Shown here: one piece after another, positions 1 to 64,000 of the stretch | Position numbering within the stretch: position 1 is the first letter of the stretch | How the letters are laid out: each line of letters starts with the position of its first letter | DNA from: Deltaproteobacteria bacterium | Lineage (GTDB): Bacteria; Myxococcota_A; UBA9160; SMWR01 | Assembly: GCA_019310965.1 (NCBI GenBank) | Contig: JAFDDG010000002.1 | Span: forward strand, 30,817-94,816 | Direction: 5' to 3' | Length of the DNA: 64,000 bases | The notes under the pieces: generated by a model | What the model was told of the DNA's origin: nothing | Databases searched by the model: none | What the model saw: the letters and a program-made list of their open reading frames with translations, nothing else | Translations under genes and position numbers: made by a program

Positions 1-179
1 CACAGGCACGCGACGGGGAGACCGGTTCGTGGTTCAGGAGCGTTGCCCGGCGCCCGCTCGACAGAGATCGACACGGAAACTCCGCTCACTGTGGCGCAGA
101 GGCTACCATGGGCGGCCACCGGGCATAGCGGTCCGGCCGTGGCGAGCGGGATGCCCCCGGCGCCACCAGGAGGAGCATC

Positions 180-728
180 GTGAAGATCGAAGATTGCGTC
201 CTGTTCAGCGGAGCTGCCCAGGGTGCCGAGTCGGAATTTGGCGCCGCCGCAGAGCGGCACGGCATCGAGGAAGTGAACTTCACCTTCGACGGACACAACG
301 ACGCGCGTCCCCGCGGCATCCGCGTGCTGACCCACAAGGAGCTCGAACAGGGCGACGTCAGTCTCGCCTACGTGGGCCGGCTCATGCATCGGCGCTACCG
401 GGACACGCCGCTCTTTCGCAAGGTGCTCCAGAGCATCTGGCACCAGATCAACAGCGGCCAGGAGATCTACGTCGTCGGCAAGATCCTCGACGACCAGACA
501 GTCAAGGGCGGCACCGGCTGGGGCGCCGAGTTCGCAAAACTCTGCAACAAGCCACTGTTCGTCTTCGACCAGGAGAAGGACTCCTGGTTCCACTGGAACG
601 GCGAGATCTGGGACGCCCAGGAGACGCCCACGATCGCACACCCCCACTTCGCGGGTACCGGCACGCGCTTCCTGCGCGACAACGGCAAGCGGGCCATCGA
701 AGACCTGTTCTCCCGCTCGTTCGGCTAG
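180..728 (+). CDS. Hypothetical protein, possible Rossmann/SLOG-like nucleotide-binding fold
   Basis: ORF with GTG start after GGAGGAGC; 182 aa; N-terminal VLFSGAAQGAESEFGAAAERHGI resembles a glycine-rich nucleotide-binding start. Confidence 0.55.
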   Translation: MKIEDCVLFSGAAQGAESEFGAAAERHGIEEVNFTFDGHNDARPRGIRVLTHKELEQGDVSLAYVGRLMHRRYRDTPLFRKVLQSIWHQINSGQEIYVVGKILDDQTVKGGTGWGAEFAKLCNKPLFVFDQEKDSWFHWNGEIWDAQETPTIAHPHFAGTGTRFLRDNGKRAIEDLFSRSFG

Positions 729-789
729 AGCGAGGCACGAGCGCCACTCGCGCCACCGGGGATCGCATGTCCAACCGCCGAGGCCTGCC

Positions 790-1272
790 GTGCCGCAGAC
801 GCCCATCACTCCCGAAGGTGCTCACAAGCTGCAGCAGGAGCTCGAGCACCTGTGGCGCGTCGAGCGCCCGCGCGTCACGCAGGAGGTGTCCGAGGCCGCG
901 GCCTTGGGTGACCGCTCGGAGAACGCCGAGTACATCTACGGCAAGAAGCGCTTGCGCGAGATCGACCGACGCGTGCACTTTCTCCGCAAGCATCTGGAAG
1001 AGCTGCAGGTGGTGCAACCGGGCGAAGTGGCCGACCCGTCGCGCATCTTCTTCGGTGCCTGGGTCACCGTCGAGGACGACAACGGTGATGAGCACTGCTA
1101 CCGCCTGGTTGGCCCCGACGAGATCGCACCCGAACGCGGCTGGATCAGCGTCCAGTCGCCCCTCGGCCGGGTGCTTCTCGGCAAGGCAGCAGGTGACCAG
1201 GTCGAGTTCGCCCGTCCAGCCGGCCGCGCGCACTTCAGCATCTGCGCAATCTCCTACTCACGCCCGGATTGA
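790..1272 (+). CDS. greB: Transcription elongation factor GreB
   Basis: 160 aa; ITPEGAHKLQQELEHLWRVERP and GDRSENAEYIYGKKRLREIDRRVHFL are typical of the GreA/GreB coiled coil; GreB subtype by YGKKRLREIDRR. Confidence 0.9.
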   Translation: MPQTPITPEGAHKLQQELEHLWRVERPRVTQEVSEAAALGDRSENAEYIYGKKRLREIDRRVHFLRKHLEELQVVQPGEVADPSRIFFGAWVTVEDDNGDEHCYRLVGPDEIAPERGWISVQSPLGRVLLGKAAGDQVEFARPAGRAHFSICAISYSRPD

Positions 1273-1276
1273 GCGA

Positions 1277-2260
1277 TCAGGCCCCGAGCCAGCGCGACGC
1301 CCGTGACGGGCCGAGAGCACGCCGGGCGAGCCAGCACAGTCCAATTCCGCCGGCGAGCCCTGCCGCGACCAGCGCGGCCACGCGCGGGCCTTCGGGCCAG
1401 TCGGCAACCCACGGCCGCAGCCAGAGGATGAACAGGAAGTGGGAGAGGTAGATGCCGAGGGTGGCATCGGCGAGGAAGCGCTCGGCGCGGCTGGCCGGCC
1501 GCGACGACAGCAACAGGGCGCAGCTCGACACCACGCCGAACGTATAGACGGCACGATCGAAGTAGCCGAAGGACCACGGCGTCCAACCTGCGACGAGGAG
1601 CAAGCCGAGCGTCGCCAGCAATGAGCTCCCCACGACGGCAGGCACCGGATGGCGCCGGACCCAGGCCGACAGCTCGGGGCGCCAGAGCGCGGCGAGCCAA
1701 CCGGTCAGGAAGTAGCCGAACGCGTAGAGCTGGAGCGGCTCGCGCATCAGCCAGAAGAGCGTGTCGCCGGTCATCCAGCCGGGCCAGACGACGGCGCCCA
1801 CAGAGTAGGCCGTGTAGGCGCACCACAGGGCCAGCGCTCCCCGCCGCCCGAGAAACGAGAGTGGCAGCATCAGCAAGATGCAGCCGCTGATCAGCATCGC
1901 GTAGTAGTAGACGCCCAACGAGGATGCGGTGACGAGCTGGTGCAGCATTTCCTTGCTGCCGGTCGCGCCGCTGAGCCCGGACGCCTGCGCAATGCACGAC
2001 CACACCAGGTACGGCAGCACCACGCGGAACAGCCGGGCCGCCACGGTACTCGCGGCGATGGGTTGCGGCTTCGCGTAGAGAAAGCCCGAGACGAAGAGGA
2101 AGCTCGGAACGTGGAAAACAGTCCAGCTCTTGGTCAGAAACCAGACGGCCGAGCTCCCCTCGACGAACCAGGAATCCGGGCCTGCGTGGGTGAAGACGAC
2201 CGCAACGATCGCGGCGGCCTTCAGGTGGTCGAAGGCGTGCAGCCGAGCGGGTGCGGCCAA
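1277..2260 (-). CDS. Acyltransferase 3 family membrane protein
   Basis: 327 aa, many hydrophobic segments, N-terminal LHAFDHLKAAAIVAVVFTHAG typical of acyltransferase-3 proteins. Confidence 0.8.
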   Translation of the reverse strand: MAAPARLHAFDHLKAAAIVAVVFTHAGPDSWFVEGSSAVWFLTKSWTVFHVPSFLFVSGFLYAKPQPIAASTVAARLFRVVLPYLVWSCIAQASGLSGATGSKEMLHQLVTASSLGVYYYAMLISGCILLMLPLSFLGRRGALALWCAYTAYSVGAVVWPGWMTGDTLFWLMREPLQLYAFGYFLTGWLAALWRPELSAWVRRHPVPAVVGSSLLATLGLLLVAGWTPWSFGYFDRAVYTFGVVSSCALLLSSRPASRAERFLADATLGIYLSHFLFILWLRPWVADWPEGPRVAALVAAGLAGGIGLCWLARRALGPSRASRWLGA

Positions 2261-2483
2261 CGTTCTAGCGGGCGAGCTTCACCACGCGGCCTTGAAGCGC
2301 CACGTTCGCCAGCGCGACAGCGGCCGCGCTGGCGCGGTGTACGGCATCACCAGCAAGAGGAACGACAGAAGACAGGCACTCCCATTTTGCGGCTGCATCG
2401 GCTCCTTCCCGAGCCTCCGGCACGACCGGCAGCATCTCAGGGCAGATAGGGTACTCAGTGCTCGCCCGAGCTGCGAGCCGGCG

Positions 2484-2780
2484 TCATCGCAGCATCTGGC
2501 CGAGCAACACCAGCTGCTCGCGCTCTCTCGGCGTCACCACCCCATCCGCGGTGATGACATTCTCGATGGCCTTCACGAAGGCGGCGCGGTGCTCTGCGGG
2601 CACGAGCTGTGGATCGACGCCCTCGGGATCCGGCGGCACCTCGAGCCAGCCGTCGACGATCTTGCGCTCATCCGCGTCGAGCTCGAGACGTTCGACGAGA
2701 TCTGCGATCGTGCGCCGCTCCTCGGCCTGGACCTCGAGGTCCGCCCAGGCGAACGAGCAGACGAATTTCAGCAGCAACAT
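2484..2780 (-). CDS. TerB-like small protein
   Basis: Start MLLLKFVCSFAWADLEV after GGGAGGA; ADGVVTPREREQL and WADLEVQAEERRTI resemble the paired acidic motifs of TerB-family proteins. Confidence 0.55.
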   Translation of the reverse strand: MLLLKFVCSFAWADLEVQAEERRTIADLVERLELDADERKIVDGWLEVPPDPEGVDPQLVPAEHRAAFVKAIENVITADGVVTPREREQLVLLGQMLR

Positions 2781-2968
2781 GCGATCCTCCCGCGCCAGCG
2801 ATCGCAGGCCCCCGGCCCTCGTTCCCGCCACCTTTCCCCCTCTCCTCAACACGCAACACCGCTCGAAACCCTTCTACCAGAAAGCCTGATGGCGGTCACC
2901 CCCGACCGCGAGGCTGTTGCGGGAGCACCGGCCGGCCGATACGGGAACGGACCGATCGGGATGCCAGC

Positions 2969-3742
2969 TTGCCTACCCAGAGACACCAGAATGCGCTCTC
3001 GATCGCGGCGCTCTGTGTCGCCGCAGCAGTACTCGTGCAGGTCGGCATGATCCGCGTCACGGAACGGGGCCGCAGCGAGACACTCGCGGGCGAATTGGAA
3101 GCCCTACGGCGGGCGAACAGCGAAGAGGTCGAGCAGCTGGAGGCGGAGGTCGAGCGCGCCGAGCGCGAGGTGGAGCGCCTGCGGCGCCGGCTGGCCCGGA
3201 CGGCGACCGAGGGCACGGCGCTCGAAGCCGCCCTAGGGGCGGCCGACGTCGCCCGCAAGCAGCTCGACGAACGGGTGAGTGCGCTCTCGGACACTCTGGA
3301 GGGGGAGCGCCCCTTCCTCGACGTCTACATGGTGCCCACCGAGTCACCGCACATGCTCGCAGCCATCGCCGAGAATCGCGGAGCCCAGCCACTGGCGATC
3401 CGCGAGTCCCACGGCTGGCTCTGGGTGAACGGCGAGCCGCTCGCCCTGGAGGGCAGCCTGGCACCCACCGAGCTGGCGCCAGACAGCGCAGCCGACGTGT
3501 TCGAATTCGACCCGGGTAGCCAAGCTCTCGAATTCGTGACAAACAGCGGCCTGCCGGTGAGGGGAGCGCTGTGCTTCGTCTACGGGCGCATGCTCCGAGA
3601 CCGCTCCGCACCTTGGGTGGAGGAGCGCTGGTTCGAGTATCGGCCCGCCGACGGAATCACGGCCACGGTCCGGCGCGACAGCTGGCCTCTGACTGAAGAC
3701 GTCGCCCCCTGCCAGCTCGACGAAGCACAGCCGCCATGGTGA
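2969..3742 (+). CDS. Membrane-anchored coiled-coil hypothetical protein
   Basis: In-frame part of ORF 2609..3742; TTG start proposed; one N-terminal hydrophobic helix then a Glu/Arg coiled coil (EEVEQLEAEVERAEREVERLRRRL). Confidence 0.5.
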   Translation: MPTQRHQNALSIAALCVAAAVLVQVGMIRVTERGRSETLAGELEALRRANSEEVEQLEAEVERAEREVERLRRRLARTATEGTALEAALGAADVARKQLDERVSALSDTLEGERPFLDVYMVPTESPHMLAAIAENRGAQPLAIRESHGWLWVNGEPLALEGSLAPTELAPDSAADVFEFDPGSQALEFVTNSGLPVRGALCFVYGRMLRDRSAPWVEERWFEYRPADGITATVRRDSWPLTEDVAPCQLDEAQPPW

Positions 3743-3806
3743 GCGGGCGCCAGTGTGGAGTCAGACTCTAGATCGCCGCGGGCCGCATCTGGGTTAACGT
3801 GCTCGC

Positions 3807-4889
3807 GTGTCGAAGCGCGTGATCGTGACGGGCATCCGACCGGCCGACCTCACGCCCGCCCGGGTGAAGCGCGAGTTCATAGCCCTGCTGAGCGATGGCG
3901 TCGAGATCGCCTGCGCGGGCAGCGCGCGCAAGCGACCGCGCTCGCTGCTCGCGAAGGGCTACACGCCCAGGCACAAGCTCTCGCTCTTCGATGCCACCTT
4001 CTACCTGACGAACTTGCGGGAGGACGACCACTTCCGATTCTTCGTCGTCTATGTGCGAATCGGCGCGGAGCGCAGGCTCCATCCGCGCATCTTCTACAAG
4101 GACTCCTCCCTCGTCTGGCGCTCTCCCACCCACTACATCCGCTCGGAGACCGAGAACTGGATCGGCAAGGGTGACCTGAAGACGACCACGGTCGACGGCG
4201 TCGAGATCGAATACGGCGCAGAGGAGACGACCAACCTGCCCTTCGAGATGCAGGCAGCGCTCGACGATCTGAGCCGCCTCGGCCGCGTGCGCCGTGATCA
4301 CCGGGCGATTGCGCTGGTGTTACGCCAAGCACCGGATGGTCGCTTCGAGCCCTATCGCGATTTCAGCGAGCCGCGGCGCCGCGCCATGGCGACCCCGGCC
4401 AATCGCATCCACGGGGGGCGCAGCGTGGCGTCCTTCGCCCGCAGGAACGACCCGACGTCGCTGCAGTTCGTGCGCGGCTACGAGCCCGACTTCGACGCCG
4501 GGGTGATCGAGGAGAGCCACCTGCGGAGCAACCTGTACGGGGGCGATATCCGCAAGTTCCGCGTGCTCTCGAGCAACTGCAGGATCCAGTACCAGTTCGT
4601 GGCCGGCCCCCGCCACGCTTGGATCATCCCACCGCAGACGCTCACCACCGAGCTCATGACCTACGGCCTGCGCACCATCGACGTGGACGCGGACGAGGAC
4701 ATCTTCGTTCCGGGCTACGAATATCACTTCAGCGACGACAGTGTCGATCCACCGGAGCTGCACTCTCAGATTCCGGAAGGCTTCGCGGGTGAGGCGAGTG
4801 CGGTCGACCCATCCCGCGCCGACGCGTCACCGTGGATCGACCGCATGCCGGTGATCCAGGAGTTCCGGCGCAAGCTGCTGCGGCGCTGA
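3807..4889 (+). CDS. Conserved-looking hypothetical protein
   Basis: 360 aa ORF, GTG start, no recognised domain. Confidence 0.6.
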   Translation: MSKRVIVTGIRPADLTPARVKREFIALLSDGVEIACAGSARKRPRSLLAKGYTPRHKLSLFDATFYLTNLREDDHFRFFVVYVRIGAERRLHPRIFYKDSSLVWRSPTHYIRSETENWIGKGDLKTTTVDGVEIEYGAEETTNLPFEMQAALDDLSRLGRVRRDHRAIALVLRQAPDGRFEPYRDFSEPRRRAMATPANRIHGGRSVASFARRNDPTSLQFVRGYEPDFDAGVIEESHLRSNLYGGDIRKFRVLSSNCRIQYQFVAGPRHAWIIPPQTLTTELMTYGLRTIDVDADEDIFVPGYEYHFSDDSVDPPELHSQIPEGFAGEASAVDPSRADASPWIDRMPVIQEFRRKLLRR

Positions 4890-5035
4890 CCCCGCCCCGG
4901 CCAATTCTGCTATCCTGAGACTCAACGTTCACAGGCGGTTCTGGGGCGCGCTGGCGCTTTACCCGTTCGCTAAGCCCATCGCCCGCTCTGCCAGAGCCTC
5001 CGACCCGCCACAACGCGGACGGGAAGGAGAGCCCG

Positions 5036-5584
5036 ATGGAACGCCAGCACGTACAGCAGTGGTTCAATGAGCACCCCCACCTGGTGCACGGAGACGCGCA
5101 CGAGTTGATTGCCCGCTGCGAACCCGCGGTGCGGCGCCACGCGCGCGAGGACGCCTGGATCGCCGCCAAGCGCTACGTGGCCGAGCGCGAACTCGAGTGG
5201 GATGGCGGCATCGGCGCCCACGCCAGCGAAGCCTACGTGGCGCGAGACGTGTGCTCCCAGCTCGCCTACGAGCTGAAGCACCACGAGCCGAGTCTGCACG
5301 ATGGCGACGAAGACCACCTGGCCGGCGGCGCCATCAAGGCCGCTCTTGAGCCCGCGGGCTGGAACTTCCTGGTGCGCTGGATCATGGACGTGGCGCGCGA
5401 AGAAGAGCATGCGACGTGGCTCGAGATCGTGCGTTACACCGAGCGCCGAGCGCGAACCCTGATCGCGGAGCACCATCTCTCCGCGGACAACCGCTTCGAC
5501 CACACGAAGTGCTACGGGGAGATCGCGCCGCAGATCATGGAGATGCTGACGCAGGACTACTCGCAGCACGCATTTCCCCGCTGA
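5036..5584 (+). CDS. Hypothetical protein
   Basis: 182 aa ORF with ATG after GGAAGGAGAGCCCG; no recognised family. Confidence 0.6.
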   Translation: MERQHVQQWFNEHPHLVHGDAHELIARCEPAVRRHAREDAWIAAKRYVAERELEWDGGIGAHASEAYVARDVCSQLAYELKHHEPSLHDGDEDHLAGGAIKAALEPAGWNFLVRWIMDVAREEEHATWLEIVRYTERRARTLIAEHHLSADNRFDHTKCYGEIAPQIMEMLTQDYSQHAFPR

Positions 5585-5611
5585 GCCAGACGACGCGACG
5601 AGGCGCGCCGG

Positions 5612-6265
5612 TCAACGCTTGCGTTGCACCGAAGGACGCACACCGAGCCACGGGGTGAAGTCCACGTCTGTCAGCGGATCTTCGCCGCGCAAGTGTAGAT
5701 CCAGATTCGACAGATCGTCGTTGCCCCAGAAGAGGACGCCCTCGAACCACACACTCGGCACGCCGAAGACGCCGCGCTCGATGGCGCCATCGGTCCGCGC
5801 GCGCAGGGCTGCCTTGACCTCTGCCGCACCGGCGCGCTCCACCAACGCCCCGCCATCGAAGCCGGCAGCAGACAGCGTCGCAGCCACCACCTGTGGATCG
5901 CTCACGTCGAGGCTGCGCACCCATGTCGCTTCGAAGAGGGCCGCGACGCAGCGGAGCTGCTCCCCCCGAGCCAGATCGAGAGACGCGATCCGCAGCGGAA
6001 GCAAGGGATTGAAGGGATGTGAGTGCGGCGGCGCGATCGGTATCCCCTCGAGCGCAGCCTTGCGCACCACGTCGCGCAGCATCCACAACCCCTTCGGCGG
6101 CACCTCCGCAGGTCCGAGCTGCCCGTGGGCCTTCAGCAGTGCGCCGAAGACGACCGGCGCCAGCTCGAATTCGATCTGGTGGCGCTCGGCGAGCGCAGCG
6201 AGCCGCGTCCAGGCGAGATACGCATTGTGAGAGATGAAGTCGAAGTAGAAGACGGCCTCACGCAT
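5612..6265 (-). CDS. 2-hydroxychromene-2-carboxylate isomerase / DsbA-like thioredoxin-fold protein
   Basis: MREAVFYFDFISHNAYLAWTRL and GVFGVPSVWFEGVLFWGNDDL are HCCA-isomerase motifs. Confidence 0.85.
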   Translation of the reverse strand: MREAVFYFDFISHNAYLAWTRLAALAERHQIEFELAPVVFGALLKAHGQLGPAEVPPKGLWMLRDVVRKAALEGIPIAPPHSHPFNPLLPLRIASLDLARGEQLRCVAALFEATWVRSLDVSDPQVVAATLSAAGFDGGALVERAGAAEVKAALRARTDGAIERGVFGVPSVWFEGVLFWGNDDLSNLDLHLRGEDPLTDVDFTPWLGVRPSVQRKR

Positions 6266-6267
6266 GC

Positions 6268-6738
6268 CTAGCGAGGCGTGAATACCATGAGCGGGATGAT
6301 TCGCGGGGCGGCGGTCTTCTCGTAGTGGAGGTAGGCTCCGTCCGCGGTGATGCGCCTCCACAAGCCATCGCGCTCCTCCCCCTTCGCCTCGTGACAGCGC
6401 ACATCGCGCCAGCGGTGGTTCGCGCGGATGCGCACGTCGGGATGTGCACGCAGATTGAGCGCCCAGATGGCGTCGGTTGGACGACCGCCGTGGGAGCCGA
6501 CGACGACGAAGCGGTCGGCATCGACGTAGTACGGCAGCACGACGGTGCGCTCCCGGCCGTTGACGTGGTGCCTCGTGGTGAGCAGAAGCGCCGGACGGGA
6601 GCTCATGCCCGCCGCCTCCTCGAAGGCACGATTCACGAACGACCAACCTGTGATGCGCACGCAGAGCCGATCCCAGGCGAGCCAGCGCGGCTCGACAGCG
6701 AAGCGTCGCGCGAGGTTCTTCCAGTTCACGAGTGCCAT
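6268..6738 (-). CDS. Nitroreductase/deazaflavin (F420)-dependent oxidoreductase family protein
   Basis: RPALLLTTRHHVNGRERTVVLPYYVDADRFVVVGSHGG...WALNLRAHPDVRI matches the DDN-type split beta-barrel fold. Confidence 0.8.
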   Translation of the reverse strand: MALVNWKNLARRFAVEPRWLAWDRLCVRITGWSFVNRAFEEAAGMSSRPALLLTTRHHVNGRERTVVLPYYVDADRFVVVGSHGGRPTDAIWALNLRAHPDVRIRANHRWRDVRCHEAKGEERDGLWRRITADGAYLHYEKTAAPRIIPLMVFTPR

Positions 6739-6763
6739 GCAACACCAGGATACGCGAGGTACA

Positions 6764-8290
6764 TCATTCGCTGAAGCGCATGCGCAGCTCGTGCTTCAGC
6801 ACCTTGCCGGTCGGGTTGCGCGGCAATGCCTCGACGACCTCGAGCCTCTCGGGGAACTTCTGCCGCATCAGGCCCGCTGCCTCCAGGTGGGCAACGGCAT
6901 CTTCGAGAGCGAATCCGACCGAGGGGTCGGCCAGCACCACCACCGCACAGGCCCGCTCGCCCGCGTCGGGATCTGGCAAACCGATCACCGCCACGTCCTG
7001 CAACGACTCGTGGGTGTAGAGGAGATCCTCGACCTCCTTGGCGCTGATGTTCTCACCCTTGCGGATGATCACGTCCTTGAGGCGTCCGCTGATGCTGAGG
7101 AATCCCTCAGCATCGAGGTTTCCGAGATCGCCGGTGCGAAGGAAGCCCTCCGCGTCGAAAGCGTCCGCATCGAGCGCAGCGTCCCAATAGCCGAGGCACA
7201 TCTGCGGGGCGCGCACGCGCACTTCTCCCTCCTGGCCGGCGGCGGCGAGAGTCTCGTCGTGGCTCACGATGCGAATCTCGGTTCCGAGCGGCGACGCACG
7301 GCCCTCGGTATGCGCACGCTTCTCGTCGGGGTCGTCGACACCGTTCATCACCGGCACGGGGCACTCCGTGAGGCCATAGCCGGAACAGATCGGCGCTCCC
7401 ATCTCCTCGAGCAGGTCGGTGTAGAGCTGCGGCGGTTTCGGCGCGCCACCCCCCGGGAAGGTACGAATCGCCGGGAAGAGCGGCGTGTCCGGTTGCCGAC
7501 GCTGCGCGGCGAGATACGCCTGATGGAAGACCGTCCCGGCCGTCGCCTGGGTCACACCGTGCGCGGCGAGAAACGGAATTGTCGTCGCCGGATCAAAGCT
7601 GGCGACGACGAGCTGCGCACAGCCGGACAGCAGGCCATTCATCAGCCAGCCGATGCCGCCGACGTGGGTCAGGGGAAATACCAGCGCGACGCGATCGTCT
7701 GGCGCCAGCGCCAGGCGCTCGGCGAAGCCCCGAGATGCCGCCAGCAGTGTCTGGTCCGTGTGTTTGGCGCCCTTCGGGTCGGCGGTGGTGCCGGAGCTGT
7801 AGAGCACCCAGCGCAGGACGCCGTTCGGATCCGGAGCCGGCCCCAGGCCCGCCGGATCGGCGTCGGGCAGCCCCTCGCTGAGGTCGACCACTGCGAGACC
7901 CTGCTGCTGCGCCGCGAGCTGCCGCGCCATCGCCGCGTGATCGAAGCCGCGGAGCGTGCCGGGCACCACCAGCAGCTTCGACTCGAGCTGCCGCACCACG
8001 AAGCCCACCTCGCGCTCGCGGTAGATCGGCAGGATCGGGTTCTGCACGGCGCCGAGTCGTGCGAGCGCACCGCACAGCACCAGCGCGTCAATGCTCGTCG
8101 GCAGCTGCCACGAGATGCAATCGCCCACCCCCACGCCTCGGGCCCGCAATCCGGCAGCGCAGCGCAGCACCGCAGCGCGGTACTCCTCGAACGAAAGACG
8201 GCGCTCGGCTTCGTCGACCGCAAAGAGCGCGTCGGGTGTCGCGCCGGCGCGCTTCTCGATCAGGTTCCAGAGACCATCCGCTGTGAGCAT
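6764..8290 (-). CDS. AMP-dependent acyl-CoA synthetase
   Basis: YSSGTTADPKGAKHT, YGLTE, FLRTGDLGNLDAEGFLSISGRLKDVIIRKGENI, NPTGKVLKHELR; internal ATG at 8290 proposed. Confidence 0.88.
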   Translation of the reverse strand: MLTADGLWNLIEKRAGATPDALFAVDEAERRLSFEEYRAAVLRCAAGLRARGVGVGDCISWQLPTSIDALVLCGALARLGAVQNPILPIYREREVGFVVRQLESKLLVVPGTLRGFDHAAMARQLAAQQQGLAVVDLSEGLPDADPAGLGPAPDPNGVLRWVLYSSGTTADPKGAKHTDQTLLAASRGFAERLALAPDDRVALVFPLTHVGGIGWLMNGLLSGCAQLVVASFDPATTIPFLAAHGVTQATAGTVFHQAYLAAQRRQPDTPLFPAIRTFPGGGAPKPPQLYTDLLEEMGAPICSGYGLTECPVPVMNGVDDPDEKRAHTEGRASPLGTEIRIVSHDETLAAAGQEGEVRVRAPQMCLGYWDAALDADAFDAEGFLRTGDLGNLDAEGFLSISGRLKDVIIRKGENISAKEVEDLLYTHESLQDVAVIGLPDPDAGERACAVVVLADPSVGFALEDAVAHLEAAGLMRQKFPERLEVVEALPRNPTGKVLKHELRMRFSE

Positions 8291-8310
8291 CGGGGTTACG
8301 CTACGTGGGC

Positions 8311-9924
8311 CTACTGCGCTTCGGCCTGCTCGCGCAGCTTGAACTTCATGACCTTGCCGGACGGCGTCGTCGGCAGCTCGTCCACCACCGCGATCCGACG
8401 CGGAACCTTGTAGTTCGCCATGTTCTCGCGACACCACGCGATCACGCTGTCGGGCGTTACGACATGATCCGGCGCCGGCACGACAAAAGCCATTCCGACC
8501 TCGCCGGCCCGCTCGTCCGGCACGCCAATCACCGCCACCTGCGCGAACTGCCCGCTGCCGTAGAGCGTGTTCTCGATCTCGGCGGGGTACACGTTGAAGC
8601 CGCCGTTGATGAACATATCCTTGATGCGATCGGTGATGCGCACGTAGCCGTGCTCGTCCATCACCGCGATGTCGCCAGTGTGCAGCCAGCCATCCGCATC
8701 GATGGTCTTGCGCGTCTCTTCCGTGTCGTCGAAGTAGCCTTGCATCAAGTTATAGCCGCGCACCACGATCTCGCCGGGCTCTCCCCTAGGCACCTCTTTG
8801 CCGTCGGTATCGACGCAGCACACCTCGACATCGGGAATCGCGCGCCCCGAAGTCGTGGCGATGGTTTCCGGATCGTCGTCGAAGCGGCACATGGTAACGA
8901 CGCCGCAGGTCTCGGTGAGGCCGTAGCCGGTGATGATCGTCTCGAAGCCGAGCTCGTCGCGCATGCGGTGGATCAGCTCGACGGGCGTCGGCGCGGCACC
9001 GGTGACGGCGAGGCGCAACGACGACAGGTCGGTGTCGCCGAGCTGCGGCGACGCGAGAAACGACTGGTACAGGGTGGGCGGCCCGGGCAGCATGGAGATC
9101 TTCTCCTTCGCCACCCGCTCGAGCACCTCGGCCGCATCGAAGACGAGGTGTGGGATGATCGTGGCACCGCGCATGATCGCCGACATCCACCCCGCCTTGT
9201 ATCCGAACGAATGGAAGAAGGGGTTGACGACCAGGTAGCGGTCGCCGGCGCGGAGACCCACCACCTCGGTCCAGGTCGCGAAGACTCGAACGTTCTGGCC
9301 GTGCGCGGTCATGACCGCCTTGGGGTTTCCGGTGGTTCCGCTGGTGAAGATGAAATCGGAGAGATCGTCGGGATCCACCGCTTCGGCGCGAGCCCGCGCT
9401 TCCGCCTCGGATACACCTTCGCCGGCGGCCAGAAAAGCCTCCCAGCCCGTGACACCTGCGGCTCCGCCGCCACGCTGCATCGCAGCTCCGGACTCGCCGC
9501 GCAAGGCGATGATGCCCTCGAGATCCGGCAGATCCTGACTGGCGACGGCCGCCACGTAGTCCGTGCCGAGAAACTCGGTCATGGTGCAGACCAGCTTCGC
9601 CCGGCTCTTGCGCAGCACGTAGCCCGCCTCCGGCGCCTTGAAGCGGGTGTTCAACGTGACCAGCACACCGCCAGCGCATTGGAGCCCGATCGCAGCGAAG
9701 ATCCACTCCGCGACGTTCGGGGCCCAGATGCCGACGCGATCACCGGGCTCGACGCCGGCGGCGATGAAGGCGCGAGCGGCGCGCAGCGCCTCGGTCTCGA
9801 GTTCGCGAAAACTCAGTCGAATGTCGCCGTCCTCGAGAGCCGGCGCATCGCCATAACGCTCGGCGGCGCGGAAGACCAGGCGGGGAATCGTGAGGGCGGA
9901 CTCCGGAGCGAGGCTGTCATCCAT
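8311..9924 (-). CDS. fadD3: FadD3-like HIP-CoA synthetase
   Basis: FTSGTTGNPKAVMTAHGQN, NPFFHSFGYKAGWMSAI, MLPGPPTLYQSFL, GYGLTETCGVVTMCR, YVRITDRIKDMFINGGFNVYPAEIE closely resemble mycobacterial FadD3; located beside fadE30 and ipdF. Confidence 0.85.
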   Translation of the reverse strand: MDDSLAPESALTIPRLVFRAAERYGDAPALEDGDIRLSFRELETEALRAARAFIAAGVEPGDRVGIWAPNVAEWIFAAIGLQCAGGVLVTLNTRFKAPEAGYVLRKSRAKLVCTMTEFLGTDYVAAVASQDLPDLEGIIALRGESGAAMQRGGGAAGVTGWEAFLAAGEGVSEAEARARAEAVDPDDLSDFIFTSGTTGNPKAVMTAHGQNVRVFATWTEVVGLRAGDRYLVVNPFFHSFGYKAGWMSAIMRGATIIPHLVFDAAEVLERVAKEKISMLPGPPTLYQSFLASPQLGDTDLSSLRLAVTGAAPTPVELIHRMRDELGFETIITGYGLTETCGVVTMCRFDDDPETIATTSGRAIPDVEVCCVDTDGKEVPRGEPGEIVVRGYNLMQGYFDDTEETRKTIDADGWLHTGDIAVMDEHGYVRITDRIKDMFINGGFNVYPAEIENTLYGSGQFAQVAVIGVPDERAGEVGMAFVVPAPDHVVTPDSVIAWCRENMANYKVPRRIAVVDELPTTPSGKVMKFKLREQAEAQ

Positions 9925-9935
9925 ACGAGCCGTAT
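9923..9935. promoter_or_regulatory. Candidate operator, perfect palindrome ATACG-AGC-CGTAT
   Basis: Between divergent fadD3 and fadE30, overlapping the fadD3 start; same motif at 25.2 and 58.0 kb. Confidence 0.6.
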
Positions 9936-9976
9936 CGTATCATAATGAATTCTTCCCCTTCGCTCCGGGAGCCCCC

Positions 9977-11152
9977 ATGGATCTGCGCTTCACCGACGAG
10001 GACGAGGCCTTCCGCCGCGACGTCGCGGCGTTTCTCGAGGCCGAGCTCGGCGGCCCGTTCAGCGCCGTGCGTCACCGCGGCGGACCCGGCGACGAGAGCG
10101 CACTGATCGACGAGCGAAAGGCCTGGGAGAAACGCCTGGGAGAAGCCGGCTGGATCGGCCTCTCGTGGCCCAAGCCCCTGGGCGGACGCGAGCTGCCGCT
10201 GATGCAGCAGGTGATCTTCTACGAGGAGTACGCGCGCGCCGGTGGACCGGGGCGCGTGAACCACATGGGCGAGAACCTCGTCGCTCCCACGGTCATCGCT
10301 TACGGCAGCGAGGAGCAGAAGCAGCGGTTCCTGCCGCCCATCTTGAAGGGCGAGGCGATCTGGTGTCAGGGCTACTCCGAACCGAACGCCGGCTCGGATC
10401 TCGCCAACGTGCAGACCAAGGCACGACTCGAAGGCGAGGAGTGGATCATCGACGGCCAGAAGGTGTGGACGTCCTGGGCCGAGGCCGCGGACTGGTGCTT
10501 CGTGATCGCGCGCTGCGATCCCGATTCGCAGCGCCACAAGGGACTCGTCTACCTGCTGGTGCCCATGCACCAGCAGGGCGTCGAGCTGCGCCCGATCCTG
10601 CAGATGACCGGTGACGCCGAGTTCTGCGAGACCTTCTTCGACGGCGCCCGCACCGCCAAGGGAAACATCCTCGGGCAACCGGGCGACGGCTGGAAAGTGG
10701 CGATGGCCACACTCGGTTTCGAGCGCGGCGCCTCGACCCTCGGCCAGCAGATGAACTTCCGCCAGGAGCTCGACAGCATCGCCGAGGTCGCGCGCAGCAA
10801 CGGCAAGATCGATGACCCGATCATCCGTCAGCGGCTGGCCGATGCATGGATGGGTCTCGAGATCCAACGCTACAACGCGCTGCGCACGCTCTCCGATTCG
10901 GGCGACGCCGCGGGCGGTGCCGCCATGGTGACGAAGCTTCACTGGGCCAGCTGGCACCGCGATCTCGGCAAGCTGGCCCTCGACGTGCTCGGCCCGGAGG
11001 GAGAGATCGCCGAGGCTTTTCCCTACGCGCTGACTCGCCTGCAGCGAATGGCGCTCTTCGTCCGCTCGGACACGCTCTACGGCGGATCGAATGAAATCCA
11101 GCGCAACATCATCAGCGAGCGTGCCCTCGGCATGCCGCGGGAGGCCCGATGA
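9977..11152 (+). CDS. fadE30: FadE30-like acyl-CoA dehydrogenase
   Basis: YEEYARAGGPGRVNHMGENLVAPTVIAYG, WCQGYSEPNAGSDLANVQT, FERGASTLGQQ, TLYGGSNEIQRNIISERALGMPREA resemble FadE30. Confidence 0.85.
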   Translation: MDLRFTDEDEAFRRDVAAFLEAELGGPFSAVRHRGGPGDESALIDERKAWEKRLGEAGWIGLSWPKPLGGRELPLMQQVIFYEEYARAGGPGRVNHMGENLVAPTVIAYGSEEQKQRFLPPILKGEAIWCQGYSEPNAGSDLANVQTKARLEGEEWIIDGQKVWTSWAEAADWCFVIARCDPDSQRHKGLVYLLVPMHQQGVELRPILQMTGDAEFCETFFDGARTAKGNILGQPGDGWKVAMATLGFERGASTLGQQMNFRQELDSIAEVARSNGKIDDPIIRQRLADAWMGLEIQRYNALRTLSDSGDAAGGAAMVTKLHWASWHRDLGKLALDVLGPEGEIAEAFPYALTRLQRMALFVRSDTLYGGSNEIQRNIISERALGMPREAR

Positions 11153-11931
11153 GCCGCGTGGTTCCGCCCTACCCCGAAGGCCGCGACCTGCTGGCCGGCA
11201 AGACCCTCGTCGTGACCGCAGCAGCCGGCACCGGCATCGGTTTCTGGACGGCACGACGCGCTGCGGAGGAGGGGGCGACCGTTCTCATCTCCGATTTCCA
11301 CGAGCGGCGCCTCGGGGAAGCAGCAGAGCAGATCGAAAAGGCGAGCGGGCAACGTCCCGCGACCTGCTTGTGTGACGTGACGAACGCCGAGCAGGTGGAA
11401 GCTCTCGCCCAGACCGCCATCCGTGAGCTCGGGCAGGTGGACGTACTCGTGAACAATGCCGGGCTCGGGGGCAACGCCAACGTCGTCGACATGACCGACG
11501 AAGCCTGGAACCGGGTGCTCGACATCACGCTGAATGGAACGTTCCGCGTCACCCGTGCCTTTCTGCCGCACATGCTCGAACGCCAGACGGGCGTCGTCGT
11601 GAACAACGCGTCGGTGCTCGGTTGGCGGGCCCAACCGGGGCAATCGCACTATGCAGCGGCCAAGGCCGGCGTAATGGCCTTCACGCGCTGCGTCGCCATG
11701 GAGGCCGCGGAGGCCGGCGTGCGGGTCAACGCAGTTGCGCCGAGCATCGCGAACCACGAGTTCCTGTCGAAGGGCATGCCGGAAGGCCTGATCGAGGAGC
11801 TCTGCGCGAAAGAGGCCTTCGGCCGGGCCGCCGAGCCGTGGGAAGTAGCCAACTGCATCGTCTTTCTGGCCAGCGACTACTCGAGCTACATGACCGGCGA
11901 GATCCTCTCGGTCAGCAGCCAACACCCCTGA
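11149..11931 (+). CDS. ipdF: IpdF-like short-chain dehydrogenase/reductase
   Basis: VVTAAAGTGIG, VLVNNAGLGGNANVVDMTDEAWNRVLDITLNGTFR, VNNASVLGWRAQPGQSHYAAAKAGVMAFTRC, SDYSSYMTGEILSVSSQHP closely resemble IpdF; ATGA overlap with fadE30 stop. Confidence 0.9.
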   Translation: MSRVVPPYPEGRDLLAGKTLVVTAAAGTGIGFWTARRAAEEGATVLISDFHERRLGEAAEQIEKASGQRPATCLCDVTNAEQVEALAQTAIRELGQVDVLVNNAGLGGNANVVDMTDEAWNRVLDITLNGTFRVTRAFLPHMLERQTGVVVNNASVLGWRAQPGQSHYAAAKAGVMAFTRCVAMEAAEAGVRVNAVAPSIANHEFLSKGMPEGLIEELCAKEAFGRAAEPWEVANCIVFLASDYSSYMTGEILSVSSQHP

Positions 11932-11950
11932 TCCGAAAGGACCCCGCCGC

Positions 11951-12412
11951 ATGACCGTGATCTTCGAAACCCCGGCCAAGCTCAAGGAGGCCGTCGGCCA
12001 GCAGCTTGGCACCTCCGAGTGGCTCGAGATCGACCAGAAGCGCATCGACCTCTTCGCCGAGGCCACCGGCGACCACCAGTGGATCCACGTCGATCCGGAG
12101 AAGGCGAAGGACGGCCCCTTCGGCACGACGATCGCACACGGCTACCTCACCCAGTCGCTGGTGAACTTCTTCATGCCGCAGATCATCGAGGTGCGCGGTG
12201 TGAAGATGGGCATCAACTACGGAGCCGACAAGCTGCGCTTCCCGGCTCCAGTGCCGGTGGGCTCGAAAGTGCGCGGCAAGGGCGAGCTCATCGAGGCCAG
12301 CGACACGAAGGACGGCGCCGTCCAGGCGATCGTGCGCGTCGTCGTCGAGATCGAGGGCGGAGAACGACCGGCCTGCGTGATCGACACCATCAGCCGCTTC
12401 TACCCGGCCTGA
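11951..12412 (+). CDS. MaoC-family (R)-enoyl-CoA hydratase
   Basis: FAEATGDHQWIHVDPEKAKDGPFGTTIAHGYLT is the hydratase-2 motif. Confidence 0.92.
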   Translation: MTVIFETPAKLKEAVGQQLGTSEWLEIDQKRIDLFAEATGDHQWIHVDPEKAKDGPFGTTIAHGYLTQSLVNFFMPQIIEVRGVKMGINYGADKLRFPAPVPVGSKVRGKGELIEASDTKDGAVQAIVRVVVEIEGGERPACVIDTISRFYPA

Positions 12413-12420
12413 GGGATGCC

Positions 12421-13200
12421 ATGACCGCCAGCGACCCGCTCGGGCAATTCCGCCTCGACGGCAAAGTGGCCCTCGTCACCGGCGGCAGCCGCGGACTCGG
12501 CAAGGAGCTGGTGCTCGCCTTTGCACGCTGCGGCGCCGACGTGGTGATCGCGAGCCGCAAGGAGGAGAGCTGCGTCGCCCTCGCCGATGCGGTGAAGTCC
12601 GAGACCGGCCGCCGCGCACTGCCCGTCCGCTGCCACGTGGCGAAGTGGAGCGACTGCGATGCGCTGGTCGAGAATGCCCTCGGCGAGTTCGGCAAGGTCG
12701 ACGTGCTGGTGAACAACGCCGGTAGCTCGCCGCTCTACCCGTCCCTCATCGAGATCTCGGAAGAGCTCTACGACAAGGTGATGGGCACCAACTTGAAGGG
12801 TGCCTTTCGACTGTCGGCGTTGCTCGGCACGAAGATGGCCGAGGGCGACGGCGGCTCGATCATCAACGTGAGCAGCATCGGCTCGGTGATGCCGAGTCCC
12901 GGAGAAATCCCCTACGCCGCCGCGAAGGCGGCGCTCAACAACCTGACGGAGGGCATGGCGCGCGCCTTCGCCCCCAAAGTTCGCGTCAACTGCATCATGC
13001 CCGGTGCATTCCTCACCGACATCAGCAAGGCGTGGTCGCCGCAGATGAAGGATGCGCTCACGAGCATGGCGGCGCTCGGCCGTGCCGGCGAGCCCGACGA
13101 GATCGTCGGCGCCGCTCTCTATCTGGCGAGCGACGCCGGCCGCTATTCCACTGGCTCGATCATCAAAGTGGATGGCGGCGCTGCCTACGGGCATGGTTGA
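12421..13200 (+). CDS. SDR family oxidoreductase
   Basis: VALVTGGSRGLGKE, VLVNNAGSS, PYAAAKAALNNLT; ATG at 12421. Confidence 0.92.
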   Translation: MTASDPLGQFRLDGKVALVTGGSRGLGKELVLAFARCGADVVIASRKEESCVALADAVKSETGRRALPVRCHVAKWSDCDALVENALGEFGKVDVLVNNAGSSPLYPSLIEISEELYDKVMGTNLKGAFRLSALLGTKMAEGDGGSIINVSSIGSVMPSPGEIPYAAAKAALNNLTEGMARAFAPKVRVNCIMPGAFLTDISKAWSPQMKDALTSMAALGRAGEPDEIVGAALYLASDAGRYSTGSIIKVDGGAAYGHG

Positions 13201-13684
13201 GCCGCAAGCGATGCTCGCCTGGCTCAACCGCATTGGGATCGCCGCGTCCTCCTCGAAGATCGGCGGCATCGTCTACGACAAGTTGTGCCGGCGCATCGAC
13301 CGCGTGTTGATCCCGCTGACCGGCGCGCGCCTGGCCATGGGCCCGCCGGGCCAGACGCTGCTGCTCACGACCACGGGTGCAAAGAGCGGCAAACCGCGGG
13401 TGGCCTCGCTCGCGTATCTGAACGAAGGCGACGACCTCGTCATCATCGCCTCGAAGGGCGGCGCCCCCGTGCACCCGGGCTGGTATCACAACCTGAAGGC
13501 AGATCCACACACCAGAGTGCAGCACCGCGGCGGCAGTGAAGAACGCATCGCCCGTGAGGCCACCGGCGAAGAGCGCGACCGGCTCTACGCAAGGATGGGC
13601 GGAACGTTCGCGAACTTCCTTGCCTACCAAGAGCGAGCGACGAACCGCCGAATTCCGGTGATGCTGCTGTCGAAGCCTCAGTAA
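13193..13684 (+). CDS. Nitroreductase/deazaflavin (F420)-dependent oxidoreductase family protein
   Basis: LLLTTTGAKSGKPRVASLAYLNEGDDLVIIASKGGAPVHPGWYHNLKADP is the DDN family signature; overlaps the upstream SDR stop. Confidence 0.9.
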   Translation: MVEPQAMLAWLNRIGIAASSSKIGGIVYDKLCRRIDRVLIPLTGARLAMGPPGQTLLLTTTGAKSGKPRVASLAYLNEGDDLVIIASKGGAPVHPGWYHNLKADPHTRVQHRGGSEERIAREATGEERDRLYARMGGTFANFLAYQERATNRRIPVMLLSKPQ

Positions 13685-15510
13685 CGCAGCGGCGGCGGCA
13701 AGAGATCCGTGCAGGCGCCGCCTTCCTGCTGCGCATACTCCGCGGCGCTCAGGACGGATCCACCCCGCACCATCTCGCGATACACCTCACAGCGTTCGGC
13801 CGGCGTCTCGAGGCGTGGATCTCGCGCCACATCCGCGAGCACGGACGCCCGGGTCACGGTGTCTCCGGACATGTGGGTGCCGCCGTCGTCGTCGGTATCC
13901 AGGATCAGGAAGCTGCCACCGCGCGCATCCCATGGCTCCCAGCGCACGAGATTCCCCTCACGCCCCGTGCCCGGATCACCGGTATAGGCGAACTGAGACC
14001 AGTAGGACATCATCGAGCGCGACAGCGCCTCGTCGAGTGCCGCACGATCCGGATCGAAGACGAACGGGGTCGCGGCGCCGAGTGTCAGACGCCCGAACAC
14101 GAAGGGGATCTCCAGCGCATGTCCCGCACCCAGCCAGTGCGCAATGTCGAGCCACAGGAGCCGCGGCTCGTGATCCCAATCGAATCGGTAGCCGTAGACA
14201 CTCGGCCCCTGCACCCCGCGCATCGCCGCCGCGGGCTCGTCGACGCCCATCGCCTTCCAGACCCGACTGGCGAAATCCGTCGTCGCCTCGTACATCCTCT
14301 CGTTGCGCAGGGCGACGGGGAGCTGAAACAGGTGGCGCACGTGTGGCGACGTGAAGAGCTGAAACGTGCGCACCTCGTCGCGGTTCGACCCCAGGATGAC
14401 CGGAACCCGATTGTAGTCGCCGCGACGGTATGCCTCGAGTGATCCGAAACGAGAGAGCACGAAGCCGTCCTGCAGCAGGCGCGGGTTCTCGTACATGGCA
14501 GCCATCTCGTCCGGCAGGTAGAGCCGCAGGAAATCCGGCGCCGGCACACCGCGCAGCAGCTCTGCGATCTCCTCGTGCGTCATGGACGCGACCCTCGCCT
14601 TGCCGGTCGCACGATCGACAGCTCGCCTTTCGCGCTCGAGCAGGCGCAGCAGGATCTCGCTCGAGCTCGCGTCGTCGCCGGGCTCGGGATCATCCACATA
14701 GTTCTCGGCCTGGGCCAGCGTCTTGCCGTGCGCCCAGCCGCTCTGGGAGATCGCACGCTGGAACAGACCCTTCGCACGGGGCGAGCGCAACAGAGCCAGC
14801 ACGTTGGTACCGCCGGCCGACTCGCCGAAGAGGGTCACGCGAGTCGGATCCCCGCCAAACGCCGCAATGTTGTCCCGCACCCACTCGAGAGCGGCGATGG
14901 CATCCAGGGTGCCGTAGTTGCCGGAGCGGTCCTCGGGGCTCGCATCGGCAGCCTGCAGCGCCGGATGCCGGAACCAGCCGAACCCCCCCAGGCGATACTG
15001 AAACGACACCACCACCACCCGGCGCTCACCGGCCAACGCGCTGCCGTCGTAGAGCGCGGCGTGGCCTTGGCTGTTGCCCCCACCGTGAATCCACACCATC
15101 ACCGGCAACGCCAGCAGGCCCTCGGGCACCTCCGCCGGCTCGAAACGCGGTGCATACACGTTGAGGGTCAGGCAATCCTCGCTGCCGGCGGGCTCTCCCG
15201 CGGGCCCCTCGGCGCCGACGGGTCCGGCGAGCTGCATGCACGGCGCGCCGAAGGTCAGCGCCTCGCGCGTACCGCTCCAGGGCTCGGCGGGCCGAGGCGC
15301 GCGCCAGCGCAGCTCTCCGACGGGCGGTTGCGCGAACGGAACGCCGAGCCAGGTGTGACCTCCCTCGGCATCGGCAAGGCCGATCAGCTCGCCGGCGGAG
15401 GTGGAACGCCGAGCCGCCGGATCGGGCAAGGGGGCCGCGGGCACCGACCCACCACACGCGCAGAGCCATGAGGCGAGAAGCAGCAGCGCGGGCAGCGGAC
15501 GTCGCACCAC
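13678..15510 (-). CDS. Type B carboxylesterase, probable lipoprotein
   Basis: N-terminal LLLASWLCACGG lipobox-like; EDCLTLNVYAP, FGGDPTRVTLFGESAGG. Confidence 0.9.
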   Translation of the reverse strand: MVRRPLPALLLLASWLCACGGSVPAAPLPDPAARRSTSAGELIGLADAEGGHTWLGVPFAQPPVGELRWRAPRPAEPWSGTREALTFGAPCMQLAGPVGAEGPAGEPAGSEDCLTLNVYAPRFEPAEVPEGLLALPVMVWIHGGGNSQGHAALYDGSALAGERRVVVVSFQYRLGGFGWFRHPALQAADASPEDRSGNYGTLDAIAALEWVRDNIAAFGGDPTRVTLFGESAGGTNVLALLRSPRAKGLFQRAISQSGWAHGKTLAQAENYVDDPEPGDDASSSEILLRLLERERRAVDRATGKARVASMTHEEIAELLRGVPAPDFLRLYLPDEMAAMYENPRLLQDGFVLSRFGSLEAYRRGDYNRVPVILGSNRDEVRTFQLFTSPHVRHLFQLPVALRNERMYEATTDFASRVWKAMGVDEPAAAMRGVQGPSVYGYRFDWDHEPRLLWLDIAHWLGAGHALEIPFVFGRLTLGAATPFVFDPDRAALDEALSRSMMSYWSQFAYTGDPGTGREGNLVRWEPWDARGGSFLILDTDDDGGTHMSGDTVTRASVLADVARDPRLETPAERCEVYREMVRGGSVLSAAEYAQQEGGACTDLLPPPLRY

Positions 15511-15835
15511 ACGACGCTAGCCAATCGAGACACAGCCCTGGAGAGGGCGAGCGAGCGAGATTCGCGCCTGCCGCGGCCCCGGCCAGCGGAGCCCGATCCT
15601 CTGGGCGCCACCAGCCGCGCTTTTCTCGGCTGCATCGGATGGCAGAACGGGGGACAGCGAGCTAACCTCCTGCGGTCGGAAGTCGGGGTGACGCCACACC
15701 GCGCCATGCGCGCCCGCGAATTTCCCTGGCCCGGCAACGTCCATCTCCGTGCAGCCCAGTTTCGTTTCCAACCCTCGCTCGCTGCCCCCGGGGAACCGGC
15801 GGCGACCGGGCACATCTCATCAGAATGGGGAGAAC

Positions 15836-16153
15836 ATGAAGGATTCCAAGAAGTCGATGGACCGGCGGGAGTTTCTCGCCGCAGGCCTGACCACGGCAGC
15901 ACTGCTTCCGGGTGCGCTGCTCACAGCGAAGACGGCGCAGGCCAGCGAAAAACTCGTCACCGCCTTGCCGGGTGCCGCGCCGATGGTCACCGCCCTGCAG
16001 TACGTGGACGAGTCGGCCAAGGCAGACCAGAACTGCAGCAACTGCCAGCTCTACGTCGCCGGCCAGGAGGGCACCGGCAAGTGCCAGATCTTCCCCATGG
16101 GTGTGGTGAAGGAGACCGGCTACTGCGTGTCCTGGGCCCTGAAAGTCGCCTGA
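15836..16153 (+). CDS. High-potential iron-sulfur protein with Tat signal
   Basis: DRREFLAAGLTTAALLPGALLTAKTAQA twin-Arg leader; NCSNCQLY...GKCQIFPMGVVKETGYCVSW four-Cys HiPIP pattern. Confidence 0.9.
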   Translation: MKDSKKSMDRREFLAAGLTTAALLPGALLTAKTAQASEKLVTALPGAAPMVTALQYVDESAKADQNCSNCQLYVAGQEGTGKCQIFPMGVVKETGYCVSWALKVA

Positions 16154-16176
16154 GCCCACCAGCTCACACGATCCCA

Positions 16177-16209
16177 AGCGACCGATCGGCGGCGAGCCGG
16201 TCGGTCGCT
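16177..16209. terminator. Hairpin between convergent genes, likely terminator
   Basis: AGCGACCGATCGGC-GGCGA-GCCGGTCGGTCGCT: 14-nt arms with one mismatch (potential wobble); no strong T tract follows. Confidence 0.6.
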
Positions 16210-16230
16210 CCCGTTTGGGCCCTCGGCGCG

Positions 16231-17367
16231 TTAGAAGACGAGCCCTGCGATCCGTTCGCGGTGCCAGCTGGCGTCGCCGAGGAAGGTCTCGGTCGACTTG
16301 GCGCGCTTGAAGTGCAGATGCGGATCGTACTCCCAGGTGAAGCCGATGCCGCCAAAGATCTGGATCGCATCCGCCGCGCAGCGGAAGTAGGCCTCGGAGC
16401 AGGTGGCCTTGGCGAGGGACGCCGCCACCGGAAGCGCGTCGCCATCTTCGGCCGCGACGCAGCCCGCGTAGTAGGCGGCGGAGCGCGCGCACTCTACGCT
16501 GAGCATCATGTCGGCGGCCTTGTGCTTGAGCGCCTGGAACGAGCCGATCACGCGGCCGAACTGCACGCGCTCCTTCGCGTACTCGACGGAGAGGTCGAGG
16601 CAGCGCTGCGCCCCTCCCACCTGCTCGGCGGAGACGCCGACGGCGGCCAGATCGAGCACTTTGCGCAGCGCCGGCCACGCGCTGCCGGCCTCACCGAGAC
16701 TCGCCTCGGCGGGAACCCGTACGCCGTCGAGCCGAAACTCTGCCTGGCGGCGCGTCTGATCGACGGTGGGGAGCGCGGTGATGGTCAGGCCCGCTGCGTC
16801 CGACGGTACGAGAAATAGGCTCACGCCGTCTTCCCCGCTGCTGCCTGCGGCGCGGGCGGCCACCACGATCAGATCGGCGTTGGCCCCATCCGGAACAAAA
16901 CGCTTGGTGCCCGTCAACACGAAGTCGCCACCGTCCGGCGTCGCGACGCTGGCAATGCCATCCGCATCCCAGCGTCCGGAGGGCTCGCTGAAGGCGAGCG
17001 TACAGCGCAGCTGGCCTTCGGCCAGCGCCGGCAGGTGCTCCTGCTTCTGGGCAACGCTACCCGCCACGAGCAGCGCGTTGCCACCGAGACACACCGTCGA
17101 GAAGAAGGGCGCGCAGAGCAACGCCTCGCCCGTCGTTTCGAGCAGCGCCACCAGCTCGACCCACGAGAGGCCGAGCCCGCCGTACTCCTCGGGCACCAGC
17201 AGTGCCGGCCAACCGAGCTCGCTACCGATGCGCTTCCACACATCGGCGTCGTAGCCCTGCTCGCTGGTCATGGCCGCGCGCACCTGCTCCGACGAGCAAT
17301 GATCGGCGAGAAAGCCACGCGCCATGGCGCGCAGCTCTTCCTGCTCCTCGTTGAAGGCAAAGTTCAC
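16231..17367 (-). CDS. Acyl-CoA dehydrogenase, FadE32/FadE33-like subunit
   Basis: VNFAFNEEQEELRAMARGFL (GTG start), AFSEPSG, RVIGSFQALKHKAADMML, QIFGGIGFTWEYDPHLHFKRAK. Confidence 0.8.
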   Translation of the reverse strand: MNFAFNEEQEELRAMARGFLADHCSSEQVRAAMTSEQGYDADVWKRIGSELGWPALLVPEEYGGLGLSWVELVALLETTGEALLCAPFFSTVCLGGNALLVAGSVAQKQEHLPALAEGQLRCTLAFSEPSGRWDADGIASVATPDGGDFVLTGTKRFVPDGANADLIVVAARAAGSSGEDGVSLFLVPSDAAGLTITALPTVDQTRRQAEFRLDGVRVPAEASLGEAGSAWPALRKVLDLAAVGVSAEQVGGAQRCLDLSVEYAKERVQFGRVIGSFQALKHKAADMMLSVECARSAAYYAGCVAAEDGDALPVAASLAKATCSEAYFRCAADAIQIFGGIGFTWEYDPHLHFKRAKSTETFLGDASWHRERIAGLVF

Positions 17368-17377
17368 GCCGGGCTCC

Positions 17378-18280
17378 TCAAGTGCCGTGGACCTTCTGGG
17401 GAGGCACGCGCTTGCCGAGTAACTCGGCAACGGCTCCGCCGACTTCGTCCGGCGCCCAGCGCGCGCCCTTGTCGACCACCTCGCCGGAGCGCCAGCCATC
17501 CGCAATGCTGATCTCGCCACCCGCCAGCTCGAAGATGCAACCGGTCACATCCCTAGACTCGGAGCTACCGAGCCAGACCACGAGAGGCGAGATGTTGCCC
17601 GGATTCATGGCGTCGAAACCATCCTCGGGCTTCGCCATCATGTCGGCAAACACCTCTTCCGTCATGCGCGTGCGCGCGGAGGGAGCAATGGCGTTCGACG
17701 TGATGCCGTAGCGGCCGAGCTCGGCGGCCTGGTTGAGGGTCAGCGTCGCGATACCGGCCTTTGCCGCCGAGTAGCTGCTCTGGCCGATGCTGCCCTGGAG
17801 GCCCGCACCCGAGCTCGTATTGATGATGCGCGCGTCGACCGGATTGCCGGCCTTCGACTCGCCGCGCCAGTACTCGCAGGCGTGGCGTGCGAGACAGAAA
17901 TGGCCCTTCAGATGCACGCGGATGATCGCGTCCCACTCCTCTTCGCTGCACGAGACGAACATGCGGTCGCGCACGAAGCCCGCGTTGTTCACCACGATAT
18001 CGAGCCGCCCGAAGGCGTCGAGCGTCTGCTTCACCAGCGCGCCGGTCTGCTCCCAATCCGCCACATCGGCACCGTTGGCAATGGCTTCGCCGCCAGCTGC
18101 GCGGATGGCGTCCACCACCTCGCCCGCGGGGCCATCGGTACCCCCGCTGCCGTCGAGCTCGACGCCGATATCGTTCACCACCACCTTCGCGCCCTCGGCG
18201 GCGAAGGCGAGCGCGTGCTCGCGCCCGATGCCGCGCGCGGCGCCGGTGATGATGACCACCCGTCCGTCACAGATTCCCAT
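17378..18280 (-). CDS. SDR resembling Rv3548c/17beta-HSD-type
   Basis: VVIITGAARGIGREHALAFAAEGAKVVVNDIGVELDGSGG...RIINTSSGAGLQGSIGQSSYSAAKAGIATLTL...NAIAPSARTRMTEEVFADMM. Confidence 0.85.
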   Translation of the reverse strand: MGICDGRVVIITGAARGIGREHALAFAAEGAKVVVNDIGVELDGSGGTDGPAGEVVDAIRAAGGEAIANGADVADWEQTGALVKQTLDAFGRLDIVVNNAGFVRDRMFVSCSEEEWDAIIRVHLKGHFCLARHACEYWRGESKAGNPVDARIINTSSGAGLQGSIGQSSYSAAKAGIATLTLNQAAELGRYGITSNAIAPSARTRMTEEVFADMMAKPEDGFDAMNPGNISPLVVWLGSSESRDVTGCIFELAGGEISIADGWRSGEVVDKGARWAPDEVGGAVAELLGKRVPPQKVHGT

Positions 18281-18301
18281 CTTTTCGTTTCCTTCCTTCG
18301 G

Positions 18302-19459
18302 CTAGAGCCGCTCGATGATGGTGACATTCGCCTGGCCGCCGCCTTCGCACATGGTCTGGAGGCCGTAGCGGCCATCGGTGCGCTCGAGCTCGTTGACGAG
18401 CGTGGCCATGAGCCGCGTGCCGGTGGCGCCGATGGGGTGACCGAGCGCGATGGCACCGCCATTCACGTTGACCTTCTCCATGTCCCAGTGGGTTTCCTTC
18501 TGCCAGGCGAGCACGGGCGACGCGAAGGCCTCGTTGATCTCGACCAGATCGATGTCCGAGGGCTTCAGGCCCGCCTTCTCGAGCGCGAACTGCGTGGCGG
18601 GAATCGGCGCAGTCAACATGTAGATCGGATCGTCGGCCCGCACGCTGATGTGGTGCACGCGCGCGCGCGGCGCGAGACCGTGATCCTTCACGGCCTGCTC
18701 CGACGCCACCAGCAACGCGGTCGCACCGTCCGAGATCTGGCTCGCCAGTGCAGCCGTGAGGCGCCCACCTTCCTGCAGCGGCTGGAGCGAGGCCAGCTTC
18801 TCGAGCGTGCTGCCGCGCCGCGGACCTTCGTCTCTGGTCACGTCGCCATACGGAACGATCTCGTTGTCGAAGCGACCCTCATCGATGGCGCGATTCGCGC
18901 GCTCGTGGCTCTCGAGCGCGAACTTCTCCATGTCGAGGCGGGAGATGTCCCACTTCTCCGCGATCATCTCGGCGCCGCGGAACTGTGAAACCTCCTGAGT
19001 GCCGAAGCGGTCGACCCAGCCCTTGGATCCCGAGAACGGATCCGTGATGCCGAGCGGCTCCGCTGCCGTCATCGCGTAGGAGATCGGGATCGTGCTCATA
19101 TTCTGCACGCCGCCGGCGACGATCAGGTCTGCCGTGCCACTTAACACGGCCTGCGACGCAAAATGCACCGATTGCTGGGACGAGCCACACTGGCGATCAA
19201 TCGTCACCCCCGGCACGTGGAGCGGCAGACCGGCCGCGAGCCAGCAGGTCCGTGCAATGTCACCCGCCTGGCTCCCGAGCGTGTCACAGCAGCCGAAGAT
19301 GACGTCCTCGACGGCATTCGGGTCGACGCCCGTGCGTTGCATCAGTGCCTTCAGCACGTGAGCACCGAGATCCGCAGAGTGCGCGCTGGCGAGTCCGCCA
19401 CCGCGCTTCCCGATGGGGGTACGAACTGCGTCGATGATGTAGGCCTCGGCCATGGTCAC
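18302..19459 (-). CDS. fadA6: FadA6-like thiolase
   Basis: AYIIDAVRTPIGKRGGGLA, TIDRQCGSSQQSVHFASQAV, GLQTMCEGGGQANVTIIERL closely resemble FadA6. Confidence 0.9.
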   Translation of the reverse strand: MTMAEAYIIDAVRTPIGKRGGGLASAHSADLGAHVLKALMQRTGVDPNAVEDVIFGCCDTLGSQAGDIARTCWLAAGLPLHVPGVTIDRQCGSSQQSVHFASQAVLSGTADLIVAGGVQNMSTIPISYAMTAAEPLGITDPFSGSKGWVDRFGTQEVSQFRGAEMIAEKWDISRLDMEKFALESHERANRAIDEGRFDNEIVPYGDVTRDEGPRRGSTLEKLASLQPLQEGGRLTAALASQISDGATALLVASEQAVKDHGLAPRARVHHISVRADDPIYMLTAPIPATQFALEKAGLKPSDIDLVEINEAFASPVLAWQKETHWDMEKVNVNGGAIALGHPIGATGTRLMATLVNELERTDGRYGLQTMCEGGGQANVTIIERL

Positions 19460-20514
19460 TCTCCTCTAAAGGTCCGGCCGGGTCCGAGCCGCGCGCTCGC
19501 TTCGAGCACCCGCTCTTCGACCCGACTGCGATGAAAATCGTTGCGGCCCCACGCCTGCTCGAGCGACCAGGCACGGCGCATCCAGATGTGCAGATCCTGC
19601 TCCCAGGTGTAGCCGAGGGCGCCGTGCACCTGAAGCGCCTGCCGCGAAGCGAACTGGGCCGCGTCGGCGGCCGCCACCTTCGCCATCGAGACGTGCAGGC
19701 TGCGGTCGGAGACACTGCGCGCCACGGAATGCGCCGCACGGTGCACCACCGGCCGCGCGTACTCGAGCTTCACCTTGCAGTTCGCAAGCATGTGCTTTAC
19801 CGCCTGGAACGAGCCGATGGGCTTGCCGAATTGCTGGCGCTGCTCCGCATACTCGGCAGCCAGCGTGATCAACTTGTCGGTGGCACCGACCAGCTGGGCG
19901 GCCGCCGCAAGGGCGCCACGATCCAGAGCCGCAGCCCACAGACTGCGCCCTGCGTCGCCCGCGGCGACCCGGGTGGCGTCGCCGGCGTCGAAGTTCACCT
20001 TGAAGAGCCGCCGCGACGGGTCGTTCGCGGGCTGTGCCACGATCTCCGCGGAGTCCGGGGCCACGGCGTGCACCTCGTCGCCGCGCTGGAGCAACAGCAG
20101 GTGGGACACGTCGGCGTCGACCACCAGAGGGGAGACCTCGTGCCCCACCCCGACGATCGCATCGCCGCCTCCGATGCGCGGCAACCACTCGCCGGCGAGC
20201 GCTTCGTCGCCGAGTTCGACGAGCAGGGGCGCCGCGACCGCCGCCGTCGCGATCACCGGCTCGGGCAACGCCGCGCGTCCCGCCTCCTCGAAGAGCAGCA
20301 CCGAGTCGATCTCGCTCATCCCCATGCCGTCGTGGGCCTCAGGGACGAGCAGCCCCGGCACCCCCAGCTCGGCGAGCTGTGCCCAGAGTGCGGGAGTGTG
20401 ACTGCGACCCTCGTCCCACGCCTTGCGAATCACCTCGGGGGTGCACTCGTTCGAGAGAAAGTCGCGCAGCGTCGTCTGGAACAGCAGCTGGTCTTCGTCG
20501 AAAGTAAATCGCAC
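19456..20514 (-). CDS. Acyl-CoA dehydrogenase, FadE32/FadE33-like subunit
   Basis: VRFTFDEDQLLFQTTLRDFL (GTG start), KPIGSFQAVKHMLANCKVKLEYAR, QVHGALGYTWEQDLHIWMRRA. Confidence 0.8.
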   Translation of the reverse strand: MRFTFDEDQLLFQTTLRDFLSNECTPEVIRKAWDEGRSHTPALWAQLAELGVPGLLVPEAHDGMGMSEIDSVLLFEEAGRAALPEPVIATAAVAAPLLVELGDEALAGEWLPRIGGGDAIVGVGHEVSPLVVDADVSHLLLLQRGDEVHAVAPDSAEIVAQPANDPSRRLFKVNFDAGDATRVAAGDAGRSLWAAALDRGALAAAAQLVGATDKLITLAAEYAEQRQQFGKPIGSFQAVKHMLANCKVKLEYARPVVHRAAHSVARSVSDRSLHVSMAKVAAADAAQFASRQALQVHGALGYTWEQDLHIWMRRAWSLEQAWGRNDFHRSRVEERVLEASARLGPGRTFRGE

Positions 20515-20516
20515 GG

Positions 20517-21677
20517 CTACTTCCTCGGCAGGCCGAGAATGCGCTCGGCGATGATATTGCGCTGGATCTCGTTGGTCCCCGCGTAGATGGGACCTGCCAA
20601 CGCGAAGATGTAACCGTCGAGCCACTCACCGACGCCCTGCGCCTCGGAAGCCTGCGGCAGGAGCTCCGCGCGCCAGCCGAGAATCTCGAGCGCCACTTCG
20701 TGCATCTCGACGTCGAGCTCCGACCAGAAGATCTTGTTGAGCGACGCCTCCGCGCCGATCTTGCCACCTTCGAGCAGCCGCGAGACCGTGCGGTAGGTGT
20801 CGAGGGTATAGGCCTCGGCTCGCATCCAGCAGTCGACGACGCGGCGCTTGAGGCCCGGATCGCAGCTCCCCTCGTTTTCCTTGTAGAGCGCGACGAGCTT
20901 CGCCGCGGTGTCCTGGAAGCGCGCGGGGCTGCGCAGCATGAGCCCGCGCTCGAAGCCCGCCGTCGACATGGAGACGTTCCAGCCCTTGCCCTCTTCGCCG
21001 AGGAGGTGATCGACCGAGACCCGCGCATCGTCGAAGAAGACCTCCGCAAAGGCCGCCTTGTGGTTGAGCTTCTCGATGGGGCGCACCGTGATGCCCGGTG
21101 CGTCGAGCGGACACAGAATGAAGGAGAGCCCGCGGTGCCGCTCCGAGTCGGGATCTGTGCGGAACATGCCGAAGAGCCAGTGCGCGTAGGCGCCACGGGA
21201 GGCCCAGGTCTTCTGGCCGTTTATGACGAAGTGATCGCCGTCGCGAATCGCCGTTGCCTGGATGTTGGCCATGTCGCTGCCAGCGTTGGGCTCGCTCCAG
21301 CCCTGGGCCCACACCTCTTCACTGGAGGCCATCTTCGGCAAGAAACGCGCCTTCTGCTCCGGGGTGCCGTACTCCATGATGGTCGGGCCGAGGAGAAAGA
21401 TGCCGTTCTGGTTCACGCGCGCGGGCGCCTTCGCTCGGAAGTACTCTTCCTCGAAGACCAGCCACTCGAGCAGGTTCGCCCCACGGCCGCCGTACTCGAC
21501 GGGCCACGGCACCATGGCAAACCCCCCGGCCTGGAGCTGCTTCTCCCACTCGCGGTGCTCCTCGAAGCCTTCTTTCGTGTCGAAGCTCTTGAGCGGGCGG
21601 CTCGGCACGTTGGCCTCGAGCCAGGTGCGCGCCTCCTTGCGGAAGGCCTCCTGCTCCGCGGTGTAGACCAGATCCAT
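20517..21677 (-). CDS. fadE31: FadE31-like acyl-CoA dehydrogenase
   Basis: FEEEYFRAKAPARVNQNG, SSEEVWAQGWSEPNAGSD, LRSPARFQDTAAKLVALYK, FALAGPIYAGTNEIQRNIIAERILGLPRK resemble FadE31; ATG at 21677. Confidence 0.85.
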   Translation of the reverse strand: MDLVYTAEQEAFRKEARTWLEANVPSRPLKSFDTKEGFEEHREWEKQLQAGGFAMVPWPVEYGGRGANLLEWLVFEEEYFRAKAPARVNQNGIFLLGPTIMEYGTPEQKARFLPKMASSEEVWAQGWSEPNAGSDMANIQATAIRDGDHFVINGQKTWASRGAYAHWLFGMFRTDPDSERHRGLSFILCPLDAPGITVRPIEKLNHKAAFAEVFFDDARVSVDHLLGEEGKGWNVSMSTAGFERGLMLRSPARFQDTAAKLVALYKENEGSCDPGLKRRVVDCWMRAEAYTLDTYRTVSRLLEGGKIGAEASLNKIFWSELDVEMHEVALEILGWRAELLPQASEAQGVGEWLDGYIFALAGPIYAGTNEIQRNIIAERILGLPRK

Positions 21678-22438
21678 CAGCCGCCTTCCTTTTCGAAGTC
21701 CGCGTCGCGTTTCTCGACGAAGGCGTCTCGCGCCTCCTGCGAGTCTTCCTCGGTGTACAGCTCGAAGGTAAAGCCCTGCTCGAAGCGGTAGCTGTCCTTG
21801 GGATCGAGGAGCTCGATGCCGTTCAACGACCACTTGGCCAACCGCAGCGCCTTGCCGCTCTTGCTGGCAATGTTGCGGGCCAGCTCGAACGCCGCATCGC
21901 GGAGCTTCTCTTTCGGCACCACCGACTCGACGCCGCCCAGCCGGTAGGCCTCTTGAGCATCGATGGGCTCGCCGGTGTAGAGCATGCGCCGCGCCTTCTG
22001 CATGCCGAACATGCGCATCGTGTGAGTGGCGGCGCCCAGCGCGCCGCGATCGATCTCGGTGAGCGCAAAGGTCGCGTCCTCGGAAGCAATCACGATGTCC
22101 GAGTTGCCCGCCACGCCGAGACCACCGCCGATGCAATAGCCGTGGACGGCGGAGATGACCGGAACGGGACAATCGTAGACTGCCGCGAAGGTGTCGTAAC
22201 AACCGCGGCTCGCGGCGACGATCTTGGTTCCGTCCTCCGCCAGCTCCTTGATGTCGACTCCCGCCTGGAAGCCACGCCCCTCCGCGCGAATCACCACGCA
22301 GTTCACATCGGGGCGGCCGCCAAAGGTCTTCACCGCATCGGCGAAGGTGAACCAATCCTTGCTGTTCAAGGCATTCACCGGCGGGTTGTTGATTACGATC
22401 TCGGCAATGCCGTCCGAGGCAGAAGTGTCGATGGCCAT
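21677..22438 (-). CDS. echA20: EchA20-like crotonase-fold ring hydrolase
   Basis: INNPPVNALNSKDWFTFADAV, VVIRAEGRGFQAGVDIKEL, GYCIGGGLGVAGNSDIVIASEDATFALTEIDRGALGAATH, RFEQGFTFELYTEEDSQEARDAFVEK. Confidence 0.9.
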   Translation of the reverse strand: MAIDTSASDGIAEIVINNPPVNALNSKDWFTFADAVKTFGGRPDVNCVVIRAEGRGFQAGVDIKELAEDGTKIVAASRGCYDTFAAVYDCPVPVISAVHGYCIGGGLGVAGNSDIVIASEDATFALTEIDRGALGAATHTMRMFGMQKARRMLYTGEPIDAQEAYRLGGVESVVPKEKLRDAAFELARNIASKSGKALRLAKWSLNGIELLDPKDSYRFEQGFTFELYTEEDSQEARDAFVEKRDADFEKEGG

Positions 22439-22446
22439 GGGTCTCC

Positions 22447-23502
22447 TCAGGCTCCCAGCTGTTTCAGCGCGAGCTCGGCTTCTTCCACCATGCGCCCCAC
22501 CAGCTCGGCGCAGGTTGGGCGGTCGTCGATCATGCCGGCAACACTGCCACTCGGCAGGTAGCCGTTCACCGGGTCGCCATCGTTCATGGCGAGCTTCGCC
22601 AACATCGGCGCGTTCGCGGCCAGCAGCATCTGGGAGCGCGTGAGCCGCTGGTTCTTGCGCATGGCGAGCCCCGACTTGAGCAGCTCGGGAATCGATGCCC
22701 CCGTCAGCCGTCGCAGCTCGAGCGCGCTGCGAAACGCCAGCCACAAGCGGCCGACGGGCCCCTTGCCGGCGAGCTCGTCGACCAACTCGTTGGTCACCAC
22801 CCGCTGCGGCAGGCCGTCGATTTCTCGTGTGACGATCACGTCGTCGACGCTGGCCGCGAGGTAGCGGTCCGTCGTGATCTCGGGAACCGGGCTTTCCCGG
22901 GTGAGCAGGAAGCGCGTACCCATGGCGATGCCCTCCGCTCCGAGGGCCAGCGCCGCGACCAGACCACGACCGTCCCGAAAGCCGCCGGCCGCGAGGATGG
23001 GGACCGAGACGGCGTCTGCGGCTGCGGAGACCAGGAGCGACGTCGGCGTGGCGCCCGTGTGGCCGCCCCCCTCACTGCCCTGCACGATGATGATGTCAGC
23101 GCCGAGCTTCTCTGCCTTCAGCGCGTGCTTCACGGCGCCGCAGGTCGGCACGCAGACGACGCCGCCGTCCTTGAGGCGTTGGATCAGCTCGGCGTTGGGA
23201 GCGCGGTTGTAGCCCGCGGCCTTCACCCCCTGACGAACGATCGCAGCGATGATGACGTCCGCACCCGGCGCATCCATCAGGAAATTCACGCCGAAGGGTG
23301 CATCCGTGAGCTCCTTGAGGCGCAGGATCTCGGACTCAACGTCGTCCGGCGGAATCGTGGCCGCGCCGAGAAAGCCGAACCCTCCCCCGTTGCACACACC
23401 CGCCACCAGCTCGGGCGTCGACACCCATCCCATGCCGGTCTGGATGATCGGATAAGAGGAGCCCAACAATTCGGTGACGCGGGTCTTGAGAGCGGGAGAC
23501 AC
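22447..23502 (-). CDS. ipdC: IpdC-like flavoprotein (nitronate monooxygenase superfamily)
   Basis: YPIIQTGMGWVSTPELVAGVCNGGGFGFLGAATI, DIIIVQGSEGGGHTGATPTSLL, VPILAAGGFRDGRGLVAALALGAEGIAMGTRFLLT; GTG start. Confidence 0.9.
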   Translation of the reverse strand: MSPALKTRVTELLGSSYPIIQTGMGWVSTPELVAGVCNGGGFGFLGAATIPPDDVESEILRLKELTDAPFGVNFLMDAPGADVIIAAIVRQGVKAAGYNRAPNAELIQRLKDGGVVCVPTCGAVKHALKAEKLGADIIIVQGSEGGGHTGATPTSLLVSAAADAVSVPILAAGGFRDGRGLVAALALGAEGIAMGTRFLLTRESPVPEITTDRYLAASVDDVIVTREIDGLPQRVVTNELVDELAGKGPVGRLWLAFRSALELRRLTGASIPELLKSGLAMRKNQRLTRSQMLLAANAPMLAKLAMNDGDPVNGYLPSGSVAGMIDDRPTCAELVGRMVEEAELALKQLGA

Positions 23503-23527
23503 AGGGGGGACCTCCGGCTGCAGCGGG

Positions 23528-24289
23528 CTAAGCCGGCACCTCGTTGTTGCAGAAGCCCTTGGGATCGATGACCTCACGGATCCAGCGAAGCTCGTCGGCG
23601 TCGGGCTCCCGACTCGTCGGCACGTCGCCCTCGATCACGAGCTCGAAGCCGGTCTGCTCGACGATCTCGTCTACGCTGACCCACGGGTGCACGGAGCGCA
23701 GCCGCATGCGCCGATCCGGCGTCTGGAAATCGAAGACGCCGAGGTTCGAGATCACGCGACGCAAGTCGTGAAAACGCGCCGCCTCACCGAGCTCGCTGGC
23801 GCGGTCGTTGCCGACGCCCGACACGACATCCACCTTCTCGACGAACGTCTTCGTGGAATGATTCGGCACCCAGTAGCTGGTCAGGTGGCAGATCGTGTTG
23901 CCCGGCGCGCCGCGCATGCCGAGGAGCTGCGCCTTCGGCTTCTCGTGCGGCCCGATACATGCGAAGTTCTGATTGCCGTAGCGATCGATCTGACTCGCCA
24001 CCATCACGACGTGGCGCTTGCCGTTCCACACCAGATCGAAGATGTTCGCAAAGGGCATCCAGGCTTCCGACACGGGCCCCGTATCCGGCTTGCCGCTCAC
24101 CGGCAGGGGCTCTTCCAGCAGCGTCGCGGTGCCATCCGTCATCAACAGCTCCGGGGCAAACGTCGCCTTCGCAAGCCGAGCACCGACCGCGGGCACGGTT
24201 CCGAATGAGCTGGCAAGGATCTCCCCGTCGCCGCGAAACGCTTCCGCCACGGCCACCGCACAGATTTCAGCTCGAGTTGAATCAGCCAC
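23528..24289 (-). CDS. ipdB: IpdB-like CoA-transferase-fold ring-hydrolase subunit
   Basis: TRAEICAVAVAEAFRGDGEILASSFGTVPAVGARLAKATFAPELLMTDG, VDVVSGVGNDRA, YRV-like VISNLGVFDFQTPDRRMRLRSVHPWVS; GTG start, overlaps ipdA stop. Confidence 0.9.
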   Translation of the reverse strand: MADSTRAEICAVAVAEAFRGDGEILASSFGTVPAVGARLAKATFAPELLMTDGTATLLEEPLPVSGKPDTGPVSEAWMPFANIFDLVWNGKRHVVMVASQIDRYGNQNFACIGPHEKPKAQLLGMRGAPGNTICHLTSYWVPNHSTKTFVEKVDVVSGVGNDRASELGEAARFHDLRRVISNLGVFDFQTPDRRMRLRSVHPWVSVDEIVEQTGFELVIEGDVPTSREPDADELRWIREVIDPKGFCNNEVPA

Positions 24290-25148
24290 GGGCTCGCTCC
24301 TCGGCACGCTCCTTGATCGCGGCCTGGTATTCCTCTTCGGGGACATCGAGGTAACGCGTCTTGAACGCCTCCCATGCCTCCGGATCCTTCGCCGTCGCGG
24401 CGTACTCCTTCTGGAAGGCTTCGTCCCGGTCGTAGTCGGGCGGGCACTCGGTGAAATGCGCACCGTTCGGTGTCTCGACGACCCCGTCGACCAGCGTGCG
24501 ATTGATGCGCATGGTGTAGAGCGCACCCTCCTTGGCGAGCTGCTCGGTCGGGACGAGCTTCTCGACCGACATGAAACGCTGCTTTGCCGCGAGGCAGAAG
24601 AGATCGTCGAAATACAGATCGGGTCCGAGGAACTGTCCGTTGCCCCGTGTGTCGCCGCGATTCATGTGGATGATCGCGGCGTCGAGCTCGAGGGCCGGCA
24701 TGGCCAGCAGCTCTTCGCCGTCGTCGTAGGGCGAGCGCACGGTGCGCAGATCCGGGTTGATCTTCGTCACGTCCGAGCCGAGACCCGCGCGGGTCGGCAG
24801 AAACGGCAGTCGATACGCCGCGGCGCGCAGCCCCCACTGGAGCATACCCTCGTCGAGCTCGGCCGCCTGGAACGAAGCGGCCTGCCGCGCCTTGCGGAAG
24901 TGCGGCTCCAAGGCGATCGAATCCAGCGATACGAAGCCGTAGATCAGCTTCTTGACCTTGCCGTACTTGCAGAGGAGCCCTGCGTCGGGGCCGCCGTAGG
25001 TGACGACCGTCAAGTCCTTCAACGGGGAACGCAGGATCTCGCGCACCAGGGCCATGGGCTTGCGGCGCGAGCCCCAGCCACCGATGCCGAGGGTCATGCC
25101 ATCCCGAAGCTCGGCCACCACAGCGGCCGAGGTCATGCGCTTGTCCAT
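24282..25148 (-). CDS. ipdA: IpdA-like CoA-transferase-fold ring-hydrolase subunit
   Basis: MTLGIGGWGSRRKPMALVREILRSPLKDLTVVTYGGPDAGLLCKYGKVKKLIYGFVSLDSIAL, ELDEGMLQWGLRAAAYRLPFLPTRAGLGSD. Confidence 0.92.
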   Translation of the reverse strand: MDKRMTSAAVVAELRDGMTLGIGGWGSRRKPMALVREILRSPLKDLTVVTYGGPDAGLLCKYGKVKKLIYGFVSLDSIALEPHFRKARQAASFQAAELDEGMLQWGLRAAAYRLPFLPTRAGLGSDVTKINPDLRTVRSPYDDGEELLAMPALELDAAIIHMNRGDTRGNGQFLGPDLYFDDLFCLAAKQRFMSVEKLVPTEQLAKEGALYTMRINRTLVDGVVETPNGAHFTECPPDYDRDEAFQKEYAATAKDPEAWEAFKTRYLDVPEEEYQAAIKERAEERARG

Positions 25149-25209
25149 GAGGCCTCCGCAAACCACCCGAGCGGCGCGTCAGCCGGGGGGAAGAGGGAGT
25201 ATAATAACG

Positions 25210-25222
25210 ATACGTTCCGTTT
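25210..25222. promoter_or_regulatory. Candidate operator ATACG-TTC-CGTTT within an AT-rich divergent promoter region
   Basis: One mismatch to ATACG-N3-CGTAT; overlapping AACG-ATA-CGTT (25206-25216) and adjacent CGTTT-CTGT-AAACG (25218-25231); TATAAT at 25200-25205. Confidence 0.5.
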
Positions 25223-25307
25223 CTGTAAACGCCGCACACTGCTCGACGGGATGCGCAGTGTGTCCCCAACCGGCCGGAAAAACAAGCAATTCGATGGAGC
25301 TCCGCCG

Positions 25308-26771
25308 ATGCCCGTGCTCTCCTACGGCCGCGCGATCACCTGGCACGCCGAGCGGACCCCCGACCGCGTGGCGCTCGTCCACGAAGGCCGAAAGCGCAGC
25401 TGGGCCGAGCTCGACGCGCGCTCGAACCGGCTGGCCCGGGCCTACGCCGAGCAGGGGGTCGGGGTCGGCGACCTGGTGACGATCGGCCTTCCGAACGGCT
25501 GCGAGTTCTTCGAGGCCGCGGCCGCCGCCTGGAAGCTCGGCGCCACACCGCAACCGGTCTCGGCGCGGCTGCCGAAACTCGAGCGCCGCGCGATCGTGAA
25601 TGCAGCCGGTCCGGCATTGGTAGTCGGCGTGCCGAAGGACGAGTTTCCCAATCGCCCCACGTTGCCGCTCGGCTACGAACCCCCTGCGACACTTTCCGAC
25701 GCGCCGCTGCCAGACGTCACGCCGCCCCAGGTCCGCTGCATGACCTCGGGTGGCAGCACGGGGCTGCCGAAGCTGATCCTGGATCTCACTCCCGGCAACG
25801 TCGACCCGGAGGTCGCCGTGAACGGCATGCGCCGCGGCGGCGTCACGCTGGTGGCCGGGCCGCTCTACCACGCGGGTCCCTTCATCACTTCGTGGCAGTG
25901 CCTGCTCGCCGGCGGCAGCGCGGTCGTGATGACGCGCTTCGACGCAGCGCAAGCGCTCGCGCTGATCGAGAAGCACCGCATCGAGTGGGTGCTCTTCGTC
26001 CCGACCATGATGCAGCGCATCTGGCGGCTCCCGAAGCAGGAGCGCGAGCGCCATGACCTCGGCTCGATCGTTCGCGTGATGTGCACCGGTGCGCCGAGCC
26101 CCGCCTGGCTCAAGCAGGCGTGGATCGACTGGATCGGCCCGGAGAGGGTCTGGGAGTCCTACGGCGGCTCCGAACGCATCGCCGGCACGCAGATTGGCGG
26201 CGTCGAGTGGCTCGACCACCCGGGCTCCGTCGGCAAGCCCACCGAGGGACGCAAGATCCGCGTGCTGCGCCCGGATGGCAGCGAGTGCGAGCCCGGCGAG
26301 GTCGGCGAGATCTACATGATGCCCGCCGGCGGGCAGGGCACGACCTATCGCTACATCGGCGCCGAAATGCCGGCGACCGGCGACGGCTGGGAGACCCTGG
26401 GCGACCTCGGTCACCGCGACGAGGAGGGCTACCTCTACCTCGCAGACCGCAAGAGCGACATGATCGTGACCGGCGGGGCGAACGTCTACCCCGCCGAAGT
26501 CGAAGCCGCGCTCGACGCGCACCCCGCGGTGCGCTCGAGTGCCGTCGTGGGACTCCCCGACGACGACCTCGGCCAGCGCATCCACGCCATCGTCGACGCT
26601 CCCGAGGCAAACGCCACGGAAGACGCCATGCGCGAACACCTTGCCGAGCATCTGGTGCGCTACAAGGTTCCGCGCAGCTTCGAGTTCGTGACCCACGTGC
26701 TGCGCGACGACGCCGGCAAGCTTCGCCGCTCGGCGCTCCGCGACGCACGCATCGCGGAGCAGCCCTCGTGA
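25308..26771 (+). CDS. AMP-dependent acyl-CoA synthetase
   Basis: SYGRAITWHAERTPDRVALVHEG, TSGGSTGLPKLIL, ESYGGSERI, YLYLADRKSDMIVTGGANVYPAEVEAAL; start MPVLSYGR at 25308. Confidence 0.88.
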   Translation: MPVLSYGRAITWHAERTPDRVALVHEGRKRSWAELDARSNRLARAYAEQGVGVGDLVTIGLPNGCEFFEAAAAAWKLGATPQPVSARLPKLERRAIVNAAGPALVVGVPKDEFPNRPTLPLGYEPPATLSDAPLPDVTPPQVRCMTSGGSTGLPKLILDLTPGNVDPEVAVNGMRRGGVTLVAGPLYHAGPFITSWQCLLAGGSAVVMTRFDAAQALALIEKHRIEWVLFVPTMMQRIWRLPKQERERHDLGSIVRVMCTGAPSPAWLKQAWIDWIGPERVWESYGGSERIAGTQIGGVEWLDHPGSVGKPTEGRKIRVLRPDGSECEPGEVGEIYMMPAGGQGTTYRYIGAEMPATGDGWETLGDLGHRDEEGYLYLADRKSDMIVTGGANVYPAEVEAALDAHPAVRSSAVVGLPDDDLGQRIHAIVDAPEANATEDAMREHLAEHLVRYKVPRSFEFVTHVLRDDAGKLRRSALRDARIAEQPS

Positions 26772-28279
26772 TCTTCGAGAAGGCCCGATCGCAGGCGGGA
26801 GCCCTCGCCCTCGACGACGGCACCCGCCAGCGCAGCTGGGCCGAGCTCGAAGAGCGGGTGCACCGGCTGACCCACCTGCTGCACGACGAGCTCGGCGTGC
26901 GGCCCCACGAGCACGCGGCCTATCTGATCGGCAATCGCGTCGAAGCCGTCGAGCTGATCCTCGCCTCGCTCGTCTCCGGCACCTGGATGACGCCGATCAA
27001 TCACCGCCTGCAGCCCGACGAAATCGCACACGTGGTGCGCGACTCGGGTGCGAAGGTCGTATTCGTCGACGCCGAGCACGGCGAGCTCGCCCGCGCCGCT
27101 GGGGCCCCGGAGCTGCACCCGGTGGGCGAGGCACTCGATGCGGCACTCGCCAACGTGTCGGCAGCGCCGCTGCCCTTCGACGGACCCGCCGGCGGCAACA
27201 TGATCTACACCAGCGGGACGAGCGGCCGCCCCAAGGGCGTCAAGCGGCGTCGCCCGTCGACGGTGGAGGCAGCGCTCGCAGGCGTGAGAGCCTACGGCAA
27301 GACCGCTGCCCTCGACGGCTCGGGCCCCCATCTGGTCACGGGCCCGGTCTACCACGCCGCCCCGCTGATGTTCGCCATCTACGACCTGATGAACGGCGCA
27401 CCGATCCTGATCCACGAGCGCTTCGACGAGCGACACACGCTGGCGACCCTCCGCGAACGCGAGGTACACCACACGCACCTGGTGCCCACGATGTTCGTGC
27501 GCCTGCTGCGTCTCGGCGAGAACGAACGCCACGGCTTCGCCGCACCCTCGCTTCATCTCGTATTGCACGGTGCTGCACCCGTCGCTCCGGCGGTGAAGCG
27601 GCGCATGATCGACTGGTGGGGCCCGATCCTCGTCGAGTACTGGGGCGGCACCGAGGGCGGCGTCAATACGCTCGTCGATTCGGAGGAGTGGCTCTCGCAC
27701 CCGGGCACCGTCGGCCGCGTGCTTCCGCAATTCGAAGTGTTCAGCGTCAACGACGCCGGCGAGCGGCTTGCGCCCGGCGAAGAGGGCCTCCTCTATTGCC
27801 GCAACAAGACACTCGACCGCTGCTTCGAATACCATGGCGATGAGGAAAAGACCGCCGCCGCGTTTCTAGACGACGCAACCTTCACCCTCGGCGATATCGG
27901 TCGCGTCGACGCGGAGAATTTCACCTATCTATCCGACCGCAAGTCGAACCTGATCATCTCGGGCGGAGTGAACATCTATCCCGCCGAAATCGAGGCCGCG
28001 CTCCAGGAGCATCCGGCCATCGCCGACATCGGCGTCTTCGGCATTCCCGACGACGAGTGGGGCGAAAGCGTGAAAGCCGCCGTCGAACTCCGCCCGGGCT
28101 TCGAGCCGTCGGCCGCGCTCGACGCCGAGATCCGGGCTTTCGCCCGGGAGCACCTGGCCAGCTACAAGGTGCCACGCTCCATCGATTTCGAGGCCGAGCT
28201 ACCCCGCGATCCCAACGGCAAGCTACTCGTTCGCCGCCTGCGCGAGCGCTACTGGCGCGGTCGGAAGCGCCGGATCTAG
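26768..28279 (+). CDS. AMP-dependent acyl-CoA synthetase
   Basis: NMIYTSGTSGRPKGVKRR, EYWGGTEGGVNTLV, FTYLSDRKSNLIISGGVNIYPAEIEAAL; GTGA overlap with upstream ligase. Confidence 0.9.
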   Translation: MIFEKARSQAGALALDDGTRQRSWAELEERVHRLTHLLHDELGVRPHEHAAYLIGNRVEAVELILASLVSGTWMTPINHRLQPDEIAHVVRDSGAKVVFVDAEHGELARAAGAPELHPVGEALDAALANVSAAPLPFDGPAGGNMIYTSGTSGRPKGVKRRRPSTVEAALAGVRAYGKTAALDGSGPHLVTGPVYHAAPLMFAIYDLMNGAPILIHERFDERHTLATLREREVHHTHLVPTMFVRLLRLGENERHGFAAPSLHLVLHGAAPVAPAVKRRMIDWWGPILVEYWGGTEGGVNTLVDSEEWLSHPGTVGRVLPQFEVFSVNDAGERLAPGEEGLLYCRNKTLDRCFEYHGDEEKTAAAFLDDATFTLGDIGRVDAENFTYLSDRKSNLIISGGVNIYPAEIEAALQEHPAIADIGVFGIPDDEWGESVKAAVELRPGFEPSAALDAEIRAFAREHLASYKVPRSIDFEAELPRDPNGKLLVRRLRERYWRGRKRRI

Positions 28280-28309
28280 CGAAACACCATTCGAGATGGA
28301 TGGGCTCCG

Positions 28310-29251
28310 CTACTTGACCGCCACCGGATTCAGCAGGCTCCCAACGCCACCCAGAAAGCGCTGGGGCGAGGCCTCGAGCAGGAACTCGTAGACGCCGTCG
28401 GTGGCACAATCCGTTGCCAGCTCTTCGAGATCCCAGTTCTGGCCCTGGGTCATCCCCATCTCCACGATGTGGATCAGGTGCACCGGCAGGAACATCTGCT
28501 TCGGAACGCCGGGATAGACCTCCAGCGAGAAATTGTCCGCCGCGACAGCAGCGACGTTACGCTGGTGGAACCACTCGCTGGTCGCGAGGGTCACGCCGGG
28601 ACACGGCTTGGCGTAATCGGCCTTGTCCTGCGGACGCACGCGATCCCGCTTCAGAAACTGCACCTGACCGGTGCGAACCAGGACGATGTCGCCCCGAACG
28701 ACCTCGAGCTTCGCCATTGCTTCTGCCGCATCGAGATCTGCGCAGGAAATGGGGTAGCCGGGCTCCAGCCGCTCGACACCCTTGCTGGCCGCGACATCGA
28801 GCAGTACACCGCGGCTCACCAGGGTCTCGATCTTGTGAATACCGCAGCGGCTCGCGCCGTCCGCATCGACCGAGTCGGCCGAATAACCGTTGTACATGCG
28901 CCCGCTGTAGCTGACGTGCGCGAGCCCGTCCCAATGGGTCGCGGACTGAAGCCCCATCACCACCATGTCGTCGTTGTTGCAAAATTGGCTCGGATCTCCG
29001 GTCATCGGGCGATGGATGTCGATCATCGTCCTCACGGGATTGATGCGTCCCGGGAGCAGCCCGGTCTGCAGGCCGTCCTTGTGCAGCGGGAGCGAGAGCG
29101 AGAAGCACTTGCCGTGTCGCACCGACGCCGCGGCGTCGCGCACCTTCGCCGCATCGATGAAGTTGAGGGTGCCGATCTCGTCGTCCGCCCCCCAGCGTCC
29201 CCAGTTGTTGACGCGCTTGGCGAGCTCGTGAAATTCCGGCGGTAAGGGCAT
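28310..29251 (-). CDS. Cyclase family (kynurenine-formamidase-like) protein
   Basis: ATHWDGLAHVSYSGRMYNG and GVLLDVAASKGV...GDIVLVRTGQ are cyclase-family metal-site motifs. Confidence 0.82.
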   Translation of the reverse strand: MPLPPEFHELAKRVNNWGRWGADDEIGTLNFIDAAKVRDAAASVRHGKCFSLSLPLHKDGLQTGLLPGRINPVRTMIDIHRPMTGDPSQFCNNDDMVVMGLQSATHWDGLAHVSYSGRMYNGYSADSVDADGASRCGIHKIETLVSRGVLLDVAASKGVERLEPGYPISCADLDAAEAMAKLEVVRGDIVLVRTGQVQFLKRDRVRPQDKADYAKPCPGVTLATSEWFHQRNVAAVAADNFSLEVYPGVPKQMFLPVHLIHIVEMGMTQGQNWDLEELATDCATDGVYEFLLEASPQRFLGGVGSLLNPVAVK

Positions 29252-29445
29252 CTTGGGTTCCGATCGGCGCCACTCGGGCGGCGTTTCGAAGGGAGGCCCC
29301 ATTCTAAGCCTCCCGAGCGCGAGCCCGCTCTCGCCTCCCGATCCCTTGGCGACCGACTCGGCCGGGTCAGAGGAAATGCTCCCTTCTCTGTGATAGAAAG
29401 AGGTCTCTCCGCGGCCACCGCCCGCGAGGGACAAGGAGAGCGGCG

Positions 29446-30630
29446 ATGTCGAAGGAAGTGGCAATTCTCGGGGCCGGCATGCACCCCTGGGGCAAGTGGG
29501 GGCGCAACTTTGCAGAATACGGTGTCAAGGCCGCCCAGGACGCCCTGGCCGATGCGGGGCTCGAGTGGAAAGACGTCGGCCTGGTGGTGGGCGGCGACAC
29601 CATGCGCAACGGCTATCCGGGCTACGTGGCCGGCTCGACCTTCGCCCAGGCGCTCGGCTGGACCGGCTGCCCTGTCGTCAGCACTTACGGCGCCTGCGCC
29701 ACCGGTGCCCAGGCGATCAGCGTGGCGCGCGCGCACATCATCGCGGGCTTCACCGACGTGGCCCTGGTCGTCGGCGCCGATGCCGCACCCAAGGGCTTCT
29801 TTGCGCCCCAGGCCGGCGAACGCATCAATGACACCGACTGGCTGCGCTTCCGCCTGATCGGTGCCACCAACCCGGTGTACTTCGGCCTGTATGCGCGACG
29901 CCGCATGGAGCTCTTCGGCTCCACCGAACTCGACTTTGCGAAGGTGAAGGTGAAGAACGCCAAACACGGATTCACCAACCCCAACGCTCGTTACCGAAAG
30001 CTCTTCAGCGTCGAGGACGTTCTGGAATCGCCCGTCGTCTCGGATCCGCTGCGTCTGATGCACATCTGCGCCACCAGCGATGGCGGCGCGGCGCTCGTGA
30101 TCACGAGCATGGACTACGCGCGCAAGCGCGGTCTCGATCCGGTGAAGGTGGCGGCGGTCTCCACCGTGACACCGGCCTACCCGAACACCGAACTCGACAT
30201 GCCGATGTTCGCGACCGAGTCGGCGGCTTCCACGAAGGTGGACACGCCGTTCAAGGATTCCATCGCAAAGCGCGCCTACGAAGAGGCTGGTCTCGGGCCG
30301 AACGATCTCGACCTGGCCGAGGTGTACGACCTCTCGTCGGCGCTCGAGCTCGACTGGTACGAGAACATCGGGCTGTGCAAGCCCGGCGAAGCAGAGCGGC
30401 TGCTGAACGACGGCGACACCACCCTGGGCGGCCGCATCCCGGTGAACCCGAGCGGTGGTCTCTCCTGCTTCGGCGAGGCGGTGCCGGCTCAGGCCATCGC
30501 CCAGGTGTGCGAGCTTACCTGGCAGCTCCGGGGCCAGGCGGGCGAGCGTCAGGTGAAAGGCGCCCGCGTCGGCATCACCGTGAACCAGGGCCTCTTCGGC
30601 CACGGCTCGTCCGTCATCCTGAAGCAATAG
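29446..30630 (+). CDS. Thiolase / lipid-transfer-protein (Ltp)-like
   Basis: YGACATGAQAISVARAHI, DLAEVYDLSSALELDWYENIGLCKPGEAERL, GRIPVNPSGGLSCFGEAVPAQAIAQV. Confidence 0.88.
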   Translation: MSKEVAILGAGMHPWGKWGRNFAEYGVKAAQDALADAGLEWKDVGLVVGGDTMRNGYPGYVAGSTFAQALGWTGCPVVSTYGACATGAQAISVARAHIIAGFTDVALVVGADAAPKGFFAPQAGERINDTDWLRFRLIGATNPVYFGLYARRRMELFGSTELDFAKVKVKNAKHGFTNPNARYRKLFSVEDVLESPVVSDPLRLMHICATSDGGAALVITSMDYARKRGLDPVKVAAVSTVTPAYPNTELDMPMFATESAASTKVDTPFKDSIAKRAYEEAGLGPNDLDLAEVYDLSSALELDWYENIGLCKPGEAERLLNDGDTTLGGRIPVNPSGGLSCFGEAVPAQAIAQVCELTWQLRGQAGERQVKGARVGITVNQGLFGHGSSVILKQ

Positions 30631-30638
30631 GCCGCGAC

Positions 30639-31094
30639 ATGACCCTCTCGCTCCAGGAAGTATCGGATCGCATCGAGATCCAGGACCTCTTCACGCGTTA
30701 CACCCGCGCCATCGATACCCAGGACTGGAACCTGCTGGACAGCATCTTCACCGCTGACGCACACATCGACTACACAGCCGCCGGCGGCATCAAGGGTGCC
30801 TACCCCGAGATACGAGAGTGGCTCGGCAAGGCCATCGCAAGTTTCTCCTACACGATGCACTTCACCGGAAACTCCACGGTCGAGCTCGACGGCGACACCG
30901 CGCGTTCGCGCACCTACTGCATCAACCCGATGGGGTTCACCAACTCGGACGGCTCGACCCACGTCTTCACAGTGTACGTGCACTACGTCGATCGACTCGT
31001 CCGCACCGACTTCGGCTGGCGCATCGCCGAGCGCACCGAGGAAGACCTCTTCATGGACGGCACGCTCCCCGCGGAGCTCGAGATCCCGCAGTAG
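30639..31094 (+). CDS. SnoaL-like / NTF2-fold protein
   Basis: LFTRYTRAIDTQDWNLLDSIFTADAHIDYTAAGGIKG. Confidence 0.85.
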   Translation: MTLSLQEVSDRIEIQDLFTRYTRAIDTQDWNLLDSIFTADAHIDYTAAGGIKGAYPEIREWLGKAIASFSYTMHFTGNSTVELDGDTARSRTYCINPMGFTNSDGSTHVFTVYVHYVDRLVRTDFGWRIAERTEEDLFMDGTLPAELEIPQ

Positions 31095-31279
31095 GCCGCG
31101 CGCCGCGGATGCGCCGATCTTCCTCACCGCCGCCGGGTAGTTACACGGCGCTGCTCGGCGCGGCCCTTGCGCTGGCGGCTTGAAATCCATCCCCGCCCGA
31201 GTCTGCACCCACTTCCACCCCCGAACTGGCGCGACTCCACGCTTCACGCCCTGGGCACTCCGTACAGTGCGACAAAGGC

Positions 31280-33013
31280 ATGGACCGCTTCATCGAGATC
31301 GACATCGAGGGCCGTTTTCCGCATTACGGTCTGCGGCAGGTGGCGGGCTCGATCTGCCGCGTGCCGCTCCAGCTGCCGGCCGAAGCCGTACTCACATTCG
31401 AAGTCGCGGCCCGGGCGGAAGGCCTCGCCGGCACCCTCCCGGTCGCAGTCGAGTCGGCGGGCGAGCGCTTGTTCGAGGCCGAGCTCTCGCGCGACACGCC
31501 GTCACAGACGGCACGCCTCGAGCTCCCGCAGGACACGACCGCGCTGGAGCTGCGCGTTCTCGCCTCTTTCGGCGTGGTGAACTGGCTCGACCTCGAAGTG
31601 ACGGCGCCGTTCGACGCCAGTGTCGCATTGCCCCCGCGCTGGAGGCCGCCGGCGCGCGCGGCACTTGAGAGCTGGATGGCCGACGTCTCCGTGGCCGCCC
31701 CAGCCGCCGATCGCCAGCGCCTGCTGATCGTCGGCATCGACGGCGGTGACTGGGACCTGATCGACGAGCTCGGCGAGGCGGGAGAGCTCCCGGTGCTGAC
31801 CGCTCTCAAGGAGCGCGGCCGTCACGGAACGCTCCACTCGATGTTCATCCCGGAATCGGCGATCTCGTGGAGCAGCATGCGCACGGGCGTGAACCCGGGC
31901 CGCCACGGCGTCTTCCATTTCCTGACGCTCGGCTCGCAGCGGCCCGCCTCCTACTGGGCGGACCTCTCTTCAGCGGGTCTGCGCTCGATCGTAATCGCGG
32001 TTCCCACGGCAAAGGCCAGCGAAGCGCCGAACGGCGTATTGATCGAAGGCTGGACCGCATCGGCAGACCGCGGCTACGTGCACCCGCCCGAGCTGCAACC
32101 GGCACTGGCACGCGCCGGCTACCGCCCGGATCTCGTCCACATCCGCAACCCACGTTACTACGCCGAACACCTGCGCGCGCGCACCGACATCGCGGTCGCA
32201 CTGATGAGTGAACAAGAGTGGGATCACGCCTTCGTCGTATTCGAGTATGCCGACACGGCGGGTCACCGGTTCGGACTGCGCAGCGCCGCTTGGCGGCGCG
32301 TCTACGCCGCCGTCGATACACAGCTCGGTCGGCTCGTCGCGGCGGCACCACCCGACACGACCGTGCTGATCGTTTCGGATCACGGTTGGAGACGCTTTGC
32401 CGGAACGTTGAATGTCGAGCGGGCGCTCCAAGCGCAGGGCGTGCGTGGCTGGAGCACCGCGTTCCGCGACGGGAACATCCCGTCGCTCTACAGCGGCTCG
32501 CGCATCGGCATCGGCCCGGCGGGAGCGCGCGACCCGGATCGCGCCGTCGCGGCACTGCGCGGTCTGCGCGGCCCCGGTGGCAAGCCCCTCGTCGAAGCCG
32601 TTCTGCCGATCGCCGACGTCTTCTCCGGCCGCTTCACCGCGTCGACCCCAGCGCGGCTCCTCGTGCGTACCCGCAGCGACCTGCGCGCCGGCAAGCGCGG
32701 CCCCGTCGTCAACGCCAAGCCGGTCGACCACCACGACGCCACCGGCATGTACCTGGCCGTCGGTCCGGGCATCGAGCCGGGCGCCGGCGCGGACGCTTCG
32801 GTGCTCGACGTGGCGCCCACCGTGCTCGGCCACTTCGGTGTGGCGCCTTCCTGGCGGCTCGAGGGCACGCCCATCTTCGGCCCGGCGCCGCCCCCCGGCG
32901 ACAGCGGCGACCCGCCGAACACCCTCGTGCGGCGCGCCCAGACCGGGGAAGAAGCGCAAGACGACGACGCCGAGCTGCGCGCGCGACTGCGCTCGATCGG
33001 CTATCTCGAGTGA
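31280..33013 (+). CDS. Type I phosphodiesterase/nucleotide pyrophosphatase family protein
   Basis: LLIVGIDGGDWDLIDELGEAGELPVLTAL, SWSSMRTGVNPGRHGVFHF, VLIVSDHGWRRF. Confidence 0.85.
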   Translation: MDRFIEIDIEGRFPHYGLRQVAGSICRVPLQLPAEAVLTFEVAARAEGLAGTLPVAVESAGERLFEAELSRDTPSQTARLELPQDTTALELRVLASFGVVNWLDLEVTAPFDASVALPPRWRPPARAALESWMADVSVAAPAADRQRLLIVGIDGGDWDLIDELGEAGELPVLTALKERGRHGTLHSMFIPESAISWSSMRTGVNPGRHGVFHFLTLGSQRPASYWADLSSAGLRSIVIAVPTAKASEAPNGVLIEGWTASADRGYVHPPELQPALARAGYRPDLVHIRNPRYYAEHLRARTDIAVALMSEQEWDHAFVVFEYADTAGHRFGLRSAAWRRVYAAVDTQLGRLVAAAPPDTTVLIVSDHGWRRFAGTLNVERALQAQGVRGWSTAFRDGNIPSLYSGSRIGIGPAGARDPDRAVAALRGLRGPGGKPLVEAVLPIADVFSGRFTASTPARLLVRTRSDLRAGKRGPVVNAKPVDHHDATGMYLAVGPGIEPGAGADASVLDVAPTVLGHFGVAPSWRLEGTPIFGPAPPPGDSGDPPNTLVRRAQTGEEAQDDDAELRARLRSIGYLE

Positions 33014-33035
33014 GATCTCGGCTGGCGGCGCCGGC

Positions 33036-34175
33036 TCAGGAGCCTGCCCCGGCGAACGCGATCGGCGTGTCCGGCACCTCGACCGTCGCATCGTAGAAGG
33101 TGCGCTCGAGGAAGGCGCGCACGCGGCGCACGATCTCGGGGCTGAAGAAGTCGCCGTGGCCTCCGCCCTCGACGGTCTGGAACACCACCGGAACTCCGGC
33201 TCTGCGGAGTGCCGCGTCGAGGTCGACAGACGCCGCGTACGGCACCAGTTCGTCGCGGGTTCCGTGCACGATCAGGAACGGAGGATCGTCCGGATCGACG
33301 TTGTGAAGCGGTGAAGCCTCCCGAGCCCGTGCCGGCCGGTCCTCCGGCCTGCCGCCGAGCAACGCCACCAGGGCCCGCGACGTGACCGGCGTCTGGCGAT
33401 GCTCGAAGCTCGTGAGGTCGGTCGGGCCGAAGAAATCGATGGCACACTGCACGTCGCTCGACTGGTCGAGATGCGAACCCAGCGCACCCTCGACGGCGCG
33501 CACACCATTCGTCGTACCCACTGCGGCCGTGAGGTGTCCGCCCGCGGAAGATCCCATCGCGCAGATGCGACTCGCATCGAAGCCGTAAGCGTCAGAAAAT
33601 GCGCGAATCCAGCGAATGCCGGCCTTCACATCGTGGATCTGCGCCGGCCAGGTATCCTGCCAGCTCAACCGGTAGCCGATCGACACGGCGGCATAACGAC
33701 CGCTCGCCACATGGGGCGACACCTGGGGCCGCGCCATGGCACGGCTGCCGAGGCTCCACGCACCGCCGTGGATGTATGCGATCACAGGCAGCGGACCTTC
33801 GACGCTCTTGCGCATTGGCAGGTAGACATCGACCCTTTGCCGATCGTCATCGGTCCCCGCATAGGGCAGGCCCTCGATCACACGCACGTTCTCGGGCAGC
33901 GGTGTGCGTCCGGCACCACCCGGGTCATTGTTGAAGTCGACGAACTCCTCGAGAGAGAGCTCGCCGTTGCCGTCGAGATCGTTGCGCGAATAGATGCCGC
34001 GGCTGCCTTGCGGAAATTCCGTCAGAGCCACCCTGCCGTCGCCGTTCGCATCGAGCTGCCGCCACTGCGGGCGCAGCCTCTCTGCTTCCGAGGGCGCCTC
34101 GGCCTCTGCATGAACGGCCGCTGCCCAACCCAGCAGGATCAAGACGATCGTCCAGAGCCCCCTCGTCCTCTTCAC
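33036..34175 (-). CDS. Secreted alpha/beta-hydrolase (esterase/lipase) with N-terminal EF-hands
   Basis: Signal-like VLILLGWAAAVHAEA; DANGDGRVALTEF and DLDGNGELSLEEF loops; IAYIHGGAWSLGS, GSSAGGH; GTG start. Confidence 0.82.
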   Translation of the reverse strand: MKRTRGLWTIVLILLGWAAAVHAEAEAPSEAERLRPQWRQLDANGDGRVALTEFPQGSRGIYSRNDLDGNGELSLEEFVDFNNDPGGAGRTPLPENVRVIEGLPYAGTDDDRQRVDVYLPMRKSVEGPLPVIAYIHGGAWSLGSRAMARPQVSPHVASGRYAAVSIGYRLSWQDTWPAQIHDVKAGIRWIRAFSDAYGFDASRICAMGSSAGGHLTAAVGTTNGVRAVEGALGSHLDQSSDVQCAIDFFGPTDLTSFEHRQTPVTSRALVALLGGRPEDRPARAREASPLHNVDPDDPPFLIVHGTRDELVPYAASVDLDAALRRAGVPVVFQTVEGGGHGDFFSPEIVRRVRAFLERTFYDATVEVPDTPIAFAGAGS

Positions 34176-34308
34176 GGCGATTCTCCTCCCCGCATCGGAG
34201 CGATACTGACAGAATGCGGGCCTTCGGGGGGGGGCTTTTGGCAGCGCGAGTCCGCCCGTGGAGCGCCCCGCCGACAACCTGGGTTCGGATCTGCGCCGAC
34301 CAGCGTGC

Positions 34309-35100
34309 CTAGAGCAACGGCACCGGCACGCTGATCGCCGGGCACTCGGCGCCGCCGTCGATCTGGAAGATCTTGCCGGTCACCCACGCCGAGGCCGGCG
34401 AAGCGAGGTAGAGGGCCGCGGCGGCGATGTCCTCGACCGTGCCGGGCCGCCTCATCGGTGTGTGGGCATCGAACTGCTCGCGCAGGGCCTCGTCGGTGAG
34501 CACCACCTGGAGCGCCTCGGTAGCAACGCCACCGGTAGAAATCGCATTGATGCGCACCTTGGGGGCAAGCTCCGGCGCCAGATTACGAGTCATCATGTTG
34601 AGGGCCGCCTTGCCCGCTCCGTAGGCCACGAATGACGTCTGCACCATGTCGCTCGAGCGCGACGAGATATTCACGATGGCGCCCGCGCCGGCGGTCTCGA
34701 CCATCTTCGGCACGACCATGCGCGACAGCAGAAACGCCTGGGTCACGTTGAAGCGCAGCGCGGCCTCGAAGTACGTCTCGCTCGTCTGGAGTGCCGCTCG
34801 CGGGCCGGTGCCGCCCGCATTGTTGACCAGGATGTCGACCTTGCCGAATTCATCGAGCGTCGCCTGAACCAGGCGCTCGAGGTCCTCGGTCTTCGTGACG
34901 TCCGCCTGCACGGTAAGCGAGCGACGGCCGCGCTCCTGAACGCCTCTAGCGGTTTCTGCCAGGTCCGAGGGCGTTCGCGCCGCGGCGACGATGTCGGCCC
35001 CCGCCTCGGCAAACGCGAAGGCGATGCCGCGGCCGATGCCTTTTCCTCCACCGGTCACGATGGCGACCTTGTCCGTCAGCTTGAAACGGTCGAGGATCAT
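34309..35100 (-). CDS. SDR family oxidoreductase
   Basis: VAIVTGGGKGIGRG, ILVNNAGGTGPRAAL, YGAGKAALNMMTRNLAPE. Confidence 0.92.
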   Translation of the reverse strand: MILDRFKLTDKVAIVTGGGKGIGRGIAFAFAEAGADIVAAARTPSDLAETARGVQERGRRSLTVQADVTKTEDLERLVQATLDEFGKVDILVNNAGGTGPRAALQTSETYFEAALRFNVTQAFLLSRMVVPKMVETAGAGAIVNISSRSSDMVQTSFVAYGAGKAALNMMTRNLAPELAPKVRINAISTGGVATEALQVVLTDEALREQFDAHTPMRRPGTVEDIAAAALYLASPASAWVTGKIFQIDGGAECPAISVPVPLL

Positions 35101-36164
35101 CGCGCGCTCCGCGCCAGCGCCGGCGCGGCGCGGCCGGCTACGAGGGGAAGGTCGAGATAGCTCTTGATGCCGGGATCGGCCCGACAGGCGGCCGGGATCG
35201 CGCTCACGCCGTGGACCGCCGTCGCGACGATGCCGGGATTGCGCTCGAGCCCCTGCTCGATCGTCTCCGGGTGCCAACCGTGGAACGTGACCAGCGAGGA
35301 AGGGTCTCCTTTCACTTCGACCTCGAAGCGCTCGCCCTCGGGACCGAAGCTCCAGCCAGATTCGAACGGCCCCTCCCCCATGAACCAGTTGGTGGTCACC
35401 CGGATCACCGGCTCGCCACGCACCAGACCCTCCCAGGTGAATCGCTGCGCCGTCACCAATCCCGGCTCGATGACACCAATGGGCGAATCGACAGGCTCTC
35501 TCGACACCGACACCTCGTGGGTCGTGCGCTTTTCGGGGTCGAGGTCGAAGCCGAGCGTGTCGGCGACCATGTCGATCGACTGCAGGAATCCGTCACCCAT
35601 CATCTTCGCCATCACACTCTGCTGCGCGTCCTCCGGCGTCTTGCCGAAGAGCATCAGCTCGCTCACCACCTGGGGCGCCCCATAGCTGCAGATGTCCGAC
35701 CACTCCTCGGCGCGCACGAAGGTCACCTCCCGCGTCAGCGCCGAGATCATGAGTGGAAAGCGCTCGGTGATCCCGCCGGGATTGATGCCGGTGCCGTGCA
35801 GCGTGACACCACCCTTGCGGCAGGCAGCTTCCAGGTCCGACCAGTCTCGACTGCCGCGGTAGAACCAGTTGAGTGGCGTCACCACATTCTTGCCAGACTC
35901 GAGGATGCGGATCAGTTCCTTCTTGTTCGCCATGACGGGGCCGTACATCACGCACTCCGCATCCATGGCCAGCAGCTCATCGACATCGTTGCTGGCGGTG
36001 ACACCGAGCGGTCCAGTGCCGACGATCTCGCCCACGTCCATGCCGACCTTCTTCTCGCTGTGCACCCACACACCGACGAGTTCGAGCTCCGGATGCGACA
36101 CGATGCCTTCGATGGCGGCACGACCGATGCCGCCGGTCGCCCACTGGATCACGCGATACGTCAT
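35097..36164 (-). CDS. Dihydrodipicolinate-reductase-like NAD(P)-binding protein
   Basis: YRVIQWATGGIGRAAIEGIVSHPELELVGVWVHSEKKVG. Confidence 0.85.
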   Translation of the reverse strand: MTYRVIQWATGGIGRAAIEGIVSHPELELVGVWVHSEKKVGMDVGEIVGTGPLGVTASNDVDELLAMDAECVMYGPVMANKKELIRILESGKNVVTPLNWFYRGSRDWSDLEAACRKGGVTLHGTGINPGGITERFPLMISALTREVTFVRAEEWSDICSYGAPQVVSELMLFGKTPEDAQQSVMAKMMGDGFLQSIDMVADTLGFDLDPEKRTTHEVSVSREPVDSPIGVIEPGLVTAQRFTWEGLVRGEPVIRVTTNWFMGEGPFESGWSFGPEGERFEVEVKGDPSSLVTFHGWHPETIEQGLERNPGIVATAVHGVSAIPAACRADPGIKSYLDLPLVAGRAAPALARSAR

Positions 36165-36244
36165 GGCTTTCTCCTCTCAGAGATCATAGTTCGTCGAGTT
36201 CGCGAGTGGCGCCACCAGCAGCTACGACCACCCGCGATGGCGCG

Positions 36245-37636
36245 CTAGAACACCCGAAAACGCTTCACGACGTGCGACTGGCGGATGCGGATCTGTTCGC
36301 GGCGCTCTTCTGGAGTAACCGCCCCGGTCGTCTCCGGCAGCTGCTGGCGGATCTCATCGAACTTCACCTTCTTGCACGAGATGCTCGGCCACTGGTCCGG
36401 CGGCGGCTGCTGGCTGTAGGCCCAACGCGGCGTCAGAAAGCCTTCCCGGTGACCCGTCGTATCGAGCCAGTTCGGCACGCCGGGATCTCGGTGCGCAACG
36501 ACGAGTCGAATCACGCCGTCGGGATCGGCCTCGCTCTGGAAGCCGTTCAGGCTCCCCATGCTGTTCCCGTAGTCGATCGACTCGCCCCAGAGGTTGCCGA
36601 GCTGAAAGCCGATGTAGTTGGGCGGCGTCTTCACGCGGTTCTCGATGATGAGCGCCTCGTCGGACTCGAGCTCCCAGACCGCACCAGCATAGAGGTTGGT
36701 GCTCATGCCACCCGCAGTAGCCCCCGACGCGGCGTTGAGCTGGTTGAAGGCGTTGCGTCCCGGGTAGCCGACCCCCGGCAGCGTGCCCGGCCGCTCGCCG
36801 TGGGTGCCCATCAGGATCGTCCAGAAAGCATTCCAATAGTGCATCTGACCCTGCACAATGTCCCCGCAGCGGCGCAGCTCGGCACCCGCCGCCTCCGGCG
36901 TGTACACCGGCGGCGCGGTTCCCTCGGCCCCCAGCTGGGTCATCGAATAGTGGATCGCCGCCTCCCGCTCCCAGTCGTAGAAGAGCTGGCGGCCGCTCAC
37001 GTACGTGGCGTAGCGCTCCGCCGGATAGTCGGGATCGTCGGGGTGCGCCTGGCGCAGCACCTTGAGGGTGGAAAGGAAGTTGCCCGCGTGCCCCTCCGGC
37101 CGCTCGGGCGCCAGCAAGATCTCGAAGCTGCCATCGGCATCGACCTCGATCTCGCTCGAATCCATACAATCGGTTCGCGCCTTCACGCCCGGACGGTTCT
37201 CGTGCAAATCGCCCGAGTCACCCGCCAGGTCGCCGTGGCTGACCTCGAAGATCACGTAGTGCGGCGCCTTCGGGCCCACCGGCGCGGGCTGCTCGCCGCG
37301 CCAGTGACGCGTGTCGCCCACCTGGCCCCGCAACACGTAGGTCTGGCGTCCATCGATGGGCGCGTAGAAGTAGATGGCGTCGGCGTTGTCGATGGTGGCG
37401 CGATTGATGATGGAGAGCGCGTTGCGAAACGTCGGCCGCACCGGGTCTTCGTGGAAGGCGCGCTCGATCGCGCTGTGCACGAAGCCCATCAGGTAGCGGT
37501 AACCCTCGGCCAGGTTGCGAGGCGTCGCCGGCGGAGGCATAAGCTGCGGCTCGTCGACCGCCTCTCTCGCGCGCTCGAAGCTCGCGATCATCTCGTCCCA
37601 AGCCGCGTGGAGATCCTTCTGGGGGTCGGTCGCCAT
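36245..37636 (-). CDS. DUF1214-like domain protein
   Basis: 463 aa; ALIIENRVKTPPNYIGFQLGNLWGESIDYGNSMGSLNG resembles DUF1214 proteins. Confidence 0.6.
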   Translation of the reverse strand: MATDPQKDLHAAWDEMIASFERAREAVDEPQLMPPPATPRNLAEGYRYLMGFVHSAIERAFHEDPVRPTFRNALSIINRATIDNADAIYFYAPIDGRQTYVLRGQVGDTRHWRGEQPAPVGPKAPHYVIFEVSHGDLAGDSGDLHENRPGVKARTDCMDSSEIEVDADGSFEILLAPERPEGHAGNFLSTLKVLRQAHPDDPDYPAERYATYVSGRQLFYDWEREAAIHYSMTQLGAEGTAPPVYTPEAAGAELRRCGDIVQGQMHYWNAFWTILMGTHGERPGTLPGVGYPGRNAFNQLNAASGATAGGMSTNLYAGAVWELESDEALIIENRVKTPPNYIGFQLGNLWGESIDYGNSMGSLNGFQSEADPDGVIRLVVAHRDPGVPNWLDTTGHREGFLTPRWAYSQQPPPDQWPSISCKKVKFDEIRQQLPETTGAVTPEERREQIRIRQSHVVKRFRVF

Positions 37637-37740
37637 CGAATCGGATCCTCGTTGCAGGAAATCGCCACCGGCAGGACCGATGCATCGCCTATCCTGTCAC
37701 ACTTCTGAGCCCCGACTCAAGGCCGAACGGAAGAAGCTCG

Positions 37741-38148
37741 ATGAAACGCCTCCCGCTGACCGCCGTGGTTGCGGTCGCGCTCGCAACCAGCGGCTGCCTC
37801 ACCCGAAGCGTGGAGCTACCGATCGGCATGCGGCTGTTGGCCGAGGTGTACATCGGCGACCGCCGCAGCCGCGAGTCCGTGCTGGAGAGCGTCATCCTCC
37901 CGCAGGCAGAGGTCGCGGCGGGCTTCGGAAAGGTCGGCATTCTGCTCATCGATGGCGCATCCGCTGGCGGGACACTCATCGAAGAGGACGGCAGCTCGGT
38001 TACCCTCGAAGTCGGCGGCGATCGCAGGCAGATTGCACGCGTCGACATCGCGAACCTCACGCCGCCCGTCAGTGGCATGCCGGCGATGGGAACGGCGTTG
38101 ACGCAGCATCAGCTGCGCGATCTGATCGAGTACCTGAGCACGCTGTAG
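37741..38148 (+). CDS. Lipoprotein resembling the C-terminal part of PVC-type haem-binding proteins
   Basis: Lipobox LATSGC; SSVTLEVGGDRRQIARVDIANLTPPVSGMPAMGTALTQHQLRDLIEYLSTL; no CxxCH. Confidence 0.55.
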   Translation: MKRLPLTAVVAVALATSGCLTRSVELPIGMRLLAEVYIGDRRSRESVLESVILPQAEVAAGFGKVGILLIDGASAGGTLIEEDGSSVTLEVGGDRRQIARVDIANLTPPVSGMPAMGTALTQHQLRDLIEYLSTL

Positions 38149-38294
38149 GCGCGCCGCGTTCGCCCGTCGGCCGAGAAGCAAGGCTTGACCAACCGCCGTT
38201 CTTTGGCCGGAGAGAAGCGCTGTGCCACGGTACAAGGAAGGGAACTCCAGGCACCCACGGGGGAGCTCTCGGCAGCGACGACCGGAGTCGAAGC

Positions 38295-38873
38295 ATGAAG
38301 ATCGACAGGCTGCGCACGACACTGACCGCCTGCACCGCACTGCTGCTGGCGACGGCCACCGGGGCCGAACCCTCCAACCCCACCGATCTCGCTCGGTTCG
38401 CTGGCGAGTGGAGACGCAGCGATCGCGAGCGGAACGACAGCGATCGCAGCGCATCCATCAAACGCGCCACCGAGGACATGCCCTTCTGGGCCCGCGCTTT
38501 CGCCCGCGCCTTGATCGACTCCAGCACGACCCCCCCTGAGCGCTACACGATCCGCATCACGCCCACCGGCCTGAGCATCGCGGACGGTGACGACGAACCG
38601 ACACCGGCGTTCGTCGACACGGAGCCCGACAACCGCGAAGACGCGCGGATCATGGCGCAAATGGCCGACGGGACCCTGCGGCAGCATTGGCGCCATGGGG
38701 AGGCCAGCTACGGCACGACGTTCTGGGCCGTCAACGACGCGCACGAACTCGTCGTTGCGGTCGTGGCATACGACGCGCGCCTGCGCGGCGCGGGCGGCGA
38801 GCCGCACGCGATCCGCTACGCGACGAGCTACTCGCTCGATCCCGATGCCACCAGCTTCGGGCTCTCGGAGTAG
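38295..38873 (+). CDS. Secreted hypothetical protein
   Basis: MKIDRLRTTLTACTALLLATATGAEP signal-like start; 192 aa. Confidence 0.55.
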   Translation: MKIDRLRTTLTACTALLLATATGAEPSNPTDLARFAGEWRRSDRERNDSDRSASIKRATEDMPFWARAFARALIDSSTTPPERYTIRITPTGLSIADGDDEPTPAFVDTEPDNREDARIMAQMADGTLRQHWRHGEASYGTTFWAVNDAHELVVAVVAYDARLRGAGGEPHAIRYATSYSLDPDATSFGLSE

Positions 38874-38914
38874 TCGATCCAGGTCGCAGACGACCCAGCG
38901 AGCGATCGGAGCGC

Positions 38915-39670
38915 CTACTGGCCGCGCAGCCTGCGCAGCTCGGCGCTGCTGCGCTCCTCGTTGCGCATGGACTCCTGCATGCCGTGGGCCTCGCCGAAGT
39001 CGAGCGCCTGCTTCGCAGCGGCGAGTACGTCGGGACGTTTCTCCGCCATGAGCGACGCCCACTCGCGGGCTTCATTCAGCAGCTCGTCACCGGGCACGAC
39101 CTTGTTGACGAGACCGATGCGCTCGGCCTCTTCCGAAACGAAGACCCTGGCCGTCAGCACCAGCTCGAGCGCCTTGGCGCGGCCGACGAGCTTCGGAAGC
39201 AGATGTGTGCTGCCGAGGCCCGGCAGGATGCCGAGCTTCGTAAAGGTGAGGCCCATCTTCACACCCGCGGCGGCAATGCGCACGTCGCAGGGCAGGAGCA
39301 TCGTAACGCCGACGCCGATGGCGGCGCCGTTCACGGCGCCGATGATCGGTTTTGGGTACTCGAGCATCTCGAGAGGCAACTTCTTGAGGAAGTCCTCCTC
39401 ACCGAGCCGAGGGCCGGCGCCCCCCGCGGCATTACCGCCGGCCTGGTGCAGCTTCAGGTGGTCGAGATCCACTCCGGCACAGAAGCCGCGGCCGGCGCCG
39501 GTGAGGATGATCGCGCGCACCTCGTCGTCGTCACGCACCTCGCGCACGATCCGGGTCACCTCCTCACCCATCGGCGTGATGTAGGCATTCAGCTTCTCGG
39601 GACGATTCAGCGTGATCGTCGCAATGCCATCGTTCACTTCGAAGAGAATGTGCTCGAACTCTGCCATCAC
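38915..39670 (-). CDS. Enoyl-CoA hydratase/isomerase family protein
   Basis: ITLNRPEKLNAYITPMGEE, LTGAGRGFCAGVDLD, IGAVNGAAIGVG. Confidence 0.92.
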   Translation of the reverse strand: MMAEFEHILFEVNDGIATITLNRPEKLNAYITPMGEEVTRIVREVRDDDEVRAIILTGAGRGFCAGVDLDHLKLHQAGGNAAGGAGPRLGEEDFLKKLPLEMLEYPKPIIGAVNGAAIGVGVTMLLPCDVRIAAAGVKMGLTFTKLGILPGLGSTHLLPKLVGRAKALELVLTARVFVSEEAERIGLVNKVVPGDELLNEAREWASLMAEKRPDVLAAAKQALDFGEAHGMQESMRNEERSSAELRRLRGQ

Positions 39671-39731
39671 TTCTCACCAGAGCAGGGCGCCCAGCGCTCC
39701 TCGTGCTCGTCGAACAGCCGGGTCTCGAGAC

Positions 39732-40880
39732 TCACGCGCGACCCAGGATCGCGATGCCGCAGGCCGTCGGGTAGCCGCCGATGTTGTGCGAGAGCGCAAT
39801 CTCGGCATCCGGTGTCTGACGCTCGCCGGCCCGACCTTGGAGCTGCAGCGTGTTCTCGTAGATCATCCGCACACCGGTCGCCCCGGTCGGGTGTCCGAAG
39901 CTCTTGAGGCCTCCGTCGGTATTCACCGGCAGCCCACCACCGATCTCGAAGCGACCATCCTGAATGTGCTCCTTCGCGGCGCCCTTCTCGCAGAAACCCA
40001 GGTCTTCGTAGGTGAGAAGCTCGGTAAGCGAAAAGCAATCGTGCACCTGCGCAACGTCGATGTCCTCCGGACCCACACCGGCCATCTCGTAGGCGACCTG
40101 GCCGGCCTCGATACTGGGCTTCCAGGCCAGAAAGTCCATGGTCGGATCCTTCTGTGGATTGGGCCCAGCAAAGACGGTGACGCCCTTCACCACCACCGGA
40201 TCGCGGCGGAAGCTCTTCGCGAGATCGGAGCGAGTGAGGATCACGGCCGCGGCACCGTCGGTCTGTGCCGCGCAATCGTAGAGCCCGAAGGGCCACGAGA
40301 TCAGCCGCGCCTTCTTGTAGTCCTCGAGAGTAATCTCCCGTTTCAAGAACGAGTTGGGCGCCAATGTTCCGTTGTGGTGGTTCTTGATCGCGATGCGCGC
40401 CAGGTCGTCCCGCCCGGCGCCGTACTTCTCGAAGTAACGCGAAGCACAGATCGAGAACCAGCCGGCCGGCGTCTGCGGCAGGTCGCGCACCTGCGTCATC
40501 ACCACCGAGGGACCCGCCACGCCGCGATCTTTCGGCTTGTCGTAGCCGACCACGAGCACCGTGTCGTACAAGCCGCAGGCGATCGACATCACGCCGCAGC
40601 GAAAAGCATCGGTGCCCGTCGCACAGTAGTTCGACACGGAGGTCACCGGCTTCCAGAGCTTCAGCGCGTCACTGCACTCGTGTGGCCCCTTGTTCGAGTA
40701 GATCGATCCGGTGAAGACCGCATCGATCTGCTCCTGGGGCTTCTCGATGCCGGCATCCGCATAGGCCTCGTAGGCCGCGTCGACGATCATATCTGCGGGC
40801 GATTGATCCCAGTTCTCGCCGAACTGGCAACAGCCGACACCGACGATGGAAACCTTGTCTCGAATCGCATCTCGTGCCAT
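39732..40880 (-). CDS. Thiolase (Ltp-like)
   Basis: VSNYCATGTDAFRCG, IDVAQVHDCFSLTELLTYEDLGFCEKG, LPVNTDGGLKSFGHPTGATG. Confidence 0.9.
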   Translation of the reverse strand: MARDAIRDKVSIVGVGCCQFGENWDQSPADMIVDAAYEAYADAGIEKPQEQIDAVFTGSIYSNKGPHECSDALKLWKPVTSVSNYCATGTDAFRCGVMSIACGLYDTVLVVGYDKPKDRGVAGPSVVMTQVRDLPQTPAGWFSICASRYFEKYGAGRDDLARIAIKNHHNGTLAPNSFLKREITLEDYKKARLISWPFGLYDCAAQTDGAAAVILTRSDLAKSFRRDPVVVKGVTVFAGPNPQKDPTMDFLAWKPSIEAGQVAYEMAGVGPEDIDVAQVHDCFSLTELLTYEDLGFCEKGAAKEHIQDGRFEIGGGLPVNTDGGLKSFGHPTGATGVRMIYENTLQLQGRAGERQTPDAEIALSHNIGGYPTACGIAILGRA

Positions 40881-40893
40881 GGCGGGTCCCTGT

Positions 40894-42303
40894 TCACGCC
40901 GTGAGCGGCGTGGCCTTCCAATAGTAATTGGGGCGCCCACCGGACTGGTGGATGCGGCGGAACTCGAACTCGACAGGCATGTCGAGCGTCACCGCCTCTG
41001 GCGCGATGTTGACGAGCTGCATGTGCACCCGCGCGCCGTCGATGTCGCAGATGGCGACGACCGTGGGCGGATCCGGCGTCGGAAAGAAGAAGTCGAAGGT
41101 GTAGGTGAGCACCTTCCCGACCTTGTCCGAGAGGCGATAGCGCTCGAACGCGTCCTTGCCAAAGCAGGTCTCGCAGACTCGCTGCTGCGGGAATTGCACC
41201 GCGCCGCAGCTCCGGCACCGGTGACCGACGAGACTCACCTCCTCGTCGCGCTCGCGGAAGTGGACCGTGGCGGAGAGCCCCTGATCCCGAGGCGACTCGT
41301 ATTCGCCCCGCTGCAGGTTGCGCGCCTTGAGGTAGCGGTCGTAGCTCTTCACCCCGCGGCGCCGCTCGAGGTGCCACGAGACGCCGCGGCGCTCTTCGAG
41401 CTTCTCGATATGCTCCGTCACGGAAAACGCCAATGCCTCGGCGCCGTCGCCGTAGCTCGCGGCCAGGATCCGATCGCCGGGCTTCGCCGTCTCGAGGGCG
41501 TGGGCCAGCTGCACCAGCACGAAGGAGCAGCCGCTGTTGCCGAGTCGGCCGAAGAGGGGCTCCTGCACCTTCTGCTTGTCGAGCTTCAACGCCCGGGCAA
41601 CGCTGCCATGGCTGCGCGCATCGGGGGCAAAGAACGCGATCTTCGCGAAATCGCGCGCCTGCGAGCCGGTCTTCTCGAACAGCCCCGTCACGCCCTCGAC
41701 GAGCCGGGGCGTGTAGCCCTCCTGCACGACGAAGCGATCCTCCCAGGCGTGGACGAATGGATCCCCGGCAGTACGCCACACGTCGACCAGCTCATCCGCC
41801 ACAGCGAAGGAGGCGTCGAGGGTCGCCACCGCGTCACCGTCGCCCACCAGAAAGGCCACGGCCGCATCGCCGAAGTTCAGCTCGAGACCGGAACCGGGCG
41901 CCCCCATGCGGCAGTCGCTGGCCACCACCAACACGCAACGCGCCGTGCCCGCACTCACCGCATCGACCGCGGCGCGCAGGGCGTTGGTGCCGGCTCGCAG
42001 GGAACCTGCAAAATCGTTCGTGCGCACGCGGCGCGGCAAGTCGAGCCCCCGCGCCAGCAGCGCCGCCCCCTGCTTCTCGGCGAACGAATACGTGGTGCAC
42101 GCGAAGAACACGCCGTCCACCTGCTCTCGATCGAAGCCGCGCAGGCAATTTACCGCCGCGGTCATCGCCATGGTCACCGCGTCCTCGTCATTCCAGGCAA
42201 CGGCCTTCTCCGGGCCACCCTCCTGCGTCGGGAGTCCGCCGATGGTGGCGAGAGCCAGGCGCGTCGGGGGCACGTAGGCGCCGTACGAGGTGATCCCGAT
42301 CAT
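40894..42303 (-). CDS. HMG-CoA-synthase/ketosynthase-like domain fused to C-terminal DUF35 (zinc ribbon-OB fold)
   Basis: N-terminal MIGITSYGAYVPPTRLAL and LELNFGDAAVAFLVGD; C-terminal GHRCRSCGAVQFPQQRVCETCFG ribbon plus OB fold. Confidence 0.85.
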   Translation of the reverse strand: MIGITSYGAYVPPTRLALATIGGLPTQEGGPEKAVAWNDEDAVTMAMTAAVNCLRGFDREQVDGVFFACTTYSFAEKQGAALLARGLDLPRRVRTNDFAGSLRAGTNALRAAVDAVSAGTARCVLVVASDCRMGAPGSGLELNFGDAAVAFLVGDGDAVATLDASFAVADELVDVWRTAGDPFVHAWEDRFVVQEGYTPRLVEGVTGLFEKTGSQARDFAKIAFFAPDARSHGSVARALKLDKQKVQEPLFGRLGNSGCSFVLVQLAHALETAKPGDRILAASYGDGAEALAFSVTEHIEKLEERRGVSWHLERRRGVKSYDRYLKARNLQRGEYESPRDQGLSATVHFRERDEEVSLVGHRCRSCGAVQFPQQRVCETCFGKDAFERYRLSDKVGKVLTYTFDFFFPTPDPPTVVAICDIDGARVHMQLVNIAPEAVTLDMPVEFEFRRIHQSGGRPNYYWKATPLTA

Positions 42304-42358
42304 CTCAATTCTCTCGCTTCTCCGAATGGGTGCGCGGTGAATGCGGCACCGGGGCTCG

Positions 42359-43342
42359 CTAGGCCACGGCCTGGCCGAGGCCCTCGGCCAGCGCGTCGGC
42401 GTGCTCTTCGGACGTACCGAAGACGTTCTCCAGCACCCGAGTGCGCTTCAGGTAGTAGTGCACCGGAACTTCCCAGGTGAAGCCCATGCCACCGTGCAGC
42501 TGCACCGCGGCGCGCGAATTCTTCCAAGCCGACTCGCCGGCCATTGCCTTCGCCGAAGACACGGCACGGCTCACGTCGCCAGCCAGGGGGTCGTCGATGG
42601 TGGCGCCGGCGGCGTATACCACGGCCCGGGTCGCCTCCTGGCGGACGAAGCAGTCGGCCATGATGTGTTTGAGGGCCTGGAAACCGCCGATCGGACGATT
42701 GAATTGCTCGCGCCCCTTGGTGTACTCGAGGCTCATGGCGAGCGTGGTCTCGGTGATGCCGAGCAACTGCCCGGAGACCAGCACCGCTCCCTCGAACCGC
42801 ATGCGCTGCGCATCTTCGGCGCCACCGATCACCTCGCCCTCGGGGATCTCGCTGACTTCGAAGATCGGGGTGAGCGGGTCGAGAGGCGTAGCCACCGGCT
42901 TCGCGTCGAGAGCCTTCGGGGCGACGCGCTCGATGCGATCCGCATAGAGCAACAGCAGAACGTCGAGATTCTCGAAGTGCTCGATGATGTAGGGCGCGCC
43001 GTGACCGTCGCTGAGGTCGAGTCCTCCGACCACCGCAGTGCCGTCCGCGGCGCCGTCCACGAGCCCCGCCGCGAGATGCGTCCACGCCAACGGCCCGGGA
43101 ACCAACGCCTTGCCGAGCTCCTCGAAGACGAGCACGGCGTCGGCCGTGCCGAGTCCGACGCCGCCATCCGCCTCCGGCAGGCGCAGCCCGAATACACCCA
43201 TCTCTGCCAACTCGCTCCACAGCTCGGACTCGAAGCCCTTGCCCTCGAGCTCCCGCAGCTGCTCGATGCTCACCCGTCCTTCGCAGAAGCTGCGGATCCC
43301 CTCCTGCAGCGCGGCCTGATCCTCGTTGACCCGAAAATCCAT
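42359..43342 (-). CDS. Short acyl-CoA dehydrogenase subunit
   Basis: MDFRVNEDQAALQEGIRSFC, RPIGGFQALKHIMADCFVR, QLHGGMGFTWEVPVHYYLKR. Confidence 0.88.
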   Translation of the reverse strand: MDFRVNEDQAALQEGIRSFCEGRVSIEQLRELEGKGFESELWSELAEMGVFGLRLPEADGGVGLGTADAVLVFEELGKALVPGPLAWTHLAAGLVDGAADGTAVVGGLDLSDGHGAPYIIEHFENLDVLLLLYADRIERVAPKALDAKPVATPLDPLTPIFEVSEIPEGEVIGGAEDAQRMRFEGAVLVSGQLLGITETTLAMSLEYTKGREQFNRPIGGFQALKHIMADCFVRQEATRAVVYAAGATIDDPLAGDVSRAVSSAKAMAGESAWKNSRAAVQLHGGMGFTWEVPVHYYLKRTRVLENVFGTSEEHADALAEGLGQAVA

Positions 43343-43402
43343 CGTTCGTTCCCTCGTTGATCCTTGGCCCACGCGCACGCGGCGCTTGCGGGAGCGGATG
43401 CG

Positions 43403-44593
43403 TCAGCGGGGCTCCCGAGGCAGCCCGAGGATGCGCTCGGAGATGATGTTGCGTTGCACTTGCGATGTTCCGCCCGCAATCGTGAGCGAGAGCGAGTTCA
43501 GCATGCGGCGCAGCGCGTCCTGGGTGGGCAGGCCGCCGACGTCTTCGCGCGCGAGGCCCGCGCGCCCGAGCACACCGAGCGCCAGCTCGCAGACGCGCTG
43601 GTAGAGCTCCGTGTAGTAGAGCTTGATCGCCGAGGCACCGAGGCCGGGCATGCCCGTCTGTGCCGTCTCCGACACCGAGAGCTTCATCATCGCCCAGAGC
43701 GAATCGAGCTCGCTCTGCAGGTGCCCGACCTCCCGACGCAGAGCCCGGTCTTCCCAGACGACCACGCCGTGGCGAGTCACGCGCTTGGCGATTTCGACGA
43801 CGTCGCGCAAGCTCTCCTGGAGCTGGTACATCTCGCTCGCGAACGCTGTGCCGCGCTCGAAGCGCAGGGTCACATTCGTCACGCGCCAGCCGTCGTTCTC
43901 CTCGCCGACCAGATTCTCGACGGGGACCGGCACGTCCTCCAGGAATACCTCGCTGAAGTCGCTGTCACCGATGATCGTGGGCAGCGGGCGAATGTCGATG
44001 CCTGGCAGATCCATGGGCATGATCAACCACGAGATGCCCTTGTGCTTCGAGGCATCCGGATTGGTGCGGACCAGGAGCTCGCAGTAGTCGGAGACCTGGG
44101 CAAAGGACGTCCAGATCTTGTGGCCGGTCACCCGATAGACGTCGCCATCGCGAACCGCGCGGGTCTGCAGGGCCGCCAGGTCCGAGCCGGCCACCGGCTC
44201 GGAAAAGCCTTGGCACCACACCTCCTCGCCGCGAAGGATACGCGGAATGTGCTTCGCCTTCTGCTGCTCGGTGCCTTCCGTGATGACGGTCGGGCCGCCG
44301 TGCAGCATGCCCACGAAATTCACGCCGACGTAGGGGGCATGGGCGCGAGCGATCTCTTCGTAGTAGACCAGCTGCTCGGTGAGGGTGGCATCACGCCCTC
44401 CGTACTCCTTTGGCCAGTTGACCCCGGCATAGCCCGCATCGAAGAGCTTGCGCTGCCAGCCGGTGTCGTAGGCCCGGCGGCCGGGCCAGTCGTGGATCGA
44501 GGGGGCCTTGCCGTGGGCCGGCACAGCCTCCTTGAGCCAGGCACCCAGCTCGGCGCGGAACTTCTCGTCGGCTTCGGAGTAGCGAAGGTCCAT
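43403..44593 (-). CDS. Acyl-CoA dehydrogenase, FadE26/FadE28-like
   Basis: WCQGFSEPVAGSDLAALQT, GHKIWTSFAQVSDYCELLVRT, TSQVQRNIISERILGLPREPR. Confidence 0.9.
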   Translation of the reverse strand: MDLRYSEADEKFRAELGAWLKEAVPAHGKAPSIHDWPGRRAYDTGWQRKLFDAGYAGVNWPKEYGGRDATLTEQLVYYEEIARAHAPYVGVNFVGMLHGGPTVITEGTEQQKAKHIPRILRGEEVWCQGFSEPVAGSDLAALQTRAVRDGDVYRVTGHKIWTSFAQVSDYCELLVRTNPDASKHKGISWLIMPMDLPGIDIRPLPTIIGDSDFSEVFLEDVPVPVENLVGEENDGWRVTNVTLRFERGTAFASEMYQLQESLRDVVEIAKRVTRHGVVVWEDRALRREVGHLQSELDSLWAMMKLSVSETAQTGMPGLGASAIKLYYTELYQRVCELALGVLGRAGLAREDVGGLPTQDALRRMLNSLSLTIAGGTSQVQRNIISERILGLPREPR

Positions 44594-44685
44594 GGGAGCC
44601 CCTCGGAGACCAGTTGCGGAGCTGTCTAGATAGGCAGCCTATCGCAGGTGGGCAAGCCCGAAGTGGTTGGCCCGGGGTCGGGATC

Positions 44686-45081
44686 TCAGGCCGCGGTTTC
44701 GGGAACGGTGGCTTCCTTGACCCACGCACGCGCCTCGTCGAGGCCCCGAAAAACCCGGGCCTCCAAGCCCGCCGTCGCGTAGAGCGCGGCGGAGAGCTCC
44801 GAGAGCATTTCCTGCTCCGGTCCAACCACGATCCCCATGCGGCTGCGCAGCAGCGGCTTGAAGCGGACGACGTTCTCGAAGCCCCCCATCGTCAGCTCCG
44901 GCGTCTCCGTCGGCTCGAGGTCCAGGCCGCGCAGGTCGCACACCAGCCCGAAGCCGGGCTCGAAGTCGGGATGCGCGGCCAGCTCGACCAGCGTGGCATG
45001 CCCCTCGTCAGGGTTCGTGGCTCCCGTCCCAATCAGGTATGCAATTCGGGCTCTGGGATCGATCTCGATGGCGTACGGCAT
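44686..45081 (-). CDS. Hypothetical STAS/SpoIIAA-like protein
   Basis: ORF start MPYAIEIDPRARIAYLIGTG; LVCDLRGLDLEPT...GLDEARAWV resembles STAS-like proteins. Confidence 0.5.
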   Translation of the reverse strand: MPYAIEIDPRARIAYLIGTGATNPDEGHATLVELAAHPDFEPGFGLVCDLRGLDLEPTETPELTMGGFENVVRFKPLLRSRMGIVVGPEQEMLSELSAALYATAGLEARVFRGLDEARAWVKEATVPETAA

Positions 45082-45241
45082 CCTGTCGGGGCACTCCCTG
45101 GTGCTGGGCGCGACTGCCAAGATACCGCCGTCGGCGTAGCTTGCAGTACCCCGAATGGGGGAGGTAGGCAGCCCCGCTGCTCGGGGTGCGGGTCTGCGGC
45201 GCGGCGGAAAAGATCTGCGCGCACGCGGAGAAGCCCCGTGC

Positions 45242-46078
45242 TCAGCGCAGATACCGTGTGTATTCGTCGAGCACCGGCATCACCTGGTTGCGCCCCGCCG
45301 AGGGCACCCGCAGTACGGCTTCGGTCGCACCCAGCTCCTCGTAGCGCTCGAGCTTTTCTGGCGTCGGAACGACCCCCATGGGCACCACGTGCAGGGCGGA
45401 CGCATCCCGCCCGCGTTTCGCGCAAGCCGAGCGCAGCTGCACCAGCGCCTCCTGCATGCCGGCGCCTCCAAACGGCAGCCAGCCATCGCCGTACTCGGCG
45501 ATGTGGTCGAAGAGCTTCGGCCCCGGTGCACCGCCGATCAGCACCCGCGGACGCGGCTGCTGAAGCGGCTTCGGCCACTGCCAGCTCGGCTCGAAGGAGA
45601 CGAGTTCGCCGTGGAACTCGGCCACGTCGTTCGACCACAGCTCCTGCATCGCGAGCATGCTCTCGCGCACCAGGGCGCGACGACGCCTCACGTCGATGCC
45701 GTGGTTTTCCATCTCCTCGTGGTTCCAGCCATAGCCGATGCCGAGCACCAGGCGGCCGCCCGAGAGCAGGTCGAGGGTGGAGAGCTGCTTTGCGAAGGTG
45801 ATCGGATCGTGCTGCGCGACGAGACCAATGCCAGTACCGAGCCGGATCTTCTCGGTCACACTCGACGCAGCGGCCAGCACGATGTAGGGGTCGGGGCTGC
45901 GCTTGTACTCCTCGGCGAGCTCGGGCGTGCCGGTGGGCGCCGGCGTGCGGCGGCTCGTCGGGATGTGCGTGTGCTCGGGGAGGTACAGTGAGTAGAAGCC
46001 GCGCGCGTCGGCCTCCTGCGCGAGCTCCACGGCGCTCATGGCGACGTCGGTGGCGTGAAAGGCAATGCCGATCTTCAT
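45242..46078 (-). CDS. LLM-class, probable F420-dependent oxidoreductase
   Basis: MKIGIAFHATDVAMSAVELAQEADARGFYSLYLPEHTHIP, IRLGTGIGLVAQHDPITFAKQLSTLDLLSGGRLVLGIGYGWN. Confidence 0.92.
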   Translation of the reverse strand: MKIGIAFHATDVAMSAVELAQEADARGFYSLYLPEHTHIPTSRRTPAPTGTPELAEEYKRSPDPYIVLAAASSVTEKIRLGTGIGLVAQHDPITFAKQLSTLDLLSGGRLVLGIGYGWNHEEMENHGIDVRRRRALVRESMLAMQELWSNDVAEFHGELVSFEPSWQWPKPLQQPRPRVLIGGAPGPKLFDHIAEYGDGWLPFGGAGMQEALVQLRSACAKRGRDASALHVVPMGVVPTPEKLERYEELGATEAVLRVPSAGRNQVMPVLDEYTRYLR

Positions 46079-46089
46079 GCTGCGCCCAT

Positions 46090-46716
46090 TCAATCCCCTC
46101 CTTGCGCCGGGCGCTGCAGATCGTCGCGCCAGAGGGTCTCCGGGAGCCTGCACCCCAGCAGCGAGAAGAACTTCTCGAGAAAGTGATAGGTGAGCCCCCA
46201 CAGCGGCGGCCGGTCACCATCACCGACGTCGATGGCCGGCAGCTTCACGGCACGCCCCTGATAGTCGAACGGTTCGGTCACGTGACGCGAGCTATCGAGC
46301 AGCTCGTCGAGCGGCACCCAGAAGGCCCTCCGCACCTCGTCCGAGAGAACCAGCGGCGCCGGTCGCTCGAGCGTGAACACGAACGCCGAAACGACCATCG
46401 GCACGGCAACACCGCGCAGATCATCGAGCTGCCCCAACCACTCACCCGTCGAGAGATCGAGTCCGACCTCCTCGCGGGTTTCGCGCTCGGCGGCGTGGCG
46501 CAGGCTGGCGTCGCTCGCATCGACGCGTCCACCGGGAAAGGAGACGTGACCGGACCACGGGTCGCCGTCGCGCTCGGCACGGCGGATCAGCAGCAGATTC
46601 GTCCCGCGCTCGTCCTCGCAGAGCGTCACCGCCACAGCCGCGTTCATGCTCCCGGGCGGCTGGAGCACCGGCGCGTAGCCGGCCATGGCACTGCGAATGG
46701 TCTCGACTCGGGGCAT
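46090..46716 (-). CDS. NUDIX hydrolase, CoA pyrophosphatase-like
   Basis: HVSFPGGRVDASDASLRHAAERETREEVGLD Nudix box. Confidence 0.9.
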   Translation of the reverse strand: MPRVETIRSAMAGYAPVLQPPGSMNAAVAVTLCEDERGTNLLLIRRAERDGDPWSGHVSFPGGRVDASDASLRHAAERETREEVGLDLSTGEWLGQLDDLRGVAVPMVVSAFVFTLERPAPLVLSDEVRRAFWVPLDELLDSSRHVTEPFDYQGRAVKLPAIDVGDGDRPPLWGLTYHFLEKFFSLLGCRLPETLWRDDLQRPAQGGD

Positions 46717-46865
46717 GGGTCACTCGCGCAGTGCGCTTGCGACCCATGGCAGGCGAAGCCCCTGGAAACCTTCCGGCACCTCAGCAGCCCCTGCACTCAG
46801 CGGCGCCAACGCCCCCGAACGATGTCGGTCTGCCTTCGCGCCCTTCTCCATGGGCAACCGCACGC

Positions 46866-47534
46866 TCAGACCGGCTGGTCCCGTTCGTAGCGGAGACCCG
46901 ATGGTCCCATCACGCAACGATGACGCGGCCCCGGAACCCCGGGATCGCGTGCCTCGTAGCCCGCGTCTCCGGGATAGAGCATGCAGACGCCCTCGTCCCG
47001 CTGGCAGATCTGCGGACGGAAGACCGGCGTTGGCTCGGCCGCAAAGGCTGCCGACGCGCCAGAGACGCTCACGTGATCTACGAGCCAGCTCACCGTGACG
47101 AAGGTGGGAGGCAGCAGACGGATTTCATCGGCGTGATGAGCCGACAGGGCCAGGCGGGGAGAAAACCAGCGATGGCTCGCGATCTCGCCGCCATCGACCT
47201 GCACGGGTGCGTCTGCCGGGAGCCAGGCCAGGAAGAAGAGCGTGTCGAAGCGCTTTGGCGCCACCTCCGGCGTGACCCAGCGAGAGAGGGTCACCATGCT
47301 CGCGGCATCGAGATGGATGCCCGCTTCCTCGCGCGCCTCCCGCACCGCAGCCTGCCGGCCCGCCTCCTCCCAACCCTCCAGCCAGTGGGTCGGGCCGTCC
47401 TCCTCATCGACCTTGCCGCCCGGAAACACCCAGACGTTCTTGCCGGTGTTGCGCTCGAGGAGCAGGACCTCGAAGCCCTGGCTCGCGTCCCGCACGACGA
47501 CGACAGTGGCGGAGGGCTTGGGGAACGGGTGCAT
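46866..47534 (-). CDS. NUDIX hydrolase
   Basis: WVFPGGKVDEEDGPTH...AAVREAREEAGIHLD. Confidence 0.88.
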   Translation of the reverse strand: MHPFPKPSATVVVVRDASQGFEVLLLERNTGKNVWVFPGGKVDEEDGPTHWLEGWEEAGRQAAVREAREEAGIHLDAASMVTLSRWVTPEVAPKRFDTLFFLAWLPADAPVQVDGGEIASHRWFSPRLALSAHHADEIRLLPPTFVTVSWLVDHVSVSGASAAFAAEPTPVFRPQICQRDEGVCMLYPGDAGYEARDPGVPGPRHRCVMGPSGLRYERDQPV

Positions 47535-47750
47535 GGCGGCGAGAATACTACTCGCAGCCCGTCCCCGCGTACAGGGGCCGCCGAGATGGGACAGCGCCTT
47601 CCCGCGGAGCCCCGATGCAATGGCGAAATACGAACCCCCAGGCGAAAGGTCATGCGCGACGCGCACGCCACTCGCCGGAAACTGCCCGCAGGGCCACGCG
47701 CCCCGGACAGCTGACGGAGCGACACCCCAGCTTCGGTATCATCTGCCACC

Positions 47751-49307
47751 GTGAGCTGGAAGAAGGAAGTCGAGGAGCTCGAGCGACGCCGCGAGCTGGC
47801 TCGCGAGCAGGGCGGCGGCGAGGCGGTCGCAAAGCAGCACGAGCGCGGGCGCCTCAGCGTGCGCGAGCGCATAGCACTGCTCGTCGACGAGGACAGCTTC
47901 CAGGAGCACGGCGGCATCGCCGGCGTGCCGCAGCACGACGCCGAGGGTCGGCTCACGGGCTTCACCCCGGCAAACGTGGTGATGGGCGTGGCGAAGCTCG
48001 ACGGCCGCCCCGTCGCAATCGGCGGCGATGACTTTACCGTCCAGGGCGGTGCCTACACCGAGGGCTCCGTGCGCAAGGGCCTCTACATCGACCAGCTCGC
48101 CATCCGCCGGCGCATTCCGCTGGTGCGGCTGCTCGAGGGCGGCGGCGCGTCGATCAAGGGCGTGAGCGGCACCAAGGGCCGCTCGGGCTACGACTTCACG
48201 GCGCCTTCGTTGCTGAACATCGCCTGCATGGAGGCGCTCTCGAGCGTGCCGGTGGCCTGCGCGGCGCTCGGTCCGGTGGCGGGCTTTCCCGCGGCGCGGC
48301 TGGTGGCGTCGCACTTCGCGGTGATGACCCGCGAGACCGCTCAGATCGTGACTGGCGGGCCGGCGCTGGTGGAGCGCGCTCTCGGCATCAAGATCAGCAA
48401 GGATGAGCTCGGCGGCGCAGAGGTCCACTCCAAGAGCGGCGTCGTCGACAACCTTGCGGCCGACGAGGCCGACGCCTGGCGGAAGGTACGCAGCTTCCTC
48501 TCGTATCTTCCGCCGAACGTCTGGCAGCGGCCGCCGCGAAGCGAGAGCGACGACCCGATCGATCGGCGCGAGGAGGCTCTCCTCCATATCGTGCCGCGCA
48601 ACCGGCGCCGCGCCTACAAGATGCGCCGCATTCTCGAGCTGGTCTTCGACCGTGGCTCCTGCTTCGAGTTGACGCCATTTTTCGGACGCTCCCAGATCAC
48701 CAGCCTGGCGCGGCTGAACGGACACTCGGTGGGCGTCATCGCCAACGACTGCTTTCAGTCGAGCGGCTCGATGACGGCCGACAGCGCTCGCAAGATCCGC
48801 CGCTTCGTCGAGCTCTGCGACAACTTCCACCTGCCGCTGGTGAGCTTCGTAGACGAACCGGGCTTCATGATCGGCCCCGACGCGGAGCAAGCCGCCACCA
48901 TCCGCCACGGCATGGAGGCCCTGTTCGCGGTGCAGCAGACCAGCGTGCCGTGGTTCGCGGTGATCGTGCGCAAGGCTTTCGGCGTGGCCGCCGGCGTGCA
49001 CCTGGGCCAGAACGCAAGCGTGGTGGCGTGGCCCTCGGCGGAGGCCGGCTCCATGCCGGTCGAGAGCGGCGTGGCGCTGGCCTACCGTCGCGAGATCGAG
49101 GCCGCTCCTGACCCGGAGGCCCGGCGCCGTGAGCTCGAAGACGAGATCGCCGCGGCACAGTCCGTCTTTCCGCGCGCCGAAGCCTTCGGCGTCCACGACG
49201 TCATCGACCCGCGCGAGACCCGCGTGCGCCTGGCGCAATGGATCGACGAGATCCAGTCCCAGCTGGCACTGCACACCGGACCGCGGAGCTACACACTGCG
49301 GCCGTAG
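47751..49307 (+). CDS. Acyl-CoA carboxylase carboxyltransferase (beta) subunit
   Basis: GRLSVRERIALLVDEDSFQEHG, VRLLEGGGASIKG, LVSFVDEPGFMIGPDAEQAATIRHG; GTG start. Confidence 0.9.
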   Translation: MSWKKEVEELERRRELAREQGGGEAVAKQHERGRLSVRERIALLVDEDSFQEHGGIAGVPQHDAEGRLTGFTPANVVMGVAKLDGRPVAIGGDDFTVQGGAYTEGSVRKGLYIDQLAIRRRIPLVRLLEGGGASIKGVSGTKGRSGYDFTAPSLLNIACMEALSSVPVACAALGPVAGFPAARLVASHFAVMTRETAQIVTGGPALVERALGIKISKDELGGAEVHSKSGVVDNLAADEADAWRKVRSFLSYLPPNVWQRPPRSESDDPIDRREEALLHIVPRNRRRAYKMRRILELVFDRGSCFELTPFFGRSQITSLARLNGHSVGVIANDCFQSSGSMTADSARKIRRFVELCDNFHLPLVSFVDEPGFMIGPDAEQAATIRHGMEALFAVQQTSVPWFAVIVRKAFGVAAGVHLGQNASVVAWPSAEAGSMPVESGVALAYRREIEAAPDPEARRRELEDEIAAAQSVFPRAEAFGVHDVIDPRETRVRLAQWIDEIQSQLALHTGPRSYTLRP

Positions 49308-49316
49308 AACGGGGCG

Positions 49317-50858
49317 CTAGTCGTCCTCTTGATCGTCGGCATCCCGCGGCACACCGCCAGTCTCGTCGAGAAGCTCCTCGAGCTTCTCGACGTCGTCCTC
49401 CCGCATGCTCCCGCTGCCGTAGATCGGTGACGAGTAGGCCATCAGCGCGAGACGCCGCGCCTCATCTCGGCTGCCGACCTGCATGTGCACCCTGGCCAGC
49501 CAGTTCAAGATTGGAATCGAGGTCGGCAGCATCGCGTGGGCGTGCTCCAGGGTCTTGAGACCCCTCGCCGCTTCCTGACCGTCCAGCAGGAACGTCGAAC
49601 CGTAGCTGGCATAGGTAGCAGGAACCGAATCGTCGAGCTTCCAGCTCCTGACGTAGTGCTTCCGAGCCCGACGCGCGAGCGCCGCCCGCTCGGCCGGGTC
49701 CTCCTTCTCGTCCGCCGCACGCTGGCGGAGAATGTCGCCGGCAATGCGGTGCATGCGCGCGTCCTCGGGAGCGGCAGCGAGCGCCGCACGTGCCATCGCT
49801 TCCGCTTCTTCGTTATTCTCGTCGTCCGCGAGGAGCAAGGCGTGACCCATGAGCGCTCCAGCATCGTCGGGCTCGATCGCGAGCGCCCGCTCGAAGTAAT
49901 TTCGCGCCTCCCGATCATTGCCAAAAAGCCGCGCCAGCTCGCCCAACTGCCGGGCAACGTCGATTCGTGGAAGCGGCGTGACCTTCGGCTCGGGCGCAGA
50001 CGGAAATTTGCTCCGATCGATGGTGGCACCGGGATAATGCCCCTTCGTGACGTAGGCACGCAGCTCCTCGTCGAGTGTGTCCACATTGACGCCATACGCC
50101 GCCTCGACGGCATCGGAAACCGAGGAGCCTTCCGCGATCAGCTGCAGGTAGAGTGCAACCTGACGGGGACCAGTTCCCATCCCCTTGCGCCCAAAGTAGA
50201 GGTAGTGGACGAGTGCCCAGGACTCCGGGTATCGCTGCCCCACATCGTCGCCAGAATGCCCACCCACTCCGTATGACAGAAGGTCGCGCACGTGCGTCCA
50301 GACATCGCGGTGCCGGAAGGTCACGAAGGGAACGCCGTGCTTCGTGATCCCACCGATTTCCACGTCGTTGCCTCGGAATCGTGTCGCCCCGAGAAGCTCG
50401 GCGAACCCCTCGTGGTACCAGGCGGGGTAGATGAACTTCGCATGCTGATCGAGAAGAAAGTGGACGTACTCATGCTGGATCACGGACGTCGTCGTCCCGC
50501 CAGCCCTCGACCACTTCAACGAGGCCAGCATGAAGTTCTCGCTCATCGAAGGCATATAGAGACCAGCACTTCCCCGGCCCGCAAACGTCGAGTATGTCGG
50601 CAAGTCCGGAAACGCGATCATCCGAATCGGGAGCCGAGCCTTCGGCAGCCTTTGCCCGATCACGAATTCCGCAACGCTACGAAACAGCTCCATGCGCTGC
50701 CCGAGGCGCCTGGCTCGCGCCTCGCTGACGCAGGTCCAGATCGTGAAGTTCTCGGTCTCGAGCTGGATCCAGGCTCTCTCATCCACCGCCAGCCGAGCCG
50801 GCGTGGTGCATCCCACCAGCAACAACACGCTCACGACGCCCAAGCAAGCCAGACGCAT
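49317..50858 (-). CDS. TPR lipoprotein, DUF1570-like
   Basis: Lipobox LLLVGC; SVIQHEYVHFLLDQHAKFIYPAWYHEGFAELLG metalloprotease-like; TPR-like C-terminus. Confidence 0.72.
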   Translation of the reverse strand: MRLACLGVVSVLLLVGCTTPARLAVDERAWIQLETENFTIWTCVSEARARRLGQRMELFRSVAEFVIGQRLPKARLPIRMIAFPDLPTYSTFAGRGSAGLYMPSMSENFMLASLKWSRAGGTTTSVIQHEYVHFLLDQHAKFIYPAWYHEGFAELLGATRFRGNDVEIGGITKHGVPFVTFRHRDVWTHVRDLLSYGVGGHSGDDVGQRYPESWALVHYLYFGRKGMGTGPRQVALYLQLIAEGSSVSDAVEAAYGVNVDTLDEELRAYVTKGHYPGATIDRSKFPSAPEPKVTPLPRIDVARQLGELARLFGNDREARNYFERALAIEPDDAGALMGHALLLADDENNEEAEAMARAALAAAPEDARMHRIAGDILRQRAADEKEDPAERAALARRARKHYVRSWKLDDSVPATYASYGSTFLLDGQEAARGLKTLEHAHAMLPTSIPILNWLARVHMQVGSRDEARRLALMAYSSPIYGSGSMREDDVEKLEELLDETGGVPRDADDQEDD

Positions 50859-50886
50859 ATCATAAGCCTAACACAGAAATGTCAGG

Positions 50887-53055
50887 CTACGGCAACCAGT
50901 CCACGAAGATCGGCGAGCTCCAGGCGCGCTGCTCGGTCTCGCCGAGGCAGTCGTCGTCGACTTCGGTGCCGAGGCACGCGACGCCGTCGTAGTCGACAGC
51001 CTGGCTGGGCTCTTCGATAGCTCGCACGTAGTACACCGTGTCGCGATGAAACGTCTCGTACTCGGAGTCGCGAAAAGTCACGCGGCAGCCGGCTTCGTCC
51101 GGCGTGCAGGGCAGCACCTTCCAGGGGTCCTCGATGAGCGCGTCCAGCGACTCGCCCGGCGTCGACTGGGGGCGGATGCGCACGACCTCGACGCGCGTGA
51201 TGGCGCGGCGCCGGGTCGAGGGGTTGTCACACTCGCCACCGCACAGATAAGCGAGGCGCTCTTCGCCGAGAGCCTCTTCCGCCTCGGCCGGACAGCCCTC
51301 CTGTTGCTCGAAAGAGCCGAGAGCGCGCACCTGGAAGGCCGGGTTCCGGTCGGTCTCGAACTCGCTGCCCATGGGGAGGCGCCGACCCGTCGTGGGATCG
51401 ATGTGATCGAACCAGAGCAGAATCTTCGGACCGCTGGTGCCGTAGACCTCGCGGCGCGCCATGGCGTCCCAGACGGCACCGCGGTCGCGCCCCTCGGAGT
51501 GGGCCGCGATGAGGCCGCCCGTCAAGAAGAAGGAGGCCTGGCGCTCGGTCTCCATGAGGCCGAAGAAGCCAGCGGGGCTCGCGTCGCGATCGAAGGCCAC
51601 GGACTCGGGCTCCGGATCGGAGCTCGGCGCATTGCCGGCGAGCAGCGTGTTCTCGAACTCGCCGAAGCGCTGCTCGGTCATCTCGCGACGCCAGAACTCC
51701 TTGTAGCCGGTGCCGGGACGCGCCGAGTGATTGTCGCTCGACGCCATGAAGCCGAAGCGGAAACGCAGCGGGTCGCCCCCGGCATCGAAGTTCGATAGCG
51801 CCATCATGTACTGGGCGGAGCTCAGCGGCCGGTAGTTGAAGGCGGGCTGAAAGCAGTCTCGGCACTGGCCAGCGACGCTCCACTCTCCCGCCTGCTGCCC
51901 TGGCACGCTGAGAAAGCCGGAGACCCCGGCGTCAACATAATGCTGCCGCGCGGCGACGGCGCGCTCTTCGCAGACACTCGTCTCCTCGCCGTCCTCCGCG
52001 CAGCGCATCCGGATGATCTCACCGGCTCGCCAGCACGACGGCTCATAGCCGTGCCGCGGCTCGGGGCACGACGCGCTGCCGTCGGAGGCGAACTCCGCAT
52101 CCCGCCAGGCGCGATACTCCTCGGAGTTGCCGTGGCCGGAGTAGACCTCGACGAGTGTCTGCCGCTCGGGGTCGTGCATCTCTGGCGTGAGCTGCTTCTC
52201 CCAGCTCGAGCCCGGCGGCGTGTAGAAGCCCCAGGTGGTGCCGTGCGGAATCACCAGCGATGCGTGGCCTAGCGCATCGAGCTTGTCGAAGAGCTGCCGA
52301 GGAGTCGCCGCCCGCTCGATGCAATCCGTGTCGGACGCCGACGCGCAGTCGGGCGTATCGAGCAGCTCCTGGAAGTAGCGCGCCATGTCGAGCCCACCGC
52401 TGGTCGGCGCGAGCAGGGCGCCGAGGCCGAGGCCCCAGGCGCTCGGCACGTCGCCGGCCTCGGTGCCCGCCGGCGGCATCGCGGAGATCGGGCGCAGCGG
52501 GATGGCGCCATCAGCGAGATCGCGAAGGATGACGTTCTTATGGCCGTAGTGGTTGTCCGGCGTGTCGCCGACCTGCGTCCATTCCCAGCCCAGATAGGCG
52601 ACGCTGTCCGGATTCGCGGCGTCGCCCGCCACCTCGTTGCACGCCCGAACCGCCTCGACGGTCTCGTTCCAGCGTCGCGGGGTGAGCGCCTGGGCGTGGT
52701 CGTTGATCGACCAGAAGTCGAGCGCCGCGCAGTGCCGCGCAAAGTCGCAGGCATCCGAAACCGGATGCATGCCCTGCCCGCCCGTCAACGGGAGCGAAGC
52801 GAGAAAGGCGTCCGTCGAGAAGGTCGAGTGCACGTGCAGATCGCCGAAGAGAATCTGCTTGGGCTGCGAAACGCCGGCCAGGAAGGCGGCCTCGCGCTGC
52901 TGCGCGGCGCGCACCGCCACGCTGCGCGGCGTCACCTCCGGCGCCTGCGGCGCACCGGCGTGCCAGTCCTCCGCCAGCCGCCCCGTCCCCGCCAGCCAGA
53001 CCAGGCCTGTCAGGATCATCGCGAAAACCGCGATGCCGACCAGAATGCGCACCAT
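50887..53055 (-). CDS. DUF3604 domain protein
   Basis: QILFGDLHVHSTFSTDAFLASLPL, DFWSINDHAQALTPRRW, FMASSDNHSARPGTGYKEF. Confidence 0.9.
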   Translation of the reverse strand: MVRILVGIAVFAMILTGLVWLAGTGRLAEDWHAGAPQAPEVTPRSVAVRAAQQREAAFLAGVSQPKQILFGDLHVHSTFSTDAFLASLPLTGGQGMHPVSDACDFARHCAALDFWSINDHAQALTPRRWNETVEAVRACNEVAGDAANPDSVAYLGWEWTQVGDTPDNHYGHKNVILRDLADGAIPLRPISAMPPAGTEAGDVPSAWGLGLGALLAPTSGGLDMARYFQELLDTPDCASASDTDCIERAATPRQLFDKLDALGHASLVIPHGTTWGFYTPPGSSWEKQLTPEMHDPERQTLVEVYSGHGNSEEYRAWRDAEFASDGSASCPEPRHGYEPSCWRAGEIIRMRCAEDGEETSVCEERAVAARQHYVDAGVSGFLSVPGQQAGEWSVAGQCRDCFQPAFNYRPLSSAQYMMALSNFDAGGDPLRFRFGFMASSDNHSARPGTGYKEFWRREMTEQRFGEFENTLLAGNAPSSDPEPESVAFDRDASPAGFFGLMETERQASFFLTGGLIAAHSEGRDRGAVWDAMARREVYGTSGPKILLWFDHIDPTTGRRLPMGSEFETDRNPAFQVRALGSFEQQEGCPAEAEEALGEERLAYLCGGECDNPSTRRRAITRVEVVRIRPQSTPGESLDALIEDPWKVLPCTPDEAGCRVTFRDSEYETFHRDTVYYVRAIEEPSQAVDYDGVACLGTEVDDDCLGETEQRAWSSPIFVDWLP

Positions 53056-53069
53056 GCTGGACCCTCCGA

Positions 53070-53852
53070 CTAACGACCGCGATACTCGGGCTCGCGTTCA
53101 TCAGCACGCGCGGCCCTCATCTCGGCGTAATCATGTGATTGGAACACCATCGATTGCGTCACCGCCTCGTCCCGCATGCTGCTGTGCACCAACGGGTCGA
53201 CCATGCGGCTGAGGTTGCGGCGAAACATCTTCACCGTGAAAGGCGGAGCCTTGGCAATGGCGCGAGCCATTTCGAGAACCGTCTCATCGAGGGCGTCGTC
53301 GGCCACCACCCGCGAGACGATACCATGCGCCAGCGCCTCTGCGGCAGGCATGATGCGGCCGGTCAGGGCAAGATCCGCCACCAGCCCGTGCCCCGCCATC
53401 TGCACCAGCCGCGCGGTGCCACCGGTATCGGGCAACACGCCGTGCATCACCTCCGGCAGCCGCATCTTCGCACTCTCCCCTGCAACGCGGATGTCGCAGA
53501 GCAGCGATCGCTCGAACGAGCCGCCGATCACCCAGCCCTTGAGCGCACAGATGATCGGCGCCTGGATCGTGAAGAACCCCTGCGTACCGCGGTGGCCCCG
53601 CTCGATGAACTCGAGATCGCTGATGCCACCCGGGCGGCCGCCCAGCTCCGTCAGGTCGCGACCCGACGAGAACGACTCGCCATTGCCGCGCCAGATGACA
53701 GCGCGCACGTCGTCCCGTGCCTGGATCTCCCGCAGCGCTTCCCACAGTCGCGCGTCCATCTCGTTGTTGGCCGCGTTGTGCTTGTCGGGACGGTTGTTGC
53801 TCAGGATCGCAACGTGGCCATCGATCTCGAGCGTGATCGTGTCGCTGCTCAT
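53070..53852 (-). CDS. Enoyl-CoA hydratase/isomerase family protein
   Basis: VAILSNNRPDKHNAANNEMDARLW, FSSGRDLTELGG; start MSSDTITLE. Confidence 0.9.
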   Translation of the reverse strand: MSSDTITLEIDGHVAILSNNRPDKHNAANNEMDARLWEALREIQARDDVRAVIWRGNGESFSSGRDLTELGGRPGGISDLEFIERGHRGTQGFFTIQAPIICALKGWVIGGSFERSLLCDIRVAGESAKMRLPEVMHGVLPDTGGTARLVQMAGHGLVADLALTGRIMPAAEALAHGIVSRVVADDALDETVLEMARAIAKAPPFTVKMFRRNLSRMVDPLVHSSMRDEAVTQSMVFQSHDYAEMRAARADEREPEYRGR

Positions 53853-53893
53853 GGCGATCTCCATTTGCTGTACAAGGAAGTCGAGAGAAGGCG

Positions 53894-54724
53894 CTATTTC
53901 CCCTTGAACTCGGGAGCGCGCTTCTCCTGGAAGGCCTTCACGGCCTCCAGGTAGTCGTCGGTCTGCGCCCCCCGCACCATGCGCTCGCACTCGATGTCCA
54001 GAAGCGCCGGCAGGCCGTCTGTGAGCGCGCGGTTCAGATTGTCCTTCATGTAGCGCAATGCGATGGGAGGACCCGCAGCGATGCGCCCGGCCAACGCCAG
54101 CGCCTCCCGCTCGAGATCGGCGTCCGGGACCACGCGATTCACGAGCCCGAGCCGCGCGCACTCGGCGGCATCGACGCGCTCCCCCGTGAAATAGAGCTCG
54201 CGGGCCTTGGCCGTGCCTACGAGATGCGTCATGAACCAGCTGCCGCCGTAATCGCCAGAAAGTCCGAGCCGAGCGTAAGATGTGGTGACGAACGCACTTT
54301 GCGCCATGATGCGCAGATCGCAGGCCAGTGCGATCGAGAGCCCGGCACCCGCGGCCGGGCCTGCCAGCGCGGCCACCACCGGCTTCTCCAAACGGTGGAT
54401 GGCTTCGGGAAGAGAATGCTCCCAGCGCAGGATGCGCTTGCGCTCTTCCGGCGACGGAGGCTTGCCTTCTCGGGCCATTCCCTTCGTGTCTCCGCCCGAG
54501 CAGAACGCGCCACCGGCTCCGGCCAGGAGCACGCATCCGACGTCCGGGTCGGCGCCGAGCCGCGGCATCCACTCGACCAGCGCGGCCTTCATGTCCCCGG
54601 TGAGCGCGTTGCGCGCCTCGGGACGATTCAGCGTCACGATGCCCACACGCTCGTCGACGCGACACAGGAGCTCATCGCATCCGGTATCGATGTTGCGGAC
54701 TTCGCTCACGGGACCTCGGACCAT
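53894..54724 (-). CDS. Enoyl-CoA hydratase/isomerase family protein
   Basis: VGIVTLNRPEARNALTGDMKAALVEW, GGAFCSGGDTKGM; GTG at 54709 is an alternative start. Confidence 0.9.
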   Translation of the reverse strand: MVRGPVSEVRNIDTGCDELLCRVDERVGIVTLNRPEARNALTGDMKAALVEWMPRLGADPDVGCVLLAGAGGAFCSGGDTKGMAREGKPPSPEERKRILRWEHSLPEAIHRLEKPVVAALAGPAAGAGLSIALACDLRIMAQSAFVTTSYARLGLSGDYGGSWFMTHLVGTAKARELYFTGERVDAAECARLGLVNRVVPDADLEREALALAGRIAAGPPIALRYMKDNLNRALTDGLPALLDIECERMVRGAQTDDYLEAVKAFQEKRAPEFKGK

Positions 54725-54768
54725 AGAGTATCATCCGCCTCCGTCGCACCGACGAGGAGAGCCGAAAC

Positions 54769-55638
54769 ATGGGCTTGCCCGAGCCGCCGCCCTTGGGAAC
54801 CAGCGCGCTTCCGCCCGGAACGTTCGACGGACAGACGGTCGTGGTGACCGGCGGGGGCACCGGACTCGGCAAAGCCATCGCAGCCGAATTCGCGCGCCTG
54901 GGCGCCTTCGTCGGCATTCTGAGCCGCAAGGAAGAGCACCGTGCGGCAGGCGTCGCTGCCGTGAAGGAGGCCGGAGGCGAGGCCATTGCGGCCGGCTGCG
55001 ACATCCGCGACCCAGAGCAGATCGCCGCGGCTTTCGACGCTGTCGAGAAGGCCGCCGACCTGCCGGCCACGCTGGTGAACAACGCCGCCGGAAACTTCCC
55101 GGTCCCGGCCGAGGATATGAGCCCCAACGCATGGCGCAGCGTCGTCGACATCGTGCTGAACGGCACCTTCAACTGCTCACGCGAATTTGCTAGGCGGCAC
55201 ATCGCGGCAGGAGCGCCCGGCTCGATCATCAACGTCGGAGCGTCCTACGCCTGGACCGGCGGTCCGGGCTTCGCCCACTCGGCGGCCGCCAAGGCCGGCG
55301 TGAAGAACATGGTCGAGACGCTTGCGGTCGAGTGGGCACCCTACGGCATCCGCCTGAACGGACTCGTGCCGGGCCTCTTTCCGCATGCCGACGAGACCGA
55401 GGACATCAAGGGCGTACCGGAGCGCGGCCAGGGCGAGAACAGCCGCGCCCCCGCCGGCCGCGTAGGGCTCCCGCGCGAGCTCGGCTGGGCTGCAACCTAC
55501 CTGGCCTCGCCATACGCCGCCTACATCACCGGCTGCTCGTTGGTCGTCGACGGCGCCAACTGGCAGCGCCGCGCCATGCTCCAACCCGCGTTCGAGCCGA
55601 TCCGAGAGCAGCTGGACCGGGGACCCTTCGAACTCTGA
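54769..55638 (+). CDS. SDR, 2,4-dienoyl-CoA reductase-like
   Basis: VVVTGGGTGLGKAIAAEFARLGA, VNNAAGNFPVPAEDMSPNAWRSVVDIVLNGTFN. Confidence 0.9.
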   Translation: MGLPEPPPLGTSALPPGTFDGQTVVVTGGGTGLGKAIAAEFARLGAFVGILSRKEEHRAAGVAAVKEAGGEAIAAGCDIRDPEQIAAAFDAVEKAADLPATLVNNAAGNFPVPAEDMSPNAWRSVVDIVLNGTFNCSREFARRHIAAGAPGSIINVGASYAWTGGPGFAHSAAAKAGVKNMVETLAVEWAPYGIRLNGLVPGLFPHADETEDIKGVPERGQGENSRAPAGRVGLPRELGWAATYLASPYAAYITGCSLVVDGANWQRRAMLQPAFEPIREQLDRGPFEL

Positions 55639-55687
55639 GCGCGGCCGGCGGGAGCGGCGAAGCGGGAGCGGGGGCGCCCCTCTTCGC

Positions 55688-56182
55688 TCAGTGCTGAGCC
55701 GGCTGGGGCTTCCACTGGTCGCCCTTGCGCTGCCACGGGTTGTCGCCCTCGGTCGCCGGAAGCGCAACGCGCGCGGTACACAATGTGGTCACCCGACCGC
55801 CGGTGGTGAGGGTGAGCGCGACCTCCGCCCAGGCACAGCCGGCCTCGTCGGTGTCGACGCCCGTCACGACGCCGGTGAAAACCATGGTCTCGCCGGGAAA
55901 CACGCTGTCCTTCATGCGGAAGCGGATCCAGCCCAGGCGGCCGTAGGGTCCGGTCCAGTCGGTCACGTACTTCTCGAACCACGCCGCGAGGTTCGGCGTA
56001 TTCATGAAGATGTCGCGCACGCCGTTGTTCTCGGTCGCAAACTTGTAGTCGTGATGCTGCGGTCGCCAGTCACGAGCGGCCATGGCGCCGAGCACGATGG
56101 TCACGGGCTTCACGTCGATCGCGAGTTCCGGCAGCTCCGACCCGGGCTTCACCTGATCCACGGTGAGTATCTGATACGCCAT
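55688..56182 (-). CDS. MaoC-like dehydratase subunit
   Basis: DWRPQHHDYKFATENNGVRDIFMNTPNLAAWFEKYVTDW hot-dog fold protein. Confidence 0.82.
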   Translation of the reverse strand: MAYQILTVDQVKPGSELPELAIDVKPVTIVLGAMAARDWRPQHHDYKFATENNGVRDIFMNTPNLAAWFEKYVTDWTGPYGRLGWIRFRMKDSVFPGETMVFTGVVTGVDTDEAGCAWAEVALTLTTGGRVTTLCTARVALPATEGDNPWQRKGDQWKPQPAQH

Positions 56183-56185
56183 TGT

Positions 56186-56692
56186 CTAGTCCCTCCGGTA
56201 GCCGTAGCCGGTGTAGCTGTCGGTTCCGACCCATTCGCCGCGCTGGTTCACGTATTCGACATCGATGTCCCAGAAACGGCCGGTGCCGAGCTTGGTCTTC
56301 TTCTCCCCGCTACAGGAGCGCAGGGTCTGCCAGGTGCGCAGCCTGTCGCCCGGGCGCACGGGCTCGCCGAAGGTCACGGTGTTGTCACTCATCACCGCCT
56401 CGGGAAGATCGAAGATTGCCTTCAAGTCGAAGTGCACCTGGAGCGGCAACACCTGCTCCTCGCGCTTCGGCGCCCAATGGTGTGGACGGAACCACACCGA
56501 GATCATCGAGGGCAGCGCGATGAAGCCATCCGTGATCTCGTTGGCGGCCTTCTCCTCCCAGTAGATGGGATTGGCGTTCTCCGTCGACGAGCAGGTCGTG
56601 AAGATGTAGCCGCGCTCGACATCGAACTCGCCTTCCTGCTCGTAACGCTTCTGGCCGATCCATCCCTGAACCTCGGCCGGCAAATCGGACAT
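56186..56692 (-). CDS. MaoC N-terminal-domain-like dehydratase subunit
   Basis: YWEEKAANEITDGFIALPSMISVWFRPHHW, VRPGDRLRTWQTLRSCSGEKKTKLG; adjacent to the partner MaoC gene. Confidence 0.82.
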   Translation of the reverse strand: MSDLPAEVQGWIGQKRYEQEGEFDVERGYIFTTCSSTENANPIYWEEKAANEITDGFIALPSMISVWFRPHHWAPKREEQVLPLQVHFDLKAIFDLPEAVMSDNTVTFGEPVRPGDRLRTWQTLRSCSGEKKTKLGTGRFWDIDVEYVNQRGEWVGTDSYTGYGYRRD

Positions 56693-56708
56693 GGACTCCT
56701 CCTCCGGG

Positions 56709-57878
56709 TCAGGCGACGATGCCCGCGCCCTTCAACTTCTCGAATTCCTCTGCCGGGAAGCCCACCTCCCGGAGCAACTCTTCCGTGTCGGTCTCCGACG
56801 ATGGTCTCACGGCGACGGGCTCGTCCACCGGGTTCATGCCCGCCAGCACCGGCGCCACCTGCCTGAAGACCCCGTGCTCGGGATGGCGCGCTTGCGAGAA
56901 TGCGCCGCGCTGCTCGAGATGCGGGTCATTCGCGATCTCGGGCATGCTCAGCACCGGAGCGACGCAGCAGTCTCCGGGCCCGAGTTCCGCAGCCCACTCG
57001 TCGCGCTCCCGCTTGCCAAAGGCCGTACGGAAATCATGCCGGATCTCTTCCTGCGCAGCGTCGTCGAACTGGTGCGCAATCCACTTCTCGCAGCCGAGGG
57101 CTTTGCACAGGTTCGCATAGAAGGCGGACTCGATGGCACCGACGGAGAGCCATTTCCCATCCCCGGCCTGGTAGATATCGTAACACGCATAACGTCCGGT
57201 GAGGATGTCGTAGCCCGGGCCGGGCTCGTCGCCCGTCGCCAGATGCGCGTCGATGTTGAGAGACGTCAGCGAGAGCACGCCCTCGGCGACCGAGACGTCG
57301 AGGTACTCGCCGTCGCCCGTCTGGGCGCGGCGCAGCAGCGCCGCCATGATGGCGATCGTCGCGTGCATGCCGCCGGCCGCGCTATCCGCCACGGTGGCAC
57401 CGGGAAGCGCCGGACCGCCGTCTCCGCGTCGGCCCGCGCAGTGCAGATAGCCGCCGACCGCGAGGTAGTTGATGTCGTGGCCGGCCCAGGTCTTCATCGG
57501 CCCGTCCTGGCCATAGCCGCTGGTGGAGCAGTAGATGATGCCCTCGTTCACCCGCCGCACTTCGTCGTAACCGATCCCGAGCCGCGCCACGACGCCGGGC
57601 CGGAAGCTCTCGATCACGACGTCGGACTGCTCCGCGAGCCGCATGAAGACCGCCTTGCCCTCCTCGGCTTTCAGGTCGAGCCGCACACGCTTCATGAAGC
57701 GCGAACCGCCGTAGGCGTGAAAGTTCGGGTCCACCTGCACTCCGGCCTTGCGCGGCGGAGCGCCCACTTTGATGACCCGCGCACCGTAGTCGGCCAGCAG
57801 GCGGGTGCAGCGCGCGGCGGGCCCCACGGTCGCCAGATCGAGCACGGTCACGCCACGAAGTGCGGGGGGAGCGGACAA
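56709..57878 (-). CDS. CaiB/BaiF family (class III) CoA-transferase
   Basis: GVTVLDLATVGPAARCTRLLADYGARVIKVG, FMKRVRLDLKAEEGKAVFMRLAEQSDVVIESFRPGV; TTG start. Confidence 0.92.
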   Translation of the reverse strand: MSAPPALRGVTVLDLATVGPAARCTRLLADYGARVIKVGAPPRKAGVQVDPNFHAYGGSRFMKRVRLDLKAEEGKAVFMRLAEQSDVVIESFRPGVVARLGIGYDEVRRVNEGIIYCSTSGYGQDGPMKTWAGHDINYLAVGGYLHCAGRRGDGGPALPGATVADSAAGGMHATIAIMAALLRRAQTGDGEYLDVSVAEGVLSLTSLNIDAHLATGDEPGPGYDILTGRYACYDIYQAGDGKWLSVGAIESAFYANLCKALGCEKWIAHQFDDAAQEEIRHDFRTAFGKRERDEWAAELGPGDCCVAPVLSMPEIANDPHLEQRGAFSQARHPEHGVFRQVAPVLAGMNPVDEPVAVRPSSETDTEELLREVGFPAEEFEKLKGAGIVA

Positions 57879-57931
57879 GTCGCTGTTTCCCAGGATGTTG
57901 GGACCGGCCTAGGCCGACCGATTGAAATACG

Positions 57932-57944
57932 AGACGCAGCGTAT
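57932..57944. promoter_or_regulatory. Candidate operator half-site variant AGACG-CAG-CGTAT
   Basis: One mismatch to ATACG-N3-CGTAT; just upstream of the minus-strand caiB gene. Confidence 0.5.
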
Positions 57945-58032
57945 CCTAATTGTGCCGCGGCTGTCAAAATGCCGCGACACGCCGCAGCCGAGCGGGCGGC
58001 CGCGGCGCGCCCGCACTCCCGCGGCAATTTCG

Positions 58033-58045
58033 ATACGCAGCGTAT
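58033..58045. promoter_or_regulatory. Candidate operator, perfect palindrome ATACG-CAG-CGTAT
   Basis: Upstream of plus-strand caiB gene; same motif as at 9.9 kb. Confidence 0.6.
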
Positions 58046-58093
58046 AGTATCTGCTGCCCGCGGCAGCGGCCGCGATGCAGGAGGCAAACTGGC

Positions 58094-59344
58094 GTGCGCA
58101 TCGGAAACACCCTCCCGGCGGCCGACCCGGCCGTGCGACGCCCCCTCGAGGGCCTGCGCATCCTGGCCCTCGAGCAGATGCAGGCGCTGCCGTTCGCCAC
58201 CCAGCTGCTGGCGTACCTGGGGGCGGACGTGACCAAGGTCGAGCATCCGGAGCACGGCGACACGGGTCGCGGTGCCACCCCGCGCGTCGTCGACCACACC
58301 GGACGCGAGGTCGGAGCCACCTACCTGCGCAACAACCTCGGCAAGCGCAGCGTCGGCATCGACCTCAAGAGCGAAGCCGGCCGCGACCTCGTCCTGCGCA
58401 TGGCGTCCCACTTCGACGTGGTGGCGGAGAACTTCAAGGCCGGCAGCCTCGACGCGTTGGGGCTCGGCTACGCGGACGTCCACGCGCTGGCACCCCGGGT
58501 CATCTACGCGTCGATCTCGGGCTTCGGCAACCTGCGCCCTTCACCCTACAAGCGCTGGCCGGCCTACGGACCGATCGCCGAAGCGATGGGAGGCCTGCTC
58601 GAGCCGAACCGCAAGGGCGACGACCCGCCGGGCGTCGTACCGGCCCAGGGCCTCGGCGACAATGCCACCGCCCTCTACTGCATCATCGGCATTCTCTCGG
58701 CCCTGCGCCAACGCGACCAGACCGGCAAGGGCCAGCACGTCGACGTCGCCATGTACGACAGCATGATCGCGATGGCGGACATGACACCGCAGCTGCACTC
58801 GCTCGGCGCGGACGCGAGCCACGCGGCGGCCGGGCGCACCGCCATCGTGGGAGCCTTCCGCGCCCGGGACGGCTACTTCGTGATCGCCGTCTTCCGCGAG
58901 CACCACTTCGAGAGACTCGCGAAATCCATCGGCAAGCCCGAGTGGGTGGGCAGCCCCGAGTTCGCCACCCGCGACGACTGGGCGCGCAACATCGAGCCGA
59001 TCGTACGTCCCGCCATCGAAGCCTGGGCCCGCGACAAGACCAAGCTCGAGGCGGCGCGCCTGTTCGCCGAGCAGGGCATCGCGGCTGGACCTTCGAACAC
59101 GGGACGGGATCTCGTCGACGACCCGCACGTGGCAGCCCACGACATGCTGATCGAGGTGCCCATCCCCGATCGCGAGCCGATGCTGCTCGCCGGCAATCCG
59201 ATCAAGCTCTCCAGCACACCGGAAGGGCTCGTGCGCAGCTTCCCCGGGCTCGGCGAGCATACCGACGAGGTTCTGCGCGAGGTTCTGGCACTCAGCGACG
59301 ACGAGATCTCGGAATTGCACAGCACGGGCGTCATCGGCCCCTGA
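58094..59344 (+). CDS. CaiB/BaiF family (class III) CoA-transferase
   Basis: GTG start after AGGAGG; LEGLRILALEQMQALPFATQLLAYLGADVTKVEHPEHGDTGRG, NLGKRSVGIDLKSEAGRDLVLRMASHFDVVAENFKAGSLDALGLGY. Confidence 0.93.
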   Translation: MRIGNTLPAADPAVRRPLEGLRILALEQMQALPFATQLLAYLGADVTKVEHPEHGDTGRGATPRVVDHTGREVGATYLRNNLGKRSVGIDLKSEAGRDLVLRMASHFDVVAENFKAGSLDALGLGYADVHALAPRVIYASISGFGNLRPSPYKRWPAYGPIAEAMGGLLEPNRKGDDPPGVVPAQGLGDNATALYCIIGILSALRQRDQTGKGQHVDVAMYDSMIAMADMTPQLHSLGADASHAAAGRTAIVGAFRARDGYFVIAVFREHHFERLAKSIGKPEWVGSPEFATRDDWARNIEPIVRPAIEAWARDKTKLEAARLFAEQGIAAGPSNTGRDLVDDPHVAAHDMLIEVPIPDREPMLLAGNPIKLSSTPEGLVRSFPGLGEHTDEVLREVLALSDDEISELHSTGVIGP

Positions 59345-59522
59345 TCGCGCGACTCAGGGCGGATCGAGGCGCAGCCGCCGGCCCTCGATCTCAATTTCCG
59401 GATAACGAGGCTCCACGGTCTCGAACGCTCCGGAGCCGACTGCCGCGGCCATCACTCGCAGCTCGGTCACGCCTATGGCTTCACGCGAGCACGCGAGCAT
59501 GGCCCCCCGAAGTCAGGTCGCT

Positions 59523-60731
59523 TCAATCGCGTCGCAACAACAGACAACCACCGAGCGGTCCTCCTCCCGCGGCAGCCACTGCCACTCTCGGGTCGCCGGG
59601 CACCTGTCGCTCGCCCCCTTCGCCCCAGAGCTGCACGCAGGCCTCGTGCAGGAAGCCGTAGCCGTGCAGGCGTCCGGCAGAGAGCTGACCACCATGGGTG
59701 TTGAGCGGAAGCTCGCCGTTGCGGGCGATGCGCGCGCCGCCTTCGACGAAGGCACCACCCTCGCCCTTTCCGCAGAAACCCAGCGCCTCGAGCCACGCCA
59801 GCGCGATGAAGCTGAAGCCATCGTAGAGCTCCGCGACGTCAACATCGGCGGGCTTCAGGTCCGTGCGCTCCCAGAGCATGGCGCCGGCATCGCGCAGCGC
59901 CATCGTCGTCAGGTCGTCGAACTGGTCCCATGAAGGCCGCCCGCGCAGAGCCGAGCCCACCGACTCGACCCACAGCGCCGGCTTCCGGCAATCGCGAGCG
60001 GCCTCCGTGCTCGACACGACGACGGCGGTCGCACCGTCGACGGGCACATCGCAGTCGTAGAGGCAGAACGGGGTCGAGATCATCCGCGCCGAGAGATAGT
60101 CGTCGAGGCTCATGGGTTCGCGGTAGATCGCCTTCGGATTGAGTGCCGCGTTGCTGCGTGCGTTGAGGGCGATTTGTGCCAGCTGCTCGCGAGTGGTGCC
60201 GTACTCGTAGAAATGGCGCTGGGCAGACATTGCGATCCAGTTCGCGGCGGAGTACGAACGAAATGGAAGCGTGAACTCCATCATTCCGCTCATGCGCGGA
60301 GCCCTGCCGGAGCCACCCTCCTCCCCAGGGAGTCCGAGCCCCTGGCGCCCGCCCTTGCCCTGGGCCGTGCCCTCCCACACGGAGCGAAAGACCAGCACAT
60401 GCTTCACCACGCCGGTCGCAACAGCCATGCAGGCATTGATCACCGCACCGAGCTGCCCCGGCTGTTCCGGGCCGCCGTCGAACCAGTCGAGCTCGAGCCG
60501 CAGCGCGTCGTGCACCTCGCTGATGCCGGCGCCGGAAAAGCCCCTCGGCGTGCCGACATTTCCCGGATACGTCGCGAGCCCGTCGATGTCCTGGCGGCTG
60601 AGCCCCGCATCCTCGATGGCTGCGATGCACGCGTCGAGGGTGAGCTCGAGCGGATCGCGGCCCAGGCGACGCCCGACTTGCGACTGAGCGGCCCCTGTAA
60701 TGCACGCGCGGCGGGCGAGGCCTTCGGTCAT
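59523..60731 (-). CDS. Thiolase, Ltp2-like
   Basis: DVAELYDGFSFIALAWLEALGFCGKGEGGAFVEGG, GELPLNTHGGQLSAGRLHGYGFLHE resemble Ltp2. Confidence 0.85.
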   Translation of the reverse strand: MTEGLARRACITGAAQSQVGRRLGRDPLELTLDACIAAIEDAGLSRQDIDGLATYPGNVGTPRGFSGAGISEVHDALRLELDWFDGGPEQPGQLGAVINACMAVATGVVKHVLVFRSVWEGTAQGKGGRQGLGLPGEEGGSGRAPRMSGMMEFTLPFRSYSAANWIAMSAQRHFYEYGTTREQLAQIALNARSNAALNPKAIYREPMSLDDYLSARMISTPFCLYDCDVPVDGATAVVVSSTEAARDCRKPALWVESVGSALRGRPSWDQFDDLTTMALRDAGAMLWERTDLKPADVDVAELYDGFSFIALAWLEALGFCGKGEGGAFVEGGARIARNGELPLNTHGGQLSAGRLHGYGFLHEACVQLWGEGGERQVPGDPRVAVAAAGGGPLGGCLLLRRD

Positions 60732-61147
60732 GCCGGATCCTCACGCGGCTCGAAGAGCGGAATCCAGACATCTTCGTGCTTCTCGAACACCACCTGCACC
60801 GGCATGCCGATGCTGACACGCTCCGCCGGACAGTGGACGATGTTGGTCATCAAGCGCAATCCGCGCTGCTCCTCGATCTCGACGATCGCGATGCAATAGG
60901 GGTGGTCGGGAGACGGCACCCACGGCTGATGGTTCAACGTGAAGGTCAGCACCGTGGCGCGCCCCGAGACGGCGGCCGGAGCGAGCTGCTTGCCGAGGCA
61001 GTCCGGACACACCGGCTGCGGCGGGTGGATGAAGCTCCGGCAGGGCTCGCAGCGCAGGAAGCGCAGCTCACCGTGTTCGCCCCCCTGCCAGAAATGCCGG
61101 TTGCGGTCGCTGAGCCGCGGCAACAGCCGGAAGGGCTTGTCGGCCAT
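60728..61147 (-). CDS. DUF35 zinc ribbon-OB fold protein, partner of the adjacent thiolase
   Basis: FLRCEPCRSFIHPPQPVCPDCLGKQLAPAAVSGRATVLTFTLNHQ; overlaps thiolase start. Confidence 0.9.
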   Translation of the reverse strand: MADKPFRLLPRLSDRNRHFWQGGEHGELRFLRCEPCRSFIHPPQPVCPDCLGKQLAPAAVSGRATVLTFTLNHQPWVPSPDHPYCIAIVEIEEQRGLRLMTNIVHCPAERVSIGMPVQVVFEKHEDVWIPLFEPREDPA

Positions 61148-61212
61148 GGGCGCAGGCTACGGGACGCTCCGGTGCGCCGCCAATTCGCAGACCGCGGTAG
61201 ACTGCCCGCGCC

Positions 61213-62091
61213 ATGAACGTCGCTTTTCTCGGGCTCGGTGTGATGGGCGGCCCGATGGCCGGGCATCTCGCGAGCGCAGGCCATCGCGTCAGCGTGTACA
61301 ACCGCACGCGCTCGCGCGCCGAAGACTGGGCGCGCGAGCACGCGGGCTCGATCGCAGCAACACCCGCCGAGGCCACTCGGGGCGCCGAACTCGTCTTCGC
61401 GTGCGTCGGCAACGACGACGACGTCCGCGCGATCACGCTGGCGCCGGGGGGCGCGTTCGAGGCGCTCGAGCCGCAGGCCATCTTCGTCGACCACACGACC
61501 GACTCGGCGACACTCGCCCGCGAGCTCGACGCCGCGGCACGCGCCCGCGGCGCCGGCTGCCTCGACGCGCCGGTGTCCGGCGGCCAGTCCGGCGCGGAGC
61601 AGGGCCGCCTCACGGTGATGGTGGGAGGTGAGCTCGCGGCGTTCGATCGCGCGCGCCCGGCGATGGAGGCCTACGCGCGCAAGCTCGTCCACCTGGGGCC
61701 CACCGGCAGTGGCCAGCTGGCCAAGATGGTGAACCAGATCTGCATCGCCGGTACGCTGCAAGGGCTCGCCGAGGGCCTGCACTTCGCGAAGCAGGCCGGG
61801 CTCGACGCGCACGCCGTCGTCGACGCGATCTCGCAGGGCGCCGCACAGAGCTGGCAGATGGACAACCGGGCAGCCACGATGCTGGAAGGCCGGTACGACT
61901 TCGGCTTCGCCGTCGAGTGGATGCGCAAGGATCTCGGCCTTGCCCTGGATGAATCCCGGCGCAACGGAGCGAAGCTCGAGCTCGCGGAACTCGTGGCCGA
62001 GTTCTACGCGGAAGTCGATGCCCAGGGCGGCAGGCGCTGGGACACCTCGAGCCTGCTGGCACGGCTCTCGTCCCCCGACGGCGAGCGCTGA
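61213..62091 (+). CDS. 3-hydroxyisobutyrate dehydrogenase-like NAD(P)-dependent oxidoreductase
   Basis: VAFLGLGVMGGPMAGHLASAGHRVSVYNRT, FVDHTTDSATLARELD, GCLDAPVSGGQSGAEQGRLTVMVGG. Confidence 0.93.
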   Translation: MNVAFLGLGVMGGPMAGHLASAGHRVSVYNRTRSRAEDWAREHAGSIAATPAEATRGAELVFACVGNDDDVRAITLAPGGAFEALEPQAIFVDHTTDSATLARELDAAARARGAGCLDAPVSGGQSGAEQGRLTVMVGGELAAFDRARPAMEAYARKLVHLGPTGSGQLAKMVNQICIAGTLQGLAEGLHFAKQAGLDAHAVVDAISQGAAQSWQMDNRAATMLEGRYDFGFAVEWMRKDLGLALDESRRNGAKLELAELVAEFYAEVDAQGGRRWDTSSLLARLSSPDGER

Positions 62092-62290
62092 TCAGCCGCA
62101 CGCCGTAGAGCGACGCCAGCCTGCATCGGAGATTTCCCGAAGGAATCCGCTGCTGAGGCAGGTCGTTTGCTTGCAGCCGCACAGCACCTGTCCAGCACCA
62201 ACGAGTCCCGGGTGACGTCTATCACCAAGTTGCAGCGCCGCCAGGCCGACACCCATACGGACGGCAAGCGACCGTCCCGGAGGCAACAGG

Positions 62291-63019
62291 GTGGCCAAGA
62301 GTGCGATCGCGATCCTCGACTCGGGCAGCCCGGCCATGCGCCGACTGGGCACGCGGCTGCGACAGCTGGGCTACGGAGTGCTGCCGTGCAAGGCGCCGGA
62401 CCAGGCGGAGCGGCTGCTGCGGGCGCGCGGGCCCGACGTCGCGAGCGTCATCCTGCCGGTGGATCTTCCCACCTTCGATCTGAGCACGGCGCTGCGCTTC
62501 ATGCGCAGGCTCGAGCCCAGCGGAGAGCTGACCTTCGTCGCCACCGGGCAGCGACCAGACGCCGAAGCGCGCGCACTGCTGCGCGGCGCCGGCATCGAAT
62601 TCGCGCTGTGGGAGCCGGCGGACGATCACACACTGCGTTTCCAGATCAATCGCGCCCTGGCCTCCTCGCGGATCGTCCTCGGCGACCGCTCGCTGCTGCG
62701 CGCGCCGGCCGACTGGCCGATCGCGATCTACGCCGGCACGCGGCGCAAGCCGGCGCGCGTGTATTCGCTTTCGGCCGGTGGCTGCTACCTCGCCACGTGG
62801 CGCCCCAACATTCCCGGCGCGCGAGTCGTCATGGACCTGCCGATGGCCGACGGCCCTGTGCGCGTCGGCGGGCAAGTCGTCATGGCCAACGTCCCGGGTG
62901 ATTTCATGCGCCAGAACCTCCCAGTGGGCATGGGCATGTGCTTCCGCAACCTCCCGCACGAGATAGAGACCGCACTGTCCGCGTGGGCCGACCAACGCCA
63001 GGAAGCCCTCGGCTTCTAG
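62291..63019 (+). CDS. Pseudo-receiver plus PilZ-like domain protein
   Basis: IAILDSGSPAMRRLGTRLRQLGYGVLPCKAPDQAERLL receiver-like; ARVYSLSAGGCYLATWRPNIPGARVVMDLPMADGPVRVGGQVVMAN PilZ-like. Confidence 0.65.
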   Translation: MAKSAIAILDSGSPAMRRLGTRLRQLGYGVLPCKAPDQAERLLRARGPDVASVILPVDLPTFDLSTALRFMRRLEPSGELTFVATGQRPDAEARALLRGAGIEFALWEPADDHTLRFQINRALASSRIVLGDRSLLRAPADWPIAIYAGTRRKPARVYSLSAGGCYLATWRPNIPGARVVMDLPMADGPVRVGGQVVMANVPGDFMRQNLPVGMGMCFRNLPHEIETALSAWADQRQEALGF

Positions 63020-63028
63020 CGATTTGGC

Positions 63029-63113
63029 GGGGACGCCCCTGCCTCTTGCCTTTTCGGCCAGGCGGCACACATCTCGAGCGGCCTCTGAATAGGCAAGAGG
63101 CAAGGGCGTCCCC
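63029..63113. repeat. REP-like imperfect inverted repeat
   Basis: Arms GGGGACGCCCCTGCCTCTTGCC (63029-63050) and GGCAAGAGGCAAGGGCGTCCCC (63092-63113), 22 nt with one mismatch, 41-nt spacer. Confidence 0.7.
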
Positions 63114-63134
63114 GGTTGCTGCTAATCTTCCGCC

Positions 63135-64000
63135 GTGAACCGCGACGCGATGATCGACGCGCTATCGGCGGGCGAGGCCTTCGACGTGCTGGTGATCGGT
63201 GGTGGAGCGACCGGTCTCGGCTGCGCGGTCGACGCGACGAGCCGGGGTTGCCGGACGGCTCTGCTCGAAGCAGTTGATTTTGCCAAGGGCACGTCGAGCC
63301 GCAGCACCAAGCTGGTGCACGGCGGCGTTCGCTACCTGCAGCAGGGCAACATCGGACTCGTTCTCGAAGCCCTGCGCGAGCGCGGCAATCTGTGTCGCAA
63401 CGCGCCGCACCTGGTGCACGACCTGGCATTCGTCGTGCCGCGCTACAGGTGGTGGGAAGGCCCCTTCTACGGCGTGGGGCTCAAGATGTACGACGCCCTG
63501 GCGCGGGATCGCAAGATCGCACCGAGCGTGATCCTCGACCGCGAAGAGACGCTGCGCGAGATCCCGAACGTGGAGCCCAACGAGTTGATGGGCGGTGTGC
63601 GCTACCACGACGCGCAGTTCGACGACGCGCGCATGGCACTGTCGCTCGCGCGAACCGCTGCTGACCACGGCGGAGTCGTCGTCAACCACACGCGCGTCGT
63701 CGAGTTCGTGAAGGAAGCCGGCCAGGTGTGTGGGGTCGTCGCAATCGATGCCGAGACCGGCCGCGAACTGCGTATCCACGCGCGGGTCGTAATCAACGCC
63801 ACCGGCGTCTTCGCCGACAATTTGCGCCGCCTCGACGACCCCGAGGCCAACGTCACCACGACTCCCAGCCAAGGCGTACACCTCGTGCTCGATCGCTCCT
63901 TCCAGCCCAGCGACAGCGCGCTGATGGTGCCCCGCACCGACGACGGGCGCGTGCTCTTCATGATCCCGTGGCACGACAAGGTGCTGGTCGGCACCACCGA
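63135..64000 (+). CDS. glpD: FAD-dependent glycerol-3-phosphate dehydrogenase, truncated by window end
   Basis: Open frame from GTG 63135 not listed in the track; FDVLVIGGGATGLGCAVDATSRGCRTALLEAVDFAKGTSSRSTKLVHGGVRYLQQGN. Confidence 0.9.
   Translation, partial: MNRDAMIDALSAGEAFDVLVIGGGATGLGCAVDATSRGCRTALLEAVDFAKGTSSRSTKLVHGGVRYLQQGNIGLVLEALRERGNLCRNAPHLVHDLAFVVPRYRWWEGPFYGVGLKMYDALARDRKIAPSVILDREETLREIPNVEPNELMGGVRYHDAQFDDARMALSLARTAADHGGVVVNHTRVVEFVKEAGQVCGVVAIDAETGRELRIHARVVINATGVFADNLRRLDDPEANVTTTPSQGVHLVLDRSFQPSDSALMVPRTDDGRVLFMIPWHDKVLVGTT

Follow-up and report, generated by a model that had tools for sequence, protein, structure and literature searches.

Our window, a stretch of 64,000 nucleotides that makes up the 3′ part (positions 30817-94816) of a contig 94,816 bases long, from a MAG of 4.66 Mb and 158 contigs, contains look-alikes of the genes by which known steroid degraders dismantle the C and D rings (HIP catabolism). 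This raises the question of whether the locus is a genuine HIP degradation module and, if so, where its host obtains HIP. A metagenome survey never assigned a complete steroid gene set outside Actinobacteria and Proteobacteria, and detected hsaC in none of the remaining phyla (PMC5790920).

We obtained 63 genes in the window by codon-based gene calling. The 12 HIP-gene look-alikes listed in the initial annotation (FadD3, FadE30, IpdF, the Rv3548c-type SDR, FadA6, FadE31, FadE32, FadE33, EchA20, IpdC, IpdB and IpdA) all proved to be intact open reading frames at 8311-25148 (Table 1). All 12 were also reciprocal best hits of R. hoagii proteins, at 41-71% identity, in a comparison made against fetched cluster loci rather than the full genome. 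Five of them, namely the Rv3548c-type SDR and the orthologs of FadD3, IpdF, FadA6 and EchA20, scored over the NCBIfam curated equivalog or subfamily cut-offs, and the orthologs of IpdC and FadE30-33 were recognised by reciprocal best hits together with colinearity. FadE32 and FadE33 were just 41-42% identical to their R. hoagii counterparts and scored under the IpdE2 cut-off. Nine of the genes form a minus-strand run, ipdA-ipdB-ipdC-echA20-fadE31-fadE32-fadA6-SDR-fadE33, with intergenic gaps of 0-26 bases, which is adjoined by a fadE30-ipdF-MaoC block; the MaoC hydratase of this block belongs to the HIP set. Judged by these sequence features, the operon is very probably a module for degrading steroid rings C and D (HIP) that looks complete and belongs to an uncultured member of the Myxococcota.

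Table 1. Genes of the predicted HIP module and its neighbours (positions in the window; reciprocal best hits are to R. hoagii; model scores in bits, followed by the cut-off)
Gene and predicted product	Position	Strand	Evidence
fadD3, HIP-CoA ligase	8311..9924	-	NF005801 FadD3 equivalog 729.8 vs 657; reciprocal best hit FadD3, 52%
fadE30/scdC2, acyl-CoA dehydrogenase	9977..11152	+	Reciprocal best hit 58%; 57% to Novosphingobium pNL2 gene at equivalent position
ipdF/scdG, 5-OH HIC-CoA oxidising SDR	11149..11931	+	PRK07831 equivalog 430 vs 336; reciprocal best hit 63%; pNL2 67%
MaoC-type hydratase, scdD position of Comamonas	11951..12412	+	PF01575; 63% to MaoC gene following ipdF in pNL2
SDR adjoining module	12421..13200	+	Generic SDR matches only; no reciprocal best hit
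fadE33/scdC1, acyl-CoA dehydrogenase	16231..17367	-	Reciprocal best hit 41%; IpdE2 model 213, under cut-off 450
Rv3548c-type SDR	17378..18280	-	PRK07791 491 vs 373; reciprocal best hit 67%
fadA6/scdF, beta-keto-CoA thiolase	18302..19453	-	PRK07801 695 vs 591; reciprocal best hit 71%
fadE32, MOODA-CoA dehydrogenase subunit	19456..20514	-	Reciprocal best hit 42%; order conserved
fadE31, acyl-CoA dehydrogenase	20517..21677	-	Reciprocal best hit 54%; pNL2 62%
echA20/scdY, ring-D hydrolase	21677..22438	-	PRK07938 357 vs 260; reciprocal best hit 49%
ipdC/scdK, nitronate-monooxygenase-fold reductase	22447..23502	-	PF03060; reciprocal best hit 47%; pNL2 50%
ipdB/scdL2, ring-C hydrolase beta subunit	23528..24256	-	6co6_B E 4e-74; VESG Glu = Thr
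ipdA/scdL1, ring-C hydrolase alpha subunit	24282..25148	-	6co6_A E 3e-106; Glu100 in DEGML
Ltp3-type thiolase, divergent here	29446..30630	+	PRK06059 691 vs 424; within HIP operon in most class relatives

The putative ring-C hydrolase is distinct from class I CoA-transferases. In PDB searches both subunits matched solved IpdAB best (E values in Table 1), the next family, glutaconate CoA-transferase, following at 3e-23 for IpdA and 9e-16 for IpdB. The chains of 6co6 and 6con are those of the RHA1 and Mtb enzymes. Glu100 of the window IpdA, which corresponds to the catalytic Glu of the solved enzyme, aligns with a position occupied by Glu in 6co6 and by Ala in 6coj. The Glu of the VESG motif is the nucleophile of CoA-transferases; its position is taken by Thr in the window IpdB, as in both solved IpdB chains. 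The concern raised with the HIP reading at the outset, that its diagnostic proteins might belong to generic families, was not borne out, as IpdA, IpdB, IpdC and EchA20 all group with steroid-cluster proteins and not with generic CoA-transferases or crotonases.

We compared the locus with the known HIP clusters. All catalytic genes of the published KstR2 regulon list (M. tuberculosis/Rhodococcus), except Rv3549c, have a counterpart in the window, in the range of identities to R. hoagii given above. The gene order is different, however, and the KstR2 repressor was not recognised among the window genes scanned. Two ipdAB copies are present in R. hoagii, as reported for R. equi (PMC5380842), and the window proteins show higher identity to the second copy (67% for IpdA and 58% for IpdB) than to that of the main cluster (56% and 49%). 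The scd/tes clusters of Comamonas testosteroni, Steroidobacter, Novosphingobium and Sphingobium share with the window the colinear ipdA-to-fadE33 run, with fadE30-ipdF-MaoC alongside. The window order equals that implied by locus numbers for Comamonas CNB-2 and Steroidobacter (PMC5380842), that of Novosphingobium pNL2 and, over the part read, that of the Sphingobium plasmid. In contrast to these proteobacterial clusters, the window has no tesB/hsaC extradiol dioxygenase gene immediately ahead of ipdA, lacks scdN in the interval from ipdB to ipdC and has no adjacent hsaABDEFG; its fadE30-ipdF-MaoC block is reversed, and most relatives in the class have an added Ltp3-type thiolase, placed either in the fadE32-fadA6 interval or immediately opposite ipdA. 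The ScdN hydratase, whose best matches on the other contigs read were 30-36% identical, is absent from the KstR2 gene list (PMC5380842), and therefore does not define the HIP module as a whole but only its proteobacterial arrangement. The second thiolase of the proteobacterial clusters could not be matched clearly to any gene on the contigs read. HIP clusters in Acidimicrobiia MAGs hold some of the nearest IpdA relatives outside Myxococcota (about 70%), with FadE30, IpdF, EchA20 and MaoC nearby, but differ in gene order, and their other HIP proteins are mostly 42-66% identical to those of the window.

By analogy with characterised enzymes, the operon most likely converts HIP to central metabolites. 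While sequence, gene order, orthology and class-wide conservation were observed directly, every reaction in the host is proposed by that analogy, with the order of steps taken from work in other bacteria (PMC5380842). FadD3 would convert HIP to HIP-CoA, the propionyl arm of which would be shortened by FadE30/FadE33, the MaoC hydratase and a thiolase, giving 5-OH HIC-CoA. IpdF and IpdC would produce HIEC-CoA, after which EchA20 would hydrolyse ring D and IpdAB ring C, and FadA6 would release acetyl-CoA, leaving MOODA-CoA. FadE32, with FadE31, would begin the last oxidation, and the final cut, into propionyl-CoA and succinyl-CoA, would be made by a thiolase. This may perhaps be the Ltp3-type enzyme, since SCP2-type thiolases accept 2-methyl-3-keto substrates.

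The host had been proposed to be Gram-negative and non-actinobacterial, and both the relatives of IpdA and its tree agree, placing it in Myxococcota. Of the three marker proteins cited for that proposal, a GreA/GreB-type protein and HiPIP were recovered by Pfam; PilZ was not, the one candidate (62291-63019) in a scan of part of the window genes having no Pfam hit. Among named genomes, IpdA has its closest relatives in MAGs labelled 'Deltaproteobacteria', Myxococcales or Myxococcota (70-87%), followed by Acidimicrobiia (about 70%). One relative bears the name UBA9160, and we take the class to be GTDB UBA9160. In the IpdA tree, the deeper forks of which are poorly supported, the window sequence lies among those of Myxococcota and pairs with MAG NP36 (support 100/98). 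NP36, a MAG of the same genus but independent of ours, has the same operon, with 77-92% protein identity and shared neighbours.

The operon is kept over dozens of Myxococcota MAGs, at about 52-92% identity. In a class sample of 72 genomes at least 85% complete, IpdA is present as a single copy in 59 (63-100% identity); among the 43 best genomes, 38 have it. In a phylum sample it was found in 35/40 genomes of the class versus 12/151 of the rest of the phylum (Fisher 1e-22).

We then counted ring-A enzymes in the same genomes, scoring HsaC by any match at 1e-15 and HsaD by a separate search at E 1e-40. The curated HsaC cut-off (450) was dropped because extradiol dioxygenases beside ipdA in proteobacterial clusters score 227-293; after this calibration, the 0/72 obtained at the curated cut-off was rejected as proof of absence. 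HsaC/BphC-type matches occurred in 21/72 class genomes, 17 of them among the 59 IpdA-positive ones, and HsaD in 8/72, all eight both IpdA- and HsaC-positive. In five of these eight genomes the stretch around the HsaC hit was read; it shows hsaA, hsaC, hsaD and hsaE clustered, and sometimes includes hsaF and hsaG. In the control family, that of R. hoagii, IpdA was found in 44/61 genomes, and the same HsaC search was positive in 44/44 of these, versus 17/59 in the Myxococcota class (Fisher 3e-15). Within the class, IpdA and HsaC-like genes were not associated (Fisher p = 1.0). The counts refer to genomes and not to independent events, and are blurred by gaps in the MAGs. It is rather probable that the C/D-ring module is a core trait of the class, whose members mostly lack recognised ring-A enzymes and would either feed on hydrindane leftovers from other degraders or produce HIP through a ring A/B route not yet described. 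The enzymes and the type of operon are already known; the phylum, the near-universality in the class and the lost linkage to ring-A genes look new within the open literature. A search of it for steroid degradation in Myxococcota returned no report of this, and the passages retrieved from studies of Myxococcota that live in deadwood and activated sludge do not mention steroid catabolism. A class in which the C/D-ring half is near-universal, and a few members have an hsaA-C-D-E(-F-G) cluster, widens the range of organisms that may recycle sterol carbon and offers a testable case of a pathway whose two halves can be run by different organisms.

No ring A/B genes had been noticed in the window initially, and none was recognised there by us. 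The search of the rest of the genome for hsaABCD and kstD that had been suggested was productive in part: KstD-like and KshA-like genes turned up, whereas HsaD and a steroid-clade HsaC did not. Contig C16 has two adjacent KstD-like genes, 44% and 42% identical to R. hoagii KstD, the first with 3-oxosteroid 1-dehydrogenase (7p18, 1e-144) as its best PDB hit, and the MAG contains six KshA_C Rieske genes (88-136 bits versus about 300 in R. hoagii). Contig C94 carries paralogs of FadD3 (62%) and of the Rv3548c SDR (69%), two P450s and an HsaA-like/extradiol pair, and in NP36 a molybdenum hydroxylase adjoins KstD. It is quite conceivable, if short of probable, that with such KstD-like, KshA_C-like and P450 enzymes and distant HsaA/extradiol enzymes the class opens rings A and B by a route that has escaped recognition or needs no oxygen (2,3-seco) and likewise yields HIP; aerobic and anaerobic routes both end in HIP (PMC5790920). 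Against this, both KstD-like genes are under curated cut-offs, and the two HsaC homologs of the host, although their scores (232-245 bits) are inside the proteobacterial TesB range, fall outside the HsaC/TesB clade in the tree. HsaD gave no match at E 1e-40 in the host MAG; this genome is 90.2% complete, and therefore absences elsewhere in it are soft. Contig C63 encodes one more copy each of EchA20 and IpdF, both scoring over their cut-offs, and a gene that looks TetR-like by eye.

These Myxococcota may instead, as we more tentatively consider, mostly leave rings A and B unopened and import HIP-type hydrindanes from other steroid degraders. The 42 of 59 IpdA-positive class genomes without an HsaC/BphC-type enzyme, and the 51 of 59 without HsaD, are what such cross-feeding would predict, set against the 44/44 with HsaC in the control family, and a review notes that intermediates transiently accumulate extracellularly, making cross-feeding possible (PMC8399759). 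A pure scavenger, however, would need neither the KstD-like gene (at least 40% identity) found in about half of the IpdA-positive genomes nor the KshA_C Rieske genes found in all four Myxococcota genomes searched, and we did not identify a HIP importer.

That the operon degrades a non-steroid hydrindane or another branched cyclic acid, and merely shares ancestry with HIP catabolism, is unlikely. Near-universal retention across the class, the lack of association with ring-A dioxygenase genes and the addition of an Ltp3-type thiolase would all fit such a substrate, but no HIP-specific step has been lost, those of EchA20 and IpdAB included, both reciprocal orthology and site residues are preserved, and all eight class genomes with HsaD carry IpdA. 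A binning error that brought into the MAG, whose estimated contamination is 4.3%, a contig of a steroid-degrading proteobacterium or actinobacterium has a negligible chance of explaining the locus and was rejected, since the operon in the independent NP36 excludes such an artefact, and IpdA occurs in 58 class genomes besides the host MAG (NP36 included), with the window IpdA among those of Myxococcota.

Several further candidates were set aside. The HsaA-like/extradiol pairs on contigs C94 and C25 were not accepted as ring-A genes of the host, since the tree does not support this and its genome gave no HsaD. An aldolase-like pair at 59523-61147 was considered as side-chain Ltp2-ChsH2, but the best PDB hit of its thiolase-like gene, 6ok1, is family-level only and its scores are under NCBIfam cut-offs; for the product of a small hydratase-like gene (56186-56692), no relative turned up in the PDB.

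Ring-A meta-cleavage clusters of the hsaA-C-D-E type were found in a few members of the myxococcotal class, namely the genomes G067, G009, G057, G026 and G054 (loci L154, L155, L156, L158 and L159), at an identity of about 40-55%; some of these clusters also carry hsaF and hsaG. In the same-genus MAG NP36, the large subunit of a molybdenum hydroxylase of the CO dehydrogenase type lies two genes ahead of a KstD-like gene (G025:C61; L140:6537-11674), and the two may form a pair for oxygen-independent steroid hydroxylation.

The source genome holds a second EchA20 (313 bits, over an NCBIfam cut-off of 260) and a second IpdF (343 over 336) on contig C63 (G000:C63:1-6008; L102), where their neighbours are a TetR-like gene and one that resembles alcohol dehydrogenases. 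A further cluster with paralogs of window genes makes up contig C94 (L100 and L101, the whole contig). In the window itself, the thiolase-like gene and its overlapping partner resemble the Ltp2-ChsH2 side-chain aldolase in build. In NP36, the crotonase and thiolase of the second acyl-CoA run are retained next to the HIP operon.

Further acyl-CoA and steroid-type genes of the source genome
Feature	Location	Match
Thiolase-like gene overlapping ChsH2-type gene (OB-fold/zinc-ribbon)	window 59523-61147	best PDB match 6ok1
Second acyl-CoA run: crotonase, thiolase, protein with ChsH2-type domains, acyl-CoA dehydrogenase pair	window 38915-44593	
FadD3 paralog	G000:C94	62% identity
Rv3548c SDR paralog	G000:C94	69% identity
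Two paralogs of the window's second FadD	G000:C94	
Two P450 genes	G000:C94	
HsaA-like/extradiol pair	G000:C94	
KshA_C Rieske gene	G000:C94, end of contig	

Outside the class, plasmid pVa1 of Vibrio alfacsensis (L148) carries, in order, tesB-like, ipdAB, scdN-like, ipdC, echA20, fadE31/32 and fadA6 genes, in contrast to a 2016 survey that reported no steroid genes among 186 marine Vibrio genomes (PMC4810484).
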